From NCBI RefSeq assembly GCF_025751555.1, contig NZ_JAOWLB010000006.1:1-64000 (forward strand): 64,000 nt of DNA. Direction: 5' to 3'. Shown piece by piece: positions 1 through 64,000 of the stretch (positions are counted from its first letter, which is position 1; the number at the start of each line of letters is the position of its first letter). The DNA is from Ruegeria aquimaris (GTDB lineage: Bacteria > Pseudomonadota > Alphaproteobacteria > Rhodobacterales > Rhodobacteraceae). The notes below the pieces were generated by a model that was not told the DNA's origin, did not search any database, and saw nothing but the letters and a program-made list of their open reading frames with translations. Both the position numbers and the translations under genes were made by a program.

Positions 1-415
1 CGGTGCAGCGGCACAGGTTCCCCTCAAGATGCGCCCTCACCTCGGCCTCGCTGGGCGTCGGGTTCTCCTTGAGCAGCACCGCCGCAGACATCACCATCCC
101 CGGCGTGCAGAACCCGCACTGAAGCCCGTGATGATCCTGAAACGCCTGCTGCAACGCGTTCAGCGTCCCGTCCGGCGCCGCCTGACCCTCGATCGTCGCG
201 ACCGAACAGCCATCCGCCTCCGCCGCCAGCATGTTGCACGACTTCACCGCAACACCATCCACATGCACAACACAGGCCCCGCACTGACCCGTGTCACACC
301 CAACATGCGTCCCCGTCAACGACAGATGATCCCGCAAAAAACCACTCAACAACTCACGACCCTCAACCGTACCTACTACAGCACGACCGTTCACAGTCAT
401 TGAAATTGAAGCCAT
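1..415 (-). CDS. coxS: CO dehydrogenase-like [2Fe-2S] small subunit (CoxS), partial
   Basis: This is the electron-transfer subunit of a xanthine-oxidase-family molybdenum hydroxylase. The reading frame starts at an ATG at 415 behind a GGGAGGAAGG ribosome site and runs off the window edge after 138 codons. The plant-type ferredoxin cluster motif [10 protein letters not shown] is visible in the N-terminal part, and the second-cluster motifs CGFCTPGM and GNLCRCT near the break, in the order typical of CoxS/XdhA small subunits. The gene lies 32 bp downstream of coxG on the same strand, so the medium and large subunits are expected beyond the window. The natural substrate need not be CO: many CoxS homologues belong to aldehyde or N-heterocycle dehydrogenases, and the setting beside a PQQ alcohol dehydrogenase makes aldehyde oxidation plausible. 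Confidence 0.9.
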
Positions 416-447
416 TCCTTCCTCCCTTCGAGATGCCTTTGCCCGGC

Positions 448-975
448 TCAACCGCCAATCACGCGTTTGAACCAGCCTTTCTTCTTTTCACCATCCGGCG
501 CCGTGTCCGGCACATCGCCCTCGGGCGCGCCCGGCCCCTCAACCACCTCCTGAAAGCGGGTGAAGAATTGATCCGCCATCTTGCGGGCGAAGCCGTCGAT
601 GATGCGGCTGCCCAGCTGCGCCAGCTTGCCGCCGACCTTGGCCTCGACCACATAATGCAGCGTGGTGCTGCCATCGGCGTTTTCATCCAGCCGCACATTT
701 GCGGCGCCCTTGGCAAATCCGGCGGCGCCGCCCTTGCCCTCGCCCGAGAGCGTCAGGCTTTCGGGTTCCACCATATCCGACAGGACAACCGCGCCCTTGA
801 AGGTCGCCTTTACCGGACCGACCTTTTGCATCACGGTGGCCTCGAACCCGTCCGCGGCATTGCCGGACATCTCTTGGCAGCCCGGCACGCAGTCCTTCAG
901 CACTTCGGGGGACAGCAATGCGGCCCAAACCGTGGCACGATCGGCCGCGATCACCTTGGAGTCGCTCAGTTCCAT
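448..975 (-). CDS. coxG: CoxG-like SRPBCC-family protein
   Basis: The 175-residue protein belongs to the CoxG branch of the SRPBCC/START-like fold, accessory proteins of molybdenum hydroxylase operons linked to assembly or membrane recruitment of the enzyme. It opens with [11 protein letters not shown] and has the early [18 protein letters not shown] segment usual in CoxG. The C-terminal end, after about residue 145, is Pro/Glu/Asp-rich and finishes in a basic [12 protein letters not shown] tail that could touch the membrane. The gene is the first visible gene of the operon with coxS directly downstream. A CGACC-type motif lies about 60 bp upstream of its start. Family assignment is firm; the exact role is known only by analogy. 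Confidence 0.88.
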
Positions 976-1030
976 GTCGTTCCGTCTCCGTCTGTTATGG
1001 CCTACGCTATGCGGCGCGGCCTGATTGTTC

Positions 1031-1043
1031 CATTCGACCTTGG
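1031..1043 (+). promoter_or_regulatory. PQQ-regulon motif, copy A, upstream of coxG
   Basis: CATTCGACCTTGG matches the core repeated at 2711, 2752, 6913, 7603, 9569 and 13778. It lies about 58 bp upstream of coxG in the gap behind the solute-binding-protein gene. Its orientation is opposite to that seen relative to the other target genes, so it is the least certain copy. Confidence 0.4.
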
Positions 1044-1060
1044 GTGTAGATGCGCCTGAT

Positions 1061-1960
1061 CTAGCGCAGCTCGGGGGCCGAGAAAGTCAGCCCGTGGGCC
1101 TGAAAGATCTGGGCGATCCGCCCGTCCTGAATTCCGGTCAGGATCGCGTCGTCCACCGCATAGGCCAGCGGGCGATAGGCGAAATGCACGGCGACCCCGA
1201 CCGTCCAGCTGCCGACGCCAAAGCCGGGCAGTGGCGGCGTGTGCACCCCGATCCCCTGGGCGGTGCCGAATTCGAGCTGGGCCAGCGGACCCATGGCGGC
1301 CTTGGTCTCTCCCGCTGCCAGTCCCGTCATCGCCGCCGCCATGTCGGGATAGCGGTGGATGTTGCCGCCCAGCTGCCCACCAGGAAAGGAGGTCAGGTAG
1401 AAATCGGAGATCGAGTCGTTTTCGACCGCCACCGTGTCAAAGCGGAAATAGGCCGGAACCGGCTTTTCCTCGGGATAGGCATCGGTCCGATAGGCAATTG
1501 CCACCCTTTCGACATGGTACTGGCCGGTGAACACGACCTGTTCGACCCGGCAGGCATAGGCGCTGTCATAAGGGACATGCAGCATCACGTTTGCCACCCG
1601 ACCGCCGACAACCGGCCCCTTCCAGACCCAGTTGCGAAGATCGGCATCGAGGTTCTCTCCGGCAGCGACCAGGTTGAAGCGCGCTTCGACCCCAAGGCTT
1701 TCGGCGATCAGGCGGCCGATCTCGATATCGACACCCCGGGGCTTGCCGTTTTCATCCCAACTCCAGGGCGGGAAATCCTCGTAGACCGCGAACTCGATCC
1801 AGCCGCGCTCCTGAATCTGGTCGAGGTCGGCGCCGACGATATCCCGGGCGGTGTTCTGTGGCCGGGCCTGCGGTACCACGTCCGAACAGCGCGTTTCAGC
1901 CAGGGCCGGGCCCGCAAGCCCGATCAGCAGCAAACTCAGAAAGACGCGCCGTCCGATCAT
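1061..1960 (-). CDS. Quinoprotein dehydrogenase-associated periplasmic solute-binding protein (MxaJ/XoxJ-like)
   Basis: This 299-residue protein is a family-3 solute-binding-like protein of the type found next to PQQ alcohol dehydrogenases (MxaJ, XoxJ). It starts with a signal peptide ending in GPALAETR. The WIEFAVYEDFPPWSWDENG segment followed by GVDIEIGRLIAESLGVEAR is the usual opening of the binding fold, where the substrate-contact residues lie. MxaJ/XoxJ homologues are thought to help maturation or activation of the dehydrogenase rather than to transport amino acids. I chose the ATG at 1960 because it begins directly at the signal peptide. A TTG at 1981 that overlaps the stop of the cytochrome gene would add seven residues. 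It forms an operon with the upstream cytochrome c gene. Confidence 0.85.
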   Translation of the reverse strand: MIGRRVFLSLLLIGLAGPALAETRCSDVVPQARPQNTARDIVGADLDQIQERGWIEFAVYEDFPPWSWDENGKPRGVDIEIGRLIAESLGVEARFNLVAAGENLDADLRNWVWKGPVVGGRVANVMLHVPYDSAYACRVEQVVFTGQYHVERVAIAYRTDAYPEEKPVPAYFRFDTVAVENDSISDFYLTSFPGGQLGGNIHRYPDMAAAMTGLAAGETKAAMGPLAQLEFGTAQGIGVHTPPLPGFGVGSWTVGVAVHFAYRPLAYAVDDAILTGIQDGRIAQIFQAHGLTFSAPELR

Positions 1961-1977
1961 CCGCAACCGCCCGCCCG

Positions 1978-2652
1978 TCAATGCGCGGCCGACAGGCCGA
2001 TGGTCAGCGCCTCGGCCGCGCCGGTGAAATCCGGGCTGGCGCCCGAGATCAGTTCCGCCGCGCGCGAGGCCGCGCTGTCAGCGACCGGGGCGCCTGAGGC
2101 GGTCTCGACCTTGCCAGCGATCTGCCACAGCTCTTCGGAGAGGGTCGCCGTATCGCCGCCCCCGTCGGCAAGGATGTCACGGATTTCCTTGAGACGCGGC
2201 GTGTATTCGTCGAGCGCGCCGTCATCGGGCCGGGTCTCGATATAGGTACGGATCGCCCAGGCCGCCTTTTGCCCGAGAAGCTCGCCAAAGGCGGGCATCT
2301 TGGTGATGCCGTTCTGGGTATAGCCGTCACGGAACCGTTCCACGAACCATTCATCGCCATATTCGGCAGCCTCGAGATAGCGCAGGTCCGGCGCCAAACC
2401 GCCGGAGACGACGCCCAGCCCATGGCAGCGCGCGCAGTTCTGGTTGTAGCCCGAGTCTCCGATTGTGATCGCAGCCCGCCAGACCTCTTCTCCTGCGGTC
2501 TCTGCCCGATAAGGGTTTTCGATCAGCCACTCCTCGCCCACATCCGGCAGGGCGTCTGTGTTGACGGGCTGCGGCGCGACGTCGCCATGCGCCCAGGCCA
2601 TCCCCGCCCCCAGCACCATCGCGATCGTGCTGACCTTGATTGCGTCAAGCAT
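1978..2652 (-). CDS. Periplasmic c-type cytochrome of the PQQ alcohol oxidation system
   Basis: This 224-residue secreted monoheme cytochrome c is probably the electron acceptor or relay for a PQQ alcohol dehydrogenase, similar to cytochrome c550/PedF. A signal peptide (residues 1-21, ending AWA) precedes a long N-terminal arm. The heme motif CARCH sits at residues 73-77, and Met119 in ITKMPAFG is the likely sixth ligand. The last 70 residues are a low-complexity, acidic and alanine-rich extension. The gene is read divergently from the ABC operon at 2812, and two inverted copies of the regulon motif lie between them. Its stop codon is close to the MxaJ-like gene, so the two are co-transcribed. 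Confidence 0.87.
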   Translation of the reverse strand: MLDAIKVSTIAMVLGAGMAWAHGDVAPQPVNTDALPDVGEEWLIENPYRAETAGEEVWRAAITIGDSGYNQNCARCHGLGVVSGGLAPDLRYLEAAEYGDEWFVERFRDGYTQNGITKMPAFGELLGQKAAWAIRTYIETRPDDGALDEYTPRLKEIRDILADGGGDTATLSEELWQIAGKVETASGAPVADSAASRAAELISGASPDFTGAAEALTIGLSAAH

Positions 2653-2710
2653 CTTGGTTCCTCCAGTATCCTCACTCGGGGCCGGTGATAGCGCCTGAAT
2701 TCCAATGCCG

Positions 2711-2760
2711 GTATTCGACCTTGGTTTGATCCGTCGGGGAATTGGGACTTTGGTCGAATA
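2711..2760. promoter_or_regulatory. Divergent double copy of the PQQ-regulon motif
   Basis: TATTCGACC at 2712-2720 and its exact inverse GGTCGAATA at 2752-2760 flank a 31-bp core. Each half continues into the longer motif (CTTGGTTTGATCC on one strand, AAAGTCCCAATTCCCC on the other) and faces its own gene: cytochrome c at 2652 and the ABC operon at 2812, each roughly 80-110 bp away. This arrangement suggests two back-to-back activated promoters. Confidence 0.65.
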
Positions 2761-2811
2761 GGCGCGGGGCGCGCCGGGGGAATAGCTTTCCTTCGGGAGA
2801 GGACAGGACCG

Positions 2812-3984
2812 ATGAAACAGCTTGCGAGATGCGCCGCCGGTTTGGTGTTTAGCCTGATGTCCGGTGCGGCTCAGGCCGAGATGACTTTGTCTGTCGGTTA
2901 TCTGAAACAGGGGATCGAGGAGCCTGCGGTCCTGTCGAACCTCGATCCGGTGCCGGAGACACAAGGCGTGGACGGTGCGCAACTGGGCCTGTCCGACAAC
3001 CAGAGCAGCGGCCGGTTTCTGGGTCATGCCTATGCGTTGGAGGTTGCCGAGATCGCCCCCGGCGGCGACCTGCTGGCAGCGGCGCGGGACATGCTGGCCG
3101 CGTCCCCGTTCCTGCTGCTTGATGCCCCCGCCGACGATATCCTGCGGGTGGCCGATCTGCCCGAGGCGGCGGGCGCGATGATCTTCAACGTCTCCGCGCC
3201 GGACACGCGGTTGCGGGATGCCAATTGCCGGGCGAACCTGTTCCATACCCTGCCCTCCGAGGCGATGCGGGCGGATGCGCTGATGCAGGTGCTTCTTCGC
3301 AAGCGTTTTGCCAGGCTTGCGCTGGTCACGGGCGAACATGCGGTGGACCACGCCTTTGCCGATGCCCTGCGACGCTCGGCACAGAAATTCGGGCTGAAGC
3401 TGGTGGGGGAACGCGAGTGGCGTTTTGATGCCGACATGCGGCGCAATGCCAGCCAGGAGGTGCCGCTGTTCACTCAGGACCTGCCCGAGCATGACGTGCT
3501 GCTGGTGGCCGATGAGACCGGGGATTTCGGCCGCTACATCGCCTATAACACCTGGCTGCCGCGCCCCGTCGCCGGGTCCGAGGGGCTGGTGCCCGTAGCC
3601 TGGTCGCGGGTGGTTGAACAATGGGGCGCGGCGCAGTTGCAATCGCGGTTCCAAAAACTCACCCGGCGCGACATGCGGGACCGCGACTATGCCGCCTGGG
3701 CCGCCATGCGGGTGTTGGGCGAGGCGGTGACCCGCACCAACAGCGCCGATCCCGCAACCTTGCGCGCCTATATCCTGTCCGATGCCTTTGAACTCGCCGG
3801 GTTCAAGGGCCGCCCGATGAGCTTTCGCACCTGGAATGGCCAGTTGCGCCAGCCCATCCCGCTGGTCACCAACCGCGCGATGGTGATGCAGGCGCCGGTC
3901 GAAGGCTTCCTGCACCAGCGCAACGAACTCGACACATTGGGCCTCGATGCGCCCGAATCCCGCTGCACGGCCTTTCAGGAGTGA
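2812..3984 (+). CDS. ABC transporter substrate-binding protein of the PQQ alcohol dehydrogenase system
   Basis: This 390-residue periplasmic protein is a type I (branched-chain amino-acid-like) binding protein of the family that occurs only with PQQ-dependent alcohol oxidation clusters. It has a clear signal peptide ending SGAAQAE. It carries the expected alternation of alpha/beta segments, for example RFARLALVTGEHAVDHAFAD, which starts the second lobe, and DVLLVADETGDFGRYIAYNTW. The ATG follows a GGGAGAGGA ribosome site. It is the first gene of a five-gene operon with beta-propeller, unknown protein, ATPase and permease. The transported ligand is unknown; export or signalling connected with enzyme maturation has been suggested for this family. 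Confidence 0.85.
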   Translation: MKQLARCAAGLVFSLMSGAAQAEMTLSVGYLKQGIEEPAVLSNLDPVPETQGVDGAQLGLSDNQSSGRFLGHAYALEVAEIAPGGDLLAAARDMLAASPFLLLDAPADDILRVADLPEAAGAMIFNVSAPDTRLRDANCRANLFHTLPSEAMRADALMQVLLRKRFARLALVTGEHAVDHAFADALRRSAQKFGLKLVGEREWRFDADMRRNASQEVPLFTQDLPEHDVLLVADETGDFGRYIAYNTWLPRPVAGSEGLVPVAWSRVVEQWGAAQLQSRFQKLTRRDMRDRDYAAWAAMRVLGEAVTRTNSADPATLRAYILSDAFELAGFKGRPMSFRTWNGQLRQPIPLVTNRAMVMQAPVEGFLHQRNELDTLGLDAPESRCTAFQE

Positions 3985-3987
3985 ACC

Positions 3988-4944
3988 ATGAGGCTTGCCC
4001 CCTTGCTCTTGCCGCTGTCCCTTGCCGCCCCCCTGGGCGCCGAAGAAATCTGGGTGACCAATGAAAAGGACGACACGATCAGCGTGATCGATGTCGCCAC
4101 CCTGGAGGTGACGCGCACCATTCCCACCGGAGAGCGGCCGCGCGGGATCACCTTTTCCCGCGATTTCAGCCGGGTCTACATCTGTGCGTCCGACAGTGAC
4201 ACGGTGCAGGTGATGGACCCCGAGACCGGGCAGATCCTGTTTGACCTGCCTTCGGGCGAGGACCCGGAACAGTTCGTGCTGCACCCCGACGACCGCCATC
4301 TGTGGATCGCCAACGAGGATGACGCGGTGACAACCGTGGTCGATACCCAGAGCCGCACGGTTGTGGCCCAAATCGACGTCGGCATCGAGCCCGAGGGCAT
4401 GGCGGTCAGCCCGGACGGGCGGATCGTGATCACCACATCCGAGACCACCAATATGGCGCATTGGATCGACACCGAGACCCATGCGCTGTTCGCCAATACG
4501 CTGGTCGATGCCCGCCCGCGCCATGCCGAGTTCCTGCATGACGGGGCCGAGTTGTGGGTCAGCTCGGAAATCGGTGGCACGGTGACCGTGTTCGACGTCG
4601 CCAGCCAGACCGAGAAGGTCAAGATCGCCTTTGACATCCGTGGCGTACACCCGGACCGGGTGCAACCGGTCGGATTCGAGGTAACGGCGGACGAGAATAC
4701 CGCCTTTGTCGCGCTGGGGCCGTCGAACCATGTCGCGGTGGTGGATACCGCCACCTATGAGGTCGAAGAATACATTCTTGTGGGCCGCCGGGTCTGGCAT
4801 ATGGCGTTCAACAGCGACAAGTCGCTGTTGTTCACCACCAATGGCGTCTCGGGGGATGTGACCGTGATTGATGTCGCCCGGCGTACGCCCGTCAAGACGA
4901 TCAAGGTCGGGCGGTTCCCCTGGGGCGCCGCTTTGCGCCCATGA
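3988..4944 (+). CDS. Secreted YVTN-type beta-propeller protein, PQQ-catabolism associated
   Basis: The 318-residue protein has a short signal peptide (LSLAAPLGAEE) and then repeats of the YVTN/NHL-like blade: VTNEKDDTISVIDVATLEV, IPTGERPRGITFS, WIANEDDAVTTVVDTQS and TTNGVSGDVTVIDVARRTP. About seven such blades of 40-45 residues fill the chain, so a full propeller is likely. Proteins of this family are restricted to operons with PQQ alcohol dehydrogenase ABC genes and may act as a periplasmic scaffold. It starts three bases after the binding-protein stop codon and ends with an ATGA that could also start a longer form of the next gene. Confidence 0.85.
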   Translation: MRLAPLLLPLSLAAPLGAEEIWVTNEKDDTISVIDVATLEVTRTIPTGERPRGITFSRDFSRVYICASDSDTVQVMDPETGQILFDLPSGEDPEQFVLHPDDRHLWIANEDDAVTTVVDTQSRTVVAQIDVGIEPEGMAVSPDGRIVITTSETTNMAHWIDTETHALFANTLVDARPRHAEFLHDGAELWVSSEIGGTVTVFDVASQTEKVKIAFDIRGVHPDRVQPVGFEVTADENTAFVALGPSNHVAVVDTATYEVEEYILVGRRVWHMAFNSDKSLLFTTNGVSGDVTVIDVARRTPVKTIKVGRFPWGAALRP

Positions 4945-4958
4945 AGAAAGGACAGCCG

Positions 4959-5399
4959 ATGATCAGAAGCTTGCTTTGCAGTCTTGCCTGCACCCTTGCC
5001 GTTCCGGCCATAGCGGATGGTGAAGACCGCGGCTATGGTCTGGCCGGTATACTGTCGGCCTCGAACAAGGAGGACCTGCCGCCGATCATTCTCTCGGCTG
5101 GGGAGCCATTGGCCCAGGCGCAATGGGAGTTGCGCTCGGGCACATATTACGAGTTCGAGATCCAGGGTGACGGCAGTCAGGAACTGGCGCTGGTCGGGCC
5201 CGAGTTCTTTCGCGCCATCTGGATCGACGAGATCGTGGTTGAGGGGTTGGAAATCCGCCCGCTTGGGCTCGATTCCATCGAGTTTGACGAGGCGGGTGTG
5301 ATGGAGATCGGGTTTGTCGCGATCAAGCCGGGACAATACCATCTGAAAGTGCCGGGCAGCACCGGCGACACCCAGAGGCTGGAGATCACCATCAAGTGA
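4959..5399 (+). CDS. Small periplasmic protein of unknown function in the PQQ ABC operon
   Basis: I do not recognise a functional domain. The 146-residue product has a signal peptide (LLCSLACTLAVPAIADG). It then forms a compact domain rich in beta-strand-type sequence (YYEFEIQG, SQELALVG, QYHLKVPG) with a conserved-looking acidic character. The overall look is of a small beta-sandwich such as a cupredoxin-like fold, but no metal-binding Cys/His/Met cluster is visible. I chose ATG 4959 because AAAGGA lies six bases upstream; ATG 4941 overlaps the previous stop and would add six residues before the signal peptide. Its place between beta-propeller and ATPase genes suggests a role in the same secreted complex. 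Confidence 0.7.
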   Translation: MIRSLLCSLACTLAVPAIADGEDRGYGLAGILSASNKEDLPPIILSAGEPLAQAQWELRSGTYYEFEIQGDGSQELALVGPEFFRAIWIDEIVVEGLEIRPLGLDSIEFDEAGVMEIGFVAIKPGQYHLKVPGSTGDTQRLEITIK

Positions 5400-6115
5400 C
5401 AGGATTGACGGTCCGCGACCTGAGTTACAGCTACGGGCCCCGGCGGGCGCTGGACGAGGTGAGTTTCGACGTCCCGAAAGGCCGGTTCGCGGCGCTCCTG
5501 GGGCCGAACGGGGCTGGCAAATCGACCTTGTTTTCCCTTCTGACGCGGCTTTTCACGGCGCGCGACGGAGGCATCGAGATTGCCGGTCACGACCTTGCGC
5601 GCGCGCCGCGCGCGGCGCTGGCCCGGATCGGCGTCGTGTTTCAACAGCCGACGCTGGACCTCGACCTGACGGTGCGGCGCAATCTGAGCTATTTCGCCGC
5701 CCTGCATGGGTTATCCGGGCGCGAAGCGGGCAGCCGCATCGACGCGGCGCTGGAACGGTTGGGCATGGCCGAGCGCGCGCAGGAGCGCGCACGCGACCTG
5801 AACGGTGGCCACAGGCGCCGAACCGAGATCGCGCGCTGCCTGATCCACGCGCCCTCGGTTTTATTGCTGGACGAGCCGACGGTGGGACTGGATGCGGCCA
5901 GCCGCAAGGCGATCACCGATCATGTACACGACCTGTCGCGCGATAGCGGCCTGACCGTGCTCTGGGCCACGCATCTGACCGACGAGATCGAAGACAGCGA
6001 CCACCTGCTGATCCTGCATCACGGACGGCTGTTGCAGGAGGGTTTGGCCGGTGAACTGCGCGGCTCGCAGGGGTTGCGGGATCATTTCCTGAAACAGACG
6101 GCAGGCCCGCCATGA
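5396..6115 (+). CDS. ABC transporter ATP-binding protein, PQQ alcohol dehydrogenase system
   Basis: This 239-residue nucleotide-binding subunit has Walker A GPNGAGKST (about residues 36-44), the Q-loop VFQQPTLD and Walker B VLLLDEPT, plus the switch histidine in WATHLTDE. The signature motif is degenerate: LNGGHRRR in place of LSGGQ-x-QR. It starts at a GTG that overlaps the upstream stop as GTGA. It pairs with the permease that follows through an ATGA overlap. The family is the PQQ-associated ABC ATPase; import or export and the ligand are unknown. Confidence 0.88.
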   Translation: MTGLTVRDLSYSYGPRRALDEVSFDVPKGRFAALLGPNGAGKSTLFSLLTRLFTARDGGIEIAGHDLARAPRAALARIGVVFQQPTLDLDLTVRRNLSYFAALHGLSGREAGSRIDAALERLGMAERAQERARDLNGGHRRRTEIARCLIHAPSVLLLDEPTVGLDAASRKAITDHVHDLSRDSGLTVLWATHLTDEIEDSDHLLILHHGRLLQEGLAGELRGSQGLRDHFLKQTAGPP

Positions 6116-6903
6116 GGCATGCTTTTGTCGCACTCAACGCCATCGTCCTGCGCGAGGCGCAGCGGTTCGTCCGGCAGCGCGGTAGGTTCGTGGCGGCGCT
6201 GGTGCGGCCGCTGATCTGGCTTCTGGTTTTTGCTGCGGGGTTCCGGGCGGCCCTGGGCCTGTCGATCGCGCCGCCCTATCAGACCTATATCACCTACGAG
6301 GTTTACATCTTACCGGGCCTCTGTGGCATGATCCTGCTGTTCAACGGCATGCAATCCAGCCTGAGCCTGGTCTATGACCGCGAGATGGGCTCGATGCGGC
6401 TGTTGCTGACCGCACCGCTGCCGCGTTGGTGGCTGCTGTTCTGCCGGTTGGTGGCGTCGACGGCAATCTCGATCCTGCAAGTCTATACGTTTCTGGCCGT
6501 GGCGGCGGCGTTTGGCATCCGCATGCCCCTGATCGGGTATCTGGCGGTGCTGCCCGCGCTGGCAGTGGCGGGCATCATGCTGGGCGCGCTGGGGCTGGCG
6601 CTGTCCTCGCTGATCAAGCAGTTGGAGAATTTCGCCGGGGTGATGAACTTTGTGATCTTCCCAATGTTCTTTCTGTCCACCGCGCTCTACCCGCTGTGGA
6701 AGATGGCCGAAAGCTCGATGGTGTTGCGGGATATCTGCGCCGTGAACCCGTTTACCCACGCGGTCGAGTTCATCCGGTTCGCGCTCTATGGCCAGTTCAA
6801 CGGCCCGGCGCTTGGCTGGACCGTTCTGGCCGGGGCGATCTTCTTTGTCCTGGCGGTCTGGGGCTATGACCCGGCGCGTGGCCTGCTGCGGCGCAAGGGC
6901 TGA
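6112..6903 (+). CDS. ABC-2 type permease, PQQ alcohol dehydrogenase system
   Basis: The 263-residue integral membrane protein shows six hydrophobic segments of ABC-2 exporter type. Examples are PLIWLLVFAAGFRAALGL, the strongly apolar stretches around residues 115-160, and a last one at VLAGAIFFVLAVWGY. The cytoplasmic loop YDREMGSMRLLLTAPLP is the coupling segment usual in this family. It overlaps the ATPase gene by ATGA and ends the operon, 114 bp before the cytochrome c gene. As an ABC-2 permease it would be expected to work as an exporter, which sits oddly with the import-type binding protein at the head of the same operon. Confidence 0.86.
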   Translation: MRHAFVALNAIVLREAQRFVRQRGRFVAALVRPLIWLLVFAAGFRAALGLSIAPPYQTYITYEVYILPGLCGMILLFNGMQSSLSLVYDREMGSMRLLLTAPLPRWWLLFCRLVASTAISILQVYTFLAVAAAFGIRMPLIGYLAVLPALAVAGIMLGALGLALSSLIKQLENFAGVMNFVIFPMFFLSTALYPLWKMAESSMVLRDICAVNPFTHAVEFIRFALYGQFNGPALGWTVLAGAIFFVLAVWGYDPARGLLRRKG

Positions 6904-6910
6904 GTGCCGG

Positions 6911-6935
6911 GCTACGACCAAAGATCAAAGGAAAG
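6911..6935 (+). promoter_or_regulatory. PQQ-regulon motif, copy C, upstream of the cytochrome c gene
   Basis: GCTACGACCAAAGATCAAAG lies about 85-105 bp upstream of the cytochrome c start at 7017 and points towards it. It matches copy F before pqqA (CTAAGACCAAAGGAGAA) and copy D (CTACGACCTTTG). Confidence 0.55.
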
Positions 6936-7016
6936 TTCCGGCCCCTGTTGCTATGGGTCGGGACGGAAACGCGCGACACGGACCGCCTTGGCGGAGACTT
7001 CATTCAGGAGAGTCAG

Positions 7017-7424
7017 ATGAAATCCGTTCCTTTCGCGCTTGCCGCCTTGCTGCTGGCAACTCCCGGCTTTGCCGATACCAAGTTCGACCAGATCAAGATC
7101 GGCGCCGGTGCCGCCCTGTTCGATGCCGAATGCCGCCGCTGCCATGCCTCGGACATCACTCATGACAGCTATGGCCCGCCGCTGGAAAACGTAGTCGGGC
7201 GCGGTGCGGGCACCTATCCCGACTACGACTATTCCATTGCGCTCGAAGCTTCGGGCATCGTCTGGACTCCGGCCGCGCTGCGCGCCTGGATGGAAGACAA
7301 AACCGGCTTTATGCCCGGCACCAAGATGCGCCACGTCGAGATCGAAGACCGCACGGTGCAGGATTTTATCCTGGCCTATCTGGGCAGTATCTCGCAACGC
7401 GATCCAAAGAAGATCTCGGACTGA
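7017..7424 (+). CDS. Class I cytochrome c, probable electron acceptor of the PQQ alcohol dehydrogenase
   Basis: This 135-residue exported monoheme cytochrome c has a signal peptide ending TPGFADT, the heme motif CRRCH at residues 39-43 and the class I axial methionine in the PGTKM motif (Met104). Size and motif order match the short c550-type cytochromes encoded beside quinoprotein alcohol dehydrogenases. I chose ATG 7017 because it follows an AGGAG site and begins directly at the signal peptide. It is monocistronic: a strong hairpin follows within 15 bp, and it has its own copy of the regulon motif upstream. It probably takes electrons from the dehydrogenase encoded at 7712. Confidence 0.88.
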   Translation: MKSVPFALAALLLATPGFADTKFDQIKIGAGAALFDAECRRCHASDITHDSYGPPLENVVGRGAGTYPDYDYSIALEASGIVWTPAALRAWMEDKTGFMPGTKMRHVEIEDRTVQDFILAYLGSISQRDPKKISD

Positions 7425-7437
7425 CATGCACGAAACG

Positions 7438-7468
7438 GCCGGCGCCAAAAGGCGCCGGCGCAATTTAT
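7438..7468 (+). terminator. Hairpin terminator after cytochrome c
   Basis: A perfect 9-bp stem, GCCGGCGCC (7438-7446) with loop AAAA and GGCGCCGGC (7451-7459), is followed by an A/T-rich run (CAATTTATTT). It closes the cytochrome transcription unit. The rest of the gap up to 7711 is AT-rich and carries the next promoter motif. Confidence 0.75.
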
Positions 7469-7600
7469 TTATCATCTTTATATCAAATCACTAAAAGTCA
7501 TACTTTACTCGCCACTTGAACTTTCGAGAGCGCACCCGACGACCGAAACACGCACATCGGCCGTGCCTTTTCACCCGCCGAGTAACCGCCCCAAGTTGAC

Positions 7601-7624
7601 CCTACGACCTTTGTTCAATTTCCC
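7601..7624 (+). promoter_or_regulatory. PQQ-regulon motif, copy D, upstream of the PQQ alcohol dehydrogenase
   Basis: CCTACGACCTTTGTTCAATT lies about 90-110 bp before the dehydrogenase start, in the same orientation and spacing as the copies before the other units. The half CAAT-x-x-CC after the core is also shared with copies B and E. Confidence 0.6.
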
Positions 7625-7711
7625 GCGAGCCCGTTCGTTCCAATAATGCCGGACAGCCAAACGCCCGGTCTCTCGGGGTGATCCGGCTAGGAGAGGATAC
7701 AAGGGAGGATA

Positions 7712-9493
7712 ATGATGAATCGTTTTGTCATGGCCGCAGCCTCAGGGCTGATCGCGGCCGCTGGCTGGCAGTCCGGCGCGATGGCCGCCGGTGTCACCGA
7801 AGAGGACCTGGCCAACGACCAGGCAAACACCGCCAGCGTGCTGACCAACGGGATGGGGCGCAACCTGCAACGCTACAGCCCGCTCGACACGCTCAACAAG
7901 AGCAACGTCAAGAACCTGATGCCCGCCTGGGCCTTCAGCCTGGGCGGCGAGAAACAGCGCGGGCAGGAAACCCAGCCGCTGATCCATGACGGGGTGATGT
8001 ATATCACCGGCTCGTACAGCCGGATGTATGCCATCGACGTCAACACCGGCGAAGAGCTCTGGCAGTATGACGCCCGCCTGCCCGAGGGAATCCTGCCCTG
8101 CTGCGACGTGATCAACCGGGGCGGCGCCATCTATGGCGACAAGATCTATTTCGGCACGCTCGACGCCCGCATCGTGGCGCTGGATCTGAAAACCGGCGAC
8201 GTAGTCTGGAACAAGAAGATCGCCGATTACAAGGCGGGCTACTCCTATACCGCCGCGCCGCTGATCGTGAAGGGGCTGGTGATCACCGGCAATTCGGGTG
8301 GTGAGTTCGGCATCGTGGGCGAAGTGCAGGCGCGCGACGCCGAGACCGGCGAGATTGTCTGGACCCGTCCGGTGATCGAGGGCCATATGGGCACCTTCAA
8401 GGGCCAGGAAAGCACCATGACGGGCACGCTGAACGCCAGCTGGCCGGGCGACATGTGGAAGACCGGCGGCGGCGCCACCTGGCTGGGCGGTTCTTATGAC
8501 GCCGAGACCGATACGCTGGTCTTTGGCGCGGGCAACCCCGCCCCCTGGAACAGCTGGCTGCGCAATGCGGGTCAGAACAACGATGGTTCGGGCGACAACC
8601 TCTATGCCGCCAGCCGCATCGGCATCAATCCCGACAATGGCGAGATCAAGTGGCACTTCCAGACCACCCCGCGCGAAGGCTGGGACTATGACGGTGTGAA
8701 CGAGGTCGTGGCCTATACCGACCGCGACGGCAACAAGCGCTGGGCCACCGCCGACCGCAACGGGTTCTTCTATGTGCTCAACCGCGAGGATGGCAAATTC
8801 GTGCGCGGCGTGCCCTTTGTGAAGGATATCACCTGGGCCTCGGGGCTGGATGAGAACGGCCGCCCGATCTTCAACGAGGACAACCGTCCGGGCGACCCGG
8901 CGGCAGCGGCCGATGGCGCCAAGGGCGAAGTGATCTTTGCCTCGCCCTCGTTCCTGGGCGGCAAGAACTGGATGCCGATGGCCTTCAGCCAGAAGACCGG
9001 CAATTTCTACGTGCCCTCGAACGAATGGGGCATGGATATCTGGAACGAGCCGATCACCTACAAGAAGGGTGCGGCCTATCTGGGTGCGGGCTTTACCATC
9101 AAGCCGAACTATGAGGACCATATCGGCAGCCTCAAGGCGATCGACCCCGATACCGGCGAGCTGAAGTGGGAGTTCAAGAACGACGCCCCGCTCTGGGCCG
9201 GCGTGATGACCACCGCCGGAGGGCTGGTGTTCACCGGTACACCCGAGGGCAAGTTCATCGCCTTTGACGACGAGACAGGCGAGATCCTGTGGTCGTTCCA
9301 GACCGGCTCGGGCATTGTCGGCCAGCCGGTCACCTGGGAGATGGACGGCGAGCAATATGTCTCGGTCATTTCCGGCTGGGGCGGCGCGGTGCCGCTCTGG
9401 GGGGGCGAGGTCGCCAAGAAGGTGAACTATCTCAACCAGGGCGGCACGCTCTGGACCTTCAAGCTGCCCAAGCAGCTGGCCGCCGCAAACTGA
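7712..9493 (+). CDS. PQQ-dependent alcohol dehydrogenase, predicted lanthanide type (ExaF/PedH-like)
   Basis: This 593-residue periplasmic quinoprotein oxidises primary alcohols to aldehydes and passes electrons to cytochrome c. A signal peptide (ending GAMAAG) precedes an eight-bladed propeller; tryptophan-docking repeats such as DAETGEIVW and DPDTGELKW recur along it. The adjacent-cysteine disulfide is Cys130-Cys131 (LPCCDV). The catalytic Asp325 stands in GWDYDGVNE and is followed two residues later by Asp327; this extra Asp is the lanthanide-coordinating signature of XoxF, ExaF and PedH, while calcium enzymes carry Ala, Ser or Thr there. The metal-ligand Glu is in GGEFGIVGE and the Asn in GAGNPAPWN. 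There is a good GGGAGG site; ATG 7715 is better spaced than 7712. The gene is flanked by terminators and so stands alone. Confidence 0.95.
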
Positions 9494-9516
9494 GCACGAC
9501 AGCAGACAAGCACAGG

Positions 9517-9549
9517 AACGCGCGCCGACCGAGGCGCGCGTTTCCTTTT
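9517..9549 (+). terminator. Terminator after the PQQ alcohol dehydrogenase
   Basis: AACGCGCGCC (9517-9526) pairs perfectly with GGCGCGCGTT (9533-9542) around a 6-base loop and is followed by TCCTTTTG. It is a typical intrinsic terminator 24 bp after the stop codon. Confidence 0.85.
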
Positions 9550-9568
9550 GTCCACAGGCGATCCGAAC

Positions 9569-9597
9569 ATTCGACCTTTGGCCAATGGTCATTCCGG
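9569..9597 (+). promoter_or_regulatory. PQQ-regulon motif, copy E, upstream of the response regulator
   Basis: CATTCGACCTTTGGCCAAT followed by GGTCATTCCGG lies 23-50 bp before the response-regulator start. The presence of the motif here suggests autoregulation if the LuxR-type regulator is the protein that binds it. Confidence 0.55.
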
Positions 9598-9619
9598 TTC
9601 GCCTTGGTACACTTGGGTC

Positions 9620-10333
9620 ATGAACAGAGCGATGGCCCGTCACATGCAGATCCCAGCTTCGGCCGCAACGGCGCAAACATTCACCTCGGCACTGATCGTC
9701 GACGATCATCCGCTGTTCTGCGATGCGCTGTCGATGACGCTGCAAGCGGTCTCGGGCATTCGCAAAGTGGATACGGAATCGCGGCTTGAAGACGCGCTGG
9801 AGTTTCTGGTCAGCAAGGGCAAGCCGGATCTCATCATTCTCGACCTCAACCTGCCGGACGTGGACGGGTTGGAGGGCGTGGTGAGGATGCGCACTGCGGC
9901 AAAGGCGCCGGTGATCGTGGTGTCGTCGCTGACCGACAGCCGGGTGATATCCGGGGTTGTCAGTGCGGGCGCCTCTGGTTTTGTTCCCAAACATTCCCAG
10001 CGCGATGTGTTCCGCATCGCCGTCGAAACGGTGGCAAAGGGCGAGGTCTTTGTCCCCGATGGATATCAGAAAGTTACCCGAGAGGATGCCGAAGCCCCCG
10101 CCGTCGAGGACGCGATCGAGCGGCTTTCGGCGCTGACCAATCAGCAGGCGCGGATCTTGCAGCTTGTATGTGAGGGCAAGTTGAACAAGCAGATCGCCTA
10201 TGACCTGTCGATTGCCGAGACGACGGTCAAGGCGCATGTGACCGCGATCATGCGCAAACTGGGCGTTCAAAGCCGCACGCAGGCGGTGCTTATCGCGAAG
10301 AAAACCAGTTTTTCGAGTTTCTTGTCAGAGTGA
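9620..10333 (+). CDS. LuxR/NarL-family response regulator of the alcohol oxidation regulon
   Basis: The roughly 237-residue protein has an N-terminal receiver domain (SALIVDDHPLF, phospho-acceptor Asp75 in LIILDLNLPD, switch region VIVVSSLTDS and lysine in GFVPKHSQ). The C-terminal LuxR helix-turn-helix reads LTNQQARILQLVCEGKLNKQ then TTVKAHVTAIMRKLGVQSRT. It resembles AgmR/ErbR/PedR, which activate PQQ alcohol dehydrogenase genes. No strong ribosome site marks the start; I give ATG 9620, with ATG 9632, ATG 9644 and an upstream TTG at 9548 as alternatives. The FIST and kinase genes follow on the same strand, giving a complete phosphorelay. Confidence 0.85.
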   Translation: MNRAMARHMQIPASAATAQTFTSALIVDDHPLFCDALSMTLQAVSGIRKVDTESRLEDALEFLVSKGKPDLIILDLNLPDVDGLEGVVRMRTAAKAPVIVVSSLTDSRVISGVVSAGASGFVPKHSQRDVFRIAVETVAKGEVFVPDGYQKVTREDAEAPAVEDAIERLSALTNQQARILQLVCEGKLNKQIAYDLSIAETTVKAHVTAIMRKLGVQSRTQAVLIAKKTSFSSFLSE

Positions 10334-10344
10334 AGGAAACACGA

Positions 10345-10365
10345 GTAACCTGAAGGACAGGTTAC
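10345..10365 (+). repeat. Perfect inverted repeat between regulator and FIST gene
   Basis: GTAACCTG (10345-10352), loop AAGGA, CAGGTTAC (10358-10365). It ends right before the AGGGAGGAG ribosome site of the FIST gene, without a following T-run. It may be an mRNA hairpin controlling translation or an operator half-site pair. Confidence 0.5.
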
Positions 10366-10378
10366 CAGGGAGGAGCCA

Positions 10379-11548
10379 TTGGACCTAACGCAGGGTCCTG
10401 AACCGGGGGCACGGGCCGGGCGGGTGGTGTTGCGCACCGCTTCGGTTCGGCATGACGTGACCAATCCGGTTCATGTACTGGCCGACAGGATGGGTAAGGA
10501 TGGCCTGGAACTGGTCATCCTGTTTGTCAGCCCCGAGGCCGATGCCGGTCGGGTGCTGAAGGATGCGTCCGACGCCCTGCCCGGAACACGGGTCGTCGGT
10601 TGCACAACCGCGGGCGAAATTTCGGCCCAAGGCTATACCGAGGGCGAAATCGTCGCCATCGGCTTTCCCCAGGAGAACTTTCGGATCGAAACCGGGCTGG
10701 TTCCCAACCTGTCCGATTATGACGTCCAGTCGACGGTCGACCGGATGATCCGGACACGCAACGATCTGGCGGTCGCGCGCCCGGACTGGCGGTACGAATT
10801 CAACTTTCTTCTGGTCGATGGTCTGTCGACCCTCGAAGACAAGCTGGCTTCCGATCTTGCCATAGGCCTGGGTCCGGTCCAGATGTTCGGTGGCTCCGCC
10901 GGGGACGGCGAGACCTTTCGGAGGACACTGGTGTTCTACGACTGTCAGGCGCACAGCAATGCGGCAGTGCTGATGCAGGTGCGCACCCGCTGCCCGATCC
11001 AGGTGTTCAAGACCGATCACCTGATCCCGTCCGAGCAGCGCATGGTGGTGACCGGCGCCGACCCGGTGCGCCGCACCGTGCACGAGATCAACGCTGAACC
11101 CGCCGCGCGTGAATACGCGCGCATTCTGGGCAAGGACCCCGAGCAACTGACCACCTTTACCTTCGCGGCGCATCCCGTTGTGGTGCGCATCGGTGGCCAG
11201 CATCACGTCCGGTCGATCCAGAGAGTGGCCGAGGACGGCGATCTGGTGTTCTTTTCGGCAATCGACGAAGGGCTGGTGCTAACGCTGGCCGATGCCCGCG
11301 ACATGCCCGGGCATCTGCGCGAGGAAATGGCCCGATTGTCGAGGGATGGCGCCCCCGCCGTTATTCTGGGCTGCGACTGTCTGTTGCGTCGGCTGGAGGC
11401 CCAGGAGAACCAGGTGATCAACAAGCTTTCGGAAATCCTGCGCGAAAACAAGGTCATCGGCTTTTCGACCTATGGCGAACAGTTCAATTCCATGCATGTC
11501 AACCAGACGCTGACCGGAGTTGCGATCTATCCGCCCGAAGAGGTTTGA
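10379..11548 (+). CDS. FIST-domain sensor protein (NosP-like)
   Basis: This 389-residue soluble protein has an N-terminal FIST domain (LELVILFVSPEAD, VVGCTTAGEISAQGY, with the conserved Gly-Cys-Thr-Thr-Ala-Gly-Glu) and a C-terminal FIST_C domain (AAREYARILGKDP, VILGCDCLLRRLE, VIGFSTYGEQF). FIST proteins bind small ligands; NosP of Pseudomonas binds heme and NO and controls the neighbouring kinase NahK. The start is a TTG placed five bases after a strong GGGAGGAG site; no ATG stands near. It lies between a response regulator and the hybrid kinase, so it is probably the sensory partner of that kinase. Whether it binds heme cannot be told from the sequence. Confidence 0.85.
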   Translation: MDLTQGPEPGARAGRVVLRTASVRHDVTNPVHVLADRMGKDGLELVILFVSPEADAGRVLKDASDALPGTRVVGCTTAGEISAQGYTEGEIVAIGFPQENFRIETGLVPNLSDYDVQSTVDRMIRTRNDLAVARPDWRYEFNFLLVDGLSTLEDKLASDLAIGLGPVQMFGGSAGDGETFRRTLVFYDCQAHSNAAVLMQVRTRCPIQVFKTDHLIPSEQRMVVTGADPVRRTVHEINAEPAAREYARILGKDPEQLTTFTFAAHPVVVRIGGQHHVRSIQRVAEDGDLVFFSAIDEGLVLTLADARDMPGHLREEMARLSRDGAPAVILGCDCLLRRLEAQENQVINKLSEILRENKVIGFSTYGEQFNSMHVNQTLTGVAIYPPEEV

Positions 11549-11554
11549 ACCGGT

Positions 11555-13768
11555 ATGACCGCGTCCCTGATCAATCCCAACGACACGCCGGAACGGCAGA
11601 TCGAGAAACTGGCCAAGATCAATGCCGCGCTGATGCGACGGGTCGAACAGGCGGTGGACGACTCCGGCGCCGCCTATGCGCAGTTCGAACGCGCCGCGCT
11701 GCTGGAGGAAGAGGTCCGCAACCGGACCCGGGACCTGGAGCGGGCGCTGGACCTGCTCAACGATTCAAACGCCCGTCTTGCCGAGGCAAACCGCGCCACC
11801 GAAGAGGCCCGCTCGAACCTGGCCAACGCGATCGAGACGGTGCAGGAGGGGTTTGCGCTGTTCGATCCGGACGAGCGGCTGGTGATGTGCAACTCGCGCT
11901 TTGGCCTGCACATGCCCGATATCCGCGACGGGTTTCGCCCGGGCATCTCGTTCCGCCAGTATGTCGATCTTGTCAGTGGCTCTCGCTACCTGTCGCTGCC
12001 CGAGAACATGACCTCGGCACAATGGGCCGACGGCCGGATGCGCCGCCACCAGGACGACCACGTCATTTTCAACGTGCGGATGGTGGGCAGCCGCTGGGTT
12101 CAGGTCAGCGAGCACCGGACCCCCGACGGCGGAACCGTGATCCTGCAAACCGACGTCAGCGACATCATGCGGCTGGAGCGGCTGGAACGCGAACGGATGC
12201 TGGACGACCAAGCGCGGCTGATCCGCGCCACGCTGGAGCATCTCGATCAGGGTGTCTGCATCTTCAACAACCAGGCGCGCCTGGCCGGCTGGAATCAACG
12301 CGTGGGCGAGATGCTGTCGATCCCGGCGCGCAAGTTCTCGATGGGGATGGGGTTCTTTTCACTGTTCGAGGGGTTCGCAGAGATGTCGTCTTATTCCAGC
12401 GGCATCACCCATGACGACATCCGCGACTGGGTGACATCGATCGAGACGCGCCCCGCGATCAGTTTCGAGATCCGGCAGGGGCAGAACAAGACCCTCTCGG
12501 TTCATGCTCAGGAAATGCCGGACAAAGGGTTCGTGATCTCCTTCAGCGATGTGTCGGCGGAACGGGCGGCTGTGCGCGCGATCCAGCAGGCCAACGAGAT
12601 GCTTGAAGCCCGCGTCGCGGAGCGCACCCTTGAACTCGCCGATGCCCTGTCCGAGGCGGAACGAGCGAATGCATCGAAATCGCGGTTCGTTGCGGCGGCC
12701 AGCCATGACCTGTTGCAGCCGCTTTCAGCGGCCAAGCTCTATATCGCGTCCATCGAGCCGGGCCAGAACCCGGACCAGCCCCATCTGATCGCCGAAAAAG
12801 CCCGCCGTTCGCTGGACAGCGTCGAAACGATACTCGAGGCGCTGCTGGATATCTCGACGCTGGATTCGGGCAAGGCCGCGGTCAGCCGCGCGCCGGTCTC
12901 GCTGGGCCATATCCTTGCCCAGCTGGCAGAGGAGCTGGGGCCGATCGCCCGGGCCAAGGGGCTGGATCTGCGGGTGGTGCCGACAGAGGCGATAGTTCTG
13001 TCGGATTTCACCTATCTGCGGCGCATCGCCCAGAACCTGCTTGTCAACGCGATCCGCTATACCGCGCGCGGCAAGATCCTGGTCGGCGTACGGCACCGGG
13101 CGCATTCGGTGCGGCTGGAAATCTGGGACACCGGCCCCGGCATCGCCCCCGAGCAGCGCGACATCATTTTTCGCGAGTTTCAGCGTCTGGATTCCGCCGC
13201 CTCGGCCGCCGAGGGCATGGGGCTGGGACTGGCGATCGTCGAGCGGGCCTGCGCCCTGCTCGGCCACCCGCTGGATCTTGTTTCCACCGTCGATCGCGGG
13301 TCGGGGTTTCTGGTTGAGCTTGCGACCTCACACGCGCCAGATTTCAGCGGCCTAGTGTCGAACCGCAACGGAAGAGGGAACGAAACCGGCCTGGGTGGGC
13401 TGATCGTGCTGCTGATCGAAAACGACGGCGAGCTGCGCAATGCCATGACGGTCGCGATGGAAGCCTGGGACGTGTGTGTCCTCCCCGTTGCGGACGGAGA
13501 CCAGGCGATGGACCTGATCGGGACCGAAGGCATCCTGCCGGATGCGATCATCGCGGACTGGCAACTCGACAACGGTGCCTTGGGAACCGATGTCCTGGCC
13601 CGGATAGAGGAGCAAATCGGCCCGGTCCCGTCCTGTGTCATCACGGCGTCGCGCACACCCGTGATCATCGAGACCTGCGCAAGGCATGACTGGCTGCTGT
13701 TTCACAAACCGGTGGCGGTCGAAGCCTTGCGATCCTTCCTGTCATCGGTATCACCGGCCATCCGCTGA
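11555..13768 (+). CDS. Hybrid sensor histidine kinase (NahK/ErcS'-like)
   Basis: The 737-residue cytoplasmic kinase has no membrane segment. An N-terminal coiled coil (about residues 15-95) is followed by two PAS domains (ETVQEGFALFDPDERLVMCN at about 95, LEHLDQGVCIFNNQARLAGW at about 228) and a second coiled coil. The HisKA box carries His384 in AAASHDLLQPL. The ATPase domain shows QNLLVNAIRY, DTGPGIAP and GMGLGLAIVERA. A C-terminal receiver (about 610-737) has the acceptor Asp in IIADWQLD and lysine in LFHKPV. This is the layout of NahK/ErcS' in the Pseudomonas ethanol-oxidation regulon. It begins six bases after the FIST gene, and pqqA follows after 86 bp. Confidence 0.9.
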   Translation: MTASLINPNDTPERQIEKLAKINAALMRRVEQAVDDSGAAYAQFERAALLEEEVRNRTRDLERALDLLNDSNARLAEANRATEEARSNLANAIETVQEGFALFDPDERLVMCNSRFGLHMPDIRDGFRPGISFRQYVDLVSGSRYLSLPENMTSAQWADGRMRRHQDDHVIFNVRMVGSRWVQVSEHRTPDGGTVILQTDVSDIMRLERLERERMLDDQARLIRATLEHLDQGVCIFNNQARLAGWNQRVGEMLSIPARKFSMGMGFFSLFEGFAEMSSYSSGITHDDIRDWVTSIETRPAISFEIRQGQNKTLSVHAQEMPDKGFVISFSDVSAERAAVRAIQQANEMLEARVAERTLELADALSEAERANASKSRFVAAASHDLLQPLSAAKLYIASIEPGQNPDQPHLIAEKARRSLDSVETILEALLDISTLDSGKAAVSRAPVSLGHILAQLAEELGPIARAKGLDLRVVPTEAIVLSDFTYLRRIAQNLLVNAIRYTARGKILVGVRHRAHSVRLEIWDTGPGIAPEQRDIIFREFQRLDSAASAAEGMGLGLAIVERACALLGHPLDLVSTVDRGSGFLVELATSHAPDFSGLVSNRNGRGNETGLGGLIVLLIENDGELRNAMTVAMEAWDVCVLPVADGDQAMDLIGTEGILPDAIIADWQLDNGALGTDVLARIEEQIGPVPSCVITASRTPVIIETCARHDWLLFHKPVAVEALRSFLSSVSPAIR

Positions 13769-13777
13769 ACCCCTCCC

Positions 13778-13800
13778 TAAGACCAAAGGAGAATATGCCC
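13778..13800 (+). promoter_or_regulatory. PQQ-regulon motif, copy F, upstream of pqqA
   Basis: CTAAGACCAAAGGAGAATAT lies 55-78 bp before pqqA and matches copy C over CTA-x-GACCAAAG. One core base differs (A for C). A short inverted repeat, GTCTGA-GA-TCAGAC at 13819-13832, sits between it and pqqA. Confidence 0.45.
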
Positions 13801-13854
13801 GAGCGGCAGGCTGGGTTAGTCTGAGATCAGACAACCAGCCAGTGGAGGTGGAAA

Positions 13855-13962
13855 ATGGCCTGGACAACGCCCAAGATTCGCGAAGTGAACTGCGGCATGG
13901 AAATCAACATGTACGCCCCGGCAGAGGACGAAGGCGGCCGCGGCGCCGACCCGCTGTTCTGA
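13855..13962 (+). CDS. pqqA: PQQ precursor peptide PqqA
   Basis: This 35-residue ribosomal peptide supplies the glutamate and tyrosine that become pyrroloquinoline quinone. It starts MAWTTPKIREVNCGMEINMY and contains the invariant Glu-x-x-x-Tyr pair as Glu16 and Tyr20. PqqE cross-links these side chains while PqqD presents the peptide. A strong GGAGGTGG site lies five bases upstream. The C-terminal half (AEDEGGRGADPLF) is longer than the minimal PqqA and acidic. The gene lies 27 bp before pqqB and is easily missed because it is only 108 bp long. Confidence 0.95.
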   Translation: MAWTTPKIREVNCGMEINMYAPAEDEGGRGADPLF

Positions 13963-13989
13963 TCATTCCAACCGCGGAGGCCCGGGCAG

Positions 13990-14877
13990 ATGCATATCAT
14001 CGTACTGGGTGCCGCGGCCGGAGGTGGCCTGCCGCAATGGAATTGCGGCTGTGCCAATTGCAACGATGCACGCGCCGGACGGCTCAGGCCGTCCGGCCAA
14101 TCGTCTTTGGCGGTCTCCGCCGACGGTGAACACTGGTCTATTCTGAACGCCTCGCCCGATATCCGACAACAGATGCTTGCGACCCCTGCCCTGCATCCAA
14201 AGGGCCTCAGAGGGTCTCCGGTGTTCTCGGTTCTGCTCACCAATGGCGACATCGACCATATCGCGGGCCTGCTGTCCTTGCGCGAACAGACGCCGTTTAG
14301 CCTGTTCGCCACCGGCGAGATCCACGCGATCCTGGACGAGAACCGCATCTTTGACGCGGTCTCGCATGACAAGGTTACGCGCCAGACCGTGTCCCTCAAT
14401 ACGTCGTTTTCCCTTCATAAGGGGCTGGAGGCGACGCTGTTCGCGGTCCCGGGCAAGGTTCCGCTGTTCCTGGAGGGCGAGAGCGTCGATACCGACCTGA
14501 TCGGCGAACAGACGGTCGGGCTGCGCCTGTCCGACGAGCGATCCGTCGCCTATTACATCCCCGGCTGCGCCTATGTACCTGACGACCTGCTGACCCGGCT
14601 GGCGGATGCGGATCATCTGCTGTTCGACGGCACGCTCTGGCACGATGACGAGATGATCCGCAGCGGCACCGGGATCAAGACCGGGCGCCGGATGGGCCAT
14701 ATCTCGATCTCCGGCGCCGAAGGCTCGATTGCCCGGCTGGCACCGCTCTCGGCGCGCAAGATCTTTGTGCATATCAACAACACCAACCCAGTCTGGCGCC
14801 CCGGCAGCGACGAACGGGCCCATGTCGAACGTCACGGCTGGCAGGTTGCACAGGACGGAATGGAGATTCTGACATGA
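13990..14877 (+). CDS. pqqB: PqqB, metallo-beta-lactamase-fold hydroxylase of PQQ biosynthesis
   Basis: The 295-residue protein has the diagnostic opening MHIIVLGAAAGGGLPQWNCG with the zinc-binding CGCANC cluster and the metallo-beta-lactamase-like LLTNGDIDHIAGLLSLRE. PqqB acts late in the pathway, oxidising the cross-linked Glu-Tyr intermediate before PqqC. Length is normal for the family. The C-terminal RMGHISISG and FVHINNTNP motifs are present. It overlaps pqqC by ATGA. Confidence 0.97.
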   Translation: MHIIVLGAAAGGGLPQWNCGCANCNDARAGRLRPSGQSSLAVSADGEHWSILNASPDIRQQMLATPALHPKGLRGSPVFSVLLTNGDIDHIAGLLSLREQTPFSLFATGEIHAILDENRIFDAVSHDKVTRQTVSLNTSFSLHKGLEATLFAVPGKVPLFLEGESVDTDLIGEQTVGLRLSDERSVAYYIPGCAYVPDDLLTRLADADHLLFDGTLWHDDEMIRSGTGIKTGRRMGHISISGAEGSIARLAPLSARKIFVHINNTNPVWRPGSDERAHVERHGWQVAQDGMEILT

Positions 14878-15599
14878 GCCGCGAAAGCCTTGAAACCCGC
14901 CTGCGCGCCATCGGCGCCGAACGCTACCACGACAGGCATCCGTTTCATCACCGGTTGCATGGCGGCCAATGTACACCTGACCAAGTACGCGCCTGGGTGA
15001 TCAACCGCTGGGCCTATCAGGCGGCGATCCCGATGAAGGATGCGGCCTTCATGTCGCGCTGCACCGATCCCGATATTCGCCGCGAATGGCGCTCGCGGAT
15101 CGAGGATCACGATGGCGGTATCACCGAGGGCGGCGGCCTCAGGCGCTGGTTGAAACTGGCCGAGGCGGTCGGGCTCGACCCGGACTATGTGGCCTCGGGT
15201 GCGGGCATCCTGCCCGCGACCCGTTTCGCGGTCGAGGCCTATGTCCATTATGTGCGCGAACAGCCCTTGCTTCAGGCGGTCGCCTCCTCGCTGACCGAGC
15301 TTTTTGCTCCAAAGATCCACGAGAACCGGATCGAGGGCCTGTTGAAACACTATGACTTCGCCAACGACAGCAGCCTCAGCTACTTCCGCAAGCGCCTGAC
15401 CGAGGCACCAAAGGATGTGGCCTATGGGCTGAAATGGGTGCTGGACCATGCCGACACGCCCGAGAAGGAGGACATGGCCTGTGCCGCGCTGGTGTTCAAG
15501 ACCGATGTGCTCTGGGCGCAGCTCGATGCGCTCTGGGGCGCCTATGTCGACGGTCATGTGCCCCCGGGGGCCTGGCGCCCCGGCGAGGGCATGGCATGA
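14874..15599 (+). CDS. pqqC: PqqC, pyrroloquinoline-quinone synthase
   Basis: This 241-residue cofactor-free oxidase catalyses the last ring closure and eight-electron oxidation to PQQ. The conserved start region ([27 protein letters not shown]) and the later [13 protein letters not shown] and [15 protein letters not shown] segments carry the active-site His, Arg and Tyr residues of the TenA/heme-oxygenase-like fold. Start and stop overlap pqqB and pqqD by four bases each, so translation is coupled through the whole operon. Confidence 0.97.
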
Positions 15600-15883
15600 C
15601 ACTGACGCTTGCTCCAGGTGACCGGCCGTACCTGCCGCGCGGCGTCCGGATGCGGGCCGATCACCTGCGCGGCGATCAGGTGCTGCTGGCCCCGGAAAAG
15701 GCGGTGGCGCTCGACCCCATCGGCGCGGCGATCCTGAGCCGGGTAAACGGCCAGGCAAGTTTTGCCGAGATCGTCGATGACCTGGCCGCGACATACAGCG
15801 CGCCGCGCGCGCAGATCGAGGGCGACGTGCAGACCTTTCTGCAAGGGCTGCGCGCCCGCGTGTTCCTGATGGTGCGGCCATGA
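15596..15883 (+). CDS. pqqD: PqqD, PqqA peptide chaperone
   Basis: The 95-residue RiPP recognition element binds PqqA and delivers it to PqqE. It carries the usual [13 protein letters not shown] start, the [19 protein letters not shown] segment, and the helical C-terminal part [15 protein letters not shown]. It is a separate protein here, not fused to PqqC or PqqE as in some bacteria. ATGA overlaps join it to both neighbours. Confidence 0.95.
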
Positions 15884-16968
15884 CAGCGCCGCCCCCCATC
15901 GCGATGCTGGCCGAGCTGACGCATCGCTGCCCGCTGTCGTGCCCCTATTGCTCGAACCCGGTCGAGATGGTCGGGCGCCAGTCGGAACTGGCCACCGATG
16001 TCTGGGCCGACGCCTTCCGCCAGGCGGCGGAATTGGGCGTGTTGCAATTGCACCTTTCAGGCGGCGAGCCGGCCTCGCGCCCCGATCTGCCCGAGTTGAC
16101 CCGCGCGGCGCATGAGGCGGGGCTCTACACCAACCTGATCACCAGCGGTATCGGCCTGACACCCAACCGGCTCGACGCGTTGGAGGCGGCGGGGCTGGAC
16201 CATATCCAGCTGTCGCTGCAAGGGACGCGGGCCGATCTGGCCGACCGGATCGGCGGCTACAAGGGTGGGTTTGCCCGCAAGATGGCCGTTGCGCAGGAGA
16301 TCAAGGCGCGGGGCATTCCCCTGACGCTCAACGCGGTGATGCACCGGCACAACCTCGACGATCTCGACCGCACCATCGAGATGGCGGTCGAACTGGGGGC
16401 GCGGCGGCTTGAGGTCGCCTGTGTCCAGTTTCACGGCTGGGCGACCCGGAACCGTGCCGCCCTGCTTCCCACTCGCGAACAGACGGAGGCGACCAAGCGC
16501 AAGGTGGCCGAGGCCGAGGCGCGGTTGCGCGGCACGCTGGCGTTTGATTTCGTGCCGCCCGACTATTACTCGGACTTCCCCAAGTCCTGCATGGGCGGCT
16601 GGGGATCGGCGGGGCTGAACATCGCGCCGGACGGCAAGGTCCTGCCCTGCCACGCCGCCGAGACCATTCCGCACCTCCGGTTCGACCGCATCACCGAGCG
16701 GAGCCTGCGCGACATCTGGTATGACAGCGATGCGTTCAATGCCTATCGCGGCACGGACTTCCTGCCTGAGACCTGCCGCAGTTGCGAGCGCGTGAGCGTC
16801 GATTTCGGCGGATGCCGGTGCCAGGCGCTGGCCATCGCCGGGGATGCGGCAGCCACCGATCCGGTCTGCCGCAAATCGCCGGATCACCACCGGGTCACCG
16901 CGCTGCTGGAGGATGCCATGCGCGCTGCCGAAGGGGCAGAGTTTACCTATCGCGTCGCCCCGCGCTGA
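15880..16968 (+). CDS. pqqE: PqqE, radical SAM Glu-Tyr cross-linking enzyme
   Basis: This 362-residue radical SAM/SPASM enzyme forms the carbon-carbon bond between the Glu and Tyr of PqqA. The SAM cluster motif is CPLSCPYC (about residues 18-25), followed by [14 protein letters not shown]. The C-terminal SPASM region holds the auxiliary-cluster cysteines in [21 protein letters not shown] and [18 protein letters not shown]. It is the last gene of the pqq operon; its 3' end overlaps that of the convergent oxidoreductase gene by 22 bp. No pqqF protease gene lies in the window. Confidence 0.97.
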
Positions 16969-18245
16969 CAGCTTCGGTAGAGATCGAGTACCGGGTCACC
17001 GTCGAGCTCCACATCCGCAAGGGTCAGCACCTCGCCTGCCGCAACATCGCGGCGCAATCGCAGTCCGTGGGCCAGCCCGATAGGCAAGGCATCTGCCGCC
17101 TTGGCAATCGGTTGCGCCTTGCCCCAGACGGTATAGCCGCCTTCGCCATCCAGCATTTCGCCCGCTTTCAGCCCCCGCTTGGCGACGCTGGCAACCGTTC
17201 CCCGCATCTCGCGCGCCATGCCGGTGGGTTCGCGCCGCAGCGCCGCCGAGAGAACCGAGACCGACAGCTCCAGCCCGATCAGGTGAAAAGGCTTGTACAT
17301 CGCCGCAAAACGCCCCGTGCTGTCCGTGGGCAACCCGTATTGTCGGAAACAGGCGGCAGCATAGTCGTTCGGCGCCTCAAGCACCACATAGACGCCCCAG
17401 CGCAGATCGCGGTAGACCGGGCGCCCGTCCCGTTCGAGCGAGGAGATCGTCTCGACCATGCCCGACCGATCCAGCTGCCCGCCCACCGCGCGCGGACGCA
17501 ACACATGCGCCAGGTCGTCGACCCCGCAGGGGGGAAAGGACAGCCCCTGATCCGGCACATCCAAACCGCAGGCATTGGCGATGGCGACCATCTCGATGGC
17601 GCTTTTGGTACCATCTAGGAAAGAGTTGAACATCTTGGGGTTCATGCCCGCCCGCGCCGCCTCCTCGGCGGTCAGGCCATAGTGGTCCCAGACCTCATCC
17701 GGAGTGACAGTATGATAGGCGGGCAGGTATTTTGTGCCCTTGCCCGCCGCAGCGACGCGAAACCCTGTCGCCCGCGCCCAATCGACCATTTCCGCGACCA
17801 GAGCGGGCTGGTCGCCATAAGCCATGGAATAGACCGTACCGGCCTCTCGCGCGGCGCGCGCCAGTGCGGGCCCCGCCAGGACATCCGCCTCGACATTGAC
17901 CATCACGACATGCTTGCCCCCGGCAATGGCGGCCTGTGCATGGGCGATGCCCGCGCGCGGATCACCGGTGGCCTCGATGATCACCTCGACATCGTCCCGT
18001 GCCGCAAGGGCGCGACCGTCCTCGACAAAGGCAGTGGCGGCGATGCGTTCCTCGCTCCAGCCCACGGCGCGGCAGGCCGCGCGGGCGCGCTCCGGGTCCA
18101 GGTCGGCGATAGCGCTCACCCGGAGTCCTGCGATTGTCGGCACCTGGCTCAGAAACATCGAGCCGAACTTGCCCGCGCCGATCAGGGCGGCGGTCACGGG
18201 GTGTCCGGTTTCGGCGCGCTCAGCGGCCAGTCTTGCAAGATTCAT
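16947..18245 (-). CDS. NAD(P)-binding oxidoreductase with C-terminal SAF domain
   Basis: The 432-residue protein has an N-terminal homoserine-dehydrogenase-like Rossmann fold (AALIGAGKFGSMFL, then DVEVIIEATGDPRAG) and a middle catalytic part. The C-terminal SAF domain (about 350-420) has LKAGEMLDGEGGYTVWG and VAAGEVLTLADVEL, as in FlgA/sialic-acid-synthase antifreeze-like domains. Such proteins are often misannotated as FlgA; some act on sugar acids or erythritol-type substrates, but the substrate here cannot be deduced. It is convergent with pqqE and precedes the alpha/beta hydrolase gene on the same strand, with a 23-bp gap between them. Confidence 0.75.
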   Translation of the reverse strand: MNLARLAAERAETGHPVTAALIGAGKFGSMFLSQVPTIAGLRVSAIADLDPERARAACRAVGWSEERIAATAFVEDGRALAARDDVEVIIEATGDPRAGIAHAQAAIAGGKHVVMVNVEADVLAGPALARAAREAGTVYSMAYGDQPALVAEMVDWARATGFRVAAAGKGTKYLPAYHTVTPDEVWDHYGLTAEEAARAGMNPKMFNSFLDGTKSAIEMVAIANACGLDVPDQGLSFPPCGVDDLAHVLRPRAVGGQLDRSGMVETISSLERDGRPVYRDLRWGVYVVLEAPNDYAAACFRQYGLPTDSTGRFAAMYKPFHLIGLELSVSVLSAALRREPTGMAREMRGTVASVAKRGLKAGEMLDGEGGYTVWGKAQPIAKAADALPIGLAHGLRLRRDVAAGEVLTLADVELDGDPVLDLYRSCQRGATR

Positions 18246-18268
18246 GCGCTCTCCTCCCTGTTGACGCG

Positions 18269-19162
18269 CTAAGCCTGCGCCATGGCGCGGGCGTCAAGCA
18301 CCGCTTGCGCCCATTCGATGGGCCTTTCCTGTGGCAGGTTGTGGCCTGCGTCGCGGAAAACGCGGTAATCGAACGGGCCGGTGAACCGGCTGCGATGCCC
18401 GGCGGTTCCCGCATTCACCCCATCACTGTCGCCGTCAATGGCCACGGTCGGCAGGGCAATCGGCGGCTGCGCCACCAATTGCGTCTCGATATGGGCATAG
18501 GCGGGGTCGCCGGGCACCAGCCCAAACCGGTGGCGGTAGGAATGGATCACCACCTCGACAAAATCGGGATTGTCAAAGGCGGGCGCGCTGCGGCCGAAGA
18601 CAGCGTCGCCGAACGCCCATTTCGGCGACCACATCCGCCAGAGCGTGCGCGCGATGGCGCGCCGGTCCCGCTGCAATCCGCGATGGCCCCGCTCGGAATG
18701 AAAATAGTACTGGTACCAATAGGTCGCCTCGATCTCGGGCGCTTCCGGCTCACCCGAACGGGGAATGTTCTGGATGTTGTAGGAATTGCCGGTGACCAGA
18801 GCCACCACCCGCTCCGGCCAGAGAGCGGACAGGATGCAGGACGCCCGGCCGCCCCAGTCATACCCGCCCAGAACCGCGCGCCCGATCCCCAGCGCATCCA
18901 TCAGCGCCAGCAGATCCGCGGCCAGCGCCGCCTGTTCGCCCGAGCGCGGCGTGTCCGGCGACAGGAACCGCGTCGGACCATAGCCGCGCAGGTAGGGCAG
19001 GATCACCCGCGCTCCGGATTCGGCCAGCAGCGGGGCGGTCTCGGCATAGGTTTCCACGTCATAGGGAAAGCCATGGCTCAGGATACAGGGCCAGCCATCT
19101 GCCGGACCGGTTTCCAGATAGGCAATCTCCAGAACTCCTGCCCTGACCGATTTTCGTTGCAA
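18269..19162 (-). CDS. Alpha/beta hydrolase, epoxide-hydrolase-like
   Basis: The 297-residue alpha/beta-hydrolase has the oxyanion motif SHGFPYD and the nucleophile elbow GGYDWGG, with Asp rather than Ser as nucleophile. That places it with epoxide hydrolases and haloalkane dehalogenases. The catalytic His lies in DAGHNLPQE near the C-terminus. A cap domain with several Tyr and Trp residues (IEATYWYQYYFHSERGHRG) lies in the middle. It starts with TTG (19162) behind GGAGGTTGGAG. It shares the strand with the downstream SAF-domain oxidoreductase and may form a two-gene operon. Substrate unknown. Confidence 0.78.
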   Translation of the reverse strand: MQRKSVRAGVLEIAYLETGPADGWPCILSHGFPYDVETYAETAPLLAESGARVILPYLRGYGPTRFLSPDTPRSGEQAALAADLLALMDALGIGRAVLGGYDWGGRASCILSALWPERVVALVTGNSYNIQNIPRSGEPEAPEIEATYWYQYYFHSERGHRGLQRDRRAIARTLWRMWSPKWAFGDAVFGRSAPAFDNPDFVEVVIHSYRHRFGLVPGDPAYAHIETQLVAQPPIALPTVAIDGDSDGVNAGTAGHRSRFTGPFDYRVFRDAGHNLPQERPIEWAQAVLDARAMAQA

Positions 19163-19402
19163 TTCTCCAACCTCCAGATGTCGTCCTGTTCAGGCAGACT
19201 GCGAAACATCCGCGCCTCTGGCAAGCCCGGCCTAGGGCGCGAAGCCGCACCGCGTTAAACGGTATGGCAGTGCATACCGGAATCGCGCTAAACCCCGCGG
19301 GAACCCCCTGTTCCGCACCATTCCGCATCCGCGCAACAGGAGAAACAGGCAATCCGGGCAGCGCCGAGGCAGGCAGATCCCGGCAGACCCAGGAGGATCG
19401 TC

Positions 19403-20911
19403 ATGGGCGTTATCCGCGAAAGCGACCTGATCGAGAGCATCGCCGAGGCGCTGCAATACATCTCGTACTATCATCCGACCGATTTCATCAGCGCCATGAC
19501 CAGCGCCTGGGAGCGCGAGGAGAACCCCGGCGCCAAGGCCGCGATGGCGCAGATCCTGGTGAACTCGCGCATGTGCGCCATGGGTCGCCGCCCGATCTGT
19601 CAGGACACCGGCGCGGCGAATATCCATGTCAAGATCGGGGTGCAGGCCAAGACCGACTTCACCCGCTCGCTGCAAGATATCTGCGACGAGGGCACCCGGC
19701 AGGGATACCAGCGCGACACCAACCCGCTGCGCGCCTCGGTGGTGGTCGATCCTTTCGGCAGCCGCAAGAATTCGGGCGACAACACGCCCTGCATGCTGAC
19801 GGTCGAGATGGTGGCGGGCGACAAGATCGACGTCGAGGTCGCGGCCAAGGGCGGCGGATCCGAGAACAAGTCGAAGTTCACCACGCTGAACCCCTCGGGC
19901 AATGTGGCCGATTGGGTGGTGCAGACGGTCGAGACGCTGGGCGCCGGATGGTGCCCGCCAGGCGTGCTGGGCATCGGTGTCGGCGGCAATGCCGACAAGG
20001 CGATGGCGCTGGCCAAACAGGCGCTGAACGAGCCGCTGGACATGGCCGATCTGCTGCGTCGTGGCCCCTCGGACAAGACCGAGGAACTGCGGCTGGAAAT
20101 CTATGACCGCGTGAACGCGCTGGGCATCGGCGCCCAGGGGTTGGGTGGGGTGACCACCGTGCTTGACGTCAAGATCAAGAGCTTCCCGACCCACGCGGCC
20201 TCGCTGCCCGTGGGCCTGATCCCCAATTGCGCGGCCACAAGGCATGTGCATTTCACGCTCGACGGGTCGGGCGCCGCCGAATTCACCCCGCCGCCGATGG
20301 ATCTCTACCCCGAGATCCTGCTGGAGAAGGCAGGCGCACAGGCGACCAAGCTGAACCTCGACGATCTGACGGACGAGGTTCTGGCCACGCTGGAACCCGG
20401 CCAGACGCTGCTGCTGTCAGGCACGCTTTATACCGGGCGCGACGCGGCGCATAAGCGGATGATCGAGATGCTGGACCGGGGCGAGCCGCTGCCGGTCGAT
20501 CTGAAGGGCAAGGCGATCTATTACGTGGGTCCGGTGGACGCCGTGGGCGACGAGGCCATTGGCCCGGCAGGCCCGACCACCTCGACCCGGATGGACAAGT
20601 TCACCGACCGTATCCTCGCCGATACGGGCCTCAAGGTGATGATCGGCAAGGCCGAACGCGGTCCGGTGGCGCTGGAGGCGATTGCCAGGCACAAGGCGGC
20701 CTATCTGATCGCCGTTGGCGGCGCGGCCTATCTGGTGTCCAAGGCGATCAAGGCGGCGAAGCCGGTGGCGTTCCAGGATCTCGGGATGGAAGCCATCTAT
20801 GAGCTGAAGGTCGAGGACATGCCGGTGACCGTTGCCGTCGACACCCAAGGAAACTCGATCCATATCACCGGCCCCGCCAAATGGCGGCGTAACCCGGTTG
20901 CCGCGGGCTAA
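19403..20911 (+). CDS. Class I (iron-sulfur) fumarate hydratase
   Basis: This 502-residue enzyme interconverts fumarate and (S)-malate with a [4Fe-4S] cluster. The N-terminal lyase domain contains RRPICQDTGAANIHVKIG and NSGDNTPCMLTVEMV with cluster and substrate residues, followed by GGSENKSKF and GVGGNADKAMALAK. The second cluster cysteine is in LIPNCAATRHVHF. The C-terminal beta domain has AIYYVGPVDA, GPAGPTTSTRMD and IGKAERG. Length and both domains are complete, so it is a single-chain fumarase A/B type. ATG follows AGGAGGA. It is monocistronic, with a strong terminator after the stop. Confidence 0.93.
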   Translation: MGVIRESDLIESIAEALQYISYYHPTDFISAMTSAWEREENPGAKAAMAQILVNSRMCAMGRRPICQDTGAANIHVKIGVQAKTDFTRSLQDICDEGTRQGYQRDTNPLRASVVVDPFGSRKNSGDNTPCMLTVEMVAGDKIDVEVAAKGGGSENKSKFTTLNPSGNVADWVVQTVETLGAGWCPPGVLGIGVGGNADKAMALAKQALNEPLDMADLLRRGPSDKTEELRLEIYDRVNALGIGAQGLGGVTTVLDVKIKSFPTHAASLPVGLIPNCAATRHVHFTLDGSGAAEFTPPPMDLYPEILLEKAGAQATKLNLDDLTDEVLATLEPGQTLLLSGTLYTGRDAAHKRMIEMLDRGEPLPVDLKGKAIYYVGPVDAVGDEAIGPAGPTTSTRMDKFTDRILADTGLKVMIGKAERGPVALEAIARHKAAYLIAVGGAAYLVSKAIKAAKPVAFQDLGMEAIYELKVEDMPVTVAVDTQGNSIHITGPAKWRRNPVAAG

Positions 20912-20920
20912 GAGACAAGG

Positions 20921-20952
20921 AGCCGCCCGGACACGATACGGGCGGCTTTTTC
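20921..20952 (+). terminator. Terminator after fumarase
   Basis: AGCCGCCCG (20921-20929) pairs perfectly with CGGGCGGCT (20939-20947), then TTTTTC. The T-run reaches the stop codon of the convergent membrane-fusion gene. Confidence 0.9.
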
Positions 20953-22201
20953 AATCGAACTGGCGCTGCGCCACCCGGGCGTTGTCCTTGAGTTCCGCAG
21001 ACGGGAACAGGATCAGGCGATCATCTTCGCCAATGCCCGACAGGATTTCGGCCTCGCGCCCGTTGTTCTGCCCCACCTCGACCATGGTCAGAACCGCCCG
21101 GCCATCGCGCACGGCAAAGACGGCCCATTCCCCGCCATGCCGGAACAGCGCAGCCGAAGGCACCACCAGCGCATCTTCGCTGTTCCAGACAACGATGCGC
21201 ACTTCGACCCGATAGCCATGCCCCAGCGAAAGCCTCTCGGTCGCCGAAGTTCCGATCTCGACCGTCACCTCCACGCGCTGTTCCTCGACGCCCAGGGCCG
21301 AGAATTTCGTGTACCCATAGGGATCGATCCGGCGAACCGTGCCATTCAGGTCGGTGTCACCGCCCCAGTTGGTGATGATCACCGGGTCGCCCACCGTCAC
21401 CCGTACCGCATCCGAGGACAGCAGTTCGGCCATCACCTCCAGATCACCCTGAATGTCGCCGATCTCGAGGATCGGCTCGCCCGCAGGCAGGGTGGTTTCG
21501 CTCTTCTTGAAGACCTTCAGGATGGTGCCGTCGATCGGCGCCCGCAGCGGAATGCCATAATCCGCCGGAACGCTGTCGGCCAGCGCGGTGGCCAGCGCGA
21601 CATCGTCAAAACCGATCAGTTGCGCGCGGGCATTGGCCAGTTCCGCCTCGCGCATGGCAATGGCGGCCCGCACCGTGTCCAGGTTGGCGCGAGCGACCCG
21701 GGCGGCCTGTTCGGCGCGTTCCATCGTCACCGCGCTGGCAACCCCCCGCTCGACGAGAGTTCTTGCCCGCTCCAGATCGCTTTCGGCAAAATCGAACTTT
21801 GCCTGCGCCGCGTTCAGGTCGGCATGCGCCAGTCTGAGCGCGGCCTCGGCCGCGGTCACCGCCGCATGGGCTTGCTCACGCGTGCGCACATCCAGAACCG
21901 AGGGTTTGGCCGGGCGCATCTGGGCGACTATGGTCTCACCAGCCACGACCCGTTCGCCGGGCAGCACGGTTACCCGTTGCAACTCTCCGGCGACGGGCGA
22001 GGAGACCACATAGGGTTCCTTGACCCTAGTCCGCCCCTCTTCGTCGATGGTCACCATCATCGGCCCGCGCGCCACCTCGGCCATGTCGACCAGAACCGGC
22101 CGGGGCCAGAACGCCAGAGCCAGGAAACCGCCCACCAGAACAATGGCACCTGCGGTTAGGACGGAACGGGATCTTCTGCTGTTTTGCCGGGGCACGGTCA
22201 T
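20951..22201 (-). CDS. HlyD/MacA-family periplasmic adaptor of an ABC exporter
   Basis: The 416-residue membrane-fusion protein has one N-terminal membrane anchor (VLTAGAIVLVGGFLALAFW). It continues with a lipoyl-like half motif (EPYVVSSPVAGELQRVTVLPGE), a long alpha-helical hairpin (about residues 105-200, rich in Ala, Glu and Arg) and the second lipoyl half, GIPLRAPIDGTILKVFKK. The beta-barrel domain follows. The start ATG 22201 overlaps the TGA of the permease gene. It forms an operon with permease and ATPase, a MacAB- or DevBCA-like tripartite exporter. The cargo is unknown. Confidence 0.87.
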   Translation of the reverse strand: MTVPRQNSRRSRSVLTAGAIVLVGGFLALAFWPRPVLVDMAEVARGPMMVTIDEEGRTRVKEPYVVSSPVAGELQRVTVLPGERVVAGETIVAQMRPAKPSVLDVRTREQAHAAVTAAEAALRLAHADLNAAQAKFDFAESDLERARTLVERGVASAVTMERAEQAARVARANLDTVRAAIAMREAELANARAQLIGFDDVALATALADSVPADYGIPLRAPIDGTILKVFKKSETTLPAGEPILEIGDIQGDLEVMAELLSSDAVRVTVGDPVIITNWGGDTDLNGTVRRIDPYGYTKFSALGVEEQRVEVTVEIGTSATERLSLGHGYRVEVRIVVWNSEDALVVPSAALFRHGGEWAVFAVRDGRAVLTMVEVGQNNGREAEILSGIGEDDRLILFPSAELKDNARVAQRQFD

Positions 22202-24558
22202 CACTCTCTGTTCTTCAACGCCAGAACCAGATCGGTTCGATCGATATCACGTTTCACCACCCAACCCGATACCAGCGCCGCCACGACAACGATGGCGGTG
22301 GCCTGACCAAAGCTTTCGAGGCCAAACCGCGCCGGTATCTGGTAGAGATCGGTACTGAACCCCGCCGAAATCGCAAAGCTGAGTCCATAGCCGCCCAGCG
22401 CCCCGACGGGAAGGGCCAGAAGGGTCACAACCGCCAGTTCCCCAAGCAGGACAAAGGCGACCTCGACCCGGGTGAAACCCAGAACCCTGAGCCCCGCCAG
22501 ATCCCGTTCACGTTCGGCCTGCGCCACCCGGGCCGCATTGTAGATGACGCCAAAGGTGATGACGCCCGCGATCACCGCCATCACGTAGCGCATCGCACCC
22601 GCGCCCTGGTCCATCATCCTGCGCATGGCGGAGCGGGTTTCATCCTTGATCGCAACACCGGCGACCTGTGGCATGTCCTTGAGGCGGTGATAGACCTCGC
22701 CTGCCTTGTCCTTGTCGACGCGCAGATAGGCCACCGAGATCCGCCCGGGTTCCGCCAACAGCCGGTTCAGCGCTTCATACTGCATGAAAGCCGGAGATCC
22801 GATCAGGGATTCCGCGATGGCGGCCACCTGAACCTCGACCTTTGGGCGGCGGCCTTCGCGCACATCGAGCGTCACGTGTTGCCCGGGAACGACCCCAAGC
22901 TTGTCCGCCAGTCCCTGCGACAGGATCAGCCCATGGTCAGGGATGGCAATCGAACTGGCCTCGGCATCTACGGCGCGGTACAGGCGCGGCGCGGGCACCA
23001 GCCCGCTGACCGCGCCACGATGGCTGTAGCGGTCATTGCGGAACACGGTATCGACCACGCGGACCGGCTCCACCTCGATCACCCCGGGCAGCGCTGCGAG
23101 ATCGAAGCGCACCTGCCCGGCCACCGGATGGGTGAACGACACCATCAGATCGCTGCGGTCTATGTCGCTGAACGACACTTCGACCATGTCGTCGAAACTG
23201 GCCAGCAGCGACGCCATCGCAGCAGCCAACGCGGTCGCGGCGCCCACCCCGGCGACCGCGCCTGCCATGCGAAGCGGCTCGCGCGCCAGGCGGCGCAGGA
23301 CCATGCGCGTGGGTTGGTCGAGCCAGCGCGCCAACACCCCATGAAACGGGCGTGCGCGGTGAAAGTCGGCGGGAGCCGCCGCGCGCATCGCAACCGCCGG
23401 TGTCAGGGCAAAGACCCGGCGCAGGACCAGCAGCCCACCAGCAGACGCCGCCGCCACGCTGGCACCAAATCCAATGGCGAAACTGGACGGATCCAGGCGA
23501 AAGACCAGAAAGGGAAACTTGTAGTAGATCAGGTAAGCATCTATCAGAGCCCGCCCCGCCAGTATCCCCAGCACACTGCCCAGCGCGGCGCCGCCGAGGC
23601 TGATCACCAGAACCAGCTTGAGGTAATGCGCCCCGACTTCCCAGTCGGTATAGCCGAACGCCTTCATCAACCCTATCTCGCGCCGCTCGGACTCCACAAG
23701 GCGCGAAATGACGATGTAGAGCAGGAACGCCGCCACCGCCATGAATACCGGTGGAACCACTGCGGAAACCTGACGCAACCCGTTGATTTCCTGCGAAATA
23801 AAGGTGTCCGAAGGCAGATCTTCAAGCGCATAGGCGCCAGCGCCACCATAGCTGTCGAGCATCCGGTCCGCCTCGGATATCACGCCGGCCACATCCACGC
23901 CGCGCTCCAGCGACATCAGGGCCTCGTTGAAGGCGCCATCCATGTCGAACATCGAGGCAATCGCGCTCGGCGCCATCCAGATCACGGCAAAGCGGGCATC
24001 GTCGGGTACCATCTCGCCCGGGGCGGTGCTGTACAGAAACTCGGGCGACATCGCGAGACCGGCGATCGAGAATCTGTGCCGCGCGCCGTTCATCGTGGCG
24101 CTGATCCGGTCGCCCGGCCCCAGCCCGTGTGCCTTTGCGAAACTGTCCAGCAGCAGAACCTGGTCCGTTCTGTCTGCGGCAAGGGGTTGGCCTTCGGTCA
24201 GAAGCACCGCGTTCAACCGGGGTTCGCGTTGCAGCGACAGCGCGCGCGCCCGCACCGGAACCTCCAGCCCCGGCAGGTCGATGAGCGCGGCACCCGAGAC
24301 CCGAACTTCGGCGGCGGCCACACCTGGTATCCGCTGCACGTCCTGAAACAGACGTTCCGGAGCGCGGGTCACCGGCGCATAGACCTCGGCCAGCCGGTAC
24401 CGGTCATAATAGGCACCCCGCGTCTCCTCGAGGCTGACGACAAGGCCGCTTTGCATCACCTGAAGCAGCACGCCAACGGCGATCACCATGGCGATCGCAA
24501 TCGCCTGTCCCCGGATCCGCCACAGGTCCCGGCCCAGTTTGCGCGTCAGCGGTGACAT
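22201..24558 (-). CDS. FtsX/MacB-like ABC transporter permease
   Basis: The 785-residue membrane protein begins with a short cytoplasmic stretch and one transmembrane helix (IAIAMVIAVGVLLQVMQSGLVV). It continues with a MacB-type periplasmic domain (about 45-260) and FtsX-like membrane domains around 270-400 (VFMAVAAFLLYIVISRLVESERREIGLMKAFGY, quoted in part) and 660-780. The repeated loop ERxxGLxxxLGxT is present in both (REIGLMKAFGYTD, RDLAGLRVLGFTR). This duplicated layout is typical of large lipoprotein- or lipid-handling permeases. It lies 7 bp downstream of the ATPase gene. Confidence 0.87.
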   Translation of the reverse strand: MSPLTRKLGRDLWRIRGQAIAIAMVIAVGVLLQVMQSGLVVSLEETRGAYYDRYRLAEVYAPVTRAPERLFQDVQRIPGVAAAEVRVSGAALIDLPGLEVPVRARALSLQREPRLNAVLLTEGQPLAADRTDQVLLLDSFAKAHGLGPGDRISATMNGARHRFSIAGLAMSPEFLYSTAPGEMVPDDARFAVIWMAPSAIASMFDMDGAFNEALMSLERGVDVAGVISEADRMLDSYGGAGAYALEDLPSDTFISQEINGLRQVSAVVPPVFMAVAAFLLYIVISRLVESERREIGLMKAFGYTDWEVGAHYLKLVLVISLGGAALGSVLGILAGRALIDAYLIYYKFPFLVFRLDPSSFAIGFGASVAAASAGGLLVLRRVFALTPAVAMRAAAPADFHRARPFHGVLARWLDQPTRMVLRRLAREPLRMAGAVAGVGAATALAAAMASLLASFDDMVEVSFSDIDRSDLMVSFTHPVAGQVRFDLAALPGVIEVEPVRVVDTVFRNDRYSHRGAVSGLVPAPRLYRAVDAEASSIAIPDHGLILSQGLADKLGVVPGQHVTLDVREGRRPKVEVQVAAIAESLIGSPAFMQYEALNRLLAEPGRISVAYLRVDKDKAGEVYHRLKDMPQVAGVAIKDETRSAMRRMMDQGAGAMRYVMAVIAGVITFGVIYNAARVAQAERERDLAGLRVLGFTRVEVAFVLLGELAVVTLLALPVGALGGYGLSFAISAGFSTDLYQIPARFGLESFGQATAIVVVAALVSGWVVKRDIDRTDLVLALKNRE

Positions 24559-24565
24559 GTTCCCC

Positions 24566-25303
24566 TTACCATTCGATTTCCTCGGGGGTGAGCTTGGTCT
24601 CGTTCTCCCTGACCTCGATCACCTGCCCGTCGCTGAAGCGGATCACCCGGTCGGCCATCGCCGCCTGCGACGCGGCATGGGTCACGATCAGAACCGTCGC
24701 GCCTAGCGTTTCATTGACATCGCGCAGCACCTTCAGAACCGCCCGCCCGGTCGTGCTGTCAAGCGCGCCGGTCGGCTCGTCGCAGAACAGGACATCGGGC
24801 TGTTTTGCGACTGCCCGGGCGATCGCCACCCGCTGCTGCTCTCCGCCTGAAAGCTGGGCGGGGAAATGATCGGCCCGCTCGGACAGTCCCACCAGCGCCA
24901 GCGCCTTGTCCGGGTCCATCGGGTTCCGCGAAATTTCGGTCACCAGTTCGACATTCTCGCGCGCGGTCAGGCTGGGCATCAGGTTGTAGAACTGAAAGAC
25001 AAAGCCGACGTGGTCGCGCCTGTACCGCGTCAGCTCGCTGTCCGACATGGTGGTCAGTTCATGGTCCCGGAACAGGGCAGAGCCTTCGCTGGCCCGGTCT
25101 AGTCCCCCGATGATGTTGAGCAGCGTCGACTTTCCGCTGCCCGACGCGCCCAGCAGAACCACCAGCTCGCCCGCGGGAATATCAAGATCGACACCGCGCA
25201 GGGCATGCACGGCCGTTTCCCCGTGCCCGTAGATCTTCTTGAGGTTTCGAATGGTATACGTGTTCCCGGTCAAGACCGCACCTTTCGACTGTTCCCAGGC
25301 CAT
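24566..25303 (-). CDS. ABC exporter ATP-binding protein (MacB/LolD/DevA-like)
   Basis: The 245-residue nucleotide-binding protein has Walker [12 protein letters not shown], the Q-loop [12 protein letters not shown] typical of the LolD/MacB group, signature [14 protein letters not shown], Walker [13 protein letters not shown] and switch VTHAASQ. It is first in the exporter operon. Directly upstream lies a 274-bp intergenic stretch up to the LeuD-like gene, in which I see no gene, only a GC-rich hairpin at 25522-25538. Confidence 0.9.
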
Positions 25304-25521
25304 TCCCTTGCCTGCGACAGGTCGGGGCCCGGGATCAATCTAGGTCCGCATGACGCGTGTCATCAAGGATGGCGGGGCCGCGCCCGTGCGGATGGCGGCG
25401 ATACACCGCACATCCGGGCTGGTCTCCCGAGACCGGGATCGCAACCGAACGAGGACCCAAGCGGCGCTCCCGATTGTGGCAAAAGGGTCAACACATCGTC
25501 ATTGCACGGTGCGACAGGAAC

Positions 25522-25538
25522 CCCGTCCGCAGGACGGG
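25522..25538 (-). terminator. GC-rich hairpin downstream of the LeuD-like gene
   Basis: CCCGTCC-GCA-GGACGGG is a perfect 7-bp stem, 40 bp after the LeuD-like stop codon. It lacks a T-run on the relevant strand, so termination is only a possibility. Confidence 0.35.
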
Positions 25539-25577
25539 CCCGCGCCGTCTCGGGGATTATTCGCCGGTCCTGATCCT

Positions 25578-26189
25578 TCAGCCTGCCCCGCCAAACGGAA
25601 AGCGACCGGGTTCCGAGACAAGACGCGCACGGTAAGCCGCGATGTCGGCAGCGTGCTGGCGGGTGAGGTCGATATCGTCCCAGCCATTCAGCAGCTTGGT
25701 CCGCCAGACCTCATCCAGCTGGAAAGGCAACGATACGCCCGCGATGTGCAACAGCCCGGAGGTCAGATCGGCATGGCCTGGCGCGGCACCCGAAGAAAGC
25801 GTCCTGACCAAGAGTTCTGCATCCGCCTCGCTCACCCGGGCGGGCAGCAGCCCGTTATTGACCGCATTGCCGGCAAAGATATCGCCAAAACTTGGGGCCA
25901 CGACCACTCGCACCCCGGCATCGACAAGGGCATAGACCGCCGCCTCGCGCGACGAACCGCTGCCGAAATTGCGACCCGCAACCAGAATGCAGGCGTCCGG
26001 ATGAGCATTGAGCGGGAACGCCGGGTCCAGCGCGCCTTCGGACGTGCGCCGCACATCGTGCAGCAGGAACCGGCCATAGCCCTCGGCGCGCGGCGTCGAC
26101 ATGAACCGCGCCGGGATCAACTGATCGGTGTCGATATTGGCCATTGGCAGCAGCACCGCCTTGCCCCGCTGTTCGCGCCACCCCGCCAT
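25578..26189 (-). CDS. LeuD-like hydro-lyase small subunit (isopropylmalate/maleate/citraconate type)
   Basis: The 203-residue swivel-domain subunit of an aconitase-family hydratase contains NIDTDQLIPARFM near the start, the substrate loop AGRNFGSGSSREAA (about residues 75-88) and VVAPSFGDIFAGNAVNNGLLP. Its length is that of LeuD. It overlaps the large-subunit gene by one base (TGATG). In this operon of GntR, LeuC and LeuD without any leuB or leuA, a catabolic hydratase is more likely than leucine synthesis; maleate, citraconate or dimethylmaleate hydratases have the same two-subunit form. The substrate cannot be fixed from sequence alone. Confidence 0.82.
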   Translation of the reverse strand: MAGWREQRGKAVLLPMANIDTDQLIPARFMSTPRAEGYGRFLLHDVRRTSEGALDPAFPLNAHPDACILVAGRNFGSGSSREAAVYALVDAGVRVVVAPSFGDIFAGNAVNNGLLPARVSEADAELLVRTLSSGAAPGHADLTSGLLHIAGVSLPFQLDEVWRTKLLNGWDDIDLTRQHAADIAAYRARLVSEPGRFPFGGAG

Positions 26190-27595
26190 CAGAGCACCCT
26201 CCCCTGCAACAACGGTCGAACGTCGCACAGCGTGCCGGTAACCGCCGCCGCCGCCACCATGGCCGGTGACATCAGATGCGTGCGCGCGCCCTTGCCCTGA
26301 CGACCGCGAAAGTTGCGGTTGGTGGAAGAGGCGCAGCGCTTGCCCGCCGCGACCAGATCGCCGTTCATGCCCACGCACATGGAACAACCCGACGCGACCC
26401 AATCGAGCCCCGCCTCGGTGAACACGCGGTCCAGCCCCTCCTCTTCGGCCTGCGCCTTGACCTGGGCCGAACCGGGCGAGACCAGCCCCGGCACGCGCGC
26501 CTTGCGCCCGGCGAGAACCGCGGCAGCGGCGCGCAGATCCTCGATCCGGCCATTGGTGCAGGAGCCGATGAACACCTGATCAACCGGCGTGCCCGCCAGC
26601 GGACGGCCCGGCGCCAACCCCATGTAGTCGAGCGCGGCGCGCGCCGCCTGCACCTTTGTGGGCGGCAGGGTTTCGGGGTCCGGAACGGACGCGTCGATGG
26701 GCAGGGCCTGTTCCGGGCTTGTGCCCCAGGTCACGATGGGCGCGATCTGCTCGGCCGAGAGGGCGACATCGCGGTCGAACCGGGCATCTGCATCGCTGGC
26801 CAGGGCGTGCCAGTTGTGCAGCGCCTTTTGCCAGTCATCGCCGCGGGGCGCATAAGGACGGTCGCGCAGATAGGCAAAACTCACCTCGTCCGGGGCCACC
26901 ATGCCCATGCGCCCGCCACCTTCGATAGTCAGGTTGCACAGGGTCATCCGCCCCTCCATCGACAGGCTACGGATGGCGCTGCCGGCATATTCCACCGCAT
27001 GGCCCTGTGCCCCGTCGGCGCCAAGCCGCGCGATCCAGTTGAGCGCGATATCCTTGGCCGACACACCCGCTGGCAATGCGCCGTCAACGGTGATCCGCAT
27101 CGCCTGCGGCTTGCGCTGCCAGATGGTCTGGGTTGCCAGCACATGCGCCACCTCGGTCGCGCCGATGCCGAAGGCGAGAGCGCCGAACGCCCCATGGGTC
27201 GAGGTATGGCTATCGCCGCAGGTGATCAGCAGGCCGGGCAGCGTCAGCCCCTGTTCCGGCCCGACCACATGCACGATGCCCTGATCGGGATCGTTCAGAT
27301 CAAAAAGCCGCAGCCCATGACGGGCGGCGTTGCCACGCAGGGTGTCGATCATCCGGGCAATCGCCGGGTCGGCAATCGGACCCGCCCGGCGCGTCGGCGC
27401 ATAGTGATCGACCACCGCGAATGTCAGGCCGGGTTCGACCACCGGCAAGCCACGTTCGGCCAGCCGGGCAAAGGCGTGGTGCGATCCCTCGTGCACCAGG
27501 TGCCGGTCGACCCAAAGCAGCGATGCGCCATCCGCGCCGCGATGCACCTCGTGTATCGACCAGAGCCGGTCCAGAAGGGTCAGCGGCGCGTTCAT
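26189..27595 (-). CDS. LeuC-like hydro-lyase large subunit, [4Fe-4S] aconitase family
   Basis: This 468-residue protein has all three cluster cysteines of the aconitase family: the first in FIGSCTNGR and two in GCSMCVGMN. The conserved ITCGDSHTSTHGAFGALAFG and GTSPEQ segments are intact, so the enzyme should be active. It follows the GntR gene with an ATGA overlap, and the small subunit follows with TGATG. The neighbouring divergent operon encodes a HyuA/HyuB pair and a lyase of the isocitrate-lyase family, the same partner pair (hydratase plus lyase) as dimethylmaleate hydratase and dimethylmalate lyase in nicotinate fermentation. I infer a maleate-type substrate. A spare isopropylmalate isomerase is the alternative. 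Confidence 0.85.
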   Translation of the reverse strand: MNAPLTLLDRLWSIHEVHRGADGASLLWVDRHLVHEGSHHAFARLAERGLPVVEPGLTFAVVDHYAPTRRAGPIADPAIARMIDTLRGNAARHGLRLFDLNDPDQGIVHVVGPEQGLTLPGLLITCGDSHTSTHGAFGALAFGIGATEVAHVLATQTIWQRKPQAMRITVDGALPAGVSAKDIALNWIARLGADGAQGHAVEYAGSAIRSLSMEGRMTLCNLTIEGGGRMGMVAPDEVSFAYLRDRPYAPRGDDWQKALHNWHALASDADARFDRDVALSAEQIAPIVTWGTSPEQALPIDASVPDPETLPPTKVQAARAALDYMGLAPGRPLAGTPVDQVFIGSCTNGRIEDLRAAAAVLAGRKARVPGLVSPGSAQVKAQAEEEGLDRVFTEAGLDWVASGCSMCVGMNGDLVAAGKRCASSTNRNFRGRQGKGARTHLMSPAMVAAAAVTGTLCDVRPLLQGRVL

Positions 27596-28410
27596 CGGGG
27601 TGTTTCCTCCAGCGGGGTGATGGCCGGCTCCCAGTAGCGGCCGCTTGCATGGTCCACGCGCGTCAGGCTCATGTCGAGCCGGAACATGTCGGGGCGGTAG
27701 AGGCCGGAAAGGAATTCGACCCCCCGCCCCTCGGCATCGCGCACGACCCGGTCCAGCGACAGCAGCGCGGTCCCTTCGGGCAGGCCCAGCGCCGTGGCCA
27801 CCTCGGGGCCTGCAAGAGTGGCCGACACCGACTGCCGCGCATCGGCGATTTTCACGCCATTGCGCTCCAGCAGCACATGCAGCGGCTCGCGCGAGAGATC
27901 CTCATCCGATATCCCCGCCGCGATACGCGAAGGCACGAAGGTCGTCAGATGCGAATAGGCTGTCCCGCCGATGCTGCGGGTCCGCCGGGCGATCTGCACC
28001 GGCTCGCCCGGCGCTAGGCCCAATGCGCGCGCCACATGCTCGGGTGCCTGATCGATCCGGCTCGACAACAGCCGCACTTCGGTCCGGCGCCCGATCTCGA
28101 CCAGTTGCGGCAGAAGAGTCGAGAAATCCATGGTCACGGGCTGCGGCGCGGCCGGACGGGGCCGGACCCGGGTGCCGCTGCCAGCGCGCCGCGACAACAG
28201 CCCGTTTTCGGCCAAGGCGTCCAGCGCCCGACGAACCGTGACACGGGATACGCCATAGTCTTCGGCCAGTTGCTCCTCGCCCGGCAGCTTCTGGCTCGGC
28301 CCCAACCGCCCGGCCGATATCTGTTCCAGGAGAGACAGGTACACGCGGCGCGATTTCGCGCCCGCGGGCAACCGCGCCCCGCCCCTTGTCTGCGCCTGCA
28401 CCTCTGCCAT
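27592..28410 (-). CDS. GntR-family regulator with UTRA domain
   Basis: The 272-residue repressor-type protein has an N-terminal winged helix (SRRVYLSLLEQISAGRLGPS, then LPGEEQLAEDYGVSRVTVRRALDAL, about residues 20-75). A C-terminal UTRA ligand-binding domain of the HutC/FarR subfamily follows (VQIARRTRSIGGTAYSHLTTF, ALLSLDRVVRDAEGRGVEFLSG). ATG 28410 gives the normal family length. It heads the operon with the LeuC and LeuD genes and is divergent from the tautomerase-hyu operon; a TGTAT-x8-ATACA palindrome lies between. It probably senses the substrate or an intermediate of this locus. Confidence 0.9.
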   Translation of the reverse strand: MAEVQAQTRGGARLPAGAKSRRVYLSLLEQISAGRLGPSQKLPGEEQLAEDYGVSRVTVRRALDALAENGLLSRRAGSGTRVRPRPAAPQPVTMDFSTLLPQLVEIGRRTEVRLLSSRIDQAPEHVARALGLAPGEPVQIARRTRSIGGTAYSHLTTFVPSRIAAGISDEDLSREPLHVLLERNGVKIADARQSVSATLAGPEVATALGLPEGTALLSLDRVVRDAEGRGVEFLSGLYRPDMFRLDMSLTRVDHASGRYWEPAITPLEETPR

Positions 28411-28461
28411 TTTCGGCCCGACCCAAAGGAAAGAATTGCCTCTGACTATATCCCGGTTAAA

Positions 28462-28479
28462 TGTATTATCAATGATACA
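28462..28479. promoter_or_regulatory. Candidate GntR operator in the divergent promoter
   Basis: TGTAT-TATCAATG-ATACA is a palindrome typical in size and sequence of HutC-type GntR operators. It sits 25 bp upstream of the tautomerase start, in the only AT-rich stretch of the 93-bp gap, so binding would cover both promoters. Confidence 0.6.
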
Positions 28480-28503
28480 GCTTTCATCCGGGGGAGGGAT
28501 GCG

Positions 28504-29070
28504 ATGCCGGTGGTCGAACTGCACCTGATCGAAGGGTACGGCGAAGAGGACAAGCGCCGCCTGGGCCATGCGCTGACGGATGCGGTGCGGTTCGTCGTGC
28601 CTGCCGCACCCGAAGGTGTCGTCGTGATGATCCACGAAATGGCGCCCGATGCTTATTTCCGGGGCCGCAACACGAAAACCCCCGCCCCCGCCCTGCCGGA
28701 CCCGGCCGAAGTGGTGCGTTCCTATCTTGCGGCGATGGAGGCCCGCGATCTGGACACCGCCCGCGCGATGCAGGGCGACGGGTTCACCATGTTTTTCCCC
28801 GGCACCGGCCCGATGACCGATCTGTCCGAACTGATCGACTGGGCGCGCCCCCGCTACAGCTTTGTGACCAAGACCTATGAGGGGTTCGACGCCATGCCCG
28901 GTGCGGGGGATACCTCGGTCGTTTACTGCCGTGGCACGCTGTCGGGCGAATGGCTGGATGGCGCCGCCTTTTCCGGCATCCGCTTCATCGACCGGTTCGA
29001 GTTGCTCAGCGGAAAGATCACCCGGCAGGACGTCTGGAACGACATGGGCGAAGCGCGGGGGCGGGCATGA
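28504..29070 (+). CDS. Tautomerase-SnoaL-like fusion protein
   Basis: The 188-residue protein joins two small domains. Residues 1-58 look like a 4-oxalocrotonate tautomerase: Pro2, which becomes the N-terminal base after Met removal, then VVELHLIEGYGEEDKRRLGHALTDA (quoted in part) and VVVMIHEMAPDAYFRGRN. Residues 68-188 resemble a SnoaL/NTF2-like polyketide-cyclase fold (VVRSYLAAMEARDLDTARAM, FFPGTGPMTDLSELIDWA, FIDRFELLSGKITRQDVWND). It is first in the operon and overlaps the HyuB gene by ATGA. A keto-enol or double-bond isomerisation of an unsaturated acid is the likely task; the fused domain may hold the substrate. Confidence 0.75.
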   Translation: MPVVELHLIEGYGEEDKRRLGHALTDAVRFVVPAAPEGVVVMIHEMAPDAYFRGRNTKTPAPALPDPAEVVRSYLAAMEARDLDTARAMQGDGFTMFFPGTGPMTDLSELIDWARPRYSFVTKTYEGFDAMPGAGDTSVVYCRGTLSGEWLDGAAFSGIRFIDRFELLSGKITRQDVWNDMGEARGRA

Positions 29071-30761
29071 GCGATATCGACCCGATCACGCTTTCGGTTC
29101 TGGCCGGGCGCATGGAACAGATCGCCGACGAGATGGACGCGACCCTGTTCCGCGCCGCCTTCAACCCGATCATCGCCGAGGCGCATGATGCAAGCCACGG
29201 CCTCTATCACGCCGAAACCGGCGACACGCTGGTGCAGGGCAAATCGGGCCTGCCGATCTTTGTTGGCGTCATGTCCTTTGCCGTAAAGGCGGTGATCAAG
29301 AAGGTCGCCGCAGACGGCGACCTGGCCGATGGCGATATCTTCATCTTCAACGACGCCCATATCGGCGGCACGCATCTGAGCGACATGCGACTGGTGCGGC
29401 CCTATTTCCGGGAGGGCAAACTGTTCTGCTGGCTGGCCTCGGTCGGGCATTGGCACGATGTGGGCGGCGCGGTGCCGGGCAACTACAACCCCGCCGCAAC
29501 CGAGGTGTTCCAGGAGGCGTTTGTGCTTCCTCCCGTGCGACTGGCGCGCGCGGGCGTGGTCAACCAGGACATCATCGACATCCTGTTGCGCAACACCCGC
29601 CTGCCGCAATCGGCACAGGGCGATCTGAACGGCCAGTTGGGCGCACTGGACCTCGGCGTGTGGCGGATGGACGAGCTCCTCGACGAATACGGGGCGGACA
29701 CGGTCGATGCGGCGCTTGACGCTTTGGGACTGCGGGCGGAACGACTGATGCGTTCGGAACTGGAGGCTATTCCCGACGGGCGCTGGGAGGCCGAGGATTT
29801 CCTCGACAACGACGGCATTGCCGACACGCCGCTGCCGATCCGGGTGGCGCTGGAGATCAGAGGCGACCGGATGCATCTGGATTTCACCGGCTCGGCCCCG
29901 AAATGTGCAGGCCCGGTCAATATCGCGCTGCCCACCACCATCGCCACCGTCTACGTGGCCATCAAGCACATCTTCCCCATGCTGCCCGCCAATGCGGGTG
30001 TGATGCGGCCCATTGATGTCACGGTACCCGAGGGCTCGATCCTGTCGGCAGAGTTTCCCGCGCCCACCGGCGGCTATACCGAAACCATCCTGCGGATGAT
30101 CGATGTGGTGTTCTGCGCCTTTGCCCAGGCGGTGCCGGACCGGGTGGTGGCCAATGCCTATGGCACGATCAACGCGCTCTCCATCGCCGGGCGGCGCAGC
30201 AATGGCAAGCCTTGGGTCATGTTCAGCTTCTACGGCGGCGGCCATGGCGGCTCGCCCGAAAGCGACGGGTTGAACCACGGCAATGCGCCGATTTCCACCG
30301 CGACCATCCCGCCGCTGGAGATCCTCGAGGCCGCCTATCCGGTGATGTTCCGGCAATGGTCGCTGAGGCGCGACAGCGCAGGTGCGGGGCGGCATCGCGG
30401 CGGGCTGGGCGCGGTCTATGAGATCGAAGTTCTGGAGGAAAACGGCGCCGAAGGGTTCCTGTTCGGCGAGCGCGGGCGCTTTGCGCCCAAGGGTGTATCC
30501 GGCGGGCAAGAGGGCGCGCTGAACGTGTTCTCCTACCAGCAGGGCGCAGACTGGCCGCACCCGCCGCTGGTATCCAAGATGCGGGGCATCCGCCTGAAAC
30601 AGGGCGAGGCGGTGCGGCTGGAAACTCCCGGCGGCGGCGGCTATGGCCCCCCCGCCGAACGCGACCCCACCGCCGTGGCGCTGGACGTCGCGCGCGATTA
30701 TCTGAGCGCGGCCGAGGCCGACCGCCTTTACGGTCCAACCTGGCGTGAGGGCATGCGATGA
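29067..30761 (+). CDS. Hydantoinase/oxoprolinase B-type subunit (HyuB)
   Basis: The 564-residue protein belongs to the HyuB family, which pairs with HyuA in ATP-dependent hydrolysis of five-membered lactams and imides (5-oxoproline, N-methylhydantoin) or in ketone carboxylation. It shows the usual DPITLSVLAGRMEQIADEM start, FIFNDAHIGGTHLSDMRLV, HWHDVGGAVPGNY with putative metal-binding histidines, and the C-terminal FGERGRFAPKGVSGGQ and LETPGGGGYG. Length is normal for stand-alone HyuB. ATGA overlaps link it to both neighbours. Which ring is opened is not readable from the sequence. Confidence 0.88.
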   Translation: MSDIDPITLSVLAGRMEQIADEMDATLFRAAFNPIIAEAHDASHGLYHAETGDTLVQGKSGLPIFVGVMSFAVKAVIKKVAADGDLADGDIFIFNDAHIGGTHLSDMRLVRPYFREGKLFCWLASVGHWHDVGGAVPGNYNPAATEVFQEAFVLPPVRLARAGVVNQDIIDILLRNTRLPQSAQGDLNGQLGALDLGVWRMDELLDEYGADTVDAALDALGLRAERLMRSELEAIPDGRWEAEDFLDNDGIADTPLPIRVALEIRGDRMHLDFTGSAPKCAGPVNIALPTTIATVYVAIKHIFPMLPANAGVMRPIDVTVPEGSILSAEFPAPTGGYTETILRMIDVVFCAFAQAVPDRVVANAYGTINALSIAGRRSNGKPWVMFSFYGGGHGGSPESDGLNHGNAPISTATIPPLEILEAAYPVMFRQWSLRRDSAGAGRHRGGLGAVYEIEVLEENGAEGFLFGERGRFAPKGVSGGQEGALNVFSYQQGADWPHPPLVSKMRGIRLKQGEAVRLETPGGGGYGPPAERDPTAVALDVARDYLSAAEADRLYGPTWREGMR

Positions 30762-32824
30762 GCGGCAAGATGATCGGTGTCGATGTCGGCGGCACTTTCA
30801 CGGATATCTTTGTTCTGGACGAAAGCGACGGCACGGCCCGCGTCGGCAAGGTGCCGACCTCGCGCCCTGACCAGTCCACGGGCTTCCTGCAAGGGATCAC
30901 CGAGGCGGTCGCCGATATCGGCAGTGTCGGCGTGGTGGTGCATGGCACCACGGCGGGCACCAATGCTCTGCTGGAGCGCAAGGGCGCGCGGACGGGGGTG
31001 ATCTGCACCCAAGGCTTGCGCGACGTGCTGGAGATGCGCCGTCGCGACCGGCCCCGCACCTGGGGGTTGCGCGGCGATTTCGAACCGGTCGTGGACCGGC
31101 GCAACCGGCTGGAGGTGCCCGAGCGCACCCTGGCCGATGGCACCATCCGCACGCCCGTCGACCTCGAGTCGGTGCGCACTGCCGCCCGGCAATTGCAGGA
31201 TCAGGGTTGCGTCGCCGTCGCGGTTCTGTTCGCCAATGCCTATGCCAACCCGGCCAACGAGGCCGCCGCCGTGGCCGCCCTGCGCGAGATCTGGCCCAAC
31301 GAACATGTCTCGGCCTCATCCGAAATCCTGCCGGAAATCCGCGAATACGAGCGGTTCTCGACCACCGCGCTCAACGCCTATCTGCAACCCGAGGTCTCGG
31401 GCTATCTGGGCCGACTGGGGGCGGCGCTGGACAAGGGCGGGTTTGGCGGCGAGTTCATGATCGTGCAGTCGAACGGCGGCGTGATGGATGTGGACACCGC
31501 TTGCCGCTTTCCGATCCGCACCGCCCTGTCGGGCCCTGCTGCGGGGGTGATCGCGGCGGGCTATATCGCCTGGTCTGCCGGGTTCGACAATGTGATCACC
31601 GGCGACATGGGTGGCACCAGCTTCGATGTCTCGCTGATCGCCGAAGGGCGCTCGATGCTGGCGCCGCAGACCTCGATCGACTTTGGCATGGTGGTGCGGA
31701 CCCCGATGATCGAGATCACCACCATCGGCGCGGGCGGCGGCTCCATCGCCTGGGTGGACAAGGGAGGCCTGTTGAACATCGGCCCGGAAAGCGCCGGGTC
31801 GGACCCGGGGCCAGTGGCCTATGGGCTGGGCAATGATCGCCCCACCGTCACCGATGCCAACGTCGTGCTGGGCCGCATCGACCCCGAGAACCCCATTGGC
31901 GGCAAGCTTGCGCGCCTCGACGTCGACGCAGCGGCACGCGCCATCGACCTCCATGTCGGCCAGCCGCTGGGCCTCGATACTCTGGCCGCCGCCGAGGCGA
32001 TCCTCCGGGTGGCCAACTCGCGCATGGCGGGCGCCTTGCGGCTGGTCAGCATCGAGCGCGGTTTCGACCCGAAGAAATTCGCCTTCATGCCCTTTGGTGG
32101 CGGCGGCGCGCTGCATGCGGGCGCGATGCTGGCCGAGGTCGGGATCGCGCGCGCCATCGTGCCACGCTATCCTGGCGTGACCTCGGCACTGGGTTGCGTC
32201 ATCGCCGACATGCGGCAGGATTTCGTGCAGACCCTCAACGCGATGCTCGACGGGCTGGATACCGATATGCTGGGCACGGTGATGCAGGATCACCATGACC
32301 GCGGCATGGCAATGCTAAAGGCCGCCGGCACCCGGTTCGAGGCGCGCGAGGCGACATTCGCGCTCGACATGGCCTATATCGGCCAGACCCATACCGTTTC
32401 GGTGCCGATCCCGGTAAGCGTGACCGAGGGCAAGGTACAGCCGCCGACGCAAGCCCAGATCGCCGCCGCCTTTGACACCGTTTATCGCGACACGTTCGGG
32501 CGGCTTTTGCCTGGCGGGGTGCGGCGCATCCTGAACCTGCGCAGTGCTGTGACCGGCAAGCGGCCCAAGTTCGACCTGGCCACGCTTGCGCCCACGGTGA
32601 CCGACCCGGCCCGGCCGAAATCCACCCGCAAGGTGCATTTCGGCACGGACTGGCACGAAACCGCGATCTACGACCGTCTGACATTGCCGATCGGAACCGT
32701 GATCACCGGGCCCGCGATCCTGGAACAGCCCGATACCACCGTGTTGATCGAACCGGGGCTTGTGGGGCGAGTCGACCCGCTGGGCAATGTCATCATCGAA
32801 ACCGGACCGGAGGCAGGCGCATGA
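30758..32824 (+). CDS. Hydantoinase/oxoprolinase A-type subunit (HyuA)
   Basis: The 688-residue ATPase subunit of the HyuAB enzyme has an ASKHA-fold phosphate loop, GVDVGGTFTDIFVLDE, right at the N-terminus. VVVHGTTAGTNALLERKGAR, TGDMGGTSFDVSLIAEGRS and FMPFGGGGALHAGAMLAE are the other family blocks. ATP is used to phosphorylate the ring carbonyl, or a ketone in acetone- or acetophenone-carboxylase relatives. The size and the separate B subunit match N-methylhydantoinase types. It is translationally coupled to HyuB and to the isochorismatase-fold protein that follows. Confidence 0.9.
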   Translation: MSGKMIGVDVGGTFTDIFVLDESDGTARVGKVPTSRPDQSTGFLQGITEAVADIGSVGVVVHGTTAGTNALLERKGARTGVICTQGLRDVLEMRRRDRPRTWGLRGDFEPVVDRRNRLEVPERTLADGTIRTPVDLESVRTAARQLQDQGCVAVAVLFANAYANPANEAAAVAALREIWPNEHVSASSEILPEIREYERFSTTALNAYLQPEVSGYLGRLGAALDKGGFGGEFMIVQSNGGVMDVDTACRFPIRTALSGPAAGVIAAGYIAWSAGFDNVITGDMGGTSFDVSLIAEGRSMLAPQTSIDFGMVVRTPMIEITTIGAGGGSIAWVDKGGLLNIGPESAGSDPGPVAYGLGNDRPTVTDANVVLGRIDPENPIGGKLARLDVDAAARAIDLHVGQPLGLDTLAAAEAILRVANSRMAGALRLVSIERGFDPKKFAFMPFGGGGALHAGAMLAEVGIARAIVPRYPGVTSALGCVIADMRQDFVQTLNAMLDGLDTDMLGTVMQDHHDRGMAMLKAAGTRFEAREATFALDMAYIGQTHTVSVPIPVSVTEGKVQPPTQAQIAAAFDTVYRDTFGRLLPGGVRRILNLRSAVTGKRPKFDLATLAPTVTDPARPKSTRKVHFGTDWHETAIYDRLTLPIGTVITGPAILEQPDTTVLIEPGLVGRVDPLGNVIIETGPEAGA

Positions 32825-33441
32825 GCGATCCCAGTGGCTGGACCCTGGCGCAGACCGCGCTGCTGACCATCGACCTGCAAAACGACTTTCTGCATCCCGA
32901 GGGCGCCTATGGCCGGGCCGGACAGGGAGCCGCCGCCATAGCCGCGCTTCCCGCCCGCATAGCACCGCTGGCGCGGGCGCTGAGGTCAAAGGGCGGGTTT
33001 TACATCTCGGCCCAGTTCACGCTGGTGCCCGGACCGGGTGGCGAACCCCTGATCTCACCGCATCTCAAGGCGCTGCGCCCCTTCCTCACGCGAGGCGATT
33101 TCGCGCCCGGCAGTTTCGGCCACCAATTGGTCGATACGCTGCACCCTGCCGATTTCACGGTCGAGAAAGTGGCCTATTCCGCCTTCTACCAGACCCGGCT
33201 GGAATACATCCTGCGCGCGATGGGCATCCGCCAGTTGATAGTCGGCGGCATCGTCACCAATGGCGGCGTCGCTTCGACCCTGCGCGACGCGCATCTGCGC
33301 GACATCGGCACCGTGATGCTGAGCGACGGCTGCGCCGCCTTCAAGGGCGAGGTGCATGATGCCACCCTGCTGTCGCTGGGAACGGTCACGCATCAGATGA
33401 CCTGCGCCGAGGCGTTGGCCTGGCTGGAGGGCACGCCATGA
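32821..33441 (+). CDS. Isochorismatase-fold protein lacking the catalytic cysteine
   Basis: This 206-residue cysteine-hydrolase-fold protein has the triad Asp18 (LLTIDLQNDF) and Lys116 (TVEKVAYSAF). The cysteine position in GGIVTNGGVAST is Gly149. Carbamoyl-sarcosine, maleamate and nicotinamide amidases need Cys there, whereas true isochorismatases (EntB, PhzD) have Gly. So despite lying next to HyuAB, where an amidase would be expected, this protein may cleave a vinyl ether-like bond, or be a binding protein. It is coupled by ATGA to the genes on both sides. Confidence 0.82.
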   Translation: MSDPSGWTLAQTALLTIDLQNDFLHPEGAYGRAGQGAAAIAALPARIAPLARALRSKGGFYISAQFTLVPGPGGEPLISPHLKALRPFLTRGDFAPGSFGHQLVDTLHPADFTVEKVAYSAFYQTRLEYILRAMGIRQLIVGGIVTNGGVASTLRDAHLRDIGTVMLSDGCAAFKGEVHDATLLSLGTVTHQMTCAEALAWLEGTP

Positions 33442-34301
33442 CACTCAAGGCAAGACTGGCCGGGGATGGCATCCTTCTGGCGCCCGGCATCTATGACGGG
33501 CTGACCGCGCTGATCGCCGAACAGGCGGGGTTCGAGGCGCTTTACCTGAGCGGCGCGGCGGTTGCCTATACCCGCCTTGGCAGGCCTGACATCGGCCTCA
33601 CCTCGGTCACGGAAATGGCCGAGACCATGAACCTGATCGCCGACCGCACCCGACTGCCGGTGATCATCGACGCCGATACCGGCTTCGGCAACGCGCTGAA
33701 CGCGCAGCGCACCATGCGGCTTTATGAACGGGCAGGCGCGGCAGCCTTGCAGGTCGAGGACCAGACCTATCCCAAACGCTGCGGCCACCTGAAAGACAAG
33801 GCGCTGATCCCGGCTGCCGAGATGGCGGGCAAGATCGCCGCCATGGCCGACGCTCGCCGCTCGGACGAGACGCTGATCATCGCCCGCACCGATGCGATCG
33901 CGGTCGAAGGGTTTGGCGCCGCGCTGGAGCGGGCCGAGACCTATCTGGCCGCCGGGGCCGATGTGTTGTTCGTCGAGGCGCCGCAAACCGAGGCAGAGCT
34001 CTGGGCCATCGCGGACAGGTTCGCCAGCCGTGCACCGCTGCTCGCCAACATGGTCGAGGGGGGCGCGACGCCGATCCGCTCGGCCGAGGCGTTGCAGGCG
34101 CTGGGCTTCCGCATAGTGATCTTTCCCGGCGGCATCGTGCGGGCGCTCGCCCATACCGCGCGCGACTATTACACCAGCCTGCGCGCGCATGGCACCACCG
34201 CGCCGTTCCGGGATAGGATGTATGATTTTGCCGGGCTGAACAAGGTGATCGGGACCGGTGAGATGCTGGAGCGCGGCAAACGCTATGACCCCGGACAGTG
34301 A
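33438..34301 (+). CDS. Isocitrate-lyase/PEP-mutase-family lyase (methylisocitrate, citramalate or dimethylmalate type)
   Basis: The 287-residue TIM-barrel lyase has the family signature KRCGH at residues 113-117 with catalytic Cys115, and the metal motif DADTGFGN at 78-85. Members with this cysteine split 2-hydroxy diacids (methylisocitrate, 2,3-dimethylmalate, citramalate-type) into pyruvate, propionate or glyoxylate plus a second acid. No prpC or prpD genes are near, so the propionate methylcitrate cycle is unlikely. Together with the LeuCD-like hydratase it would convert a substituted maleate to a substituted malate and then to pyruvate. The gene overlaps the next by 17 bases. Confidence 0.87.
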   Translation: MTLKARLAGDGILLAPGIYDGLTALIAEQAGFEALYLSGAAVAYTRLGRPDIGLTSVTEMAETMNLIADRTRLPVIIDADTGFGNALNAQRTMRLYERAGAAALQVEDQTYPKRCGHLKDKALIPAAEMAGKIAAMADARRSDETLIIARTDAIAVEGFGAALERAETYLAAGADVLFVEAPQTEAELWAIADRFASRAPLLANMVEGGATPIRSAEALQALGFRIVIFPGGIVRALAHTARDYYTSLRAHGTTAPFRDRMYDFAGLNKVIGTGEMLERGKRYDPGQ

Positions 34302-35673
34302 CCCGCATATCGCGCCGCCGCCCGCGCGTTTCGACATCGCCTGCCAGACTCTGATCATCGGCGCGGGCGCTTGCGGGCTGGTGGCGGCGCTTGCGGCGCG
34401 CGAAGCGGGGCAAGAGGTGCTGGTGATCGAGGCCGACGCCCTGCCGCGCGGTTCGACCGCGCTGTCGGCGGGCCTGATCCCGGCGCCCGGCACCGCCATG
34501 CAGCGCGCGGCAGGGATCGAGGACAGTGCCACACTCTTCGCGCAGGACATCCAGGCCAAGGCCAAGGGGCAGAACGATCCTGATCTGGTCGAAACCCTGG
34601 CCGCAGGGGCCGGACCGGTCATCGACTGGCTGGCCGAGCGCCATGGCCTGCCCTTCTCGGTTGTCACCGACTTCGATTATCCCGGACACAGCCGACGCCG
34701 GATGCACGGCCTGCCCAGCCGCTCGGGCGAAGAGCTGATCGACGCGCTGCGCCAGGCCTGCGAGGCAGAGGGGATCGACATCGTCTGTTTCCGGCGGGCG
34801 CACATCCTGCATATGGAAGACGGCCGCGTGCGCGGTGTCACGGTCTTTGGCCCCGACGGCAGCAGCGAAACCATCGCCTGCGACCGGCTGATCCTGGCCT
34901 GCAACGGGTTCGGCGGCAACCGGCAACTGGTCACCGACCACATGCCCGAGATACGCGAAGCGCTCTGGTTCGGGCATGACGGCAATCGGGGCGAGGCGGT
35001 GCTGTGGGGCGAGGCGCTTGGGGCCGATCTGCGCCATCTCGGGGCCTATCAGGGGCACGGCAATGTGGCCCATCCGCATGGCATCCTGATCACCTGGGCG
35101 GTGATCACCTCGGGCGGCGTGCAAGTGAACCGCGATGGCCTGCGGTTCTGGGATGAAAGCCAAGGCTATTCCGAAGCCGCCCGCGCGGTGCTGGCGCAGC
35201 CGGGGGGCGAGGCATTTGCGGTCTTCGACGCGCGTATCGCGGGTATCGCGCGGCAGTTCGAGGATTTTCGCCGCGCCGAAGCCGCAGGCGCCATCAAGCA
35301 GGCAGAGACACCCGAGGCGCTGGCCCGATTGCTCGGCCTGCCGCCCGAGACCCTGGCGCATACGCTGCGGAACCTGCCGCAGAACGGGACAGATGCCTTC
35401 GGGCGCACATTCGCGACCCCGCCGCTTGCCCCGCCCTTTTGCGGCGTGCGGGTAACGGGGGCGCTGTTTCACACCCAGGGCGGTTTGTGCACCGATACCC
35501 GCGCGCGCGTGCTGCACCCCGATGGGACGCCGGTGCCGGGCCTATACGCAGGCGGCGGCGCGGCCTGTGGCGTCTCCGGCAGCGGTGACAGCGGATATCT
35601 CTCCGGCAACGGGTTGCTGAGCGCGGTTGTACTGGGGTGGATCGCGGGATCGTGTAGTGAGCCTCCGTCTTGA
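34285..35673 (+). CDS. FAD-dependent fumarate-reductase/ketosteroid-dehydrogenase-like flavoprotein
   Basis: This roughly 462-residue protein has a FAD-binding fold at the N-terminus (LIIGAGACGLVAALAAREAG, then VIEADALPRGSTALSAGLIP) and the matching C-terminal FAD segment GLYAGGGAACGVSGSGDSGY with YLSGNGLLSAVVLG. It belongs to the fumarate reductase/KstD flavoprotein group, which reduce or introduce a double bond beside a carbonyl. No signal peptide or heme motif is visible, so it is cytoplasmic. I chose ATG 34285, which overlaps the lyase gene by 17 bp. In this operon it could reduce or desaturate an intermediate diacid. Confidence 0.8.
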   Translation: MTPDSDPHIAPPPARFDIACQTLIIGAGACGLVAALAAREAGQEVLVIEADALPRGSTALSAGLIPAPGTAMQRAAGIEDSATLFAQDIQAKAKGQNDPDLVETLAAGAGPVIDWLAERHGLPFSVVTDFDYPGHSRRRMHGLPSRSGEELIDALRQACEAEGIDIVCFRRAHILHMEDGRVRGVTVFGPDGSSETIACDRLILACNGFGGNRQLVTDHMPEIREALWFGHDGNRGEAVLWGEALGADLRHLGAYQGHGNVAHPHGILITWAVITSGGVQVNRDGLRFWDESQGYSEAARAVLAQPGGEAFAVFDARIAGIARQFEDFRRAEAAGAIKQAETPEALARLLGLPPETLAHTLRNLPQNGTDAFGRTFATPPLAPPFCGVRVTGALFHTQGGLCTDTRARVLHPDGTPVPGLYAGGGAACGVSGSGDSGYLSGNGLLSAVVLGWIAGSCSEPPS

Positions 35674-35723
35674 ACCTGCCCGTAAATCACCATCTCATGT
35701 CTTGGAACAACGCCGAGGATACC

Positions 35724-36812
35724 ATGCGCCCAACGCCCTATCTTGCCCCGATGCCCGTTCGTGGCCGCATCAGCAGGCCGCAGCCCAAGGGGTTGCCGGT
35801 CATCAACATGGGCTACAACGAACTGCCCTATCCCCCCCTGCCCGCGATCCGCGCCGCGATGGAGGCGGCCGTCACGCGGGCGCAATCCTATGGCAGCCCA
35901 CATTGTGACGCGCTACGCGATGCACTGGGCGCGGCGCATGGGCTGGACCCTGAACAAATCGTCTGCGGTAACGGATCGGAGGAATTGCTCGACGTCATCG
36001 CCCGCTGTTTCGCCCGGCCCGGCGACGAGATCCTGATCTCGGAGTTCGGCTATATCCAGTTCGCCCTGACCGCCAACCGGGTGGGTGCGACATTGGTGAA
36101 GGCGCGCGAGCGCGACTACACCAGCGATGTCGACGCCCTGCTGGCGGCGGTGAGCGAGCGCACGCGGCTCCTGTTCCTGGCCAATCCGAACAACCCGACC
36201 GGCACAATGCTGGAAATGGACGAACTCTCCCGGCTGGCTCAAGACCTGCCTGCGCAGGTCGTGCTGGTGCTTGACCTCGCCTATGGCGAGTTCGCCGCAC
36301 CCGACTATTGCGCGGCGGTGCACAGCTTGGCGGCACACCACGAGAACATCATTGTTACCCGGACCTTTTCCAAGGCCTATGGCCTCGCCGGGGCGCGGGT
36401 CGGCTGGTGCCACGCGCCCGCCTGGATGGTGCCCGTCCTCTATGCCGCGCGCGGCATGGGGACCGTCAACGCGATGGCGCAGGCCGGGGCGCTGGCGGGC
36501 CTTGGCGACCCTGAGGCGATCCAGGCGCGGGTCGATGAGATCGTGTCCGAACGCGCGCGTCTGGCCGGTGCACTGGGACAGTTGGGGCTGGTCGTTGTGC
36601 CCAGCCGCACCAATTTCCTGATGGCCCGTTTCCGGGACGGCGATGCGGCCCGGACCGAAACACTGGTCGAGCATCTGTTCGAGGATGCCGGGATCGTCGT
36701 CAACCGCACCCGCGAGGCGGGGCTGGAAGCGTTTTTCCGCTTCTCGCTATCGCTGCCCGCGCATAACGATCTGCTGCTGGACAGTGTGCGCAGGTTCATC
36801 GGGCAAAGCTAA
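35724..36812 (+). CDS. Class I/II aminotransferase, histidinol-phosphate aminotransferase-like
   Basis: The roughly 362-residue PLP enzyme has fold type I motifs: VINMGYNELPYPP, GNGSEELLDVIARC, LANPNNPTGT and the PLP lysine in RTFSKAYGLAGARVGW. The C-terminal NFLMARF and GLEAFFRFSLSLP arginine segment binds the carboxylate or phosphate end. The closest look is HisC, but the place at the end of a catabolic operon suggests an amino group transfer there rather than histidine synthesis. I chose ATG 35724 because GAGGA stands four bases before it; ATG 35697 and a TTG at 35670 that overlaps the previous stop are alternatives. Confidence 0.82.
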   Translation: MRPTPYLAPMPVRGRISRPQPKGLPVINMGYNELPYPPLPAIRAAMEAAVTRAQSYGSPHCDALRDALGAAHGLDPEQIVCGNGSEELLDVIARCFARPGDEILISEFGYIQFALTANRVGATLVKARERDYTSDVDALLAAVSERTRLLFLANPNNPTGTMLEMDELSRLAQDLPAQVVLVLDLAYGEFAAPDYCAAVHSLAAHHENIIVTRTFSKAYGLAGARVGWCHAPAWMVPVLYAARGMGTVNAMAQAGALAGLGDPEAIQARVDEIVSERARLAGALGQLGLVVVPSRTNFLMARFRDGDAARTETLVEHLFEDAGIVVNRTREAGLEAFFRFSLSLPAHNDLLLDSVRRFIGQS

Positions 36813-36821
36813 ATCGGGAAT

Positions 36822-36860
36822 GGCGGCGCGGATGGCACCGCTGATTTTTTGAGTATTTTT
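36822..36860 (+). terminator. Probable terminator after the aminotransferase
   Basis: A short GCGG-ATGGCA-CCGC stem, then TGATTTTTT and a second T-run in GTATTTTTG. The stem is weak but placed 15-35 bp after the stop codon. Confidence 0.45.
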
Positions 36861-36879
36861 GACCAGAAAGAAGCAGGAG
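36851..36879 (+). repeat. Dispersed 29-bp post-terminator repeat, copy 1
   Basis: GAGTATTTTTGACCAGAAAG continues with AAGCAGGAG. It matches the inverse copy at 43832-43860 in 27 of 29 positions. Both copies stand directly downstream of a hairpin in the reading direction. Confidence 0.6.
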
Positions 36880-36898
36880 GCGGGGTGCAAACTCCGAT

Positions 36899-37882
36899 CT
36901 AGTCACCCTTGACCGGCATCTTGCCCAGGTGCTGCAGCATGGCGGCGAAAGCGCCGATACGCTCCCTTTGATAGGCGGCGACATCGAGCCCGTCATAGTC
37001 GAGGAAACCGCGCCCGTCGCGCAGGCCGCGCCGACCCTCGGTCATGTTGGCCTCGATGATGTCGGGGGCGGCAAACCTGTCCTGCCCGGTGGCGCGGGTC
37101 ATGTAGCGGCTGGCGTGATAGAGAATATCACCGCCGCCCCAGTCGATGAATTCCAGAAGGCCCAGCACGGCGAAGCGGAAGCCGAAGCCGTATTTCGTGG
37201 CCTTGTCGATATCGGCGCTGCTGGCAACGCCTTCCTCGACCAGGCGCGCGGCCTCGTTCATCGCCAGCGCCTGGATGCGCGGCACGATATAGCCGGGGCT
37301 GGCGGCACAGGTGACGGGCACCTTGCCGATCCGCTCCAGCAGGTCGATCAGGCGGGCGGTTATCGCCGGATCGGTGGCATCGCCGGGCGAAACCTCGACC
37401 AGCGGCACCAGATAGGCGGGGTTGAGCCAGTGGGCATTGAGGAACCGTTCGGGCGGGATGACAAACCCCTGAAGGTCGTTTGACAGGATGGTCGAGGTGG
37501 TCGAGGCGATCACCGCATCCGCGTCGGCATGGCGCGACAGGAGATCGAAAACCTCGCGCTTGGCCTCCAGCGTCTCGGGTACGCCTTCGAAGATAAAGGG
37601 TACACCCGCCAGCGCCGCCGCCAGATCGTCGTGGCCCACAACTTCGACACGCGCCAGCATGGCGTCAGCTTCGCCCGCCTCCATCAGGCCCACATCGGCC
37701 ATCAGCGCAAAGGTGGCGCGCAGTTCGGCCCGTATCTCGGCCCGGAGCCGGTCGAACTCTGCCATCGGTCGCGGCTTGGCGTCGATCAGGCGGACCGGGT
37801 GGCCGGAATAGGCGAAGGCGACGGCCATGCCCCGGCCCATGCGCCCGGCACCCACGGCAGCGATGGTTTCCCGCGCCGCCAT
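36899..37882 (-). CDS. 3-hydroxyacyl-CoA dehydrogenase-family NAD-dependent dehydrogenase
   Basis: This 327-residue protein has an N-terminal NAD-binding fold (IAAVGAGRMGRGMAVAFAYSG) and the family motifs FIFEGVPETLEAKREVF, ASTTSTILSNDL and NAHWLNPAYLVPLVEVSPG. A single C-terminal domain follows (GYIVPRIQALAMNEAARLVEEG, FAVLGLLEFIDWGGGDIL). Such stand-alone members include L-carnitine, L-gulonate and 3-hydroxybutyryl-CoA dehydrogenases. The gene follows the opine-dehydrogenase-like gene with one base between them, so they form an operon under the shared promoter at 39 kb. A 3-hydroxy acid or its CoA ester is the likely substrate. Confidence 0.82.
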   Translation of the reverse strand: MAARETIAAVGAGRMGRGMAVAFAYSGHPVRLIDAKPRPMAEFDRLRAEIRAELRATFALMADVGLMEAGEADAMLARVEVVGHDDLAAALAGVPFIFEGVPETLEAKREVFDLLSRHADADAVIASTTSTILSNDLQGFVIPPERFLNAHWLNPAYLVPLVEVSPGDATDPAITARLIDLLERIGKVPVTCAASPGYIVPRIQALAMNEAARLVEEGVASSADIDKATKYGFGFRFAVLGLLEFIDWGGGDILYHASRYMTRATGQDRFAAPDIIEANMTEGRRGLRDGRGFLDYDGLDVAAYQRERIGAFAAMLQHLGKMPVKGD

Positions 37883-37883
37883 C

Positions 37884-38963
37884 TCAGGCCCCGTCCCGCA
37901 GCATGGTTTGCAAAGCGGCGCGCTCCGTCCCCGCCAACCCGAGGTTCTCCAATGTCCGGCCGCTCTGGCGGAAATCGTCGTCGCAGATCGCCGAGCCCAG
38001 CGCCAGCAGCCCGGTTGCCGTGGGCGCGGGTACCCCGGCCCAATCGGCGACCGAGACCAGCAAGGCCAGTCCCACCGCCACATCCTCGCGCATGTAGCGA
38101 TGCTCGGTCAGGACCAGGTGCTCGCGCCAGTCGCCACTGTCGACCAGCTTGTCATGGGCGAGGTTGCCGTACATCCAGTCCGAGGTCTCGTAGTGATCGG
38201 CCAGCGGGAAATGCGGCGCGCCATAGCCCAGTGCCTCGCGCAGCGCCATACGCTCGGCATCAAGCCGCGTGGTGACCCGGCGGATGGCGGGCTGGGTGCC
38301 CTCGTTGTGAATGTCCCAATGGTCGAAATGCTCGATCGGGCCCGCGTTCATCGTGATCAGCGGCGGATGGATGATGGGCCCGGCATTCATCAGCGCCCCC
38401 GACAGCGCATCACCCGCCGGTTCGACCGAGGGATAGGCACGCGCAAGGACCGAATGCGCATGTTCCGCGTTGCGCAGCGGATAGACCCCGGTCGGCAGAC
38501 GGGTGGCGCGGGTGGTGATGGCGACGGTATCTGCCCCGTGCAGCCGCGTGAGATATGGCAGAGTGCCGGTTTCGGCCCAGCTGACATCGGCGTGGTTTCC
38601 CGCCGTGCGGACGATATCGGCCATCATCCAGCTGCCAAAGCTGCCCGGCGGCAGAAAGACCACCTGCCCGTCTGTCAGGTAAGGTGCCATGGCCGCCGCG
38701 ATGTCGGATTGGGCCGTGGCCGGTGTCGGGCAGACGATCAGGTCTGCGCCCCGGATCGCTTCGCCGATGTCATCCGTGACCAATGAAATGCGAATCGGCC
38801 GCGCGCCCTCGAAATCCTTGAGCGTGATGACGTTGCCGCGCGCCCTCAGCTCTGCCTGCGCGCGCGCATTCCGTCGCCAGAACCGTACGTTGTGCCCCTG
38901 CATCGACAGATCAACCGCCGCGGCGGTCGAGCCGTTTCCGCCGCCTAGAACTGCAATTTCCAT
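37884..38963 (-). CDS. Octopine/nopaline dehydrogenase-family NAD(P)-dependent enzyme
   Basis: The 359-residue protein opens with the Rossmann motif MEIAVLGGGNGSTAAAVDLS. It has the octopine-dehydrogenase-family C-terminal domain with GPIIHPPLITMNAGPIEH, the catalytic-type histidine region HFDHWDIHNEG and a long helical end. Opine dehydrogenases form or oxidise N-(carboxyalkyl) amino acids; others of this fold act on 2-hydroxy or 2-keto acids. A GGGAGAGGGCG site precedes ATG 38963. It is divergent from a TRAP transporter, with two palindromic sites in the gap, suggesting that the imported compound is its substrate or a precursor. Confidence 0.78.
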   Translation of the reverse strand: MEIAVLGGGNGSTAAAVDLSMQGHNVRFWRRNARAQAELRARGNVITLKDFEGARPIRISLVTDDIGEAIRGADLIVCPTPATAQSDIAAAMAPYLTDGQVVFLPPGSFGSWMMADIVRTAGNHADVSWAETGTLPYLTRLHGADTVAITTRATRLPTGVYPLRNAEHAHSVLARAYPSVEPAGDALSGALMNAGPIIHPPLITMNAGPIEHFDHWDIHNEGTQPAIRRVTTRLDAERMALREALGYGAPHFPLADHYETSDWMYGNLAHDKLVDSGDWREHLVLTEHRYMREDVAVGLALLVSVADWAGVPAPTATGLLALGSAICDDDFRQSGRTLENLGLAGTERAALQTMLRDGA

Positions 38964-39001
38964 CGCCCTCTCCCGCACCGATAGTTGCTGGAGCAGATCA
39001 C

Positions 39002-39019
39002 ATACATGAAAAATCATAT
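39002..39019. promoter_or_regulatory. MarR-type operator site 1
   Basis: ATACATGAAAAATCATAT lies between the divergent opine-dehydrogenase-like and TRAP genes. It matches the inverse of 52152-52169 in 16 of 18 positions and the inverse of 51642-51659 in 15 of 18. No regulator gene is encoded beside this promoter, so one of the MarR genes at 47.6-52.1 kb is a likely binder. Confidence 0.6.
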
Positions 39020-39059
39020 ATCAAGGATATTTCTATTGCATTGCCCCCACCGGGCGGTC

Positions 39060-39077
39060 TTACATGAAAATGCATAG
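39060..39077. promoter_or_regulatory. MarR-type operator site 2
   Basis: TTACATGAAAATGCATAG is a second, weaker version 58 bp from site 1 and about 95 bp upstream of the dctP start. The spacing would put both sites on nearly the same DNA face. Confidence 0.45.
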
Positions 39078-39169
39078 AAGTCGGGACAGACCGACCTAAC
39101 TTCACCTGAGGGAATGACCGCCCGACAGAAGGCGGTTCATCCTCCGTCGGATCAACAGGGAGTTGTGAC

Positions 39170-40198
39170 ATGAAGATCTTCAGCGGGCTTTCCAAAAAAG
39201 CCACTTATCTGATGGCGGCGACAGCACTCGCCGTCATGGCTGCCCCGATGTCGGCCAAGGCCGAGGACCGGGTCAGCGCTGTACATGCGTTTCCCGAGTT
39301 CCTGGTTTACACCAAGACCTTCCTTGCGATGGTCGCGGACATCAACGAGCGCGGCAAGGGTGTCGTCCAGATCGAGGTGCGGGGTGGTCCCGAGGCGATC
39401 GGCATGTTCGAGCAACCCGCCGCCGTGCGTGATGGCGTGGTCGACATGGTACACACGCCGGGCAGTTTCTATGGCGCCAACGTGCCCGAGATCGACGCGA
39501 TGGTCGCCTCGCGCGTGACCCCGATGGAGGCTCGGGCCAATGGCGGCGCGGCACTGATGGACAAGGCGCATCAGGAACGCTTCAACGTGCGTCACCTGGG
39601 CTGGATCGACGGCGGTATCAAGTTTCATATCTACATGAACAGCGAGCCCAAGTTCCGTGACGATGGCATTCTGGACCTGACCGGGGTCAAGCTGCGCGAC
39701 AACCCGATCTATCATGCGTTCTTCGAGCAACTGAACGCGACCACCGCCTCGATGCCGGCGACCGAAGTCTACTCGGCGCTTGAAAAGGGCGTCGTCGACG
39801 CAGCGGCCTGGACCGAAATCGGCATTCCGCAGCTCAAATGGAACGAGTTCCTCAAGTATCGGGTGGACCCGACCTTCTACAACACCGATATCGGCGTGAT
39901 CTTCAACCTCGACGCCTGGAACGCGCTTTCCCCGGAAAGCCAGAAGCTGATCGAAGAGGTGGTGATCGAGTGGGAAGGCAAATCCTATGCCGACCGTCAG
40001 GCGGAAGTTGCGGCCGACGCCAAGACCCTGGCCGATGGCGGCATGACCTTTGTTGCCCATTCCGCCGAAGCGGGCGAGGTCTATCGCACGATGGCCGACG
40101 ATGCCGCCTGGGCGCGGATGTACGAGCGCATTGAAGGGGGCGGCGCCGGTGCCGAGACCTACAAGGCCCTGCGCAAGACCTATGCTCTGGACGAGTAA
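39170..40198 (+). CDS. TRAP transporter solute-binding protein DctP-like
   Basis: The 342-residue periplasmic receptor of a TRAP transporter has a signal peptide ending MSAKAED, then the mature alpha/beta fold. Conserved segments are VDMVHTPGSFYGANVPEIDAMV, FRDDGILDLTGVKLRDN with the arginine that binds a carboxylate, ATEVYSALEKGVVDAAAWT and the long C-terminal helix. The ligand is probably an organic acid, since DctP receptors hold a carboxylate. It is first in a P-Q-M operon with a stem-loop between P and Q. The promoter carries two palindromic MarR-type sites. Confidence 0.88.
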   Translation: MKIFSGLSKKATYLMAATALAVMAAPMSAKAEDRVSAVHAFPEFLVYTKTFLAMVADINERGKGVVQIEVRGGPEAIGMFEQPAAVRDGVVDMVHTPGSFYGANVPEIDAMVASRVTPMEARANGGAALMDKAHQERFNVRHLGWIDGGIKFHIYMNSEPKFRDDGILDLTGVKLRDNPIYHAFFEQLNATTASMPATEVYSALEKGVVDAAAWTEIGIPQLKWNEFLKYRVDPTFYNTDIGVIFNLDAWNALSPESQKLIEEVVIEWEGKSYADRQAEVAADAKTLADGGMTFVAHSAEAGEVYRTMADDAAWARMYERIEGGGAGAETYKALRKTYALDE

Positions 40199-40200
40199 CA

Positions 40201-40218
40201 CAGCCTGAAGGCAGGCTG
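40201..40218 (+). repeat. Stem-loop between dctP and dctQ
   Basis: CAGCCTG-AAGG-CAGGCTG, a perfect 7-bp stem two bases after the dctP stop codon and without a T-run. It probably stabilises the dctP message or lowers expression of the membrane subunits, a common arrangement in binding-protein operons. Confidence 0.55.
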
Positions 40219-40261
40219 CGGCTCTGACGCCGTGGCCTGCCTCAGCAAACAAAGCCAAGAA

Positions 40262-40765
40262 ATGATGCGCCTGATCGACCGTATTTGCGACCTGCTGGCC
40301 ATACTGGCCGGTATCTATCTGGTGGGGATCATGTTCGGGATCGTGATCAGCGCGCTGGCCCGCACGCTGAACCTGTCCGGTTCGTGGTCCAGCCATATCT
40401 TCACCTTCACCGAATTCGGCCTGCTCTATATCGTGATGGCCGCCTCGCCCTGGCTGGTGCGCCATCGGGGCCATGTGTTCATCGAGCTTCTGAGCGCGGC
40501 CCTGCCACTCCGGATGCAACGGCCCTACAGCCGGGTGATCTCGGCGCTCTGTGTCGTGATATGCCTTGTGCTGGTCTGGTACACCTGGGGCGCCACGGCC
40601 CGGGCCTGGAAGTTCGGCGATGCCGAAATGCGCAGCCTCGACATGCCGAAATACCTGCTTCTGGGCGCGATGCCGATCGGCTTCGGCCTGATGGCGGCGC
40701 AGTTTCTCCGCTTCGTCTTTGGCCCCGAGACCATGCATACCGGCGAAGCGGGGGTGCACGAATGA
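40262..40765 (+). CDS. TRAP transporter small membrane subunit DctQ-like
   Basis: The roughly 167-residue protein has the four transmembrane helices of DctQ: IDRICDLLAILAGIYLVGIM, TFTEFGLLYIVMAASPWLV, VISALCVVICLVLVWYTWGA and YLLLGAMPIGFGLMAAQFLR. The DctQ motif WLVRHRGHVFIELL (basic residues with H and D/E) is present after helix 2. I chose ATG 40262 because helix 1 begins there; a GTG at 40232 would add ten polar residues. It lies between dctP and dctM. Confidence 0.85.
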   Translation: MMRLIDRICDLLAILAGIYLVGIMFGIVISALARTLNLSGSWSSHIFTFTEFGLLYIVMAASPWLVRHRGHVFIELLSAALPLRMQRPYSRVISALCVVICLVLVWYTWGATARAWKFGDAEMRSLDMPKYLLLGAMPIGFGLMAAQFLRFVFGPETMHTGEAGVHE

Positions 40766-40792
40766 AAATCAAGAATACAAGAGGCGCAGGCA

Positions 40793-42130
40793 ATGGAATG
40801 GTATGAGGCGCTCGTCTTTCTGCTGGGCATGATCCTGTTCTTCATGGCGCTCGGCATTCCGGTGGCGCTGGCCTTTCTCGCGGCCAACATGATCGGCGCG
40901 GCCTATTTCATGGGCGGGCGCGGCGATATCGCCAGCCAGATGGCGCGCGGCATCGGGCAATTGGCCAATAACGCAATCCCGACCGTCACCTCGTTCAACC
41001 TGATGCCGGTGCCGATGTTCCTGCTGATGGGCGAGATCTTCTTCTTCACCGGCCTCGCCAACCGCATGTTCGGCGCGGTGGACCGGCTGATGGGCAAGCT
41101 GCCCGCGCGCCTGTCCTTTGTCACCGTCGCGGGCGGCACCGCCTTTGCCACCCTGTCGGGGTCCTCGATGGGCTCCACCGCGCTCCTCGGCTCGCTGATG
41201 GTGCCCGAGATGCAGAAACGCGGCTACAAGAAGCACATGGCCATCGGTCCGATCCTGGGCACCGGGGGCCTCGCGATGCTGATCCCGCCCTCGGCGCTGG
41301 CTGTGCTGCTGGCGACGCTGGCGGAACTCGACATCGGCGACCTGCTGATCGCAGGCATCATGCCCGGGCTGATGCTAGCGATCTTCTACGCAATCCTGAT
41401 CCTCGGCATGGCGCTCTACGATCCCAGCGCTGCCCCCGCCTACGAGGTCGAAGGCTCGGACTGGGCCGAGAAACTGCGCCTGCTCTTCGTCGACATCCTG
41501 CCGATGGTGTCCATCGTGATCGGCGTGATCCTGGTGATCATGTTCGGCATCGCGACCCCTTCGGAAAGCGCCGCCTTCGGCTGCCTCGGCGTCGTCGTGC
41601 TGGCCGCCCTTTATCGCTCGCTGACCTGGGAGGGGATCGTGAAATCGGTGGCTGGCGCGCTCAAGGTCACCACAATGGCGCTGCTGATCATCTTTGGCTC
41701 GGCCACCTTCTCGGCGCTCCTGGCCTTCTCGGGCGCCTCCTCGGGGCTGATCCGCTGGGCCACGGGGTTCGACCTGGAACCCACCACGATGCTCCTGATC
41801 ATGTTCGCCATCCTGCTGGTTCTGGGCATGTTCATGGACCAGCTCAGCATGATGCTGCTGACCGTGCCGATCTTCTTTCCGCTGGCGCAGACGCTGGGGT
41901 TCGACCTGATCTGGTTCGGGGTGATCGTGCTCTTGGCACTCGAGATCAGCTTCACCACCCCACCCTTTGGCCTGCTGCTCTTTGTGATGAAGGGAGTCTC
42001 GGCACCGGGCACCAGCATGCGCGACATCTACGTGTCGGCAATCCCGTTCATCGGCTGTTCGATGCTCTTGGTGGCGCTGCTGATCGTGTTCCCGGGCATC
42101 GCGCTATGGCTTCCGGGGTTAGGCCAGTAG
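40793..42130 (+). CDS. TRAP transporter large membrane subunit DctM-like
   Basis: The 445-residue permease has a dozen hydrophobic segments. Family marks are PMFLLMGEIFFFTGLANRMF, SGSSMGSTALLGSLMVPEM, GPILGTGGLAMLIPPSALAV, MFGIATPSESAAFG and ISFTTPPFGLLLFVMKGVS, which hold the Na+- and substrate-gating residues of DctM proteins. It completes the P-Q-M set. The normal high-GC sequence ends abruptly here: right after its stop the base composition drops. Confidence 0.9.
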   Translation: MEWYEALVFLLGMILFFMALGIPVALAFLAANMIGAAYFMGGRGDIASQMARGIGQLANNAIPTVTSFNLMPVPMFLLMGEIFFFTGLANRMFGAVDRLMGKLPARLSFVTVAGGTAFATLSGSSMGSTALLGSLMVPEMQKRGYKKHMAIGPILGTGGLAMLIPPSALAVLLATLAELDIGDLLIAGIMPGLMLAIFYAILILGMALYDPSAAPAYEVEGSDWAEKLRLLFVDILPMVSIVIGVILVIMFGIATPSESAAFGCLGVVVLAALYRSLTWEGIVKSVAGALKVTTMALLIIFGSATFSALLAFSGASSGLIRWATGFDLEPTTMLLIMFAILLVLGMFMDQLSMMLLTVPIFFPLAQTLGFDLIWFGVIVLLALEISFTTPPFGLLLFVMKGVSAPGTSMRDIYVSAIPFIGCSMLLVALLIVFPGIALWLPGLGQ

Positions 42131-42434
42131 CAACTGCGCGCGACGGCAAAAATCGGCGAAAACTGGAACCCGTTCGGCGCCGATTTATTGCACGAGTCCG
42201 GTCGCATTGAGCGGGAACCTGACATTCGCGGCAAGCGAAAGCCAAGGTCTTGGTTCGGACAAGGCGGACAACTGTCGTCGGAGGAGTACGATTGCTTCTG
42301 GACAATTGGTTTTGAGACGATCTCATCCGGGTGTATCTTGACCTCAAGAGCCAGACCCATCCGTTGGTTTCGGCGAAACCTGCCAATTAGATTTTGGGCT
42401 CAGAGACGAAAAAAACACAAGCCGGCCAGAACAT
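42131..42434. other. Gene-free stretch of mixed, lower GC
   Basis: About 300 bp between dctM and the orphan membrane-protein gene. I see no convincing coding frame, no terminator of usual form and no repeat. Codon-like structure is missing and A-rich tracts appear near its end, unlike the flanking operons. Confidence 0.4.
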
Positions 42435-42845
42435 GTGGCATTGGCTCTTTGTCTCGGCATGAGCCTTTTTGTCACTGCCTTTGCGTATTACCTTATTGGC
42501 GTTCCCGGGGCGCGTTACGGTCTCTTTTTCACCGATTTGTTGGTGAGCTACCTGTTTCCAATAAGCCCATACTTGGTCCCCTCGATTATTGCATATCGTG
42601 CGCTATCAAGAAAAAGAACCACTAGATTTCCGTTGTTTTGCAGCTTTGTGATGTACGTCATCGCGCTGTTCAATTATGGGAGTTTGCTCACCGTTTCGCA
42701 CCTGGACTGGGGTATCATATTTGTTCCCATTACGACCGCTGCGCTTCAATGGCTATCGCTCATACCAACTGTTCTCGCCTACCTGATATGGCTCGACTAC
42801 GGTGTGAAGTGGCTGGAAAGATGGAACAGCAGAAAAGCACGTTAG
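42435..42845 (+). CDS. Orphan four-helix membrane protein, AT-rich
   Basis: I do not recognise this 136-residue protein. It has four hydrophobic stretches (LCLGMSLFVTAFAYYLIGV, LVSYLFPISPYLVPSIIAY, FPLFCSFVMYVIALFNYGSL, LQWLSLIPTVLAYLIWL), a basic loop ALSRKRTTRF in the middle and a basic tail. Codons such as TTT, TTA, AAA and ATA are frequent, quite unlike the neighbouring genes, so recent transfer is likely. The start is a GTG at 42435 or ATG 42459; no good ribosome site is visible. The following 170 bp up to the racemase-like gene are also AT-rich and hold no clear gene. Confidence 0.5.
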   Translation: MALALCLGMSLFVTAFAYYLIGVPGARYGLFFTDLLVSYLFPISPYLVPSIIAYRALSRKRTTRFPLFCSFVMYVIALFNYGSLLTVSHLDWGIIFVPITTAALQWLSLIPTVLAYLIWLDYGVKWLERWNSRKAR

Positions 42846-43015
42846 CCTTTGCTCCCGCAGAAAAACCAGACAGTCATTTTTCCGAACCATGCTTTGCAAT
42901 AGTTCCTCCAATCGTGCCCAAACCTGCTCTTCGTCGCGTAAGGGATCAATGCCCGCAAATGGGTCGAGAAAATTTCGCACGATGAGGGGCTTACAGACAG
43001 TCGCCCCCCGCAGCC

Positions 43016-43789
43016 TCACAGCCCCTTGGGGTGGGTCATGAACTCTTCGATGATGTGATCGGGCGCCTTGGTGTAATCGCCCACCCGGCTGACGCCCTGA
43101 CCGGTCAGCCGTTTCAGGCCCACCGCCATCTCGGCCATCTTCACCGCGATCGGAATGCCATTGACCACCGGTGCCCCGTCGATCTGATGGTCGTGGAACT
43201 GCGAGAACAGCAGCATCGGGATCCCGCCACCGGGGATCAGCACATCGGTGCCCGCCGCCACCAGCGGCCGGCCCTGTTCCTCGAACAGGCGCTTGACTTC
43301 GGCGGCCTTGCCCGCATTGCCATAGGCGCCCAGGATCTGCCCCGGCTCGAAGGTCATCGCATGTACGCCGGTCACCCGTTCACGCAGTCCGTATTTGCCG
43401 ATCTGGTGATGAAACCACGGGATGAAACGCGGGTTGATAGTGACGATCCCCAGCCGCTGGCCCATCTGGCAGCACCACAGCATGGTCGCCTCGCCCAACC
43501 CGATCACCGGGATATCCACCACCGAACGCGCCTCATAGAGGCCCGCATCCTGGAAATGGCCGACGATGAAGGCGTCATAGCCCTCGCGCTCGGCCCGGAT
43601 CGCGTTGCAGATCATCTCGCGCGCGCAGCGGAATTCCACCAGCGGATGGGCATAGCTGTCAAACGGCGTGATCCCGCGGATATCGACCTGTGTGTCCGGC
43701 GCCGACACCGCGTCCAGATGCGGCCCCAGCATGTCCCAGTACTCTGCCCCGTTCTCGTAATCCACATAGCTCTGATACCAGAGTTTCAT
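43016..43789 (-). CDS. Asp/Glu/hydantoin-racemase-family protein without the catalytic cysteines
   Basis: The 257-residue protein has the two-lobed Asp/Glu racemase fold (VVDIPVIGLGEATMLWC, RLGIVTINPRFIPWFHHQIG, PVVNGIPIAVKMAEMAV). Racemases of this family use two cysteines: one in a CFxDPGL-like block, one in a LGCxGM-like block. Here the blocks read VGHFQDAGLYEAR, with His78, and LIPGGGIPML, with Gly. So proton-transfer racemisation by two thiols is excluded; a lyase, isomerase or hydrolase reaction is possible. A good GGAGGAAGG site precedes ATG 43789. It is alone on its strand, next to the IOR operon. Confidence 0.72.
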   Translation of the reverse strand: MKLWYQSYVDYENGAEYWDMLGPHLDAVSAPDTQVDIRGITPFDSYAHPLVEFRCAREMICNAIRAEREGYDAFIVGHFQDAGLYEARSVVDIPVIGLGEATMLWCCQMGQRLGIVTINPRFIPWFHHQIGKYGLRERVTGVHAMTFEPGQILGAYGNAGKAAEVKRLFEEQGRPLVAAGTDVLIPGGGIPMLLFSQFHDHQIDGAPVVNGIPIAVKMAEMAVGLKRLTGQGVSRVGDYTKAPDHIIEEFMTHPKGL

Positions 43790-43831
43790 TGCCTTCCTCC
43801 CTGTCCCTCGCGCGTGTGAGCCATGCGCATG

Positions 43832-43860
43832 CTCCTGCTTCTTTCTGGTTCAAAATACTC
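43832..43860 (-). repeat. Dispersed 29-bp post-terminator repeat, copy 2
   Basis: On the minus strand this reads GAGTATTTTGAACCAGAAAG then AAGCAGGAG, identical to the copy at 36851-36879 except for two adjacent bases. It follows directly on the hairpin at 43867-43883. Confidence 0.6.
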
Positions 43861-43866
43861 CGGAGC

Positions 43867-43883
43867 GCGAGGCGGAGCCTCGC
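43867..43883 (-). terminator. Terminator of the two-subunit IOR operon
   Basis: On the minus strand GCGAGGC-TCC-GCCTCGC forms a perfect 7-bp stem 6 bp after the stop codon, followed by the repeat with its T-run (GTATTTTG). Confidence 0.7.
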
Positions 43884-43889
43884 AAGACA

Positions 43890-45434
43890 TCACCCCGCAA
43901 AGGAGCGGACCGTCTGAAGCGCACCGTCCAGCACCTTGCCTTCCTCATCCTGCAACGCCGCCTCGCGCAGCCGCCGCACCCAGTCGGCGGCATCGGCGCG
44001 CCCGGCGACCAGATCAGCCCCTGCCATCACAAGATCGAACTTGGACAACCCCCGCGCATGGGTGTCGGAATAGCCCTTGATCAACCTGCGACAGCGCAAG
44101 ATTTCCACCGCCAGATCATAATCGGCCTGCAGCGCCTCGGTCACACGCTTCAACCATGCCTCCAGATGCGCCTGTTCCTGCGCGTGCCGCAGGGTGCGAC
44201 GACGATAGCCGCGCAGCCCGGCCAGCAGGTAAAGCTGCAAGAACCCGCTCACACGATCGCTGCGAATGCGGCGGCCCCGGTTGAACCAGCGATCCAGCCG
44301 CGCCATCCACGCCTCGGAGGCCTGCACCCTTGCCCCCAGACCCGCAGGCAGCAGAGAGGATATCTCCTCGGCGCGCGGGTGCAGGAACTCGGTTACCTGC
44401 ATCTCCTGCACCGCCGACCGCCCCATCTCGGTGTCGATGCGCCCGCGCCGCGCGGCCCGCGTCTTGCGGTCGGCTACCCGGATCACATCGTCATAGGCCA
44501 TCGCATTGGCGACATACTTGGCCGCCTCGTGGGTCAGCACATGGTCGTGCGCCGGGTGGTCCATGGCCGCGATCCGCTCCAGGTGATCCAGATAGGCCGC
44601 GCCATAGGTGCAATCCTGAAACGCCACCACCTTTTGCAACCCCGCGCGGGCCATGTCGCGGGCGGGTTCCGGCAACGCCTCCACCCGGTCCATGAGCGCG
44701 GCCCAATCGGCCAAGGCCGAAGCCGGACCGGTTATCTCGGGCTCGCGTTTTGGTGCTTCTGCCTGCGGAGGCTGCGTCGCCCCCCGGACCGCCTCGAACC
44801 CGGCGGCAAAGGCGGCAAGGCTGGCCTCCACCCCCTTGCCTGAATTGCGGATCGCCGCCTCGAACGCATCGCGCGGGAAGGGCAGCGCGCCCGAGCCTGC
44901 CAGCGCACCAAACAGGCTGGCCGAAATGACCGACCCCTTGGCCACTGCCAGCCGCTCCATATCCGCGGACAGGAACCGCTGTGCGGCGATACCGGCTGCG
45001 GCCTTCACCTCGTCGGCCTGTGCGATCCCGTTGCCCGGCACCATCTTTTCCGACACCGCCAGCGCCCGGTGTTCCGAGGCAATCAGCACGGTCCGGTCCG
45101 GGGTGACAAAGCCGCGCTGGATGGCCCGGCCCGCCTCCATCAGCTCCGCCGCGATCAGGATGTCGACATCTCCGGCGGCGGGCGCCAGCGAAAAGACCGG
45201 CGCCGCCACACCCTCCGGCGCGATTTCGATGTAATAGATGGTGGCGCCGGTGCGCTGGGCCACGCCCGCGACCGAGGTCGCCTGCACCGCGCGGCCCGCG
45301 GCGCGGGCCACCGCCTCGATCCAGCCGGTCAGCACGCCACCGCCCTGCCCGCCCACGGCCATGACCACCAGCTTGGTGATCGCGCGGGCGCTGTCGGCGC
45401 CCTGCGGTGTCATCACGCTGTCCATCCGGGTCAT
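43890..45434 (-). CDS. Indolepyruvate oxidoreductase beta-type subunit with DUF6537-like extension
   Basis: The 514-residue protein begins with the gamma/beta-type domain of 2-oxoacid:acceptor oxidoreductases (LVVMAVGGQGGGVLTGWIEA, VAGVAQRTGATIYYIEI, GVISASLFGALAG-like SVISASLFGALAG). After about residue 250 follows a long helical domain (MAYDDVIRVADRKTRAARRG, EEISSLLPAGLG, RLIKGYSDTHARGLSKFD), as in the C-terminus of long alphaproteobacterial IOR proteins. With the alpha subunit encoded upstream (ATGA overlap) it would oxidatively decarboxylate an aryl-pyruvate to the acyl-CoA. It is the last gene of the MarR-alpha-beta operon. Confidence 0.88.
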   Translation of the reverse strand: MTRMDSVMTPQGADSARAITKLVVMAVGGQGGGVLTGWIEAVARAAGRAVQATSVAGVAQRTGATIYYIEIAPEGVAAPVFSLAPAAGDVDILIAAELMEAGRAIQRGFVTPDRTVLIASEHRALAVSEKMVPGNGIAQADEVKAAAGIAAQRFLSADMERLAVAKGSVISASLFGALAGSGALPFPRDAFEAAIRNSGKGVEASLAAFAAGFEAVRGATQPPQAEAPKREPEITGPASALADWAALMDRVEALPEPARDMARAGLQKVVAFQDCTYGAAYLDHLERIAAMDHPAHDHVLTHEAAKYVANAMAYDDVIRVADRKTRAARRGRIDTEMGRSAVQEMQVTEFLHPRAEEISSLLPAGLGARVQASEAWMARLDRWFNRGRRIRSDRVSGFLQLYLLAGLRGYRRRTLRHAQEQAHLEAWLKRVTEALQADYDLAVEILRCRRLIKGYSDTHARGLSKFDLVMAGADLVAGRADAADWVRRLREAALQDEEGKVLDGALQTVRSFAG

Positions 45435-47578
45435 GACGCCTCTCCGAAATCAAGCACCCGCCGGGCGCGGCGCGCTTGCAGCCATGTGATGATGCGACTG
45501 CGCCAGCCTGCCAACAGCCGCTCCCACCGCCCCGGATTGTGCACCAGGTCGGCGCGATAGAACGAGGGGCAGAGCACGGCCGCATCCGCCACCTCGCCGC
45601 AATTACCGCAACCGACGCAGGTCTGGTCGATGCTGGCCACCGGATCGTCGCGCAGCGGGTCGTCCAGCACCTTGAGCGACAGCGAGGGACAGCCCGAGAG
45701 GCGAATACAGGCGTGATCGCCGGTGCAGATGTCGGCATCCACACCAAAGCGCGGCGCCTCGACCCGGCGCCCCTCGCGGATCGCCTGGGCGCGCAACGGT
45801 TTCTCGCGCCGCTGCCGGTTCAGCATGCATTCCGACGAGGCCACGATCAGTTTCGGCCCATCATAATCGGTGGTCAGCGCCTCGCGGATGGTGTCGCGCA
45901 TATGGCCCACGTCATAGGTGCGGTCGATCTGGCGCACCCATTTCACCCCCACCCCTTCCAGCGCCTTGGAAATCGGGTTTCCCGTCGCTTTTGAAGGGTT
46001 CTTGGCGCGCGAGGACAGCACATCCTGCCCGCCGGTGGCCGCCGAATAATAGTTGTCCACCACGATGGCCACGCTGTCAGACCGGTTGAACACCATGTTG
46101 CCGATCGAGGAACTGAGCCCGTTATGCCAGAACCCGCCATCGCCGATGAACGAAACAGCGCGCCGCGCGCCGCCGCCGTCAAACGCCGCGTTCGAGGCCG
46201 GGCCAAGCCCGTATCCCATGGTCGAGCCGCCGATCTCGAAGGGCGGCAAGGCGGCAAAGAGGTGACAGCCGATATCGCCGGTGATCTGGTGCTTGCCCAG
46301 CTCCTGCTCGACCAGCTTCATCGCGGCAAAGATGGGCCGTTCCGGGCAGCCGGTGCAGAAGCCCGGCGGCCGGATCGGCACCGTCTGCGACAGGTCGGGC
46401 ATCTCGGGCGGCGGCGCATTCGGGGCAATCACCTGCCCCGGCAACAGCTGCGGCGCGGTGTCCTTCAGGAAACCCGCAATCCCGTCGAGCATGATCTGGC
46501 CGGTATATTCGCCCGCCATGGGGAAAAGGCCCTTGCCATGCAGGCGCACCGGCGACCCGGCCCGGTGCAGCATCGCGGCCAGGCCCTGTTCGATGAACTC
46601 GGGCTGCCCCTCTTCAACCACCAGCAGCGCCTCCTTGCCCCTGGCAAACGCCAGAAACTCACCCTTCACCAGCGGATAGGTGACATTCAGCACATAGAGC
46701 GGGATGGCCGAACGCCCCTCGATATCGGCAAGACCCAGACGCTGGAGTGCCCGGATCACGCCGTTATACATGCCGCCCTGCACCACCAGCCCCACGGGGG
46801 CGCTTTCGGGACCAAACACCTCGTTCAGCCCCCGCTCGGTGATGAAGCGTTCGGCCGCGGGCCAACGGTTTTCCACCTTGTCGCGCTCATGCTGATAGGA
46901 CATCGGCGGCAGCACCACGCGGGCGAAATCGCGGCGCGGCTCTGACAGCGCGTCGCGCACGCTGAGCGGCGGGCGCAGATTATCGGCGCACTGAAACTGG
47001 CCCGTCACATGGCAGGACCGAATCCGCACCATCAGCATCACCGGCGTGTTCGACGCCTCGGACAGCTCAAACCCCTGTTTTACCGCCTGCACGATGGACG
47101 GCAGGTTCGGGCGCGGGTCGAGCAGCCAGAATTGCGATTTCATCGCAAAGGCATGGCTGCGCTCCTGCATGATCGAGGAGCCCTCGCCATAATCCTCGCC
47201 CACGATCACCAGCGCCCCGCCGGTCACCCCCGACGAGGCCAGATTGGCCAGCGCGTCCGAGGCGACGTTGACCCCCACCGCGCCCTTGAAGGTGACCGCG
47301 CCCCGGATCGGGTAATGCACCGAAGCCGCCAGCATGGCCGCCGCCGCCGCCTCGGAGGCATTCGCCTCGTACCGCACCCCCAGTTCGCCCAGCAGGTCCT
47401 GCGCATCGGCCAGCACATCCATCAGGTGGCTGATCGGCGCCCCCTGATAGCCGCCGACATAGCCCACGCCCGATTCCAGCAAGGCCTTGGTGATCGCCAG
47501 AATACCCTCGCCGGTGAAGGTCTCGCCCGCCCCCAGCTTGAGGTCCTGCACCTCGCGTTTGAAGGATCTCTCGGCCAT
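45431..47578 (-). CDS. Indolepyruvate oxidoreductase alpha-type subunit (TPP and iron-sulfur)
   Basis: The 715-residue catalytic subunit has an N-terminal pyrimidine-binding domain (GETFTGEGILAITKALLESG, NASEAAAAAMLAASVHYPIR). The TPP pyrophosphate domain carries GDGGFWHNGLSSSIGNMVFN and VDNYYSAATGGQ, and the conserved FCTGCPERPIFAAM and GDIGCHLFAALPP cysteines precede it. A C-terminal ferredoxin-like part has CTGDHACIRLSGC and CVGCGNCGEVADAAVLC. It converts indole-3-pyruvate or phenylpyruvate plus CoA to the arylacetyl-CoA. The operon order is MarR, alpha, beta, with a 6-bp gap to the MarR gene. Confidence 0.9.
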   Translation of the reverse strand: MAERSFKREVQDLKLGAGETFTGEGILAITKALLESGVGYVGGYQGAPISHLMDVLADAQDLLGELGVRYEANASEAAAAAMLAASVHYPIRGAVTFKGAVGVNVASDALANLASSGVTGGALVIVGEDYGEGSSIMQERSHAFAMKSQFWLLDPRPNLPSIVQAVKQGFELSEASNTPVMLMVRIRSCHVTGQFQCADNLRPPLSVRDALSEPRRDFARVVLPPMSYQHERDKVENRWPAAERFITERGLNEVFGPESAPVGLVVQGGMYNGVIRALQRLGLADIEGRSAIPLYVLNVTYPLVKGEFLAFARGKEALLVVEEGQPEFIEQGLAAMLHRAGSPVRLHGKGLFPMAGEYTGQIMLDGIAGFLKDTAPQLLPGQVIAPNAPPPEMPDLSQTVPIRPPGFCTGCPERPIFAAMKLVEQELGKHQITGDIGCHLFAALPPFEIGGSTMGYGLGPASNAAFDGGGARRAVSFIGDGGFWHNGLSSSIGNMVFNRSDSVAIVVDNYYSAATGGQDVLSSRAKNPSKATGNPISKALEGVGVKWVRQIDRTYDVGHMRDTIREALTTDYDGPKLIVASSECMLNRQRREKPLRAQAIREGRRVEAPRFGVDADICTGDHACIRLSGCPSLSLKVLDDPLRDDPVASIDQTCVGCGNCGEVADAAVLCPSFYRADLVHNPGRWERLLAGWRSRIITWLQARRARRVLDFGEAS

Positions 47579-47584
47579 CTTGCG

Positions 47585-48064
47585 TCAAATCTCGTGCACG
47601 CGGATATTGGCGAGCATCTTATGCAGCGTCGCCAGAAACGCCTGCCGTTCGGCAGCAGGGATGCCGCGGAAAATCCGGTCATGGCTGGCGCGCATATGCG
47701 GCCAGAGGCGGTCATAGACCGCCCTCCCCTCGGCGGTAAGGAAGACACGGCTCGACCTTTGATCGTCGCTATCGACCTCGCGGCGCACCAGCCCGTCAGC
47801 CTGCAACCCGTCCAGAGCCCGCGACAGGGTGGATTGCTCGACCACCGCATAGATACCGAGCATCCCGATGGGCAGGCCATCCTTGGCCGACAGGATTGCC
47901 AGCGCCCGCATCTTGGCGGTACTCAACCCCAGCGCGGTCATCTCCTTGCGCAGGTTGGCGTTATACCGCCCCATGATCCGGTTCATCAGGTAAGGCGCAT
48001 AGCCATCAAGGCCGATTTCGGCCAGTTCCCTGAGTTGTTCGTTCTGATCGGTCGATTCGGCCAT
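47585..48064 (-). CDS. MarR-family regulator heading the IOR operon
   Basis: The 159-residue protein has the MarR winged helix in LRKEMTALGLSTAKMRALAI, then MLGIYAVVEQSTLSRALDGL and REVDSDDQRSSRVFLTAEGRAV (quoted in part) with the wing. N- and C-terminal helices for the dimer are present. It is co-transcribed with the IOR genes and divergent from a thioesterase gene at 48243. A site at 48106-48123 (TTATATGCAAATGCAAGT) resembles the operator family of this region but only loosely. It probably responds to an aromatic acid or its CoA ester. Confidence 0.87.
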   Translation of the reverse strand: MAESTDQNEQLRELAEIGLDGYAPYLMNRIMGRYNANLRKEMTALGLSTAKMRALAILSAKDGLPIGMLGIYAVVEQSTLSRALDGLQADGLVRREVDSDDQRSSRVFLTAEGRAVYDRLWPHMRASHDRIFRGIPAAERQAFLATLHKMLANIRVHEI

Positions 48065-48105
48065 CTGGGTCTTTCAGTCGTTGCTGCCCTTCAGAGTTCC
48101 CGAAA

Positions 48106-48123
48106 TTATATGCAAATGCAAGT
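48106..48123. promoter_or_regulatory. Candidate MarR operator, divergent IOR/thioesterase promoter
   Basis: TTATATGCAAATGCAAGT lies 42 bp before the MarR start. It matches the inverse of the site at 51642 in 12 of 18 positions, so it may be bound by the local MarR rather than by the regulator of the other sites. Confidence 0.4.
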
Positions 48124-48242
48124 AAACTTGATCCCTCGACGGCGCAACCAGCCGGTTTTCCAGGTTCGGGCTTGCCAAATCCCCCCGACCCGGCAATCAC
48201 GGAACCGACACAAATAGACCAGAGAGAGGCCAGACCCGCGAC

Positions 48243-48674
48243 ATGGATAAGATTTTCACCACCGAACGCGAGCTTCGTTTCGGCGACTGCGACATTTCCG
48301 GGACCGCCTATTTCCCTTCTTACCTCGATATCCTCAACAGCGTGAACGAAGAGTTCTGGGCTGTCATGGGCTTTCCCTGGCACCACATCATCTGGAACGA
48401 GCGCTGGGGCACGCCCACCGTGCACCTGAGTTGCGACTTCTCGAAACCCTCGTTCTTTGGCGAGACGCTCCGGTTCGAACTCGGGGTGGTCAAGGTCGGC
48501 CGTTCCTCGGTCACCGTGCGGCACCGGATCAGCTGCGGCGAGGAGATCCGCTGGTCCTCGACCCAGGTCCTGGCGGCCAGCGATCTGGACAAGCACATCT
48601 CGATTGCCTGGCCCGATGCGATGCGCAAGGCGCTGGAAGCGCGCCTTGCCACCCCGGACGAGCTTGGGTTCTAG
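48243..48674 (+). CDS. 4-hydroxybenzoyl-CoA-thioesterase-like hotdog protein
   Basis: The 143-residue hotdog-fold thioesterase carries the 4HBT block LRFGDCDISGTAYFPSYLD, with the catalytic Asp following Gly-Asp-Cys, and then the long helix LNSVNEEFWAVMG. Later strands (TVHLSCDFSKPSFFGETLRF, SVTVRHRISCGEE) are typical. It would hydrolyse an aryl- or acyl-CoA ester. It is divergent from the IOR operon and convergent with the TRAP operon, its stop being 3 bp from theirs. It may serve to recover CoA from a dead-end ester of the same pathway. Confidence 0.83.
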   Translation: MDKIFTTERELRFGDCDISGTAYFPSYLDILNSVNEEFWAVMGFPWHHIIWNERWGTPTVHLSCDFSKPSFFGETLRFELGVVKVGRSSVTVRHRISCGEEIRWSSTQVLAASDLDKHISIAWPDAMRKALEARLATPDELGF

Positions 48675-48677
48675 ATC

Positions 48678-49991
48678 CTACATCTGCGCCGGCAGATAGA
48701 GCGCCAGCGCCGGCACGGCGAGCAGCAATGCCAGCCGGACAATATCCACCACCCAGAACGGCGTGACCCCGCGAAAGATCGTGCCGGTGGTCACGTCGCC
48801 CACCACGCCCTTGAGAACAAAGACATTCAATCCCACGGGAGGGGTGATCAGGCTGATCTCGGTCACCACCACGACAATGATGCCGAACCAGATCGGATCA
48901 TAGCCGAGCGAGGTGACCAGCGGAAAGAAGATCGGCACCGTCAGCAGCAGCATCGAGAGCGATTCGAACACGCAGCCCAGGGCGATATAGATCACCAGGA
49001 TCACCGCCATCACCTGCCACGGCTTCAGATCATAGGCGGTGATCAGGTCGCTCAGCGCCGCGGGCAGCCCCGCCACATTGACGAAGTTCGAGAATATCCA
49101 GGCCCCGATCAGCACCGCAAAAAGGCTGGCCGCCGTGATAGAGGTTTCCAGCAGCACCTCCAACGTGTCCTTCAGGCTGAGCCGCCGCCGCGCCAGCGCG
49201 ATCAGGAAGGCACCCATCGCGCCCATCCCCGCCGCCTCGGTCGGTGAAAAGTTCAGGTTCAGCGGCGGGATGTCGAAGAGACCATAGAGCCCGCCGATCA
49301 CCAGGAAGAACAAGAGCACCACGGCCCAGACCTCGCGCAGGGCCGCAAGCCGTCCGCGCAGCGGCACGCGAGGACCGGCGGGGCCGGCCTCGGGCGTGCG
49401 CCAGACCGTCCAGCGCACCGCACAGAGATAGAGCAGGATGCCCAGCATCCCCGGCACGATGCCCGCGACAAACAGCTTGCCGATCGAGGTCTCGGTCAAC
49501 AGGCCATAGATCACCAGGATCACCGAGGGCGGGATCAGGATGCCCAGCGTGCCGCCCGCCGCGATAGATGCGGTGGACAACTCGTCGGAATAGCCGAACC
49601 GGCGCATTTCGGGCATGGCCACCTTGGCCATGGTGGCTGCCGTGGCCAGCGACGAGCCGGAAATGGCGGCAAACCCGCCGCAGGCCACGATAGTGGCCAT
49701 CGCCAGACCGCCGCGCAGGTGACCGAGAAAGGCGTTCGAAGCCGCGTAAAGCTCGCGGCTGATGCCGCCCTTGTTCACGAACAGCCCCATCAGGATGAAG
49801 AGCGGCACCACCGACAGGCCATAGTCCTGGCTGGTGTCGATGATCAGCCGCGCCACCATCGAGATCGAGGCGCGGAAATTGCTCTCGGCCATGAAACCCA
49901 CCATGCCGACAAATCCCATGGCAAAGGCGATGGGCACGCGGACCAGGATCAGGATCAGAACCGCCGCAAATCCGACAAGCGATGCGGTCAT
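48678..49991 (-). CDS. TRAP transporter large membrane subunit DctM-like (second system)
   Basis: The 437-residue permease has around twelve hydrophobic segments and the DctM marks VVPLFILMGLFVNKGGISRE, ISGSSLATAATMAKVAMPEM, ASIAAGGTLGILIPPSVILV, FSPTEAAGMGAMG and ISLITPPVGLNVFVLKGV. It differs clearly from the copy at 40793, so the two systems are not a recent duplication. Its ATG overlaps the dctQ stop (ATGA). It is the last gene of the second P-Q-M operon. Confidence 0.9.
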   Translation of the reverse strand: MTASLVGFAAVLILILVRVPIAFAMGFVGMVGFMAESNFRASISMVARLIIDTSQDYGLSVVPLFILMGLFVNKGGISRELYAASNAFLGHLRGGLAMATIVACGGFAAISGSSLATAATMAKVAMPEMRRFGYSDELSTASIAAGGTLGILIPPSVILVIYGLLTETSIGKLFVAGIVPGMLGILLYLCAVRWTVWRTPEAGPAGPRVPLRGRLAALREVWAVVLLFFLVIGGLYGLFDIPPLNLNFSPTEAAGMGAMGAFLIALARRRLSLKDTLEVLLETSITAASLFAVLIGAWIFSNFVNVAGLPAALSDLITAYDLKPWQVMAVILVIYIALGCVFESLSMLLLTVPIFFPLVTSLGYDPIWFGIIVVVVTEISLITPPVGLNVFVLKGVVGDVTTGTIFRGVTPFWVVDIVRLALLLAVPALALYLPAQM

Positions 49992-50482
49992 GGCGCGCTC
50001 CCCGCTAGGCGCGGCGCCACGATCAGCAGCACGCCGCGCACCACCAGCACCACCGCTGTGATCAAAGTCATCACCGCGATGAACCAGCCGACCACGTGCA
50101 GCGGCAGACGCAGATATTCCATGACATCTCCATAGGAACGCGACCGCTCCGCCAGGTCGAACACCCGTTGCGCGGGCAGGAACAGGATCGCGCCACAAAA
50201 CAGACAGACCGCCGCATCGCGCCAGCGCGACAGACGGAACCGGGCGAAGGGAGCATCCAGGAGATCCACACTTACATGAGCATTCCGGCCCGAAAGGACC
50301 GGCATGACTGAAAACACCATCACCGCCATCAACAGGCGCGTGAGATCAGCCGCCACCTCGATAGGTGCGTTAAAGACCGAGCGCAGCACCACATCGGCGA
50401 AGGTCATCACCATCAGGACGAACAGCGCGACCGAGGCCAGAAGACCGGGCAGCCAGACGGAAAGGGAGAAAAGACGCATCAT
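49988..50482 (-). CDS. TRAP transporter small membrane subunit DctQ-like (second system)
   Basis: The roughly 164-residue protein with four membrane helices (LLASVALFVLMVMTFADVVL, LTRLLMAVMVFSVMPVLSG, DAAVCLFCGAILFLPAQRV, LHVVGWFIAVMTLITAVVLV) carries the DctQ block SGRNAHVSVDLLDAPF after helix 2. I start it at ATG 50482, just before the first helix. It lies between dctP and dctM with an ATGA overlap to the latter. Confidence 0.83.
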   Translation of the reverse strand: MMRLFSLSVWLPGLLASVALFVLMVMTFADVVLRSVFNAPIEVAADLTRLLMAVMVFSVMPVLSGRNAHVSVDLLDAPFARFRLSRWRDAAVCLFCGAILFLPAQRVFDLAERSRSYGDVMEYLRLPLHVVGWFIAVMTLITAVVLVVRGVLLIVAPRLAGSAP

Positions 50483-50535
50483 ATCGCAATCGCAAACGTG
50501 CCGCCCCGGGGATCGGAGCGGCACATGCTTGCATG

Positions 50536-51552
50536 TCAGTTCGCGGCCATTTCGGCCTTGACCATCTCATAGGCGGCCTGCGCGTCCACGCCCGCCCCTT
50601 CGAGCTCGCCCAGAACCTTGGCGGTCACCTCTGCCGCAATCGCGGCAAACTTGGCCTGATCCTCGGCCGAGGCGTCGACGATCTTGGTCCCCTCGGCCGA
50701 CTTGGTGGCCTCGTAGCCGATCATGTCCGACTTGTCCCAGGCCGCGCCCGCCATCCGGCTGGCCGGCTCACCAAACACCTTTTCATCCAGCGCTGCCTGA
50801 ACATCGGCGGGCAGGCTGTCAAAGGTCTCCTGGCTCATGATGATGGCAAACGATCCGCGATAGAAACCGCCCGGCATGTCGTAGAGGTTCTTGGCCACTT
50901 CGTTCAGCTTGAAGCCCACACGCTCGCCCACGTTCATCGCCACCGCGTCGGCGGCACCGGATTCCAGCGTCTCATAGACCTTGGGCGCGGGCACGTTGAT
51001 CCCCACCAGACCCAGCGCCGCACCGACATCGCCCGCAACGCCGCCACCGATCCGGGTCTTCAGCCCGTTCAGGTCGGCAAGCGAGGCCACGTCCTTGCTG
51101 GTGTGGATCTGACCCGGACCATGGGTGTTCAGCGAGATCAGCTTGACGCCCCGATGTTCATCCAGCTTGGCCAGATGCGCTTCGTGCACGCGCCAATACG
51201 CGACCGAGGCGGCCTCGGCATTGCCTTCAAAGCCCGGCAGTTCGATCAGCTTGGTGCCGACAAAGCGGCCCGGCTGGTAGCCGTGAAAGATGATCGCGAT
51301 ATCGGCCGCACCGTCCTGAATCAGGTCCATCTGCGCTGGCGGCGGCGCCAGGCCAAAGACCAGCTCGCCGCTGACCTGCCCGCCGCTGGCCTCTTCGATC
51401 ATGCCGATCAGGCCCGCGAAGATCTCGGTGTTGATGCCGTGGGTCGGCGGCAACCAGGTGGAAACGCGCAAGGTGGTGTCAGCCGCCCAGGCGGCCATGC
51501 TGGTGCTGGCGCAGACGACCGCTGCGGCGGCAAGGCGTGCAAAATGCTTCAT
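50536..51552 (-). CDS. TRAP transporter solute-binding protein DctP-like (second system)
   Basis: This 338-residue receptor has a signal peptide ending AAWAADTT, then TLRVSTWLPPTHGINTEIFA and GELVFGLAPPPAQMDLIQDG. The carboxylate-binding arginine block ADLNGLKTRIGGGVAGDV, the PAPKVYETLESGAADAVAM segment and the long C-terminal helix follow. It is the first gene of the operon. A palindromic MarR-type site lies 90-107 bp upstream, between it and the MarR gene, matching those before the Rieske operon and the 39-kb TRAP genes. Its ligand is probably the organic acid degraded by the neighbouring oxygenase operon. Confidence 0.88.
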   Translation of the reverse strand: MKHFARLAAAAVVCASTSMAAWAADTTLRVSTWLPPTHGINTEIFAGLIGMIEEASGGQVSGELVFGLAPPPAQMDLIQDGAADIAIIFHGYQPGRFVGTKLIELPGFEGNAEAASVAYWRVHEAHLAKLDEHRGVKLISLNTHGPGQIHTSKDVASLADLNGLKTRIGGGVAGDVGAALGLVGINVPAPKVYETLESGAADAVAMNVGERVGFKLNEVAKNLYDMPGGFYRGSFAIIMSQETFDSLPADVQAALDEKVFGEPASRMAGAAWDKSDMIGYEATKSAEGTKIVDASAEDQAKFAAIAAEVTAKVLGELEGAGVDAQAAYEMVKAEMAAN

Positions 51553-51641
51553 TTAGTCCTCCCTCGTGATGCTGTGCCCGGCAGACCGGACCAAGTGATC
51601 CCGGCGCAAGCATCACACCGCGCCTCGGTCGTTGTCAAGAA

Positions 51642-51659
51642 ATATGAAATTGCATGTAT
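51642..51659. promoter_or_regulatory. MarR-type operator site upstream of the second TRAP operon
   Basis: ATATGAAATTGCATGTAT; the reverse complement ATACATGCAATTTCATAT matches the site at 39002 in 15 of 18 positions. Confidence 0.6.
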
Positions 51660-51667
51660 TCCGGCGA

Positions 51668-52123
51668 TCAGGTCGCATCGGGCCGGTCCAGAACATCCAG
51701 CAACGTGCGCAAAACCCCCTTGATACGGGCGGCATCCGTATCGGCCAGCGCTGACAGCAACCGGGTTTCGTGCCGTCGCGCATCCTTGACCAGCGCTTCG
51801 GCCAGGTCCCTGCCCTCGGCGGTCAGACGCACCCGCACGCGTCGCTTGTCATTGGAATCGGCAACCCGCGTCACCAACCCGCGCGCATCCATCTGATCAA
51901 CGATTCGCGTCATCCGCGACTGTTCCATCAGCGACAGCCGGGCCAGGCGGGTGATCATCATGCCGTCATTGTCCACCAGACAGGCCAATACCCGCCATTC
52001 CGGCACTCGCAGTCCGCGCGCGCGGACATGGTCATGAAACTGCGCGCTGGCCTGCTCGCTGGACGCCGCGAGAAGATACAGCAGATAGCCGGTCACAAAG
52101 GTGTCGTTCTGGGTTTCACTCAT
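51668..52123 (-). CDS. MarR-family regulator of the Rieske oxygenase and TRAP operons
   Basis: This 151-residue MarR protein has the winged helix in LRVPEWRVLACLVDNDGMMI, TRLARLSLMEQSRMTRIVDQ, RGLVTRVADSNDKRRVRVRL and TAEGRDLAEALV. I start it at ATG 52123; an upstream in-frame ATG at 52165 falls inside the palindromic operator, so it is less likely. It is divergent from the reductase gene of the oxygenase operon, with the operator at 52152-52169 in the gap. In Variovorax, indole-3-acetate degradation loci are likewise controlled by MarR proteins. Confidence 0.87.
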   Translation of the reverse strand: MSETQNDTFVTGYLLYLLAASSEQASAQFHDHVRARGLRVPEWRVLACLVDNDGMMITRLARLSLMEQSRMTRIVDQMDARGLVTRVADSNDKRRVRVRLTAEGRDLAEALVKDARRHETRLLSALADTDAARIKGVLRTLLDVLDRPDAT

Positions 52124-52151
52124 GAGGTCTGAATTTGTCTTGACTCGATTT

Positions 52152-52169
52152 ATATGATTTTTCATATTT
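52152..52169. promoter_or_regulatory. MarR-type operator between regulator and oxygenase operon
   Basis: ATATGATTTTTCATATTT contains the palindrome ATATGA-TTTT-TCATAT and matches the inverse of 39002-39019 in 16 of 18 positions. It lies 20 bp before the reductase start and so would block that promoter. Confidence 0.65.
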
Positions 52170-52188
52170 TCAGCAGGGAGGCGCCGAG

Positions 52189-53115
52189 ATGCTCAAGCTG
52201 ACAATTGCGCAGAAACTGGCCGTGACCAAGCGGATTTCGGCATTCACTCTGGTCGCGGCCGATGGCGAAGCCCTGCCCGGTTACACCGCCGGGGCACATA
52301 TCGCCGTCGAAACCGCCGCCGGACCACGCAGCTATTCGCTGATCGACTGGCCCGGTGACACGCCCGGCGCCTATAGCATTGCGGTCCAGCGCGAAGACGC
52401 GGGCGACGGCGGCAGCAAGGCCATGCATGCCCTGTCCAAAGGCGACACCATCACCGCAGCAGAACCGAAAAACGACTTTGAGATTCGGACCGAAGACAAG
52501 CCCGCTGCCCTGCTGGCGGGCGGCATCGGTGTGACACCGCTGATCTCGATGGCCACCGCGCTCCGGGCGCAATCGCGCCCCTTCGTCTTTCATTATTGTG
52601 GCCGCAGCGCCGATGTCATGGCCTGGCTGGACCGGTTGCGCGACGAATTCGGGGGCAGTTTCCACGCCCATTTCGACGATACCGCGCCCTTGGACCTAAA
52701 CACGCTGATGGCGGGTCTCACCGGTCACGCGCTCTATATCTGTGGCCCCAAGGGCATGATCGACGCCGCCCGCGCCGCCGCAGAGGCGGCGGGCATTTCC
52801 GACATCCATGTGGAGCTGTTCACCAATGCCGCGCCCGCCGCTGGCGACAGCGCCTTCGAGGTCGAGATCGCCTCGTCGGGCCAGGTCATCACCGTGGCGC
52901 CCGATCAGACCATCATCGAGGCGCTCGAGGCCGCGGGCCTCGACCCGCTTTACGATTGTCAACGCGGCGATTGCGGCATCTGCCAGACCGAGGTGATCGC
53001 GGGCACCCCCGATCACCGCGACGTGGTGCTCAGCCAGGCCGAACGCGACAGCGGCAAGGTCATGCAAATCTGTGTCAGCCGGGCGCTCAGCGCGCGCCTT
53101 GTGCTGGATCTGTAA
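52189..53115 (+). CDS. Rieske oxygenase reductase (VanB-like, flavin and [2Fe-2S])
   Basis: The 308-residue phthalate-dioxygenase-reductase-type protein has a flavin domain (PGYTAGAHIAVETAAGPRSYS with the RSYS FMN-binding motif), an NAD domain (ALLAGGIGVTPLISMA and YICGPKGMIDAARAAA) and a C-terminal plant-type ferredoxin (DPLYDCQRGDCGICQTEV, then QICVSRA). It passes electrons from NADH to the Rieske oxygenase encoded next. ATG 52189 follows AGGGAGG. It is the first gene of an eight-gene operon. The family match to VanB/IadC-type reductases is clear. Confidence 0.9.
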   Translation: MLKLTIAQKLAVTKRISAFTLVAADGEALPGYTAGAHIAVETAAGPRSYSLIDWPGDTPGAYSIAVQREDAGDGGSKAMHALSKGDTITAAEPKNDFEIRTEDKPAALLAGGIGVTPLISMATALRAQSRPFVFHYCGRSADVMAWLDRLRDEFGGSFHAHFDDTAPLDLNTLMAGLTGHALYICGPKGMIDAARAAAEAAGISDIHVELFTNAAPAAGDSAFEVEIASSGQVITVAPDQTIIEALEAAGLDPLYDCQRGDCGICQTEVIAGTPDHRDVVLSQAERDSGKVMQICVSRALSARLVLDL

Positions 53116-53126
53116 GGGAGGACGGC

Positions 53127-54452
53127 ATGAACGCGAACGATATCAGGGCGATGATCCAGCCCGCCCAGGTGCATCGCGATGTCTATATCAGCGATGCGGT
53201 CTACCAGTTGGAGATGCGCCACCTGTTCACCAATGCCTGGATCTTTGTCGGCCATGACAGCCAGACCCCGAACAAGGGCGATTACATCACCACGCAGGTC
53301 GGAGACCAGCCGGTGATCATGGTGCGTCACACCGATGGCGAGGTGAAGGTTCTCTATAACCGCTGCCCGCACAAGGGCACCAAAATCGCCATCGACCGGG
53401 CCGGCAACACCGGCAAGTTCTTTCGCTGCCCCTATCACGCCTGGAGCTTCAAGACCGACGGCTGCCTGCTCGCCATCCCGCTGAAGAAGGGATACGAGGG
53501 CACCGGCCTGTCCGACAGCCAGAACGGCAAGGGGATGCAGGCGGTGGGTGCGGTGCACAATTATCGCGGCTTTGTCTTTGCGCGGCTGGCCGAAGCGGGG
53601 ATCGGGTTCGACGACTTCTTTGGTGGCTCTCTCAGTTCCATCGACAACATGGTCGACCGCGCGCCTGAAGGCCGCGTGGAAATTTCCGGCCCGCCGCTGC
53701 GCTACATGCACAAGTGCAACTGGAAAATGCTGGTCGAGAACCAGACCGACACCTGTCATCCGATGGTCGCGCATGAAAGCTCCGCCGGGACAGCGGTGAA
53801 GATCTACGAGCAGATGGGCAACCCCGAACCGCGCCCGCCCGCGATGCAGATCATCGCGCCCTTCATGAGCCCTTATGAGTTCTTCGAAGATATGGGCATC
53901 CGCACCTGGCCCAACGGCCACGGCCATACCGGCGTCAATATGTCGATCCATTCGAACTATGACGCCATCCCCGGCTATTTCGAGGCCATGGTCGAGAGTT
54001 ACGGCGCGGAGCGCGCCAAGGCGATCCTGGACGAGAACCGGCACAACACCGTCTATTTCCCCAACATCATGATCAAGGCGCCGCTGACGCAGCTGCGCAA
54101 CTTCATCCCGCTGGGGGCGGACCGGACGCTGGTGGAAAGCTATGTCTACCGGCTGGTCGGCGCGCCCGAGCAGCTGACTGCCATGTCGGCCATGTATAAC
54201 CGGATGATCAACGCCCCCACCTCGATCGTGGGGCATGACGATCTGGAGATGTACGAGCGCGCGCAAGAGGGGCTGCATGCCGAGGGCATGCAATGGGTCG
54301 ACATCCGGCGGCTGCATACAGGGCCTGAGGATTTCGAGACCGAAGCGGTCGAAAACGGCACCACCGAACGGCAGATGCGCAACCAGTTCCACGCCTGGGC
54401 CAAGTTCATGACCATGTCGATGGAGGACGCCGCTGGCGTCGCCGCCGAATGA
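53127..54452 (+). CDS. Rieske ring-hydroxylating oxygenase, alpha subunit
   Basis: The 441-residue catalytic subunit has the Rieske cluster ligands Cys80/His82 (NRCPHKG) and Cys101/His104 (FRCPYHAW). The mononuclear-iron block is ENQTDTCHPMVAHE, with bridging Asp208 and iron ligands His211 and His216; the residue usually Tyr before the first His is Cys210. It fits alpha subunits that work with a small beta subunit, such as those of indole-3-acetate (IadD), aniline or anthranilate type. With the reductase and beta subunit it would add oxygen to an aromatic ring. It overlaps the beta gene by ATGA. Confidence 0.92.
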   Translation: MNANDIRAMIQPAQVHRDVYISDAVYQLEMRHLFTNAWIFVGHDSQTPNKGDYITTQVGDQPVIMVRHTDGEVKVLYNRCPHKGTKIAIDRAGNTGKFFRCPYHAWSFKTDGCLLAIPLKKGYEGTGLSDSQNGKGMQAVGAVHNYRGFVFARLAEAGIGFDDFFGGSLSSIDNMVDRAPEGRVEISGPPLRYMHKCNWKMLVENQTDTCHPMVAHESSAGTAVKIYEQMGNPEPRPPAMQIIAPFMSPYEFFEDMGIRTWPNGHGHTGVNMSIHSNYDAIPGYFEAMVESYGAERAKAILDENRHNTVYFPNIMIKAPLTQLRNFIPLGADRTLVESYVYRLVGAPEQLTAMSAMYNRMINAPTSIVGHDDLEMYERAQEGLHAEGMQWVDIRRLHTGPEDFETEAVENGTTERQMRNQFHAWAKFMTMSMEDAAGVAAE

Positions 54453-54946
54453 GCGAGGGGAATGCAGCAATGATCACCCGCGACGACGTGATCGACTTCA
54501 TCTATGCCGAAACCCGAATGCTGGACGAGGGCCGCTATACCGAATGGCTCGACCTGTGGCTGCCCGATGCGGTCTACTGGATGCCGCTCGACTACAAGCA
54601 GGCCGATCCGGTCAATGCGACCTCGTTCCTTTACGAGGACAATTTCATGCTGCGCCTCAGGGTCGAGCGGCTGAATGGCGAGCGGACCTTTTCGCAGAAA
54701 CCCAAATCGCGCTGCAACCACGTGATCCAGCGGCCCTTTGTCGATGTCTTCGACCCCGAGGCGGGCAAGTTCCAGACCGTGACCAACATGCATTATGTCG
54801 AAACCCGGCTGGACGAACAGCAGCTCTTGGCCCTCACCGTGACCCATGACCTGGCACTGGTGGGCGGCGCATTCCGTATCGCGGGCAAGAAGGTGGAGCT
54901 GCTCAATTGCGACGCCGCCTTCGGCAATATCCAGCTGCTGCCGTGA
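54449..54946 (+). CDS. Rieske oxygenase beta subunit
   Basis: The 165-residue NTF2-like subunit has the family pattern VIDFIYAETRMLDEGRYTEWL, WLPDAVYWMPLD, NFMLRLRVERLNG and the KSRCNHVIQRPFV block. It stabilises the oxygenase hexamer. ATG 54449 overlaps the alpha stop; ATG 54470 behind GAGGGG is an alternative and would remove seven residues. It overlaps the CoA ligase start by GTGA. Confidence 0.9.
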   Translation: MSEGNAAMITRDDVIDFIYAETRMLDEGRYTEWLDLWLPDAVYWMPLDYKQADPVNATSFLYEDNFMLRLRVERLNGERTFSQKPKSRCNHVIQRPFVDVFDPEAGKFQTVTNMHYVETRLDEQQLLALTVTHDLALVGGAFRIAGKKVELLNCDAAFGNIQLLP

Positions 54947-56556
54947 GCGCCGAGACGGTTTATGCCGCCATCGCGGCCACGGCGGCACGCTGGCCGGATC
55001 GCCCGCTGCTTGACGTGCTGCCCGGCACGGCGGCGGCCTATGACATCGCGGCCGGACCGGTCAGCTATGGCACCTTCCTTGCGCGCGTGGATGCGCGGGC
55101 CGAGGCGCTGAAAAAGGTTGGCTATGGCGTGGGGATGCGGGTGGCGGCGCTCTTGGAAAACCGGCCCGTGTTTTTCGAGCTTTTTGCCGCGCTCAACCGC
55201 ATCGGCGCCTCGATCGTGCCGATCAACCCCGACCTGCGCGCCGCCGAACTGGAATACCTGATCGGCCATGCACAACCGGCGCTGATCGTCGCCCTGCCCG
55301 CCCGTGCCGAAGAACTGCACGCGGCGGCCTTGGCGGCGGGCGTTACCGCCCCGGTCATCGGGGCCGGGGACGCCCCGCCCCCACCCCGCGCAAATGCCGC
55401 CGTGACCGAGCCGCGTGAGGGCGAGGCGCGCGAGGCGGCACTGCTTTATACCTCGGGCACCACCGGCAACCCAAAGGGCTGCGTGCTGCCCAATGCCTAT
55501 TTCCTGCTGGCGGGGCGGTGGTATGCCGATCTGGGCGGGGTCGCCTCGCTGACCGAAACGGGCGAGCGGATGATCACGCCCCTGCCGATCTTTCACATGA
55601 ACGCCATGGCCTATTCCTTCATGGCGATGGTCACCGTGGGCGGCTGCCTGATCGCGCTTGACCGGTTCCACCCGTCCAGCTGGTGGGCCGATGTGGCCAA
55701 GGCGCGCGCCACCTGCCTCCATTATCTGGGCGTCATGCCCTCGATCCTGATGTCCCTGCCCGAGGGACCACAGGACCGCGCCCATCAGGTGCGCTTTGGC
55801 TTTGGCGCGGGCATCGACCCCAAATTACAGGCGGGGTTCGAGGCGCGGTTCGGCTTTCCGCTGATCGAGGCCTGGGCGATGACCGAAACCGGCGCGGGCG
55901 CGGTGATCGCCGCCCATACGCATGACCGGTTGATCGGCCAATCCTGTCTGGGCCGGGCCGAAGGCTGGGTCGCGGCCCGCGTGGTCACCGATACCGGGCA
56001 GGACGCCGCCCCGGACGAGCCGGGCGAACTCTTGGTCCGCAATGCCGGTCCCGACCCGCGCTACGGCTTTTTCTCGCATTACGACAAGAACCCCGAGGCC
56101 ACCGCCGAGGCCTGGGAGGGCGGCTGGTTCCACACCGGCGATATCGTGCGCCGCGATGCGCAGGGGCGGTTCTTCTTCGTCGACCGCAAGAAGAACGTGA
56201 TCCGCCGTTCGGGCGAGAATATCGCCGCGGTCGAGGTGGAAAGCGTGCTGATGCGCCACCCGTCCATCCGCGCGGCGGGCGTGGCCGCGGTGCCCGACCC
56301 GATGCGCGGGGACGAGGTGTTTGCCTGCCTCACCGTCGATGCCCCCTCATCCGATCTTGCCCAGCAGATTGCAGAGTGGGCGCTGACCCAGATGGCCTAT
56401 TACAAGGTGCCGGGCTATATTGCCTTTGTGGACAACCTGCCGATGACCCCCACCCAGAAGATCCAGCGCAAGGCGCTGAAGGAGATGGCCGAGGCTCTGC
56501 TGGCGGATCCGGCCACGGTGACGCTCACGCATCTCAAGAAACGGCAGGTGGCGTGA
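54943..56556 (+). CDS. AMP-forming acyl/aryl-CoA ligase
   Basis: The 537-residue adenylate-forming ligase has the P-loop LLYTSGTTGNPKGCVLPN, the A5-type motif EAWAMTETGAG, the A7 block WFHTGDIVRRDAQGRFFFVD and the C-terminal RRSGENIAAVEVE with catalytic lysine in TQKIQRKALKE. It starts at GTG 54943, which overlaps the beta-subunit stop. It would activate the hydroxylated aromatic acid to its CoA thioester before carbon-chain cleavage by the thiolase-like pair that follows. The exact acid cannot be read from the binding pocket. Confidence 0.87.
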   Translation: MSAETVYAAIAATAARWPDRPLLDVLPGTAAAYDIAAGPVSYGTFLARVDARAEALKKVGYGVGMRVAALLENRPVFFELFAALNRIGASIVPINPDLRAAELEYLIGHAQPALIVALPARAEELHAAALAAGVTAPVIGAGDAPPPPRANAAVTEPREGEAREAALLYTSGTTGNPKGCVLPNAYFLLAGRWYADLGGVASLTETGERMITPLPIFHMNAMAYSFMAMVTVGGCLIALDRFHPSSWWADVAKARATCLHYLGVMPSILMSLPEGPQDRAHQVRFGFGAGIDPKLQAGFEARFGFPLIEAWAMTETGAGAVIAAHTHDRLIGQSCLGRAEGWVAARVVTDTGQDAAPDEPGELLVRNAGPDPRYGFFSHYDKNPEATAEAWEGGWFHTGDIVRRDAQGRFFFVDRKKNVIRRSGENIAAVEVESVLMRHPSIRAAGVAAVPDPMRGDEVFACLTVDAPSSDLAQQIAEWALTQMAYYKVPGYIAFVDNLPMTPTQKIQRKALKEMAEALLADPATVTLTHLKKRQVA

Positions 56557-57731
56557 TGGCGCGGCCTGCCAGCTATGAGGGCGTGGCGCTGGTGGCGCCC
56601 TTCTCGACGCCCTATCAGCGCTATTCCATCGACACTGCCCATCACTGGATCGCCACCGCCCTGCGCGGGTCACTGCGGGCGGCGGGGCTGAAGCCCGGCG
56701 ATCTCGATGGGTTCCAGGTCGCGTCCTTCACGCTGTTTCCCGATACCGCCGTGGGGCTGACCCAGCATCTGGGCCTCTGTCCGCGCTGGCTGGACCATAT
56801 CCCGATGGGCGGCGCCTCGGCCGGGGTGGCCCTGCGCCGGGCGGCGCGCGCTGTGCAGGCGGGTGACGCCGAAATCATCGCCTGCGTCGCAGGCGACACC
56901 AACCATATCGACAGTTTCCGGCAACTCCTGTCCAGCTTTTCGCGCTTTGCGATGGATGCCAGCTATCCCTATGGCTACGGCGGCCCGAATGCGAGCTTTG
57001 CCCTGCTGACCGACCGCTACATGACCGACTACGGCGCCACGCGCGAGGATTTCGGACGGCTCTGCGTGGCCCAGCGCGCCAATGCGCTGAAAAACCCGAA
57101 CGCGGTGATGAAGAAACCGCTGACGATGGAGCAATACCTGGATGCCCGCCCCATCGCCGACCCCATTGCGCTCTTTGACTGCGTGATGCCCTGCGCCGGG
57201 GCCGAGGCGTTTCTGGTCATGTCCGAGGATCGGGCGCGGGCGCTGAACCTGCCCTATGCCCGGCTGGCTGCCGCGATCGAGCGGCACAATGCCCATGCCG
57301 ACGACCCGATCCAGCTGCGCGGCGGCTGGACGATGGATGTGGATGTGCTCTGGGATCAGGCCGGGATGGCACCGCAGGAGATGGATCTGGTGCAGACCTA
57401 TGACGACTATCCGGTGATTTCGATGATGCAGATCGAGGATCTGGGGTTCTGCGCCAAGGGCGAGGCCCCTGCGTTTCTGCGCGACAAGGATCTGACGGTG
57501 TCGGGCGACTTCCCGCACAACACCTCGGGCGGGCAGCTTTCCGGCGGTCAGGCCGGGGCAGCGGGCGGCTTCATCGGCATGGTCGAGGCAATCCGCCAGG
57601 TCACCGGACAGGCGGGCGGCACGCAGGTGCCGGGCGCGGAACACGCGCTGGTCTCGGGCTTTGGCATGATCAATTTCGACCGAGGCCTCTGTTCCAGCGC
57701 CGCAGTCCTCACGACCGGAGCGCGCGCATGA
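56556..57731 (+). CDS. Thiolase-like protein without thiolase cysteine, probable retro-aldolase (Ltp2-like)
   Basis: The 391-residue protein has the SCP2/thiolase fold, but the nucleophile cysteine position is Ala87 (MGGASAGVALR). The base histidine of the usual GHPxGA block is Gln332 (LSGGQAGAAGG). Real thiolysis is thus unlikely. Ltp2 and related proteins have the same loss, bind a DUF35 partner and cleave tertiary 3-hydroxyacyl-CoA esters by a retro-aldol reaction, using tyrosines; here Tyr282 and Tyr285 (TYDDYP) are candidates. The next gene encodes just such a DUF35 protein. It starts at ATG 56556, sharing a base with the ligase stop. Confidence 0.82.
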   Translation: MARPASYEGVALVAPFSTPYQRYSIDTAHHWIATALRGSLRAAGLKPGDLDGFQVASFTLFPDTAVGLTQHLGLCPRWLDHIPMGGASAGVALRRAARAVQAGDAEIIACVAGDTNHIDSFRQLLSSFSRFAMDASYPYGYGGPNASFALLTDRYMTDYGATREDFGRLCVAQRANALKNPNAVMKKPLTMEQYLDARPIADPIALFDCVMPCAGAEAFLVMSEDRARALNLPYARLAAAIERHNAHADDPIQLRGGWTMDVDVLWDQAGMAPQEMDLVQTYDDYPVISMMQIEDLGFCAKGEAPAFLRDKDLTVSGDFPHNTSGGQLSGGQAGAAGGFIGMVEAIRQVTGQAGGTQVPGAEHALVSGFGMINFDRGLCSSAAVLTTGARA

Positions 57732-58984
57732 CCCATCCCCTGTCCCCGCCGCCCAAGAAAGACCCGCAGAAACGCTCGGTCTCACCGACCCGTCCGCCCG
57801 AGGTGCGGTCGCGCGCCGCCCTCCACCTGAGCGCCGCCGCCGCCGAGGGACGGTTCGCCCTGCAACGCTGCGCCGACTGCGGCAAGGTGCAATACCCGCC
57901 GCGCGATGCCTGTTCTGCCTGCCTGAGCACAGACCTGCCATGGCAGGACATGGCGCCGGGCGGTACGCTGATCGCCGAGACCACGGTACGGACCTCGCCC
58001 CGGCTTTACTTCCGCGAGCGGATGCCGTGGCGCGCGGGCACCGTGCAGCTCGATGCCGGCCCCACCGTGCTGGCCCATATCCATGGCGATGTGGCCCGCC
58101 ACGCCCGCGTGCGCGTCACCGCCCGGCTTGACCAGGCAGGCCAGGGCGTGCTGGTTGCCCTGCCTGAAACCGACACCCCGAACATGGAGGACGACCCGCT
58201 GATGCGTGCCCTCTCTGCCGATCCCAAACACCGCCGCGTGCTGATCACCGATGCCCGCAGTGCGCAAGCCCCCGCGCTGGCGCGCGCCCTTCAAAAGGCG
58301 GGTGCCGCGATCATCTTCGCCGGTGAGCCGGAAAGCTGGCGACCCTATCCGCAACGCGCCGAGTTGGAGGCGCTGGGGGTACAGATCCTGCCGATGGACG
58401 TGACCGACACCGCATCGGTGCAGAAACTGGCGGGTGAGATCGGCGGCAAGACCGATATCCTGATCAATACCGCCCGGTTCCTGCGTCCCGGCGGCGTGCT
58501 GGACCGGGGCGATACCGGCTTTGCCCGCGACGAGCTGGAGGTGAATTACCTTGGCCTGATGCGGCTGGCGCAGGCATTCGGTCCGGCCATGTGCGCGCGT
58601 GCCTCGGACGGCGTGAATGCCGCCGCCGCATGGGTCAACCTGCTCAGCGTCGGCGCGCTGAGCAATGCGCGCCCCTTCGGCGCCTATTCCGCCAGCCAGG
58701 CCGGGGCCTATTCGCTCAGCCAGTCGCTGCGCGCCGAATTCCGGCCCTCGGGCCTCAGGGTGATGAACGTGTTCTTTGGCCCCACCGAAGAGGATGACTG
58801 GTACCAGCCGCTGCCACCGCCGCGCGTGACAGCCGCCGCCTTGGCCCGCTCCGTCGTGGACGGGCTGCAACGGGGATTGGAAGACGTCTGGTGCGGCGAC
58901 ATCGCCCAGGACCTGCGCGACCGCTTCCGCCGCGACCCCAAGGTGCTGGAACGCGAAATGACGCTGGGAGGAGAAGGCGCATGA
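57728..58984 (+). CDS. DUF35 (Zn-ribbon/OB-fold) fused to a degenerate SDR domain
   Basis: This 418-residue protein has two parts. Residues about 30-160 form a DUF35 domain: zinc ribbon with Cys48, Cys51, Cys62, Cys65 (RCADCGKVQYPPRDACSAC) and an OB-fold (GGTLIAETTVRTSPRLYF). Residues about 165-418 follow the short-chain dehydrogenase fold. However, the cofactor loop reads LITDARSAQAPALA without the Gly-x-x-x-Gly-x-Gly pattern, and the active-site motif is Tyr320-SAS-Gln324 instead of YxxxK. The SDR part is therefore probably not a working dehydrogenase. The DUF35 part should pair with the thiolase-like protein encoded just before (ATGA overlap). Confidence 0.8.
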   Translation: MTHPLSPPPKKDPQKRSVSPTRPPEVRSRAALHLSAAAAEGRFALQRCADCGKVQYPPRDACSACLSTDLPWQDMAPGGTLIAETTVRTSPRLYFRERMPWRAGTVQLDAGPTVLAHIHGDVARHARVRVTARLDQAGQGVLVALPETDTPNMEDDPLMRALSADPKHRRVLITDARSAQAPALARALQKAGAAIIFAGEPESWRPYPQRAELEALGVQILPMDVTDTASVQKLAGEIGGKTDILINTARFLRPGGVLDRGDTGFARDELEVNYLGLMRLAQAFGPAMCARASDGVNAAAAWVNLLSVGALSNARPFGAYSASQAGAYSLSQSLRAEFRPSGLRVMNVFFGPTEEDDWYQPLPPPRVTAAALARSVVDGLQRGLEDVWCGDIAQDLRDRFRRDPKVLEREMTLGGEGA

Positions 58985-59757
58985 GCACTCTGACCAATCT
59001 CGCCACCCGCCTCGCCAGCGGAGAGATCCGGGTCGTCGACCTGACCCACACGCTCGACCCCGATTTCCCGGTGATCATCCTGCCGCCCGAATTCGGCCAA
59101 TGCGCCCGCTTTCGCATGGAGGAAATCAGCGCCTATGACCATCGCGGCCCGGCGTGGAAATGGCACAATATCTCGATGTCCGAACACACCGGCACCCATT
59201 TCGACGCGCCCGCGCACTGGATCTCGGGCCGCGACCTGCCGCGCGCGGCGGTGGACGAGATCGACCCGGCCGATTTCATCGGCCCGGTCTGCGTGATCGA
59301 CTGTTCGCAAGGCGCGGCAGAGGACGAGGATTTCGAACTGACCGTTCCCCTGATCGAAGGCTGGGAGGCCGCCCATGGCCGCATCCCCGCCGGGGCCTGG
59401 GTGCTGATGCGCACCGACTGGTCGAAACGGCGCGGTGCCGGATACCTCAACATGCGCGAGGACGGACCGCATTCGCCGGGGCCGACCCCCGAGGCCATCC
59501 GTTTCCTGATCGACCAGCGCGACATTCGCGGGTTCGGCGTCGAAACCGTGGGCACCGATGCCGGTCAGGGCAGCCACTATACTCCGCCCTATCCTGCGCA
59601 TTACTACCTGCACGGCGCGGGGCGCTATGGGCTGCAATGCCTGTCGGATCTCGACCAACTGCCGCCCACCGGCGCGGTGCTGATCGCCGCCCCGCTCAAG
59701 ATCAAGAACGGCACCGGCAGCCCGCTCAGGGTACTGGCGCTGGTGGAGGAGACATGA
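58981..59757 (+). CDS. Metal-dependent cyclase-family amidohydrolase, isatin-hydrolase-like
   Basis: The 258-residue protein belongs to the cyclase/kynurenine-formamidase family. The metal site is SEHTGTHFDAPAHW with His69, His73, Asp75 and His79, the HxGTHxDxPxH signature. Nearby aromatic residues and the late GVETVGTDAGQGSH block are also family features. Bacterial members include arylformamidase and the manganese-dependent isatin hydrolase, which has a similar length and the same metal motif near residue 73. In an operon with an oxygenase and a retro-aldolase-like protein, hydrolysis of isatin or an N-acyl anthranilate-type product is likely. It overlaps its neighbours by ATGA. Confidence 0.85.
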   Translation: MSTLTNLATRLASGEIRVVDLTHTLDPDFPVIILPPEFGQCARFRMEEISAYDHRGPAWKWHNISMSEHTGTHFDAPAHWISGRDLPRAAVDEIDPADFIGPVCVIDCSQGAAEDEDFELTVPLIEGWEAAHGRIPAGAWVLMRTDWSKRRGAGYLNMREDGPHSPGPTPEAIRFLIDQRDIRGFGVETVGTDAGQGSHYTPPYPAHYYLHGAGRYGLQCLSDLDQLPPTGAVLIAAPLKIKNGTGSPLRVLALVEET

Positions 59758-60476
59758 CCCATACCGCCGTCATCACCGGGGGCAACAAGGGCATCGGCGC
59801 TGATCTGGCGCAGGCGCTCTTGGCGCGCGACTACACGGTCGTGTCGATCTCGCGCCACGCGCCCGAGGTCACCCACCCGCGCCTCAACTCGGTCGAGGCC
59901 GATCTGTTGGACGGCCAGGCGGTGGCCGAAGCCGCCGCTGAGGTCGCGGCAAAGCACGAAGTCACCCACCTGATCCACAATGCGGGCCTGATCTGGCCCA
60001 ATCTGATCGAAGAGGCCGAGCCCTCGGACATCACCGGGCTGGCGCAATTGCATCTGGGGTCCGCCCTGACACTGCTCAAGGCGTTTCTGCCCGCGATGAA
60101 GGCGCGGCAATTCGGGCGGGTGATGTTCAACGGCTCACGCGCCGCCCTTGGCGCGCCCACCCGCACCGCCTATGGCGCCACCAAGGCCGGCATGATCGGC
60201 ATGGCGCGCACCTGGGCTCTGGAACTGGCCCCCCATGGCATCACCGTCAACGTGGTGGCGCCCGGCCCCATTCTGACCGACAATTTCTGGGGCATCGTCG
60301 AAAAGGACAGCCCGCAGCAGGAGGCGCTGGCCAAGCGCATCCCGGTAGGCCGGATCGGACGGGTCGACGATGTCACCCGCGCGTTTCTGTTCTTCTGCGA
60401 CCCGGAAAACAGCTTTGTCACCGGCCAGACCCTCTATGTCTGCGGTGGCGCCAGCGTCGGTTCGCTGCAAATCTGA
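59754..60476 (+). CDS. Short-chain dehydrogenase/reductase
   Basis: The 240-residue SDR has intact motifs: cofactor loop VITGGNKGIGADLA, the NAG block in LIHNAGLIWPN, catalytic Ser in MFNGSRAALG, Tyr and Lys in AYGATKAG, and the VAPGPILTDNFW segment. It is thus a real oxidoreductase, in contrast to the domain in the DUF35 fusion. It is the last gene of the oxygenase operon and convergent with the large IOR gene. A dioxindole-isatin or related alcohol-ketone step would fit the inferred pathway, but the substrate is unproven. Confidence 0.88.
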   Translation: MTHTAVITGGNKGIGADLAQALLARDYTVVSISRHAPEVTHPRLNSVEADLLDGQAVAEAAAEVAAKHEVTHLIHNAGLIWPNLIEEAEPSDITGLAQLHLGSALTLLKAFLPAMKARQFGRVMFNGSRAALGAPTRTAYGATKAGMIGMARTWALELAPHGITVNVVAPGPILTDNFWGIVEKDSPQQEALAKRIPVGRIGRVDDVTRAFLFFCDPENSFVTGQTLYVCGGASVGSLQI

Positions 60477-60486
60477 AAAACAGAAA

Positions 60487-60502
60487 GCCGCAGCTAGGCG
60501 GC
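60487..60502. terminator. Short hairpin between convergent genes
   Basis: GCCGC-AGCTAG-GCGGC lies across the 17-bp gap and the IOR stop codon. There is an A-run before it (T-run for the minus strand) but only a 5-bp stem, so it is a weak candidate for a bidirectional terminator. Confidence 0.35.
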
Positions 60503-63500
60503 CTCTGTCTGTGCCGCCCCGATCGTGGCTCGCAGGGCCGCGCGCTTTTGCGCGACCGCTTTAGCGTGGCGTTCGCGCACAGGACCGTAGCCGCGTATGT
60601 GTTCGGGCAGGTCGAGCAGTTCGGTCAGCTTAGCAGCCGTGGCGTCGGACCAGTTGGCCAGCGCGAAAGCGATGTCCGCTTCGTAATCGGCGAGCAGCTT
60701 GCGGGCGAGTTTCGCCTCGGCATTGTTGCGGAACGGGTCCAGGATCGTGCCGCGCAGCCCCCGGAACCGGTTCATCAGCCCGAAGAAGCGCATCGCGGTC
60801 TTGCCCTTGACCGCGCCCTTGACGGGTTTGCCGGTCCTGGGATCGGTGCCGCCAAAGGGCCAGGCGCCGAAGTGGAAGGTGAGCTCCATCTCGCCCTCGA
60901 AGGCCTCTTCGAGCTGCGCGCGGAACTCGGGCTTGCTGTAAAGCCGCGCCACTTCCCACTCGTCCTTCACGGCCATCAGCTTGTAGTAACCCCTGGCGAC
61001 GGCGCGCTCTGCGGCCTCGCTCAGACCGGCGGATTTCACACGCTCGATCATGTCGGTGTAGCGACGGGCAAAAGCGGCGTCCTTGTAGGCCGTCAGTTCC
61101 TTGACACGCGTCGCGATCACGTCCTCCAGCGAGGTCTCGCGGCGGGTTTCCAACAGGATCGGCGCATTGTCACCGGCGAGCCTTGCAGCGGCTTCCGGCT
61201 CGGCCAGCGCCAGACGACCCAGGGCAAACGCCCGCCGGTTCTTTTCGACCGCGACGCCGTTCAGCTCGATCGCACGGTGGATGGCGTCCAGCGACAGCGG
61301 GATGCCGCCCTGCTGCCAGGCCGCCCCCATCAGGAGCATGTTGGCAAAGACCCGGTCGCCCATCACCTTTTCCGCCAGGTGCTGGGCGTCCATGCTGCGC
61401 ACCCCGCCCCCCAGGACGCGGGTCAGCCGTTCCAGCTGTTCGGCGCCGTTCAACTGCCAGTCGGGGTTTTTGGAAAACTCCGAGGTCGGCACCACCGTGA
61501 TGTCGGTCACCGCGACCGACTTGCCCGGCGTCAGCTTGGACATCGCCTCGTCCCCGGCGGCGACGACAAGGTCGCAGCCAATGAGCGCATCCGCCTCGCC
61601 GGCGGCGATGCGGGTGGCGCGCATCTCGTCGGGCGACAGCGCGATCTTGATGTGGGAATGCACCGCGCCGTATTTCTGCGCCAGCCCGGTGATGTCGAGG
61701 TTCGAGGAGTAGTAGCCGTCGGCATGCGCCGCCACGGCCAGCGTCTGGCCCACGGTCACCACGCCCGCGCCGCCGATGCCCGAGACCAGGATCGACCAGG
61801 ATCCGTCGATGGCGCGCGGGGTCGGGGCGGGCAGGTGGCTGACGTCGATCTCGGCATCGCTGGCCTTGGCCTTGCGCGGCTGGGCGCCGCTGATCGTCAC
61901 GAAGGAAGGGCAGAAGCCCTCGACGCAGGAGAAGTCCTTGTTGCACGACGACTGGTTGATCACGCGCTTGCGGCCGAATTCGGTCTCCAGGGGTTCGATC
62001 GCCATGCAGCCCGACACGGTCGAGCAGTCGCCGCAGCCCTCGCAGACGGCGGGGTTGATGAACACCCGCTTGTCGGGGTCGACCCATTTGCCGCGCTTGC
62101 GCAGACGGCGGCGCTCGGTGGCGCAGGGCTGGTCATAGATCAGCACGGTGACGCCGGGCTTCTCGCGCAGTTCCTTTTGCACCAGCTCCAGTTCGGTGCG
62201 CGGATGCAGGGTGACGCCGCCGCCGAGGAAGGACTTGCCCTCGAACTTGTCGGTCTCGTCGGTCAGCAGCGCGATACGCTCGATGCCCTCGGCCCTGAGC
62301 TGCGCGACCATCATCTCGGGGCTGATCTCGCCATCATGCGGCTGCCCGCCGGTCATCGAGACAAAACCGTTGTGCAAGAGCTTGTAGGTCATCGTCGCCC
62401 TGGCGGCGACCGCCGCGCGAATGGCCATCAGGCCGGAATGGAAATAGGTGCCGTCGCCCATGTTGGCAAAGACGTGTTTCTCGTCGGTAAAGGGAAACTG
62501 GCCCAGCCACATGACCCCCTCGCCGCCCATATGGCTGACCGAGTTGGTCTTCATCGGGTCCCGCATCATCGCCATCGTATGGCACCCGATCCCCGCCAGT
62601 GCCCGGCTGCCGTCGATCACCTGGGTCGAGCGCCCATGCGGACAACCGGCGCAGAATGACGGCGCCCGGATCGCCCCGCCCGCCAGCGCCGGCGGGCGGT
62701 TGGGATGGTTCGGCATCGACAGGCCGCAGTCGGGGTCGGTTTCCTGCGCCACCCGTACCAGGACACGGGTGACCATGTTCGGGTCGATCTCGCCAAACCC
62801 GGGAAAGGCCGTATCGCCCGCCTGCGGGTCATAGGCGCGGCCCGAGAACGTCTTGCCCACGATCCGGGGCGCGCGCGCGGTGCCATATAGGCTGGCGCGG
62901 ATCTGATCCTCCAGCATCCCGCGCTTTTCCTCGACCACGACGATTGCGTCGAGCCCTTCGGCGAACTCCCGGATCACCGTATCGTCGAGCGGCCAGATCA
63001 TGCCGACCTTCAACAGCCGCACCGGCATTCCGCCCAGTTGCCCGTCACGATAGCCAAGCCCCGACAGCGCCTGGTTCAGGTCCTGCCAGGCCTTGCCCGC
63101 CGCCACCACGCCGATCCGCGCATCCGACGCGCCGCTGATCCGGTTCAGCCCATTGGCGCGGGCATAGTCCAGCGCCTTGCGCAGCTTGACATCCCACAGC
63201 ACCCGCTCCTGCTCCAGCATCGGCACAAAGGGTTTTATGGTCGTGTCCGGGCCGCCGTCCTCGGGCAGCACGATGGCCGGGCTGTCCGGCGCCACATAGA
63301 CCGAGCCGCCACCCTCGACCACATCGGTCACCAGCTTCATGCCGACGATGGTCGAGGAAAACCGGCTCATCGCGATCCCGTGCAACCCCATGTCCAGCAC
63401 ATCCTGCGCATTCGCGGGTGCCAGCAGCGGTACGCCAAGAGAGGCGAAGTTCATGTCGGAGCAACACGCAACGGTCGAGGATTTGGCCCCGTGGTCATCG

Positions 63501-63952
63501 CCCACCAGCATCAGCGAACCGCCCTTGGGATTGGTCCCCGACAGGTTCGCATGCCGCAGCGGATCCATAGACCGGTCCATGCCCGGCGCCTTGCCGTACC
63601 AGATCGAGAATACCCCATCCACACGCGCGCCCGGAAACAGCCCCACCATCTGCGACCCCCAGGTCGCGGTGGCGGCCAGATCCTCGTTCACCCCCGGCCG
63701 GAAATGGATGTTATGCGCCTTCAGCTCTTTCTCGGCCTGCCACAGCGCCATGTCATAGGTGCCCATGGGCGAGCCGCGATAGCCCGAGATATAGCCCCCC
63801 GTATTCAACCCCGCCGCCATGTCGCGCTTGCGCTGCTGGATCGGCAACCGCACCAGCGCCTGCATCCCCGTCATGTAGACCCAGCCCTCGTCCTGCTGCA
63901 GCCGGTCCTCCAACCTCATCTCAAGGCGTTTTGGGGGCGTCTGGTCGGTCAT
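60494..63952 (-). CDS. Single-chain indolepyruvate ferredoxin oxidoreductase
   Basis: The 1152-residue protein is the fused alpha-gamma form common in alphaproteobacteria. The N-terminal TPP-enzyme part shows GGYISGYRGSPMGTYDMAL, PGVNEDLAATATWGSQM and GKAPGMDRSMDPLRHANLSG (quoted in part). The TPP domain has FCAGCPHGRSTQV, MGDGTYFHSGL and MTGGQPHDG. A ferredoxin-like insert has CEGCGDCSTVSGC and NKDFSCVEGFCPSF. The gamma domain follows (ILVSGIGGAGVVTVGQTLAV) and then a DUF6537-type C-terminus. It oxidises indolepyruvate or branched 2-oxoacids to acyl-CoA. Its ATG overlaps the stop of an upstream gene that leaves the window. Confidence 0.93.
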   Translation of the reverse strand: MTDQTPPKRLEMRLEDRLQQDEGWVYMTGMQALVRLPIQQRKRDMAAGLNTGGYISGYRGSPMGTYDMALWQAEKELKAHNIHFRPGVNEDLAATATWGSQMVGLFPGARVDGVFSIWYGKAPGMDRSMDPLRHANLSGTNPKGGSLMLVGDDHGAKSSTVACCSDMNFASLGVPLLAPANAQDVLDMGLHGIAMSRFSSTIVGMKLVTDVVEGGGSVYVAPDSPAIVLPEDGGPDTTIKPFVPMLEQERVLWDVKLRKALDYARANGLNRISGASDARIGVVAAGKAWQDLNQALSGLGYRDGQLGGMPVRLLKVGMIWPLDDTVIREFAEGLDAIVVVEEKRGMLEDQIRASLYGTARAPRIVGKTFSGRAYDPQAGDTAFPGFGEIDPNMVTRVLVRVAQETDPDCGLSMPNHPNRPPALAGGAIRAPSFCAGCPHGRSTQVIDGSRALAGIGCHTMAMMRDPMKTNSVSHMGGEGVMWLGQFPFTDEKHVFANMGDGTYFHSGLMAIRAAVAARATMTYKLLHNGFVSMTGGQPHDGEISPEMMVAQLRAEGIERIALLTDETDKFEGKSFLGGGVTLHPRTELELVQKELREKPGVTVLIYDQPCATERRRLRKRGKWVDPDKRVFINPAVCEGCGDCSTVSGCMAIEPLETEFGRKRVINQSSCNKDFSCVEGFCPSFVTISGAQPRKAKASDAEIDVSHLPAPTPRAIDGSWSILVSGIGGAGVVTVGQTLAVAAHADGYYSSNLDITGLAQKYGAVHSHIKIALSPDEMRATRIAAGEADALIGCDLVVAAGDEAMSKLTPGKSVAVTDITVVPTSEFSKNPDWQLNGAEQLERLTRVLGGGVRSMDAQHLAEKVMGDRVFANMLLMGAAWQQGGIPLSLDAIHRAIELNGVAVEKNRRAFALGRLALAEPEAAARLAGDNAPILLETRRETSLEDVIATRVKELTAYKDAAFARRYTDMIERVKSAGLSEAAERAVARGYYKLMAVKDEWEVARLYSKPEFRAQLEEAFEGEMELTFHFGAWPFGGTDPRTGKPVKGAVKGKTAMRFFGLMNRFRGLRGTILDPFRNNAEAKLARKLLADYEADIAFALANWSDATAAKLTELLDLPEHIRGYGPVRERHAKAVAQKRAALRATIGAAQTEAA

Positions 63953-64000
63953 GCGGCATCTCCCTTTGTGCCCCGGAGAACCTCTGCCATGACCGCGCGA
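63949..64000 (-). CDS. C-terminal end of a gene upstream of the IOR gene, partial
   Basis: A frame enters from beyond the window and ends with a TGA that overlaps the IOR start as ATGA; its last residues would be RAVMAEVLRGTKGDAA. The overlap style matches all operons here, but only 17 codons are visible, so neither family nor reality is certain. Confidence 0.4.
   Translation of the reverse strand, partial: RAVMAEVLRGTKGDAA

Follow-up and report, generated by a model that had tools for sequence, protein, structure and literature searches.

A thiolase-shaped protein of the iad auxin-degradation operon in Ruegeria aquimaris is suggested to work as an aldolase

The operon, its relatives and its neighbours

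The window analyzed here, i.e. the first 64,000 nucleotides of contig NZ_JAOWLB010000006.1 of Ruegeria aquimaris, carries a compact gene cluster that raises the question of how indole-3-acetate (IAA) loses its acetyl side chain. The sequence-only reading of the window had described an operon of eight genes, overlapping or nearly so, and this was borne out by the coordinates and by Pfam: eight plus-strand genes occupy 52189-60476, with neighbours touching, overlapping or lying 11 bases apart, and the family assignments were concordant for each of them (cf. Table 1). The MarR gene that it had placed divergently is present on the minus strand, facing iadC. The operon had been taken to begin at 52152; its genes are there, but iadC opens at 52189 and base 52152 itself is the first of an operator-like palindrome. 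Judged by sequence, the eight genes, from which the MarR gene diverges, are iadCDEFGHIJ and make up the known iad type of auxin-degradation operon. IadD scored 552.9 bits against Variovorax IadD (9o71) versus 137.3 bits against the next family, shared 53.4% identity with 7yls across 408 residues, and retained seven of seven metal ligands and eight of the nine IAA-pocket residues given in PMC10374108, the exception being Leu211, which is replaced by Gln. The gene order is also the one given in the preprint PMC12633357.

Table 1. Coordinates of the features discussed, in window positions
Feature	Position	Strand	Basis or remark
IadR, MarR-family repressor (predicted)	51668..52165	-	longest ORF; 87% to 3CDH
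IadC, reductase with 2Fe-2S domain	52189..53115	+	Pfam Fer2, NAD_binding_1; place and order as in iad loci
IadD, Rieske oxygenase alpha subunit	53127..54452	+	match to Variovorax IadD
IadE, oxygenase beta subunit	54449..54946	+	Pfam Ring_hydroxyl_B
IadF, acyl-CoA ligase, presumed substrate dioxindole-3-acetate	54943..56556	+	Pfam AMP-binding, AMP-binding_C
IadG, thiolase fold, proposed retro-aldolase (Tyr282, Asp284)	56556..57731	+	sequence and structure match
IadH, DUF35 (ChsH2-type) fused to degenerate SDR domain	57728..58984	+	
IadI, putative isatin hydrolase (cyclase family)	58981..59757	+	81.3% to isatin hydrolase A
IadJ, SDR, TGxxxGxG and YxxxK intact	59754..60476	+	Pfam, motif alignment
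TRAP transporter DctM, DctQ, DctP, candidate uptake system	48678..51552	-	Pfam
Split indolepyruvate-oxidoreductase-type pair, IadA/IadB-like	43890..47578	-	Pfam POR, DUF6537, TPP_enzyme_C
Fused indolepyruvate-oxidoreductase-type gene, 1152 aa	60494-63952	-	directly downstream of operon
4HBT-type thioesterase	48243-48674		between split oxidoreductase pair and TRAP genes
Operator-like palindrome ATATGATTTTTCATAT	52152..52167	.	between likely MarR start (~52123) and iadC (52189)

The locus scan used one genome per species and named the best 80 of at least 591 confirmed loci, and the counts for named loci apply to close relatives rather than to the family at large. Seventy-three of these 80 passed the IadG-type threshold (at least 54% identity), and 50 of the 73, each longer than 20 kb, formed the full-flank set. 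Since CDEFGHIJ was complete and collinear in 29 of the 73 IadG-type loci, the gene set is more than a chance assembly. Across the full-flank loci (n = 50, within the best 80 of at least 591), F and H were found in 50 each, I in 47, D in 35, J in 32, C in 29, MarR in 25, iorA in 22, iorB in 20, DctM-like genes in 13 and DctP-like genes in 12. IadG-type genes are also plasmid-borne, as 47 plasmid records matched, 31 of them at 60-80% identity.

The two indolepyruvate oxidoreductases said to flank the locus were recovered as a fused gene downstream and a split pair on the other side, 4.6 kb beyond the start side of the operon, with a thioesterase and a TRAP transporter in between. Since iorA and iorB have been published as markers for iad loci (PMC9613470), the split pair supplies marker genes of the iadA/iadB type near the operon, whereas a fused-type oxidoreductase was the better match in none of the 50 full-flank loci (within the best 80 of at least 591), and the fused gene at 60494 looks incidental. 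The main text of the preprint PMC12633357 mentions neither iadA, iadB nor indolepyruvate; our guess is that isatinate, which is an aryl-2-oxoacid, might be a substrate of the flanking oxidoreductases, with anthranilate or its CoA ester as the product. The 4HBT thioesterase also adjoins the iad operon of Roseibium aggregatum (L121), where it is 70% identical. Pfam assigned no family to the frames at 39155-40759 (minus) and 47009-48214 (plus), both of which overlap likelier genes. Elsewhere in the window, a run of genes for hydantoinase B and A, isochorismatase, PEP mutase, an FAD oxidoreductase and an aminotransferase (28950-38083) is faced by a 3-hydroxyacyl-CoA dehydrogenase gene.

The iad locus of Variovorax paradoxus CL14 (PMC9613470, PMC10374108, preprint PMC12633357) is like that of the window in the content and order of C to J, in its MarR gene and in its IadA/IadB-like genes. 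The window differs in having a TRAP transporter where the published ABC/IadK2 stands, and in that its split oxidoreductase pair is set apart, on the opposite strand. Variovorax iad genes counter the inhibition of root growth caused by auxin (PMC12633357), and a further survey of IAA degraders is available (PMC11630574).

Substrate and control

A genome of the same genus (G292) encodes IadD and IadF to IadJ that are 95-98% identical to those of the window, with 93% for IadE, 87% for MarR and 81% for IadC. Its operon has the same palindrome, and the adjoining MarR gene is identical to 3CDH over 149 residues. Since this genome holds the 3CDH gene, and since its second IadG copy (contig 2, 139159-140313) is nearly co-located with the copy on the Ruegeria pomeroyi DSS-3 megaplasmid (NC_006569.1, 139165-140319), we infer that it is R. 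pomeroyi DSS-3; relative to the operon so identified, the window showed no difference of kind across the compared genes. R. pomeroyi appears to carry two iad operons, a chromosomal one (L125, G292 contig 1) close to that of the window and a plasmid one (L122, NC_006569.1), whose IadG is about 60% identical. The R. pomeroyi protein MarR_3CDH belongs to the iadR group and binds IAA with a KD of 0.237 uM, and every tested strain that had an IAA locus degraded IAA, R. pomeroyi being among the strains grown (PMC9613470).

The MarR protein of the window shares 129 of 148 residues with 3CDH (87%), and the alignment places its start probably at the Met at ~52123, residue 15 of the longest ORF. It retains Ser28, His32 and Arg46, all three of which contact the carboxylate in Variovorax MarR73, as well as Tyr15 and Trp45, with two indole-side contacts changed (Ala18 to Tyr and Val65 to Leu), and is predicted to be of the IAA-binding IadR type. 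Since the MarR of the R. pomeroyi orthologue binds IAA and R. pomeroyi degrades it, neither the substrate nor the operon is new; the proposal of IAA as substrate, with a route via isatin, was right and is already published for this operon type (PMC9613470, PMC12633357).

An alternative concerning the substrate, namely another indole or aryl-acetate in place of IAA, draws on the separability of the G-H-(I) genes. Seventeen genomes in which these genes lie apart from iadDE were searched (18 had been picked and L104 was left out), and the best IadD elsewhere in the genome was 64-66% identical in eight, 52% in one, 41% in one and at most 37% in three, with none in four. The cleavage module can therefore travel without the oxygenase, and it also meets other entry routes, as the last seven cases indicate. 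However, IadD of the window keeps the IAA pocket, and the IAA-binding MarR orthologue sits beside the same operon in an IAA-degrading congener, which makes another substrate exceedingly improbable. The eight genomes with an IadD of 64-66% (L063, L067, L071, L079, L081, L082, L086 and L093) are mostly Bradyrhizobium; among other lineages IadD is remote or missing.

In the gap between MarR and iadC, a -35-like TTGACT (52140-52145) is followed 17 bases further on by CATATT, as judged by eye. At no more than one mismatch, the pattern ATATGAWWWWTCATAT occurs at two sites in the 5.04 Mb genome, 52152 and 39004, both within the window, and the reversed control pattern gave no sites in the genome at the same stringency. 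At up to two mismatches the window holds five sites versus 0.40 expected, one of which, with two mismatches, lies at 51642, between the MarR and TRAP genes. Twelve named loci have a MarR of at least 52% identity that faces iadC. The palindrome is present at up to two mismatches in 11 of these, and six of the 12 have it exactly; the exception (L041) has a site that is altered yet self-complementary. The gap of Roseibium (L121) contains it exactly. The other 13 gaps, where MarR is at most 42% identical, showed two to five mismatches, mostly chance level, and the operator ATATGANNNNTCATAT is absent from the Variovorax gaps, with three to five mismatches across five Variovorax loci. The near-perfect palindrome at 39004-39019 stands upstream of a second TRAP operon (DctP, 39170-40198; DctM, 40793-42130) and is common to that operon and an octopine-dehydrogenase-like gene that diverges from it (37884-39017). 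This second TRAP operon (39170-42130) is likely another target of IadR, as predicted from the site.

IadG, IadH and the cleavage step

According to the preprint PMC12633357, IadCDE and IadJ take IAA to C10H9NO4, taken as dioxindole-3-acetate, which piles up on loss of iadF, iadG, iadH or iadI, whereas C8H7NO2 piles up when iadI is deleted and in a strain that expresses every gene except iadI. Its authors infer a ketothiolase and a reductive removal of the side chain (PMC12633357), i.e. IadG would be a ketothiolase, IadH a working dehydrogenase, dioxindole a true intermediate and IadI a downstream broad amidase. The build-up of C8H7NO2 without iadI speaks for this account, database annotations agree with it, and the nearest structure to the SDR half of IadH is NADP-bound.

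The sequence of IadG argues against it. At the site of the thiolase nucleophile, Cys is replaced by Gly in 74 of 74 aligned IadG proteins, and IadG as a 3-ketoacyl-CoA thiolase was dropped on this ground. Moreover, thiolysis requires a 3-ketone, and a tertiary alcohol cannot become one. The best match of IadG in both sequence and structure was CtSal, the retro-aldolase Sal. The description of IadG as a cysteine-less protein was wrong as written, since it has seven Cys, of which 110, 209 and 213 are invariant (74/74) and C299 is kept in 72 of 73 readable sequences; only the nucleophile is missing. Gly-Gly at that site was found in all 37 aligned whole-genome loci, most of them not IadG; it splits IadG from thiolases but, being common to a wider thiolase-like family, is not by itself proof of an aldolase. 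The separation is made by the YDDY motif, invariant with its base Tyr in 73 of 73 readable IadG sequences, and by the Gln pair: Gln332 of IadG is at the site of Ltp2 Tyr344, where CtSal likewise has Gln (Gln352). YDD is also present in six of seven remoter relatives.

Compared with the steroid retro-aldolases Sal-Shy(DUF35) and Ltp2-ChsH2(DUF35), IadG is alike in its thiolase fold without the nucleophilic Cys, in the base Tyr of YDxx and in having a DUF35 partner, but its motif is YDDY instead of YDCY (Sal) or YDHF (Ltp2). Neither known type fits as such: the catalytic Cys of Sal (Cys304) gives way to Asp284 in IadG, and the second catalytic Tyr of Ltp2 (Tyr344) to Gln332. Further differences are that DUF35 is fused to a degenerate SDR in IadH and to a hydratase in the steroid enzymes, and that the substrate of IadG/IadH would be aromatic. 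With its base Tyr, likely Tyr282, and its DUF35 partner, IadG appears from these motifs to work like a thiolase-fold, DUF35-partnered retro-aldolase. Relatives of IadG at 40-43% identity with a YDDYP motif lie in ABC-transporter operons at two further loci (L111, 9959-11137; L114, 9935-11137), together with a CoA-transferase family III gene and, in L111, AtuA-like and DUF4387 genes. By similarity no IadH was found beside them, and they possibly form a further family of the same kind.

The fusion of DUF35 and SDR domains in IadH, seen in the earlier reading, is present; its SDR half is degenerate and should for now not be counted as a redox step. The zinc ribbon of DUF35 is retained in 71 of 71 IadH proteins, whereas in the dehydrogenase half TGxxxGxG occurs in none of 65 and the Tyr and Lys pair in two of 65, the window protein having Tyr with Gln in place of Lys. 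IadH was thus rejected as a classical SDR, and at six loci DUF35 stands alone, without the SDR half, which is probably not a working reductase. IadJ, on the other hand, is a classical SDR by motif, with TGxxxGxG and YxxxK in 47 of 47 proteins, that of the window included.

IadI and the route through isatin

The assignment of the cyclase to isatin hydrolysis gained support, as IadI shares 81.3% identity across 257 residues with isatin hydrolase A, a characterised enzyme from Labrenzia aggregata (5nnb; PMC6117287), and nothing compared sets the two apart in sequence. The Labrenzia enzyme in turn matches the IadI encoded within the iad operon of Roseibium aggregatum ZYF612 at 96.1% identity. The HxGTHxDxPxH motif reported for the window was found, and HxG[T/A]HxDxPxH is present in 63 of 63 IadI proteins, with GLQC in 60 and GLPA in three. 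In the isatin hydrolase literature the Km for isatin is put at 16 uM and GLQC/GLAS is named as a signature (PMC6117287), whereas the preprint labels IadI a possible broad-specificity amidase (PMC12633357). By these sequence features IadI is assigned as an isatin hydrolase.

We consider the following course likely. The IAA-sensing MarR repressor would control the operon, IadCDE would oxygenate IAA, and the hydrated product would be dehydrogenated by IadJ to dioxindole-3-acetate, the last two steps being those of the Variovorax preprint (PMC12633357). IadF would convert dioxindole-3-acetate to its CoA ester, a tertiary 3-hydroxyacyl-CoA, which IadG and the DUF35 half of IadH would cleave by a retro-aldol reaction to isatin and acetyl-CoA, the SDR half probably being idle. 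IadI would then open isatin to isatinate, a reaction shown for the 81% identical enzyme. C8H7NO2 would be dioxindole, to which other reductases of the cell would have converted isatin, and its build-up could be read in this way too; given also the missing nucleophile, the inaccessible 3-ketone, the motif losses and occasional absence of the SDR half and the closeness of IadI to a proven isatin hydrolase, we regard the ketothiolase account of the preprint as unlikely. A mixed course, in which IadG-IadH cleaves by retro-aldol and the SDR half, with a non-standard active site, reduces isatin to dioxindole, meets the same motif losses and the same loci without that half, and the next enzyme is an isatin hydrolase; it seems quite improbable. 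The retro-aldol cleavage without thiolysis put forward in the sequence-only reading thus gains support from CtSal as best match, the absent nucleophile and the invariant base Tyr, with the chemistry deduced from them.

With somewhat more reserve, we favour the view that IadG and the DUF35 half of IadH are a third type of acyl-CoA retro-aldolase with a thiolase fold, which would use a Tyr-Asp pair (YDDY) to cut an aromatic tertiary 3-hydroxyacyl-CoA, that the dehydrogenase of IadH is a dead structural tail, and that the iad route runs via isatin itself, with neither thiolysis nor a reductive step. In the available text of PMC12633357, PMC9613470, PMC10374108, PMC11630574 and PMC6117287, all open-licence literature, no aldolase or isatin-hydrolase role was found for iad, and earlier print is possible.

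The operon and its substrate being already known, little is added there. The new part is the cleavage step, at which the sequences suggest that a thiolase-shaped protein works as an aldolase, and this offers a testable answer to a step left to annotation by the 2025 preprint (PMC12633357), namely how the acetyl side chain leaves. Through IadI, the literatures on isatin hydrolase and on the iad operon are joined. If true, the proposal would bring the degradation of an aromatic plant hormone within the range of DUF35 aldolases of the steroid type.
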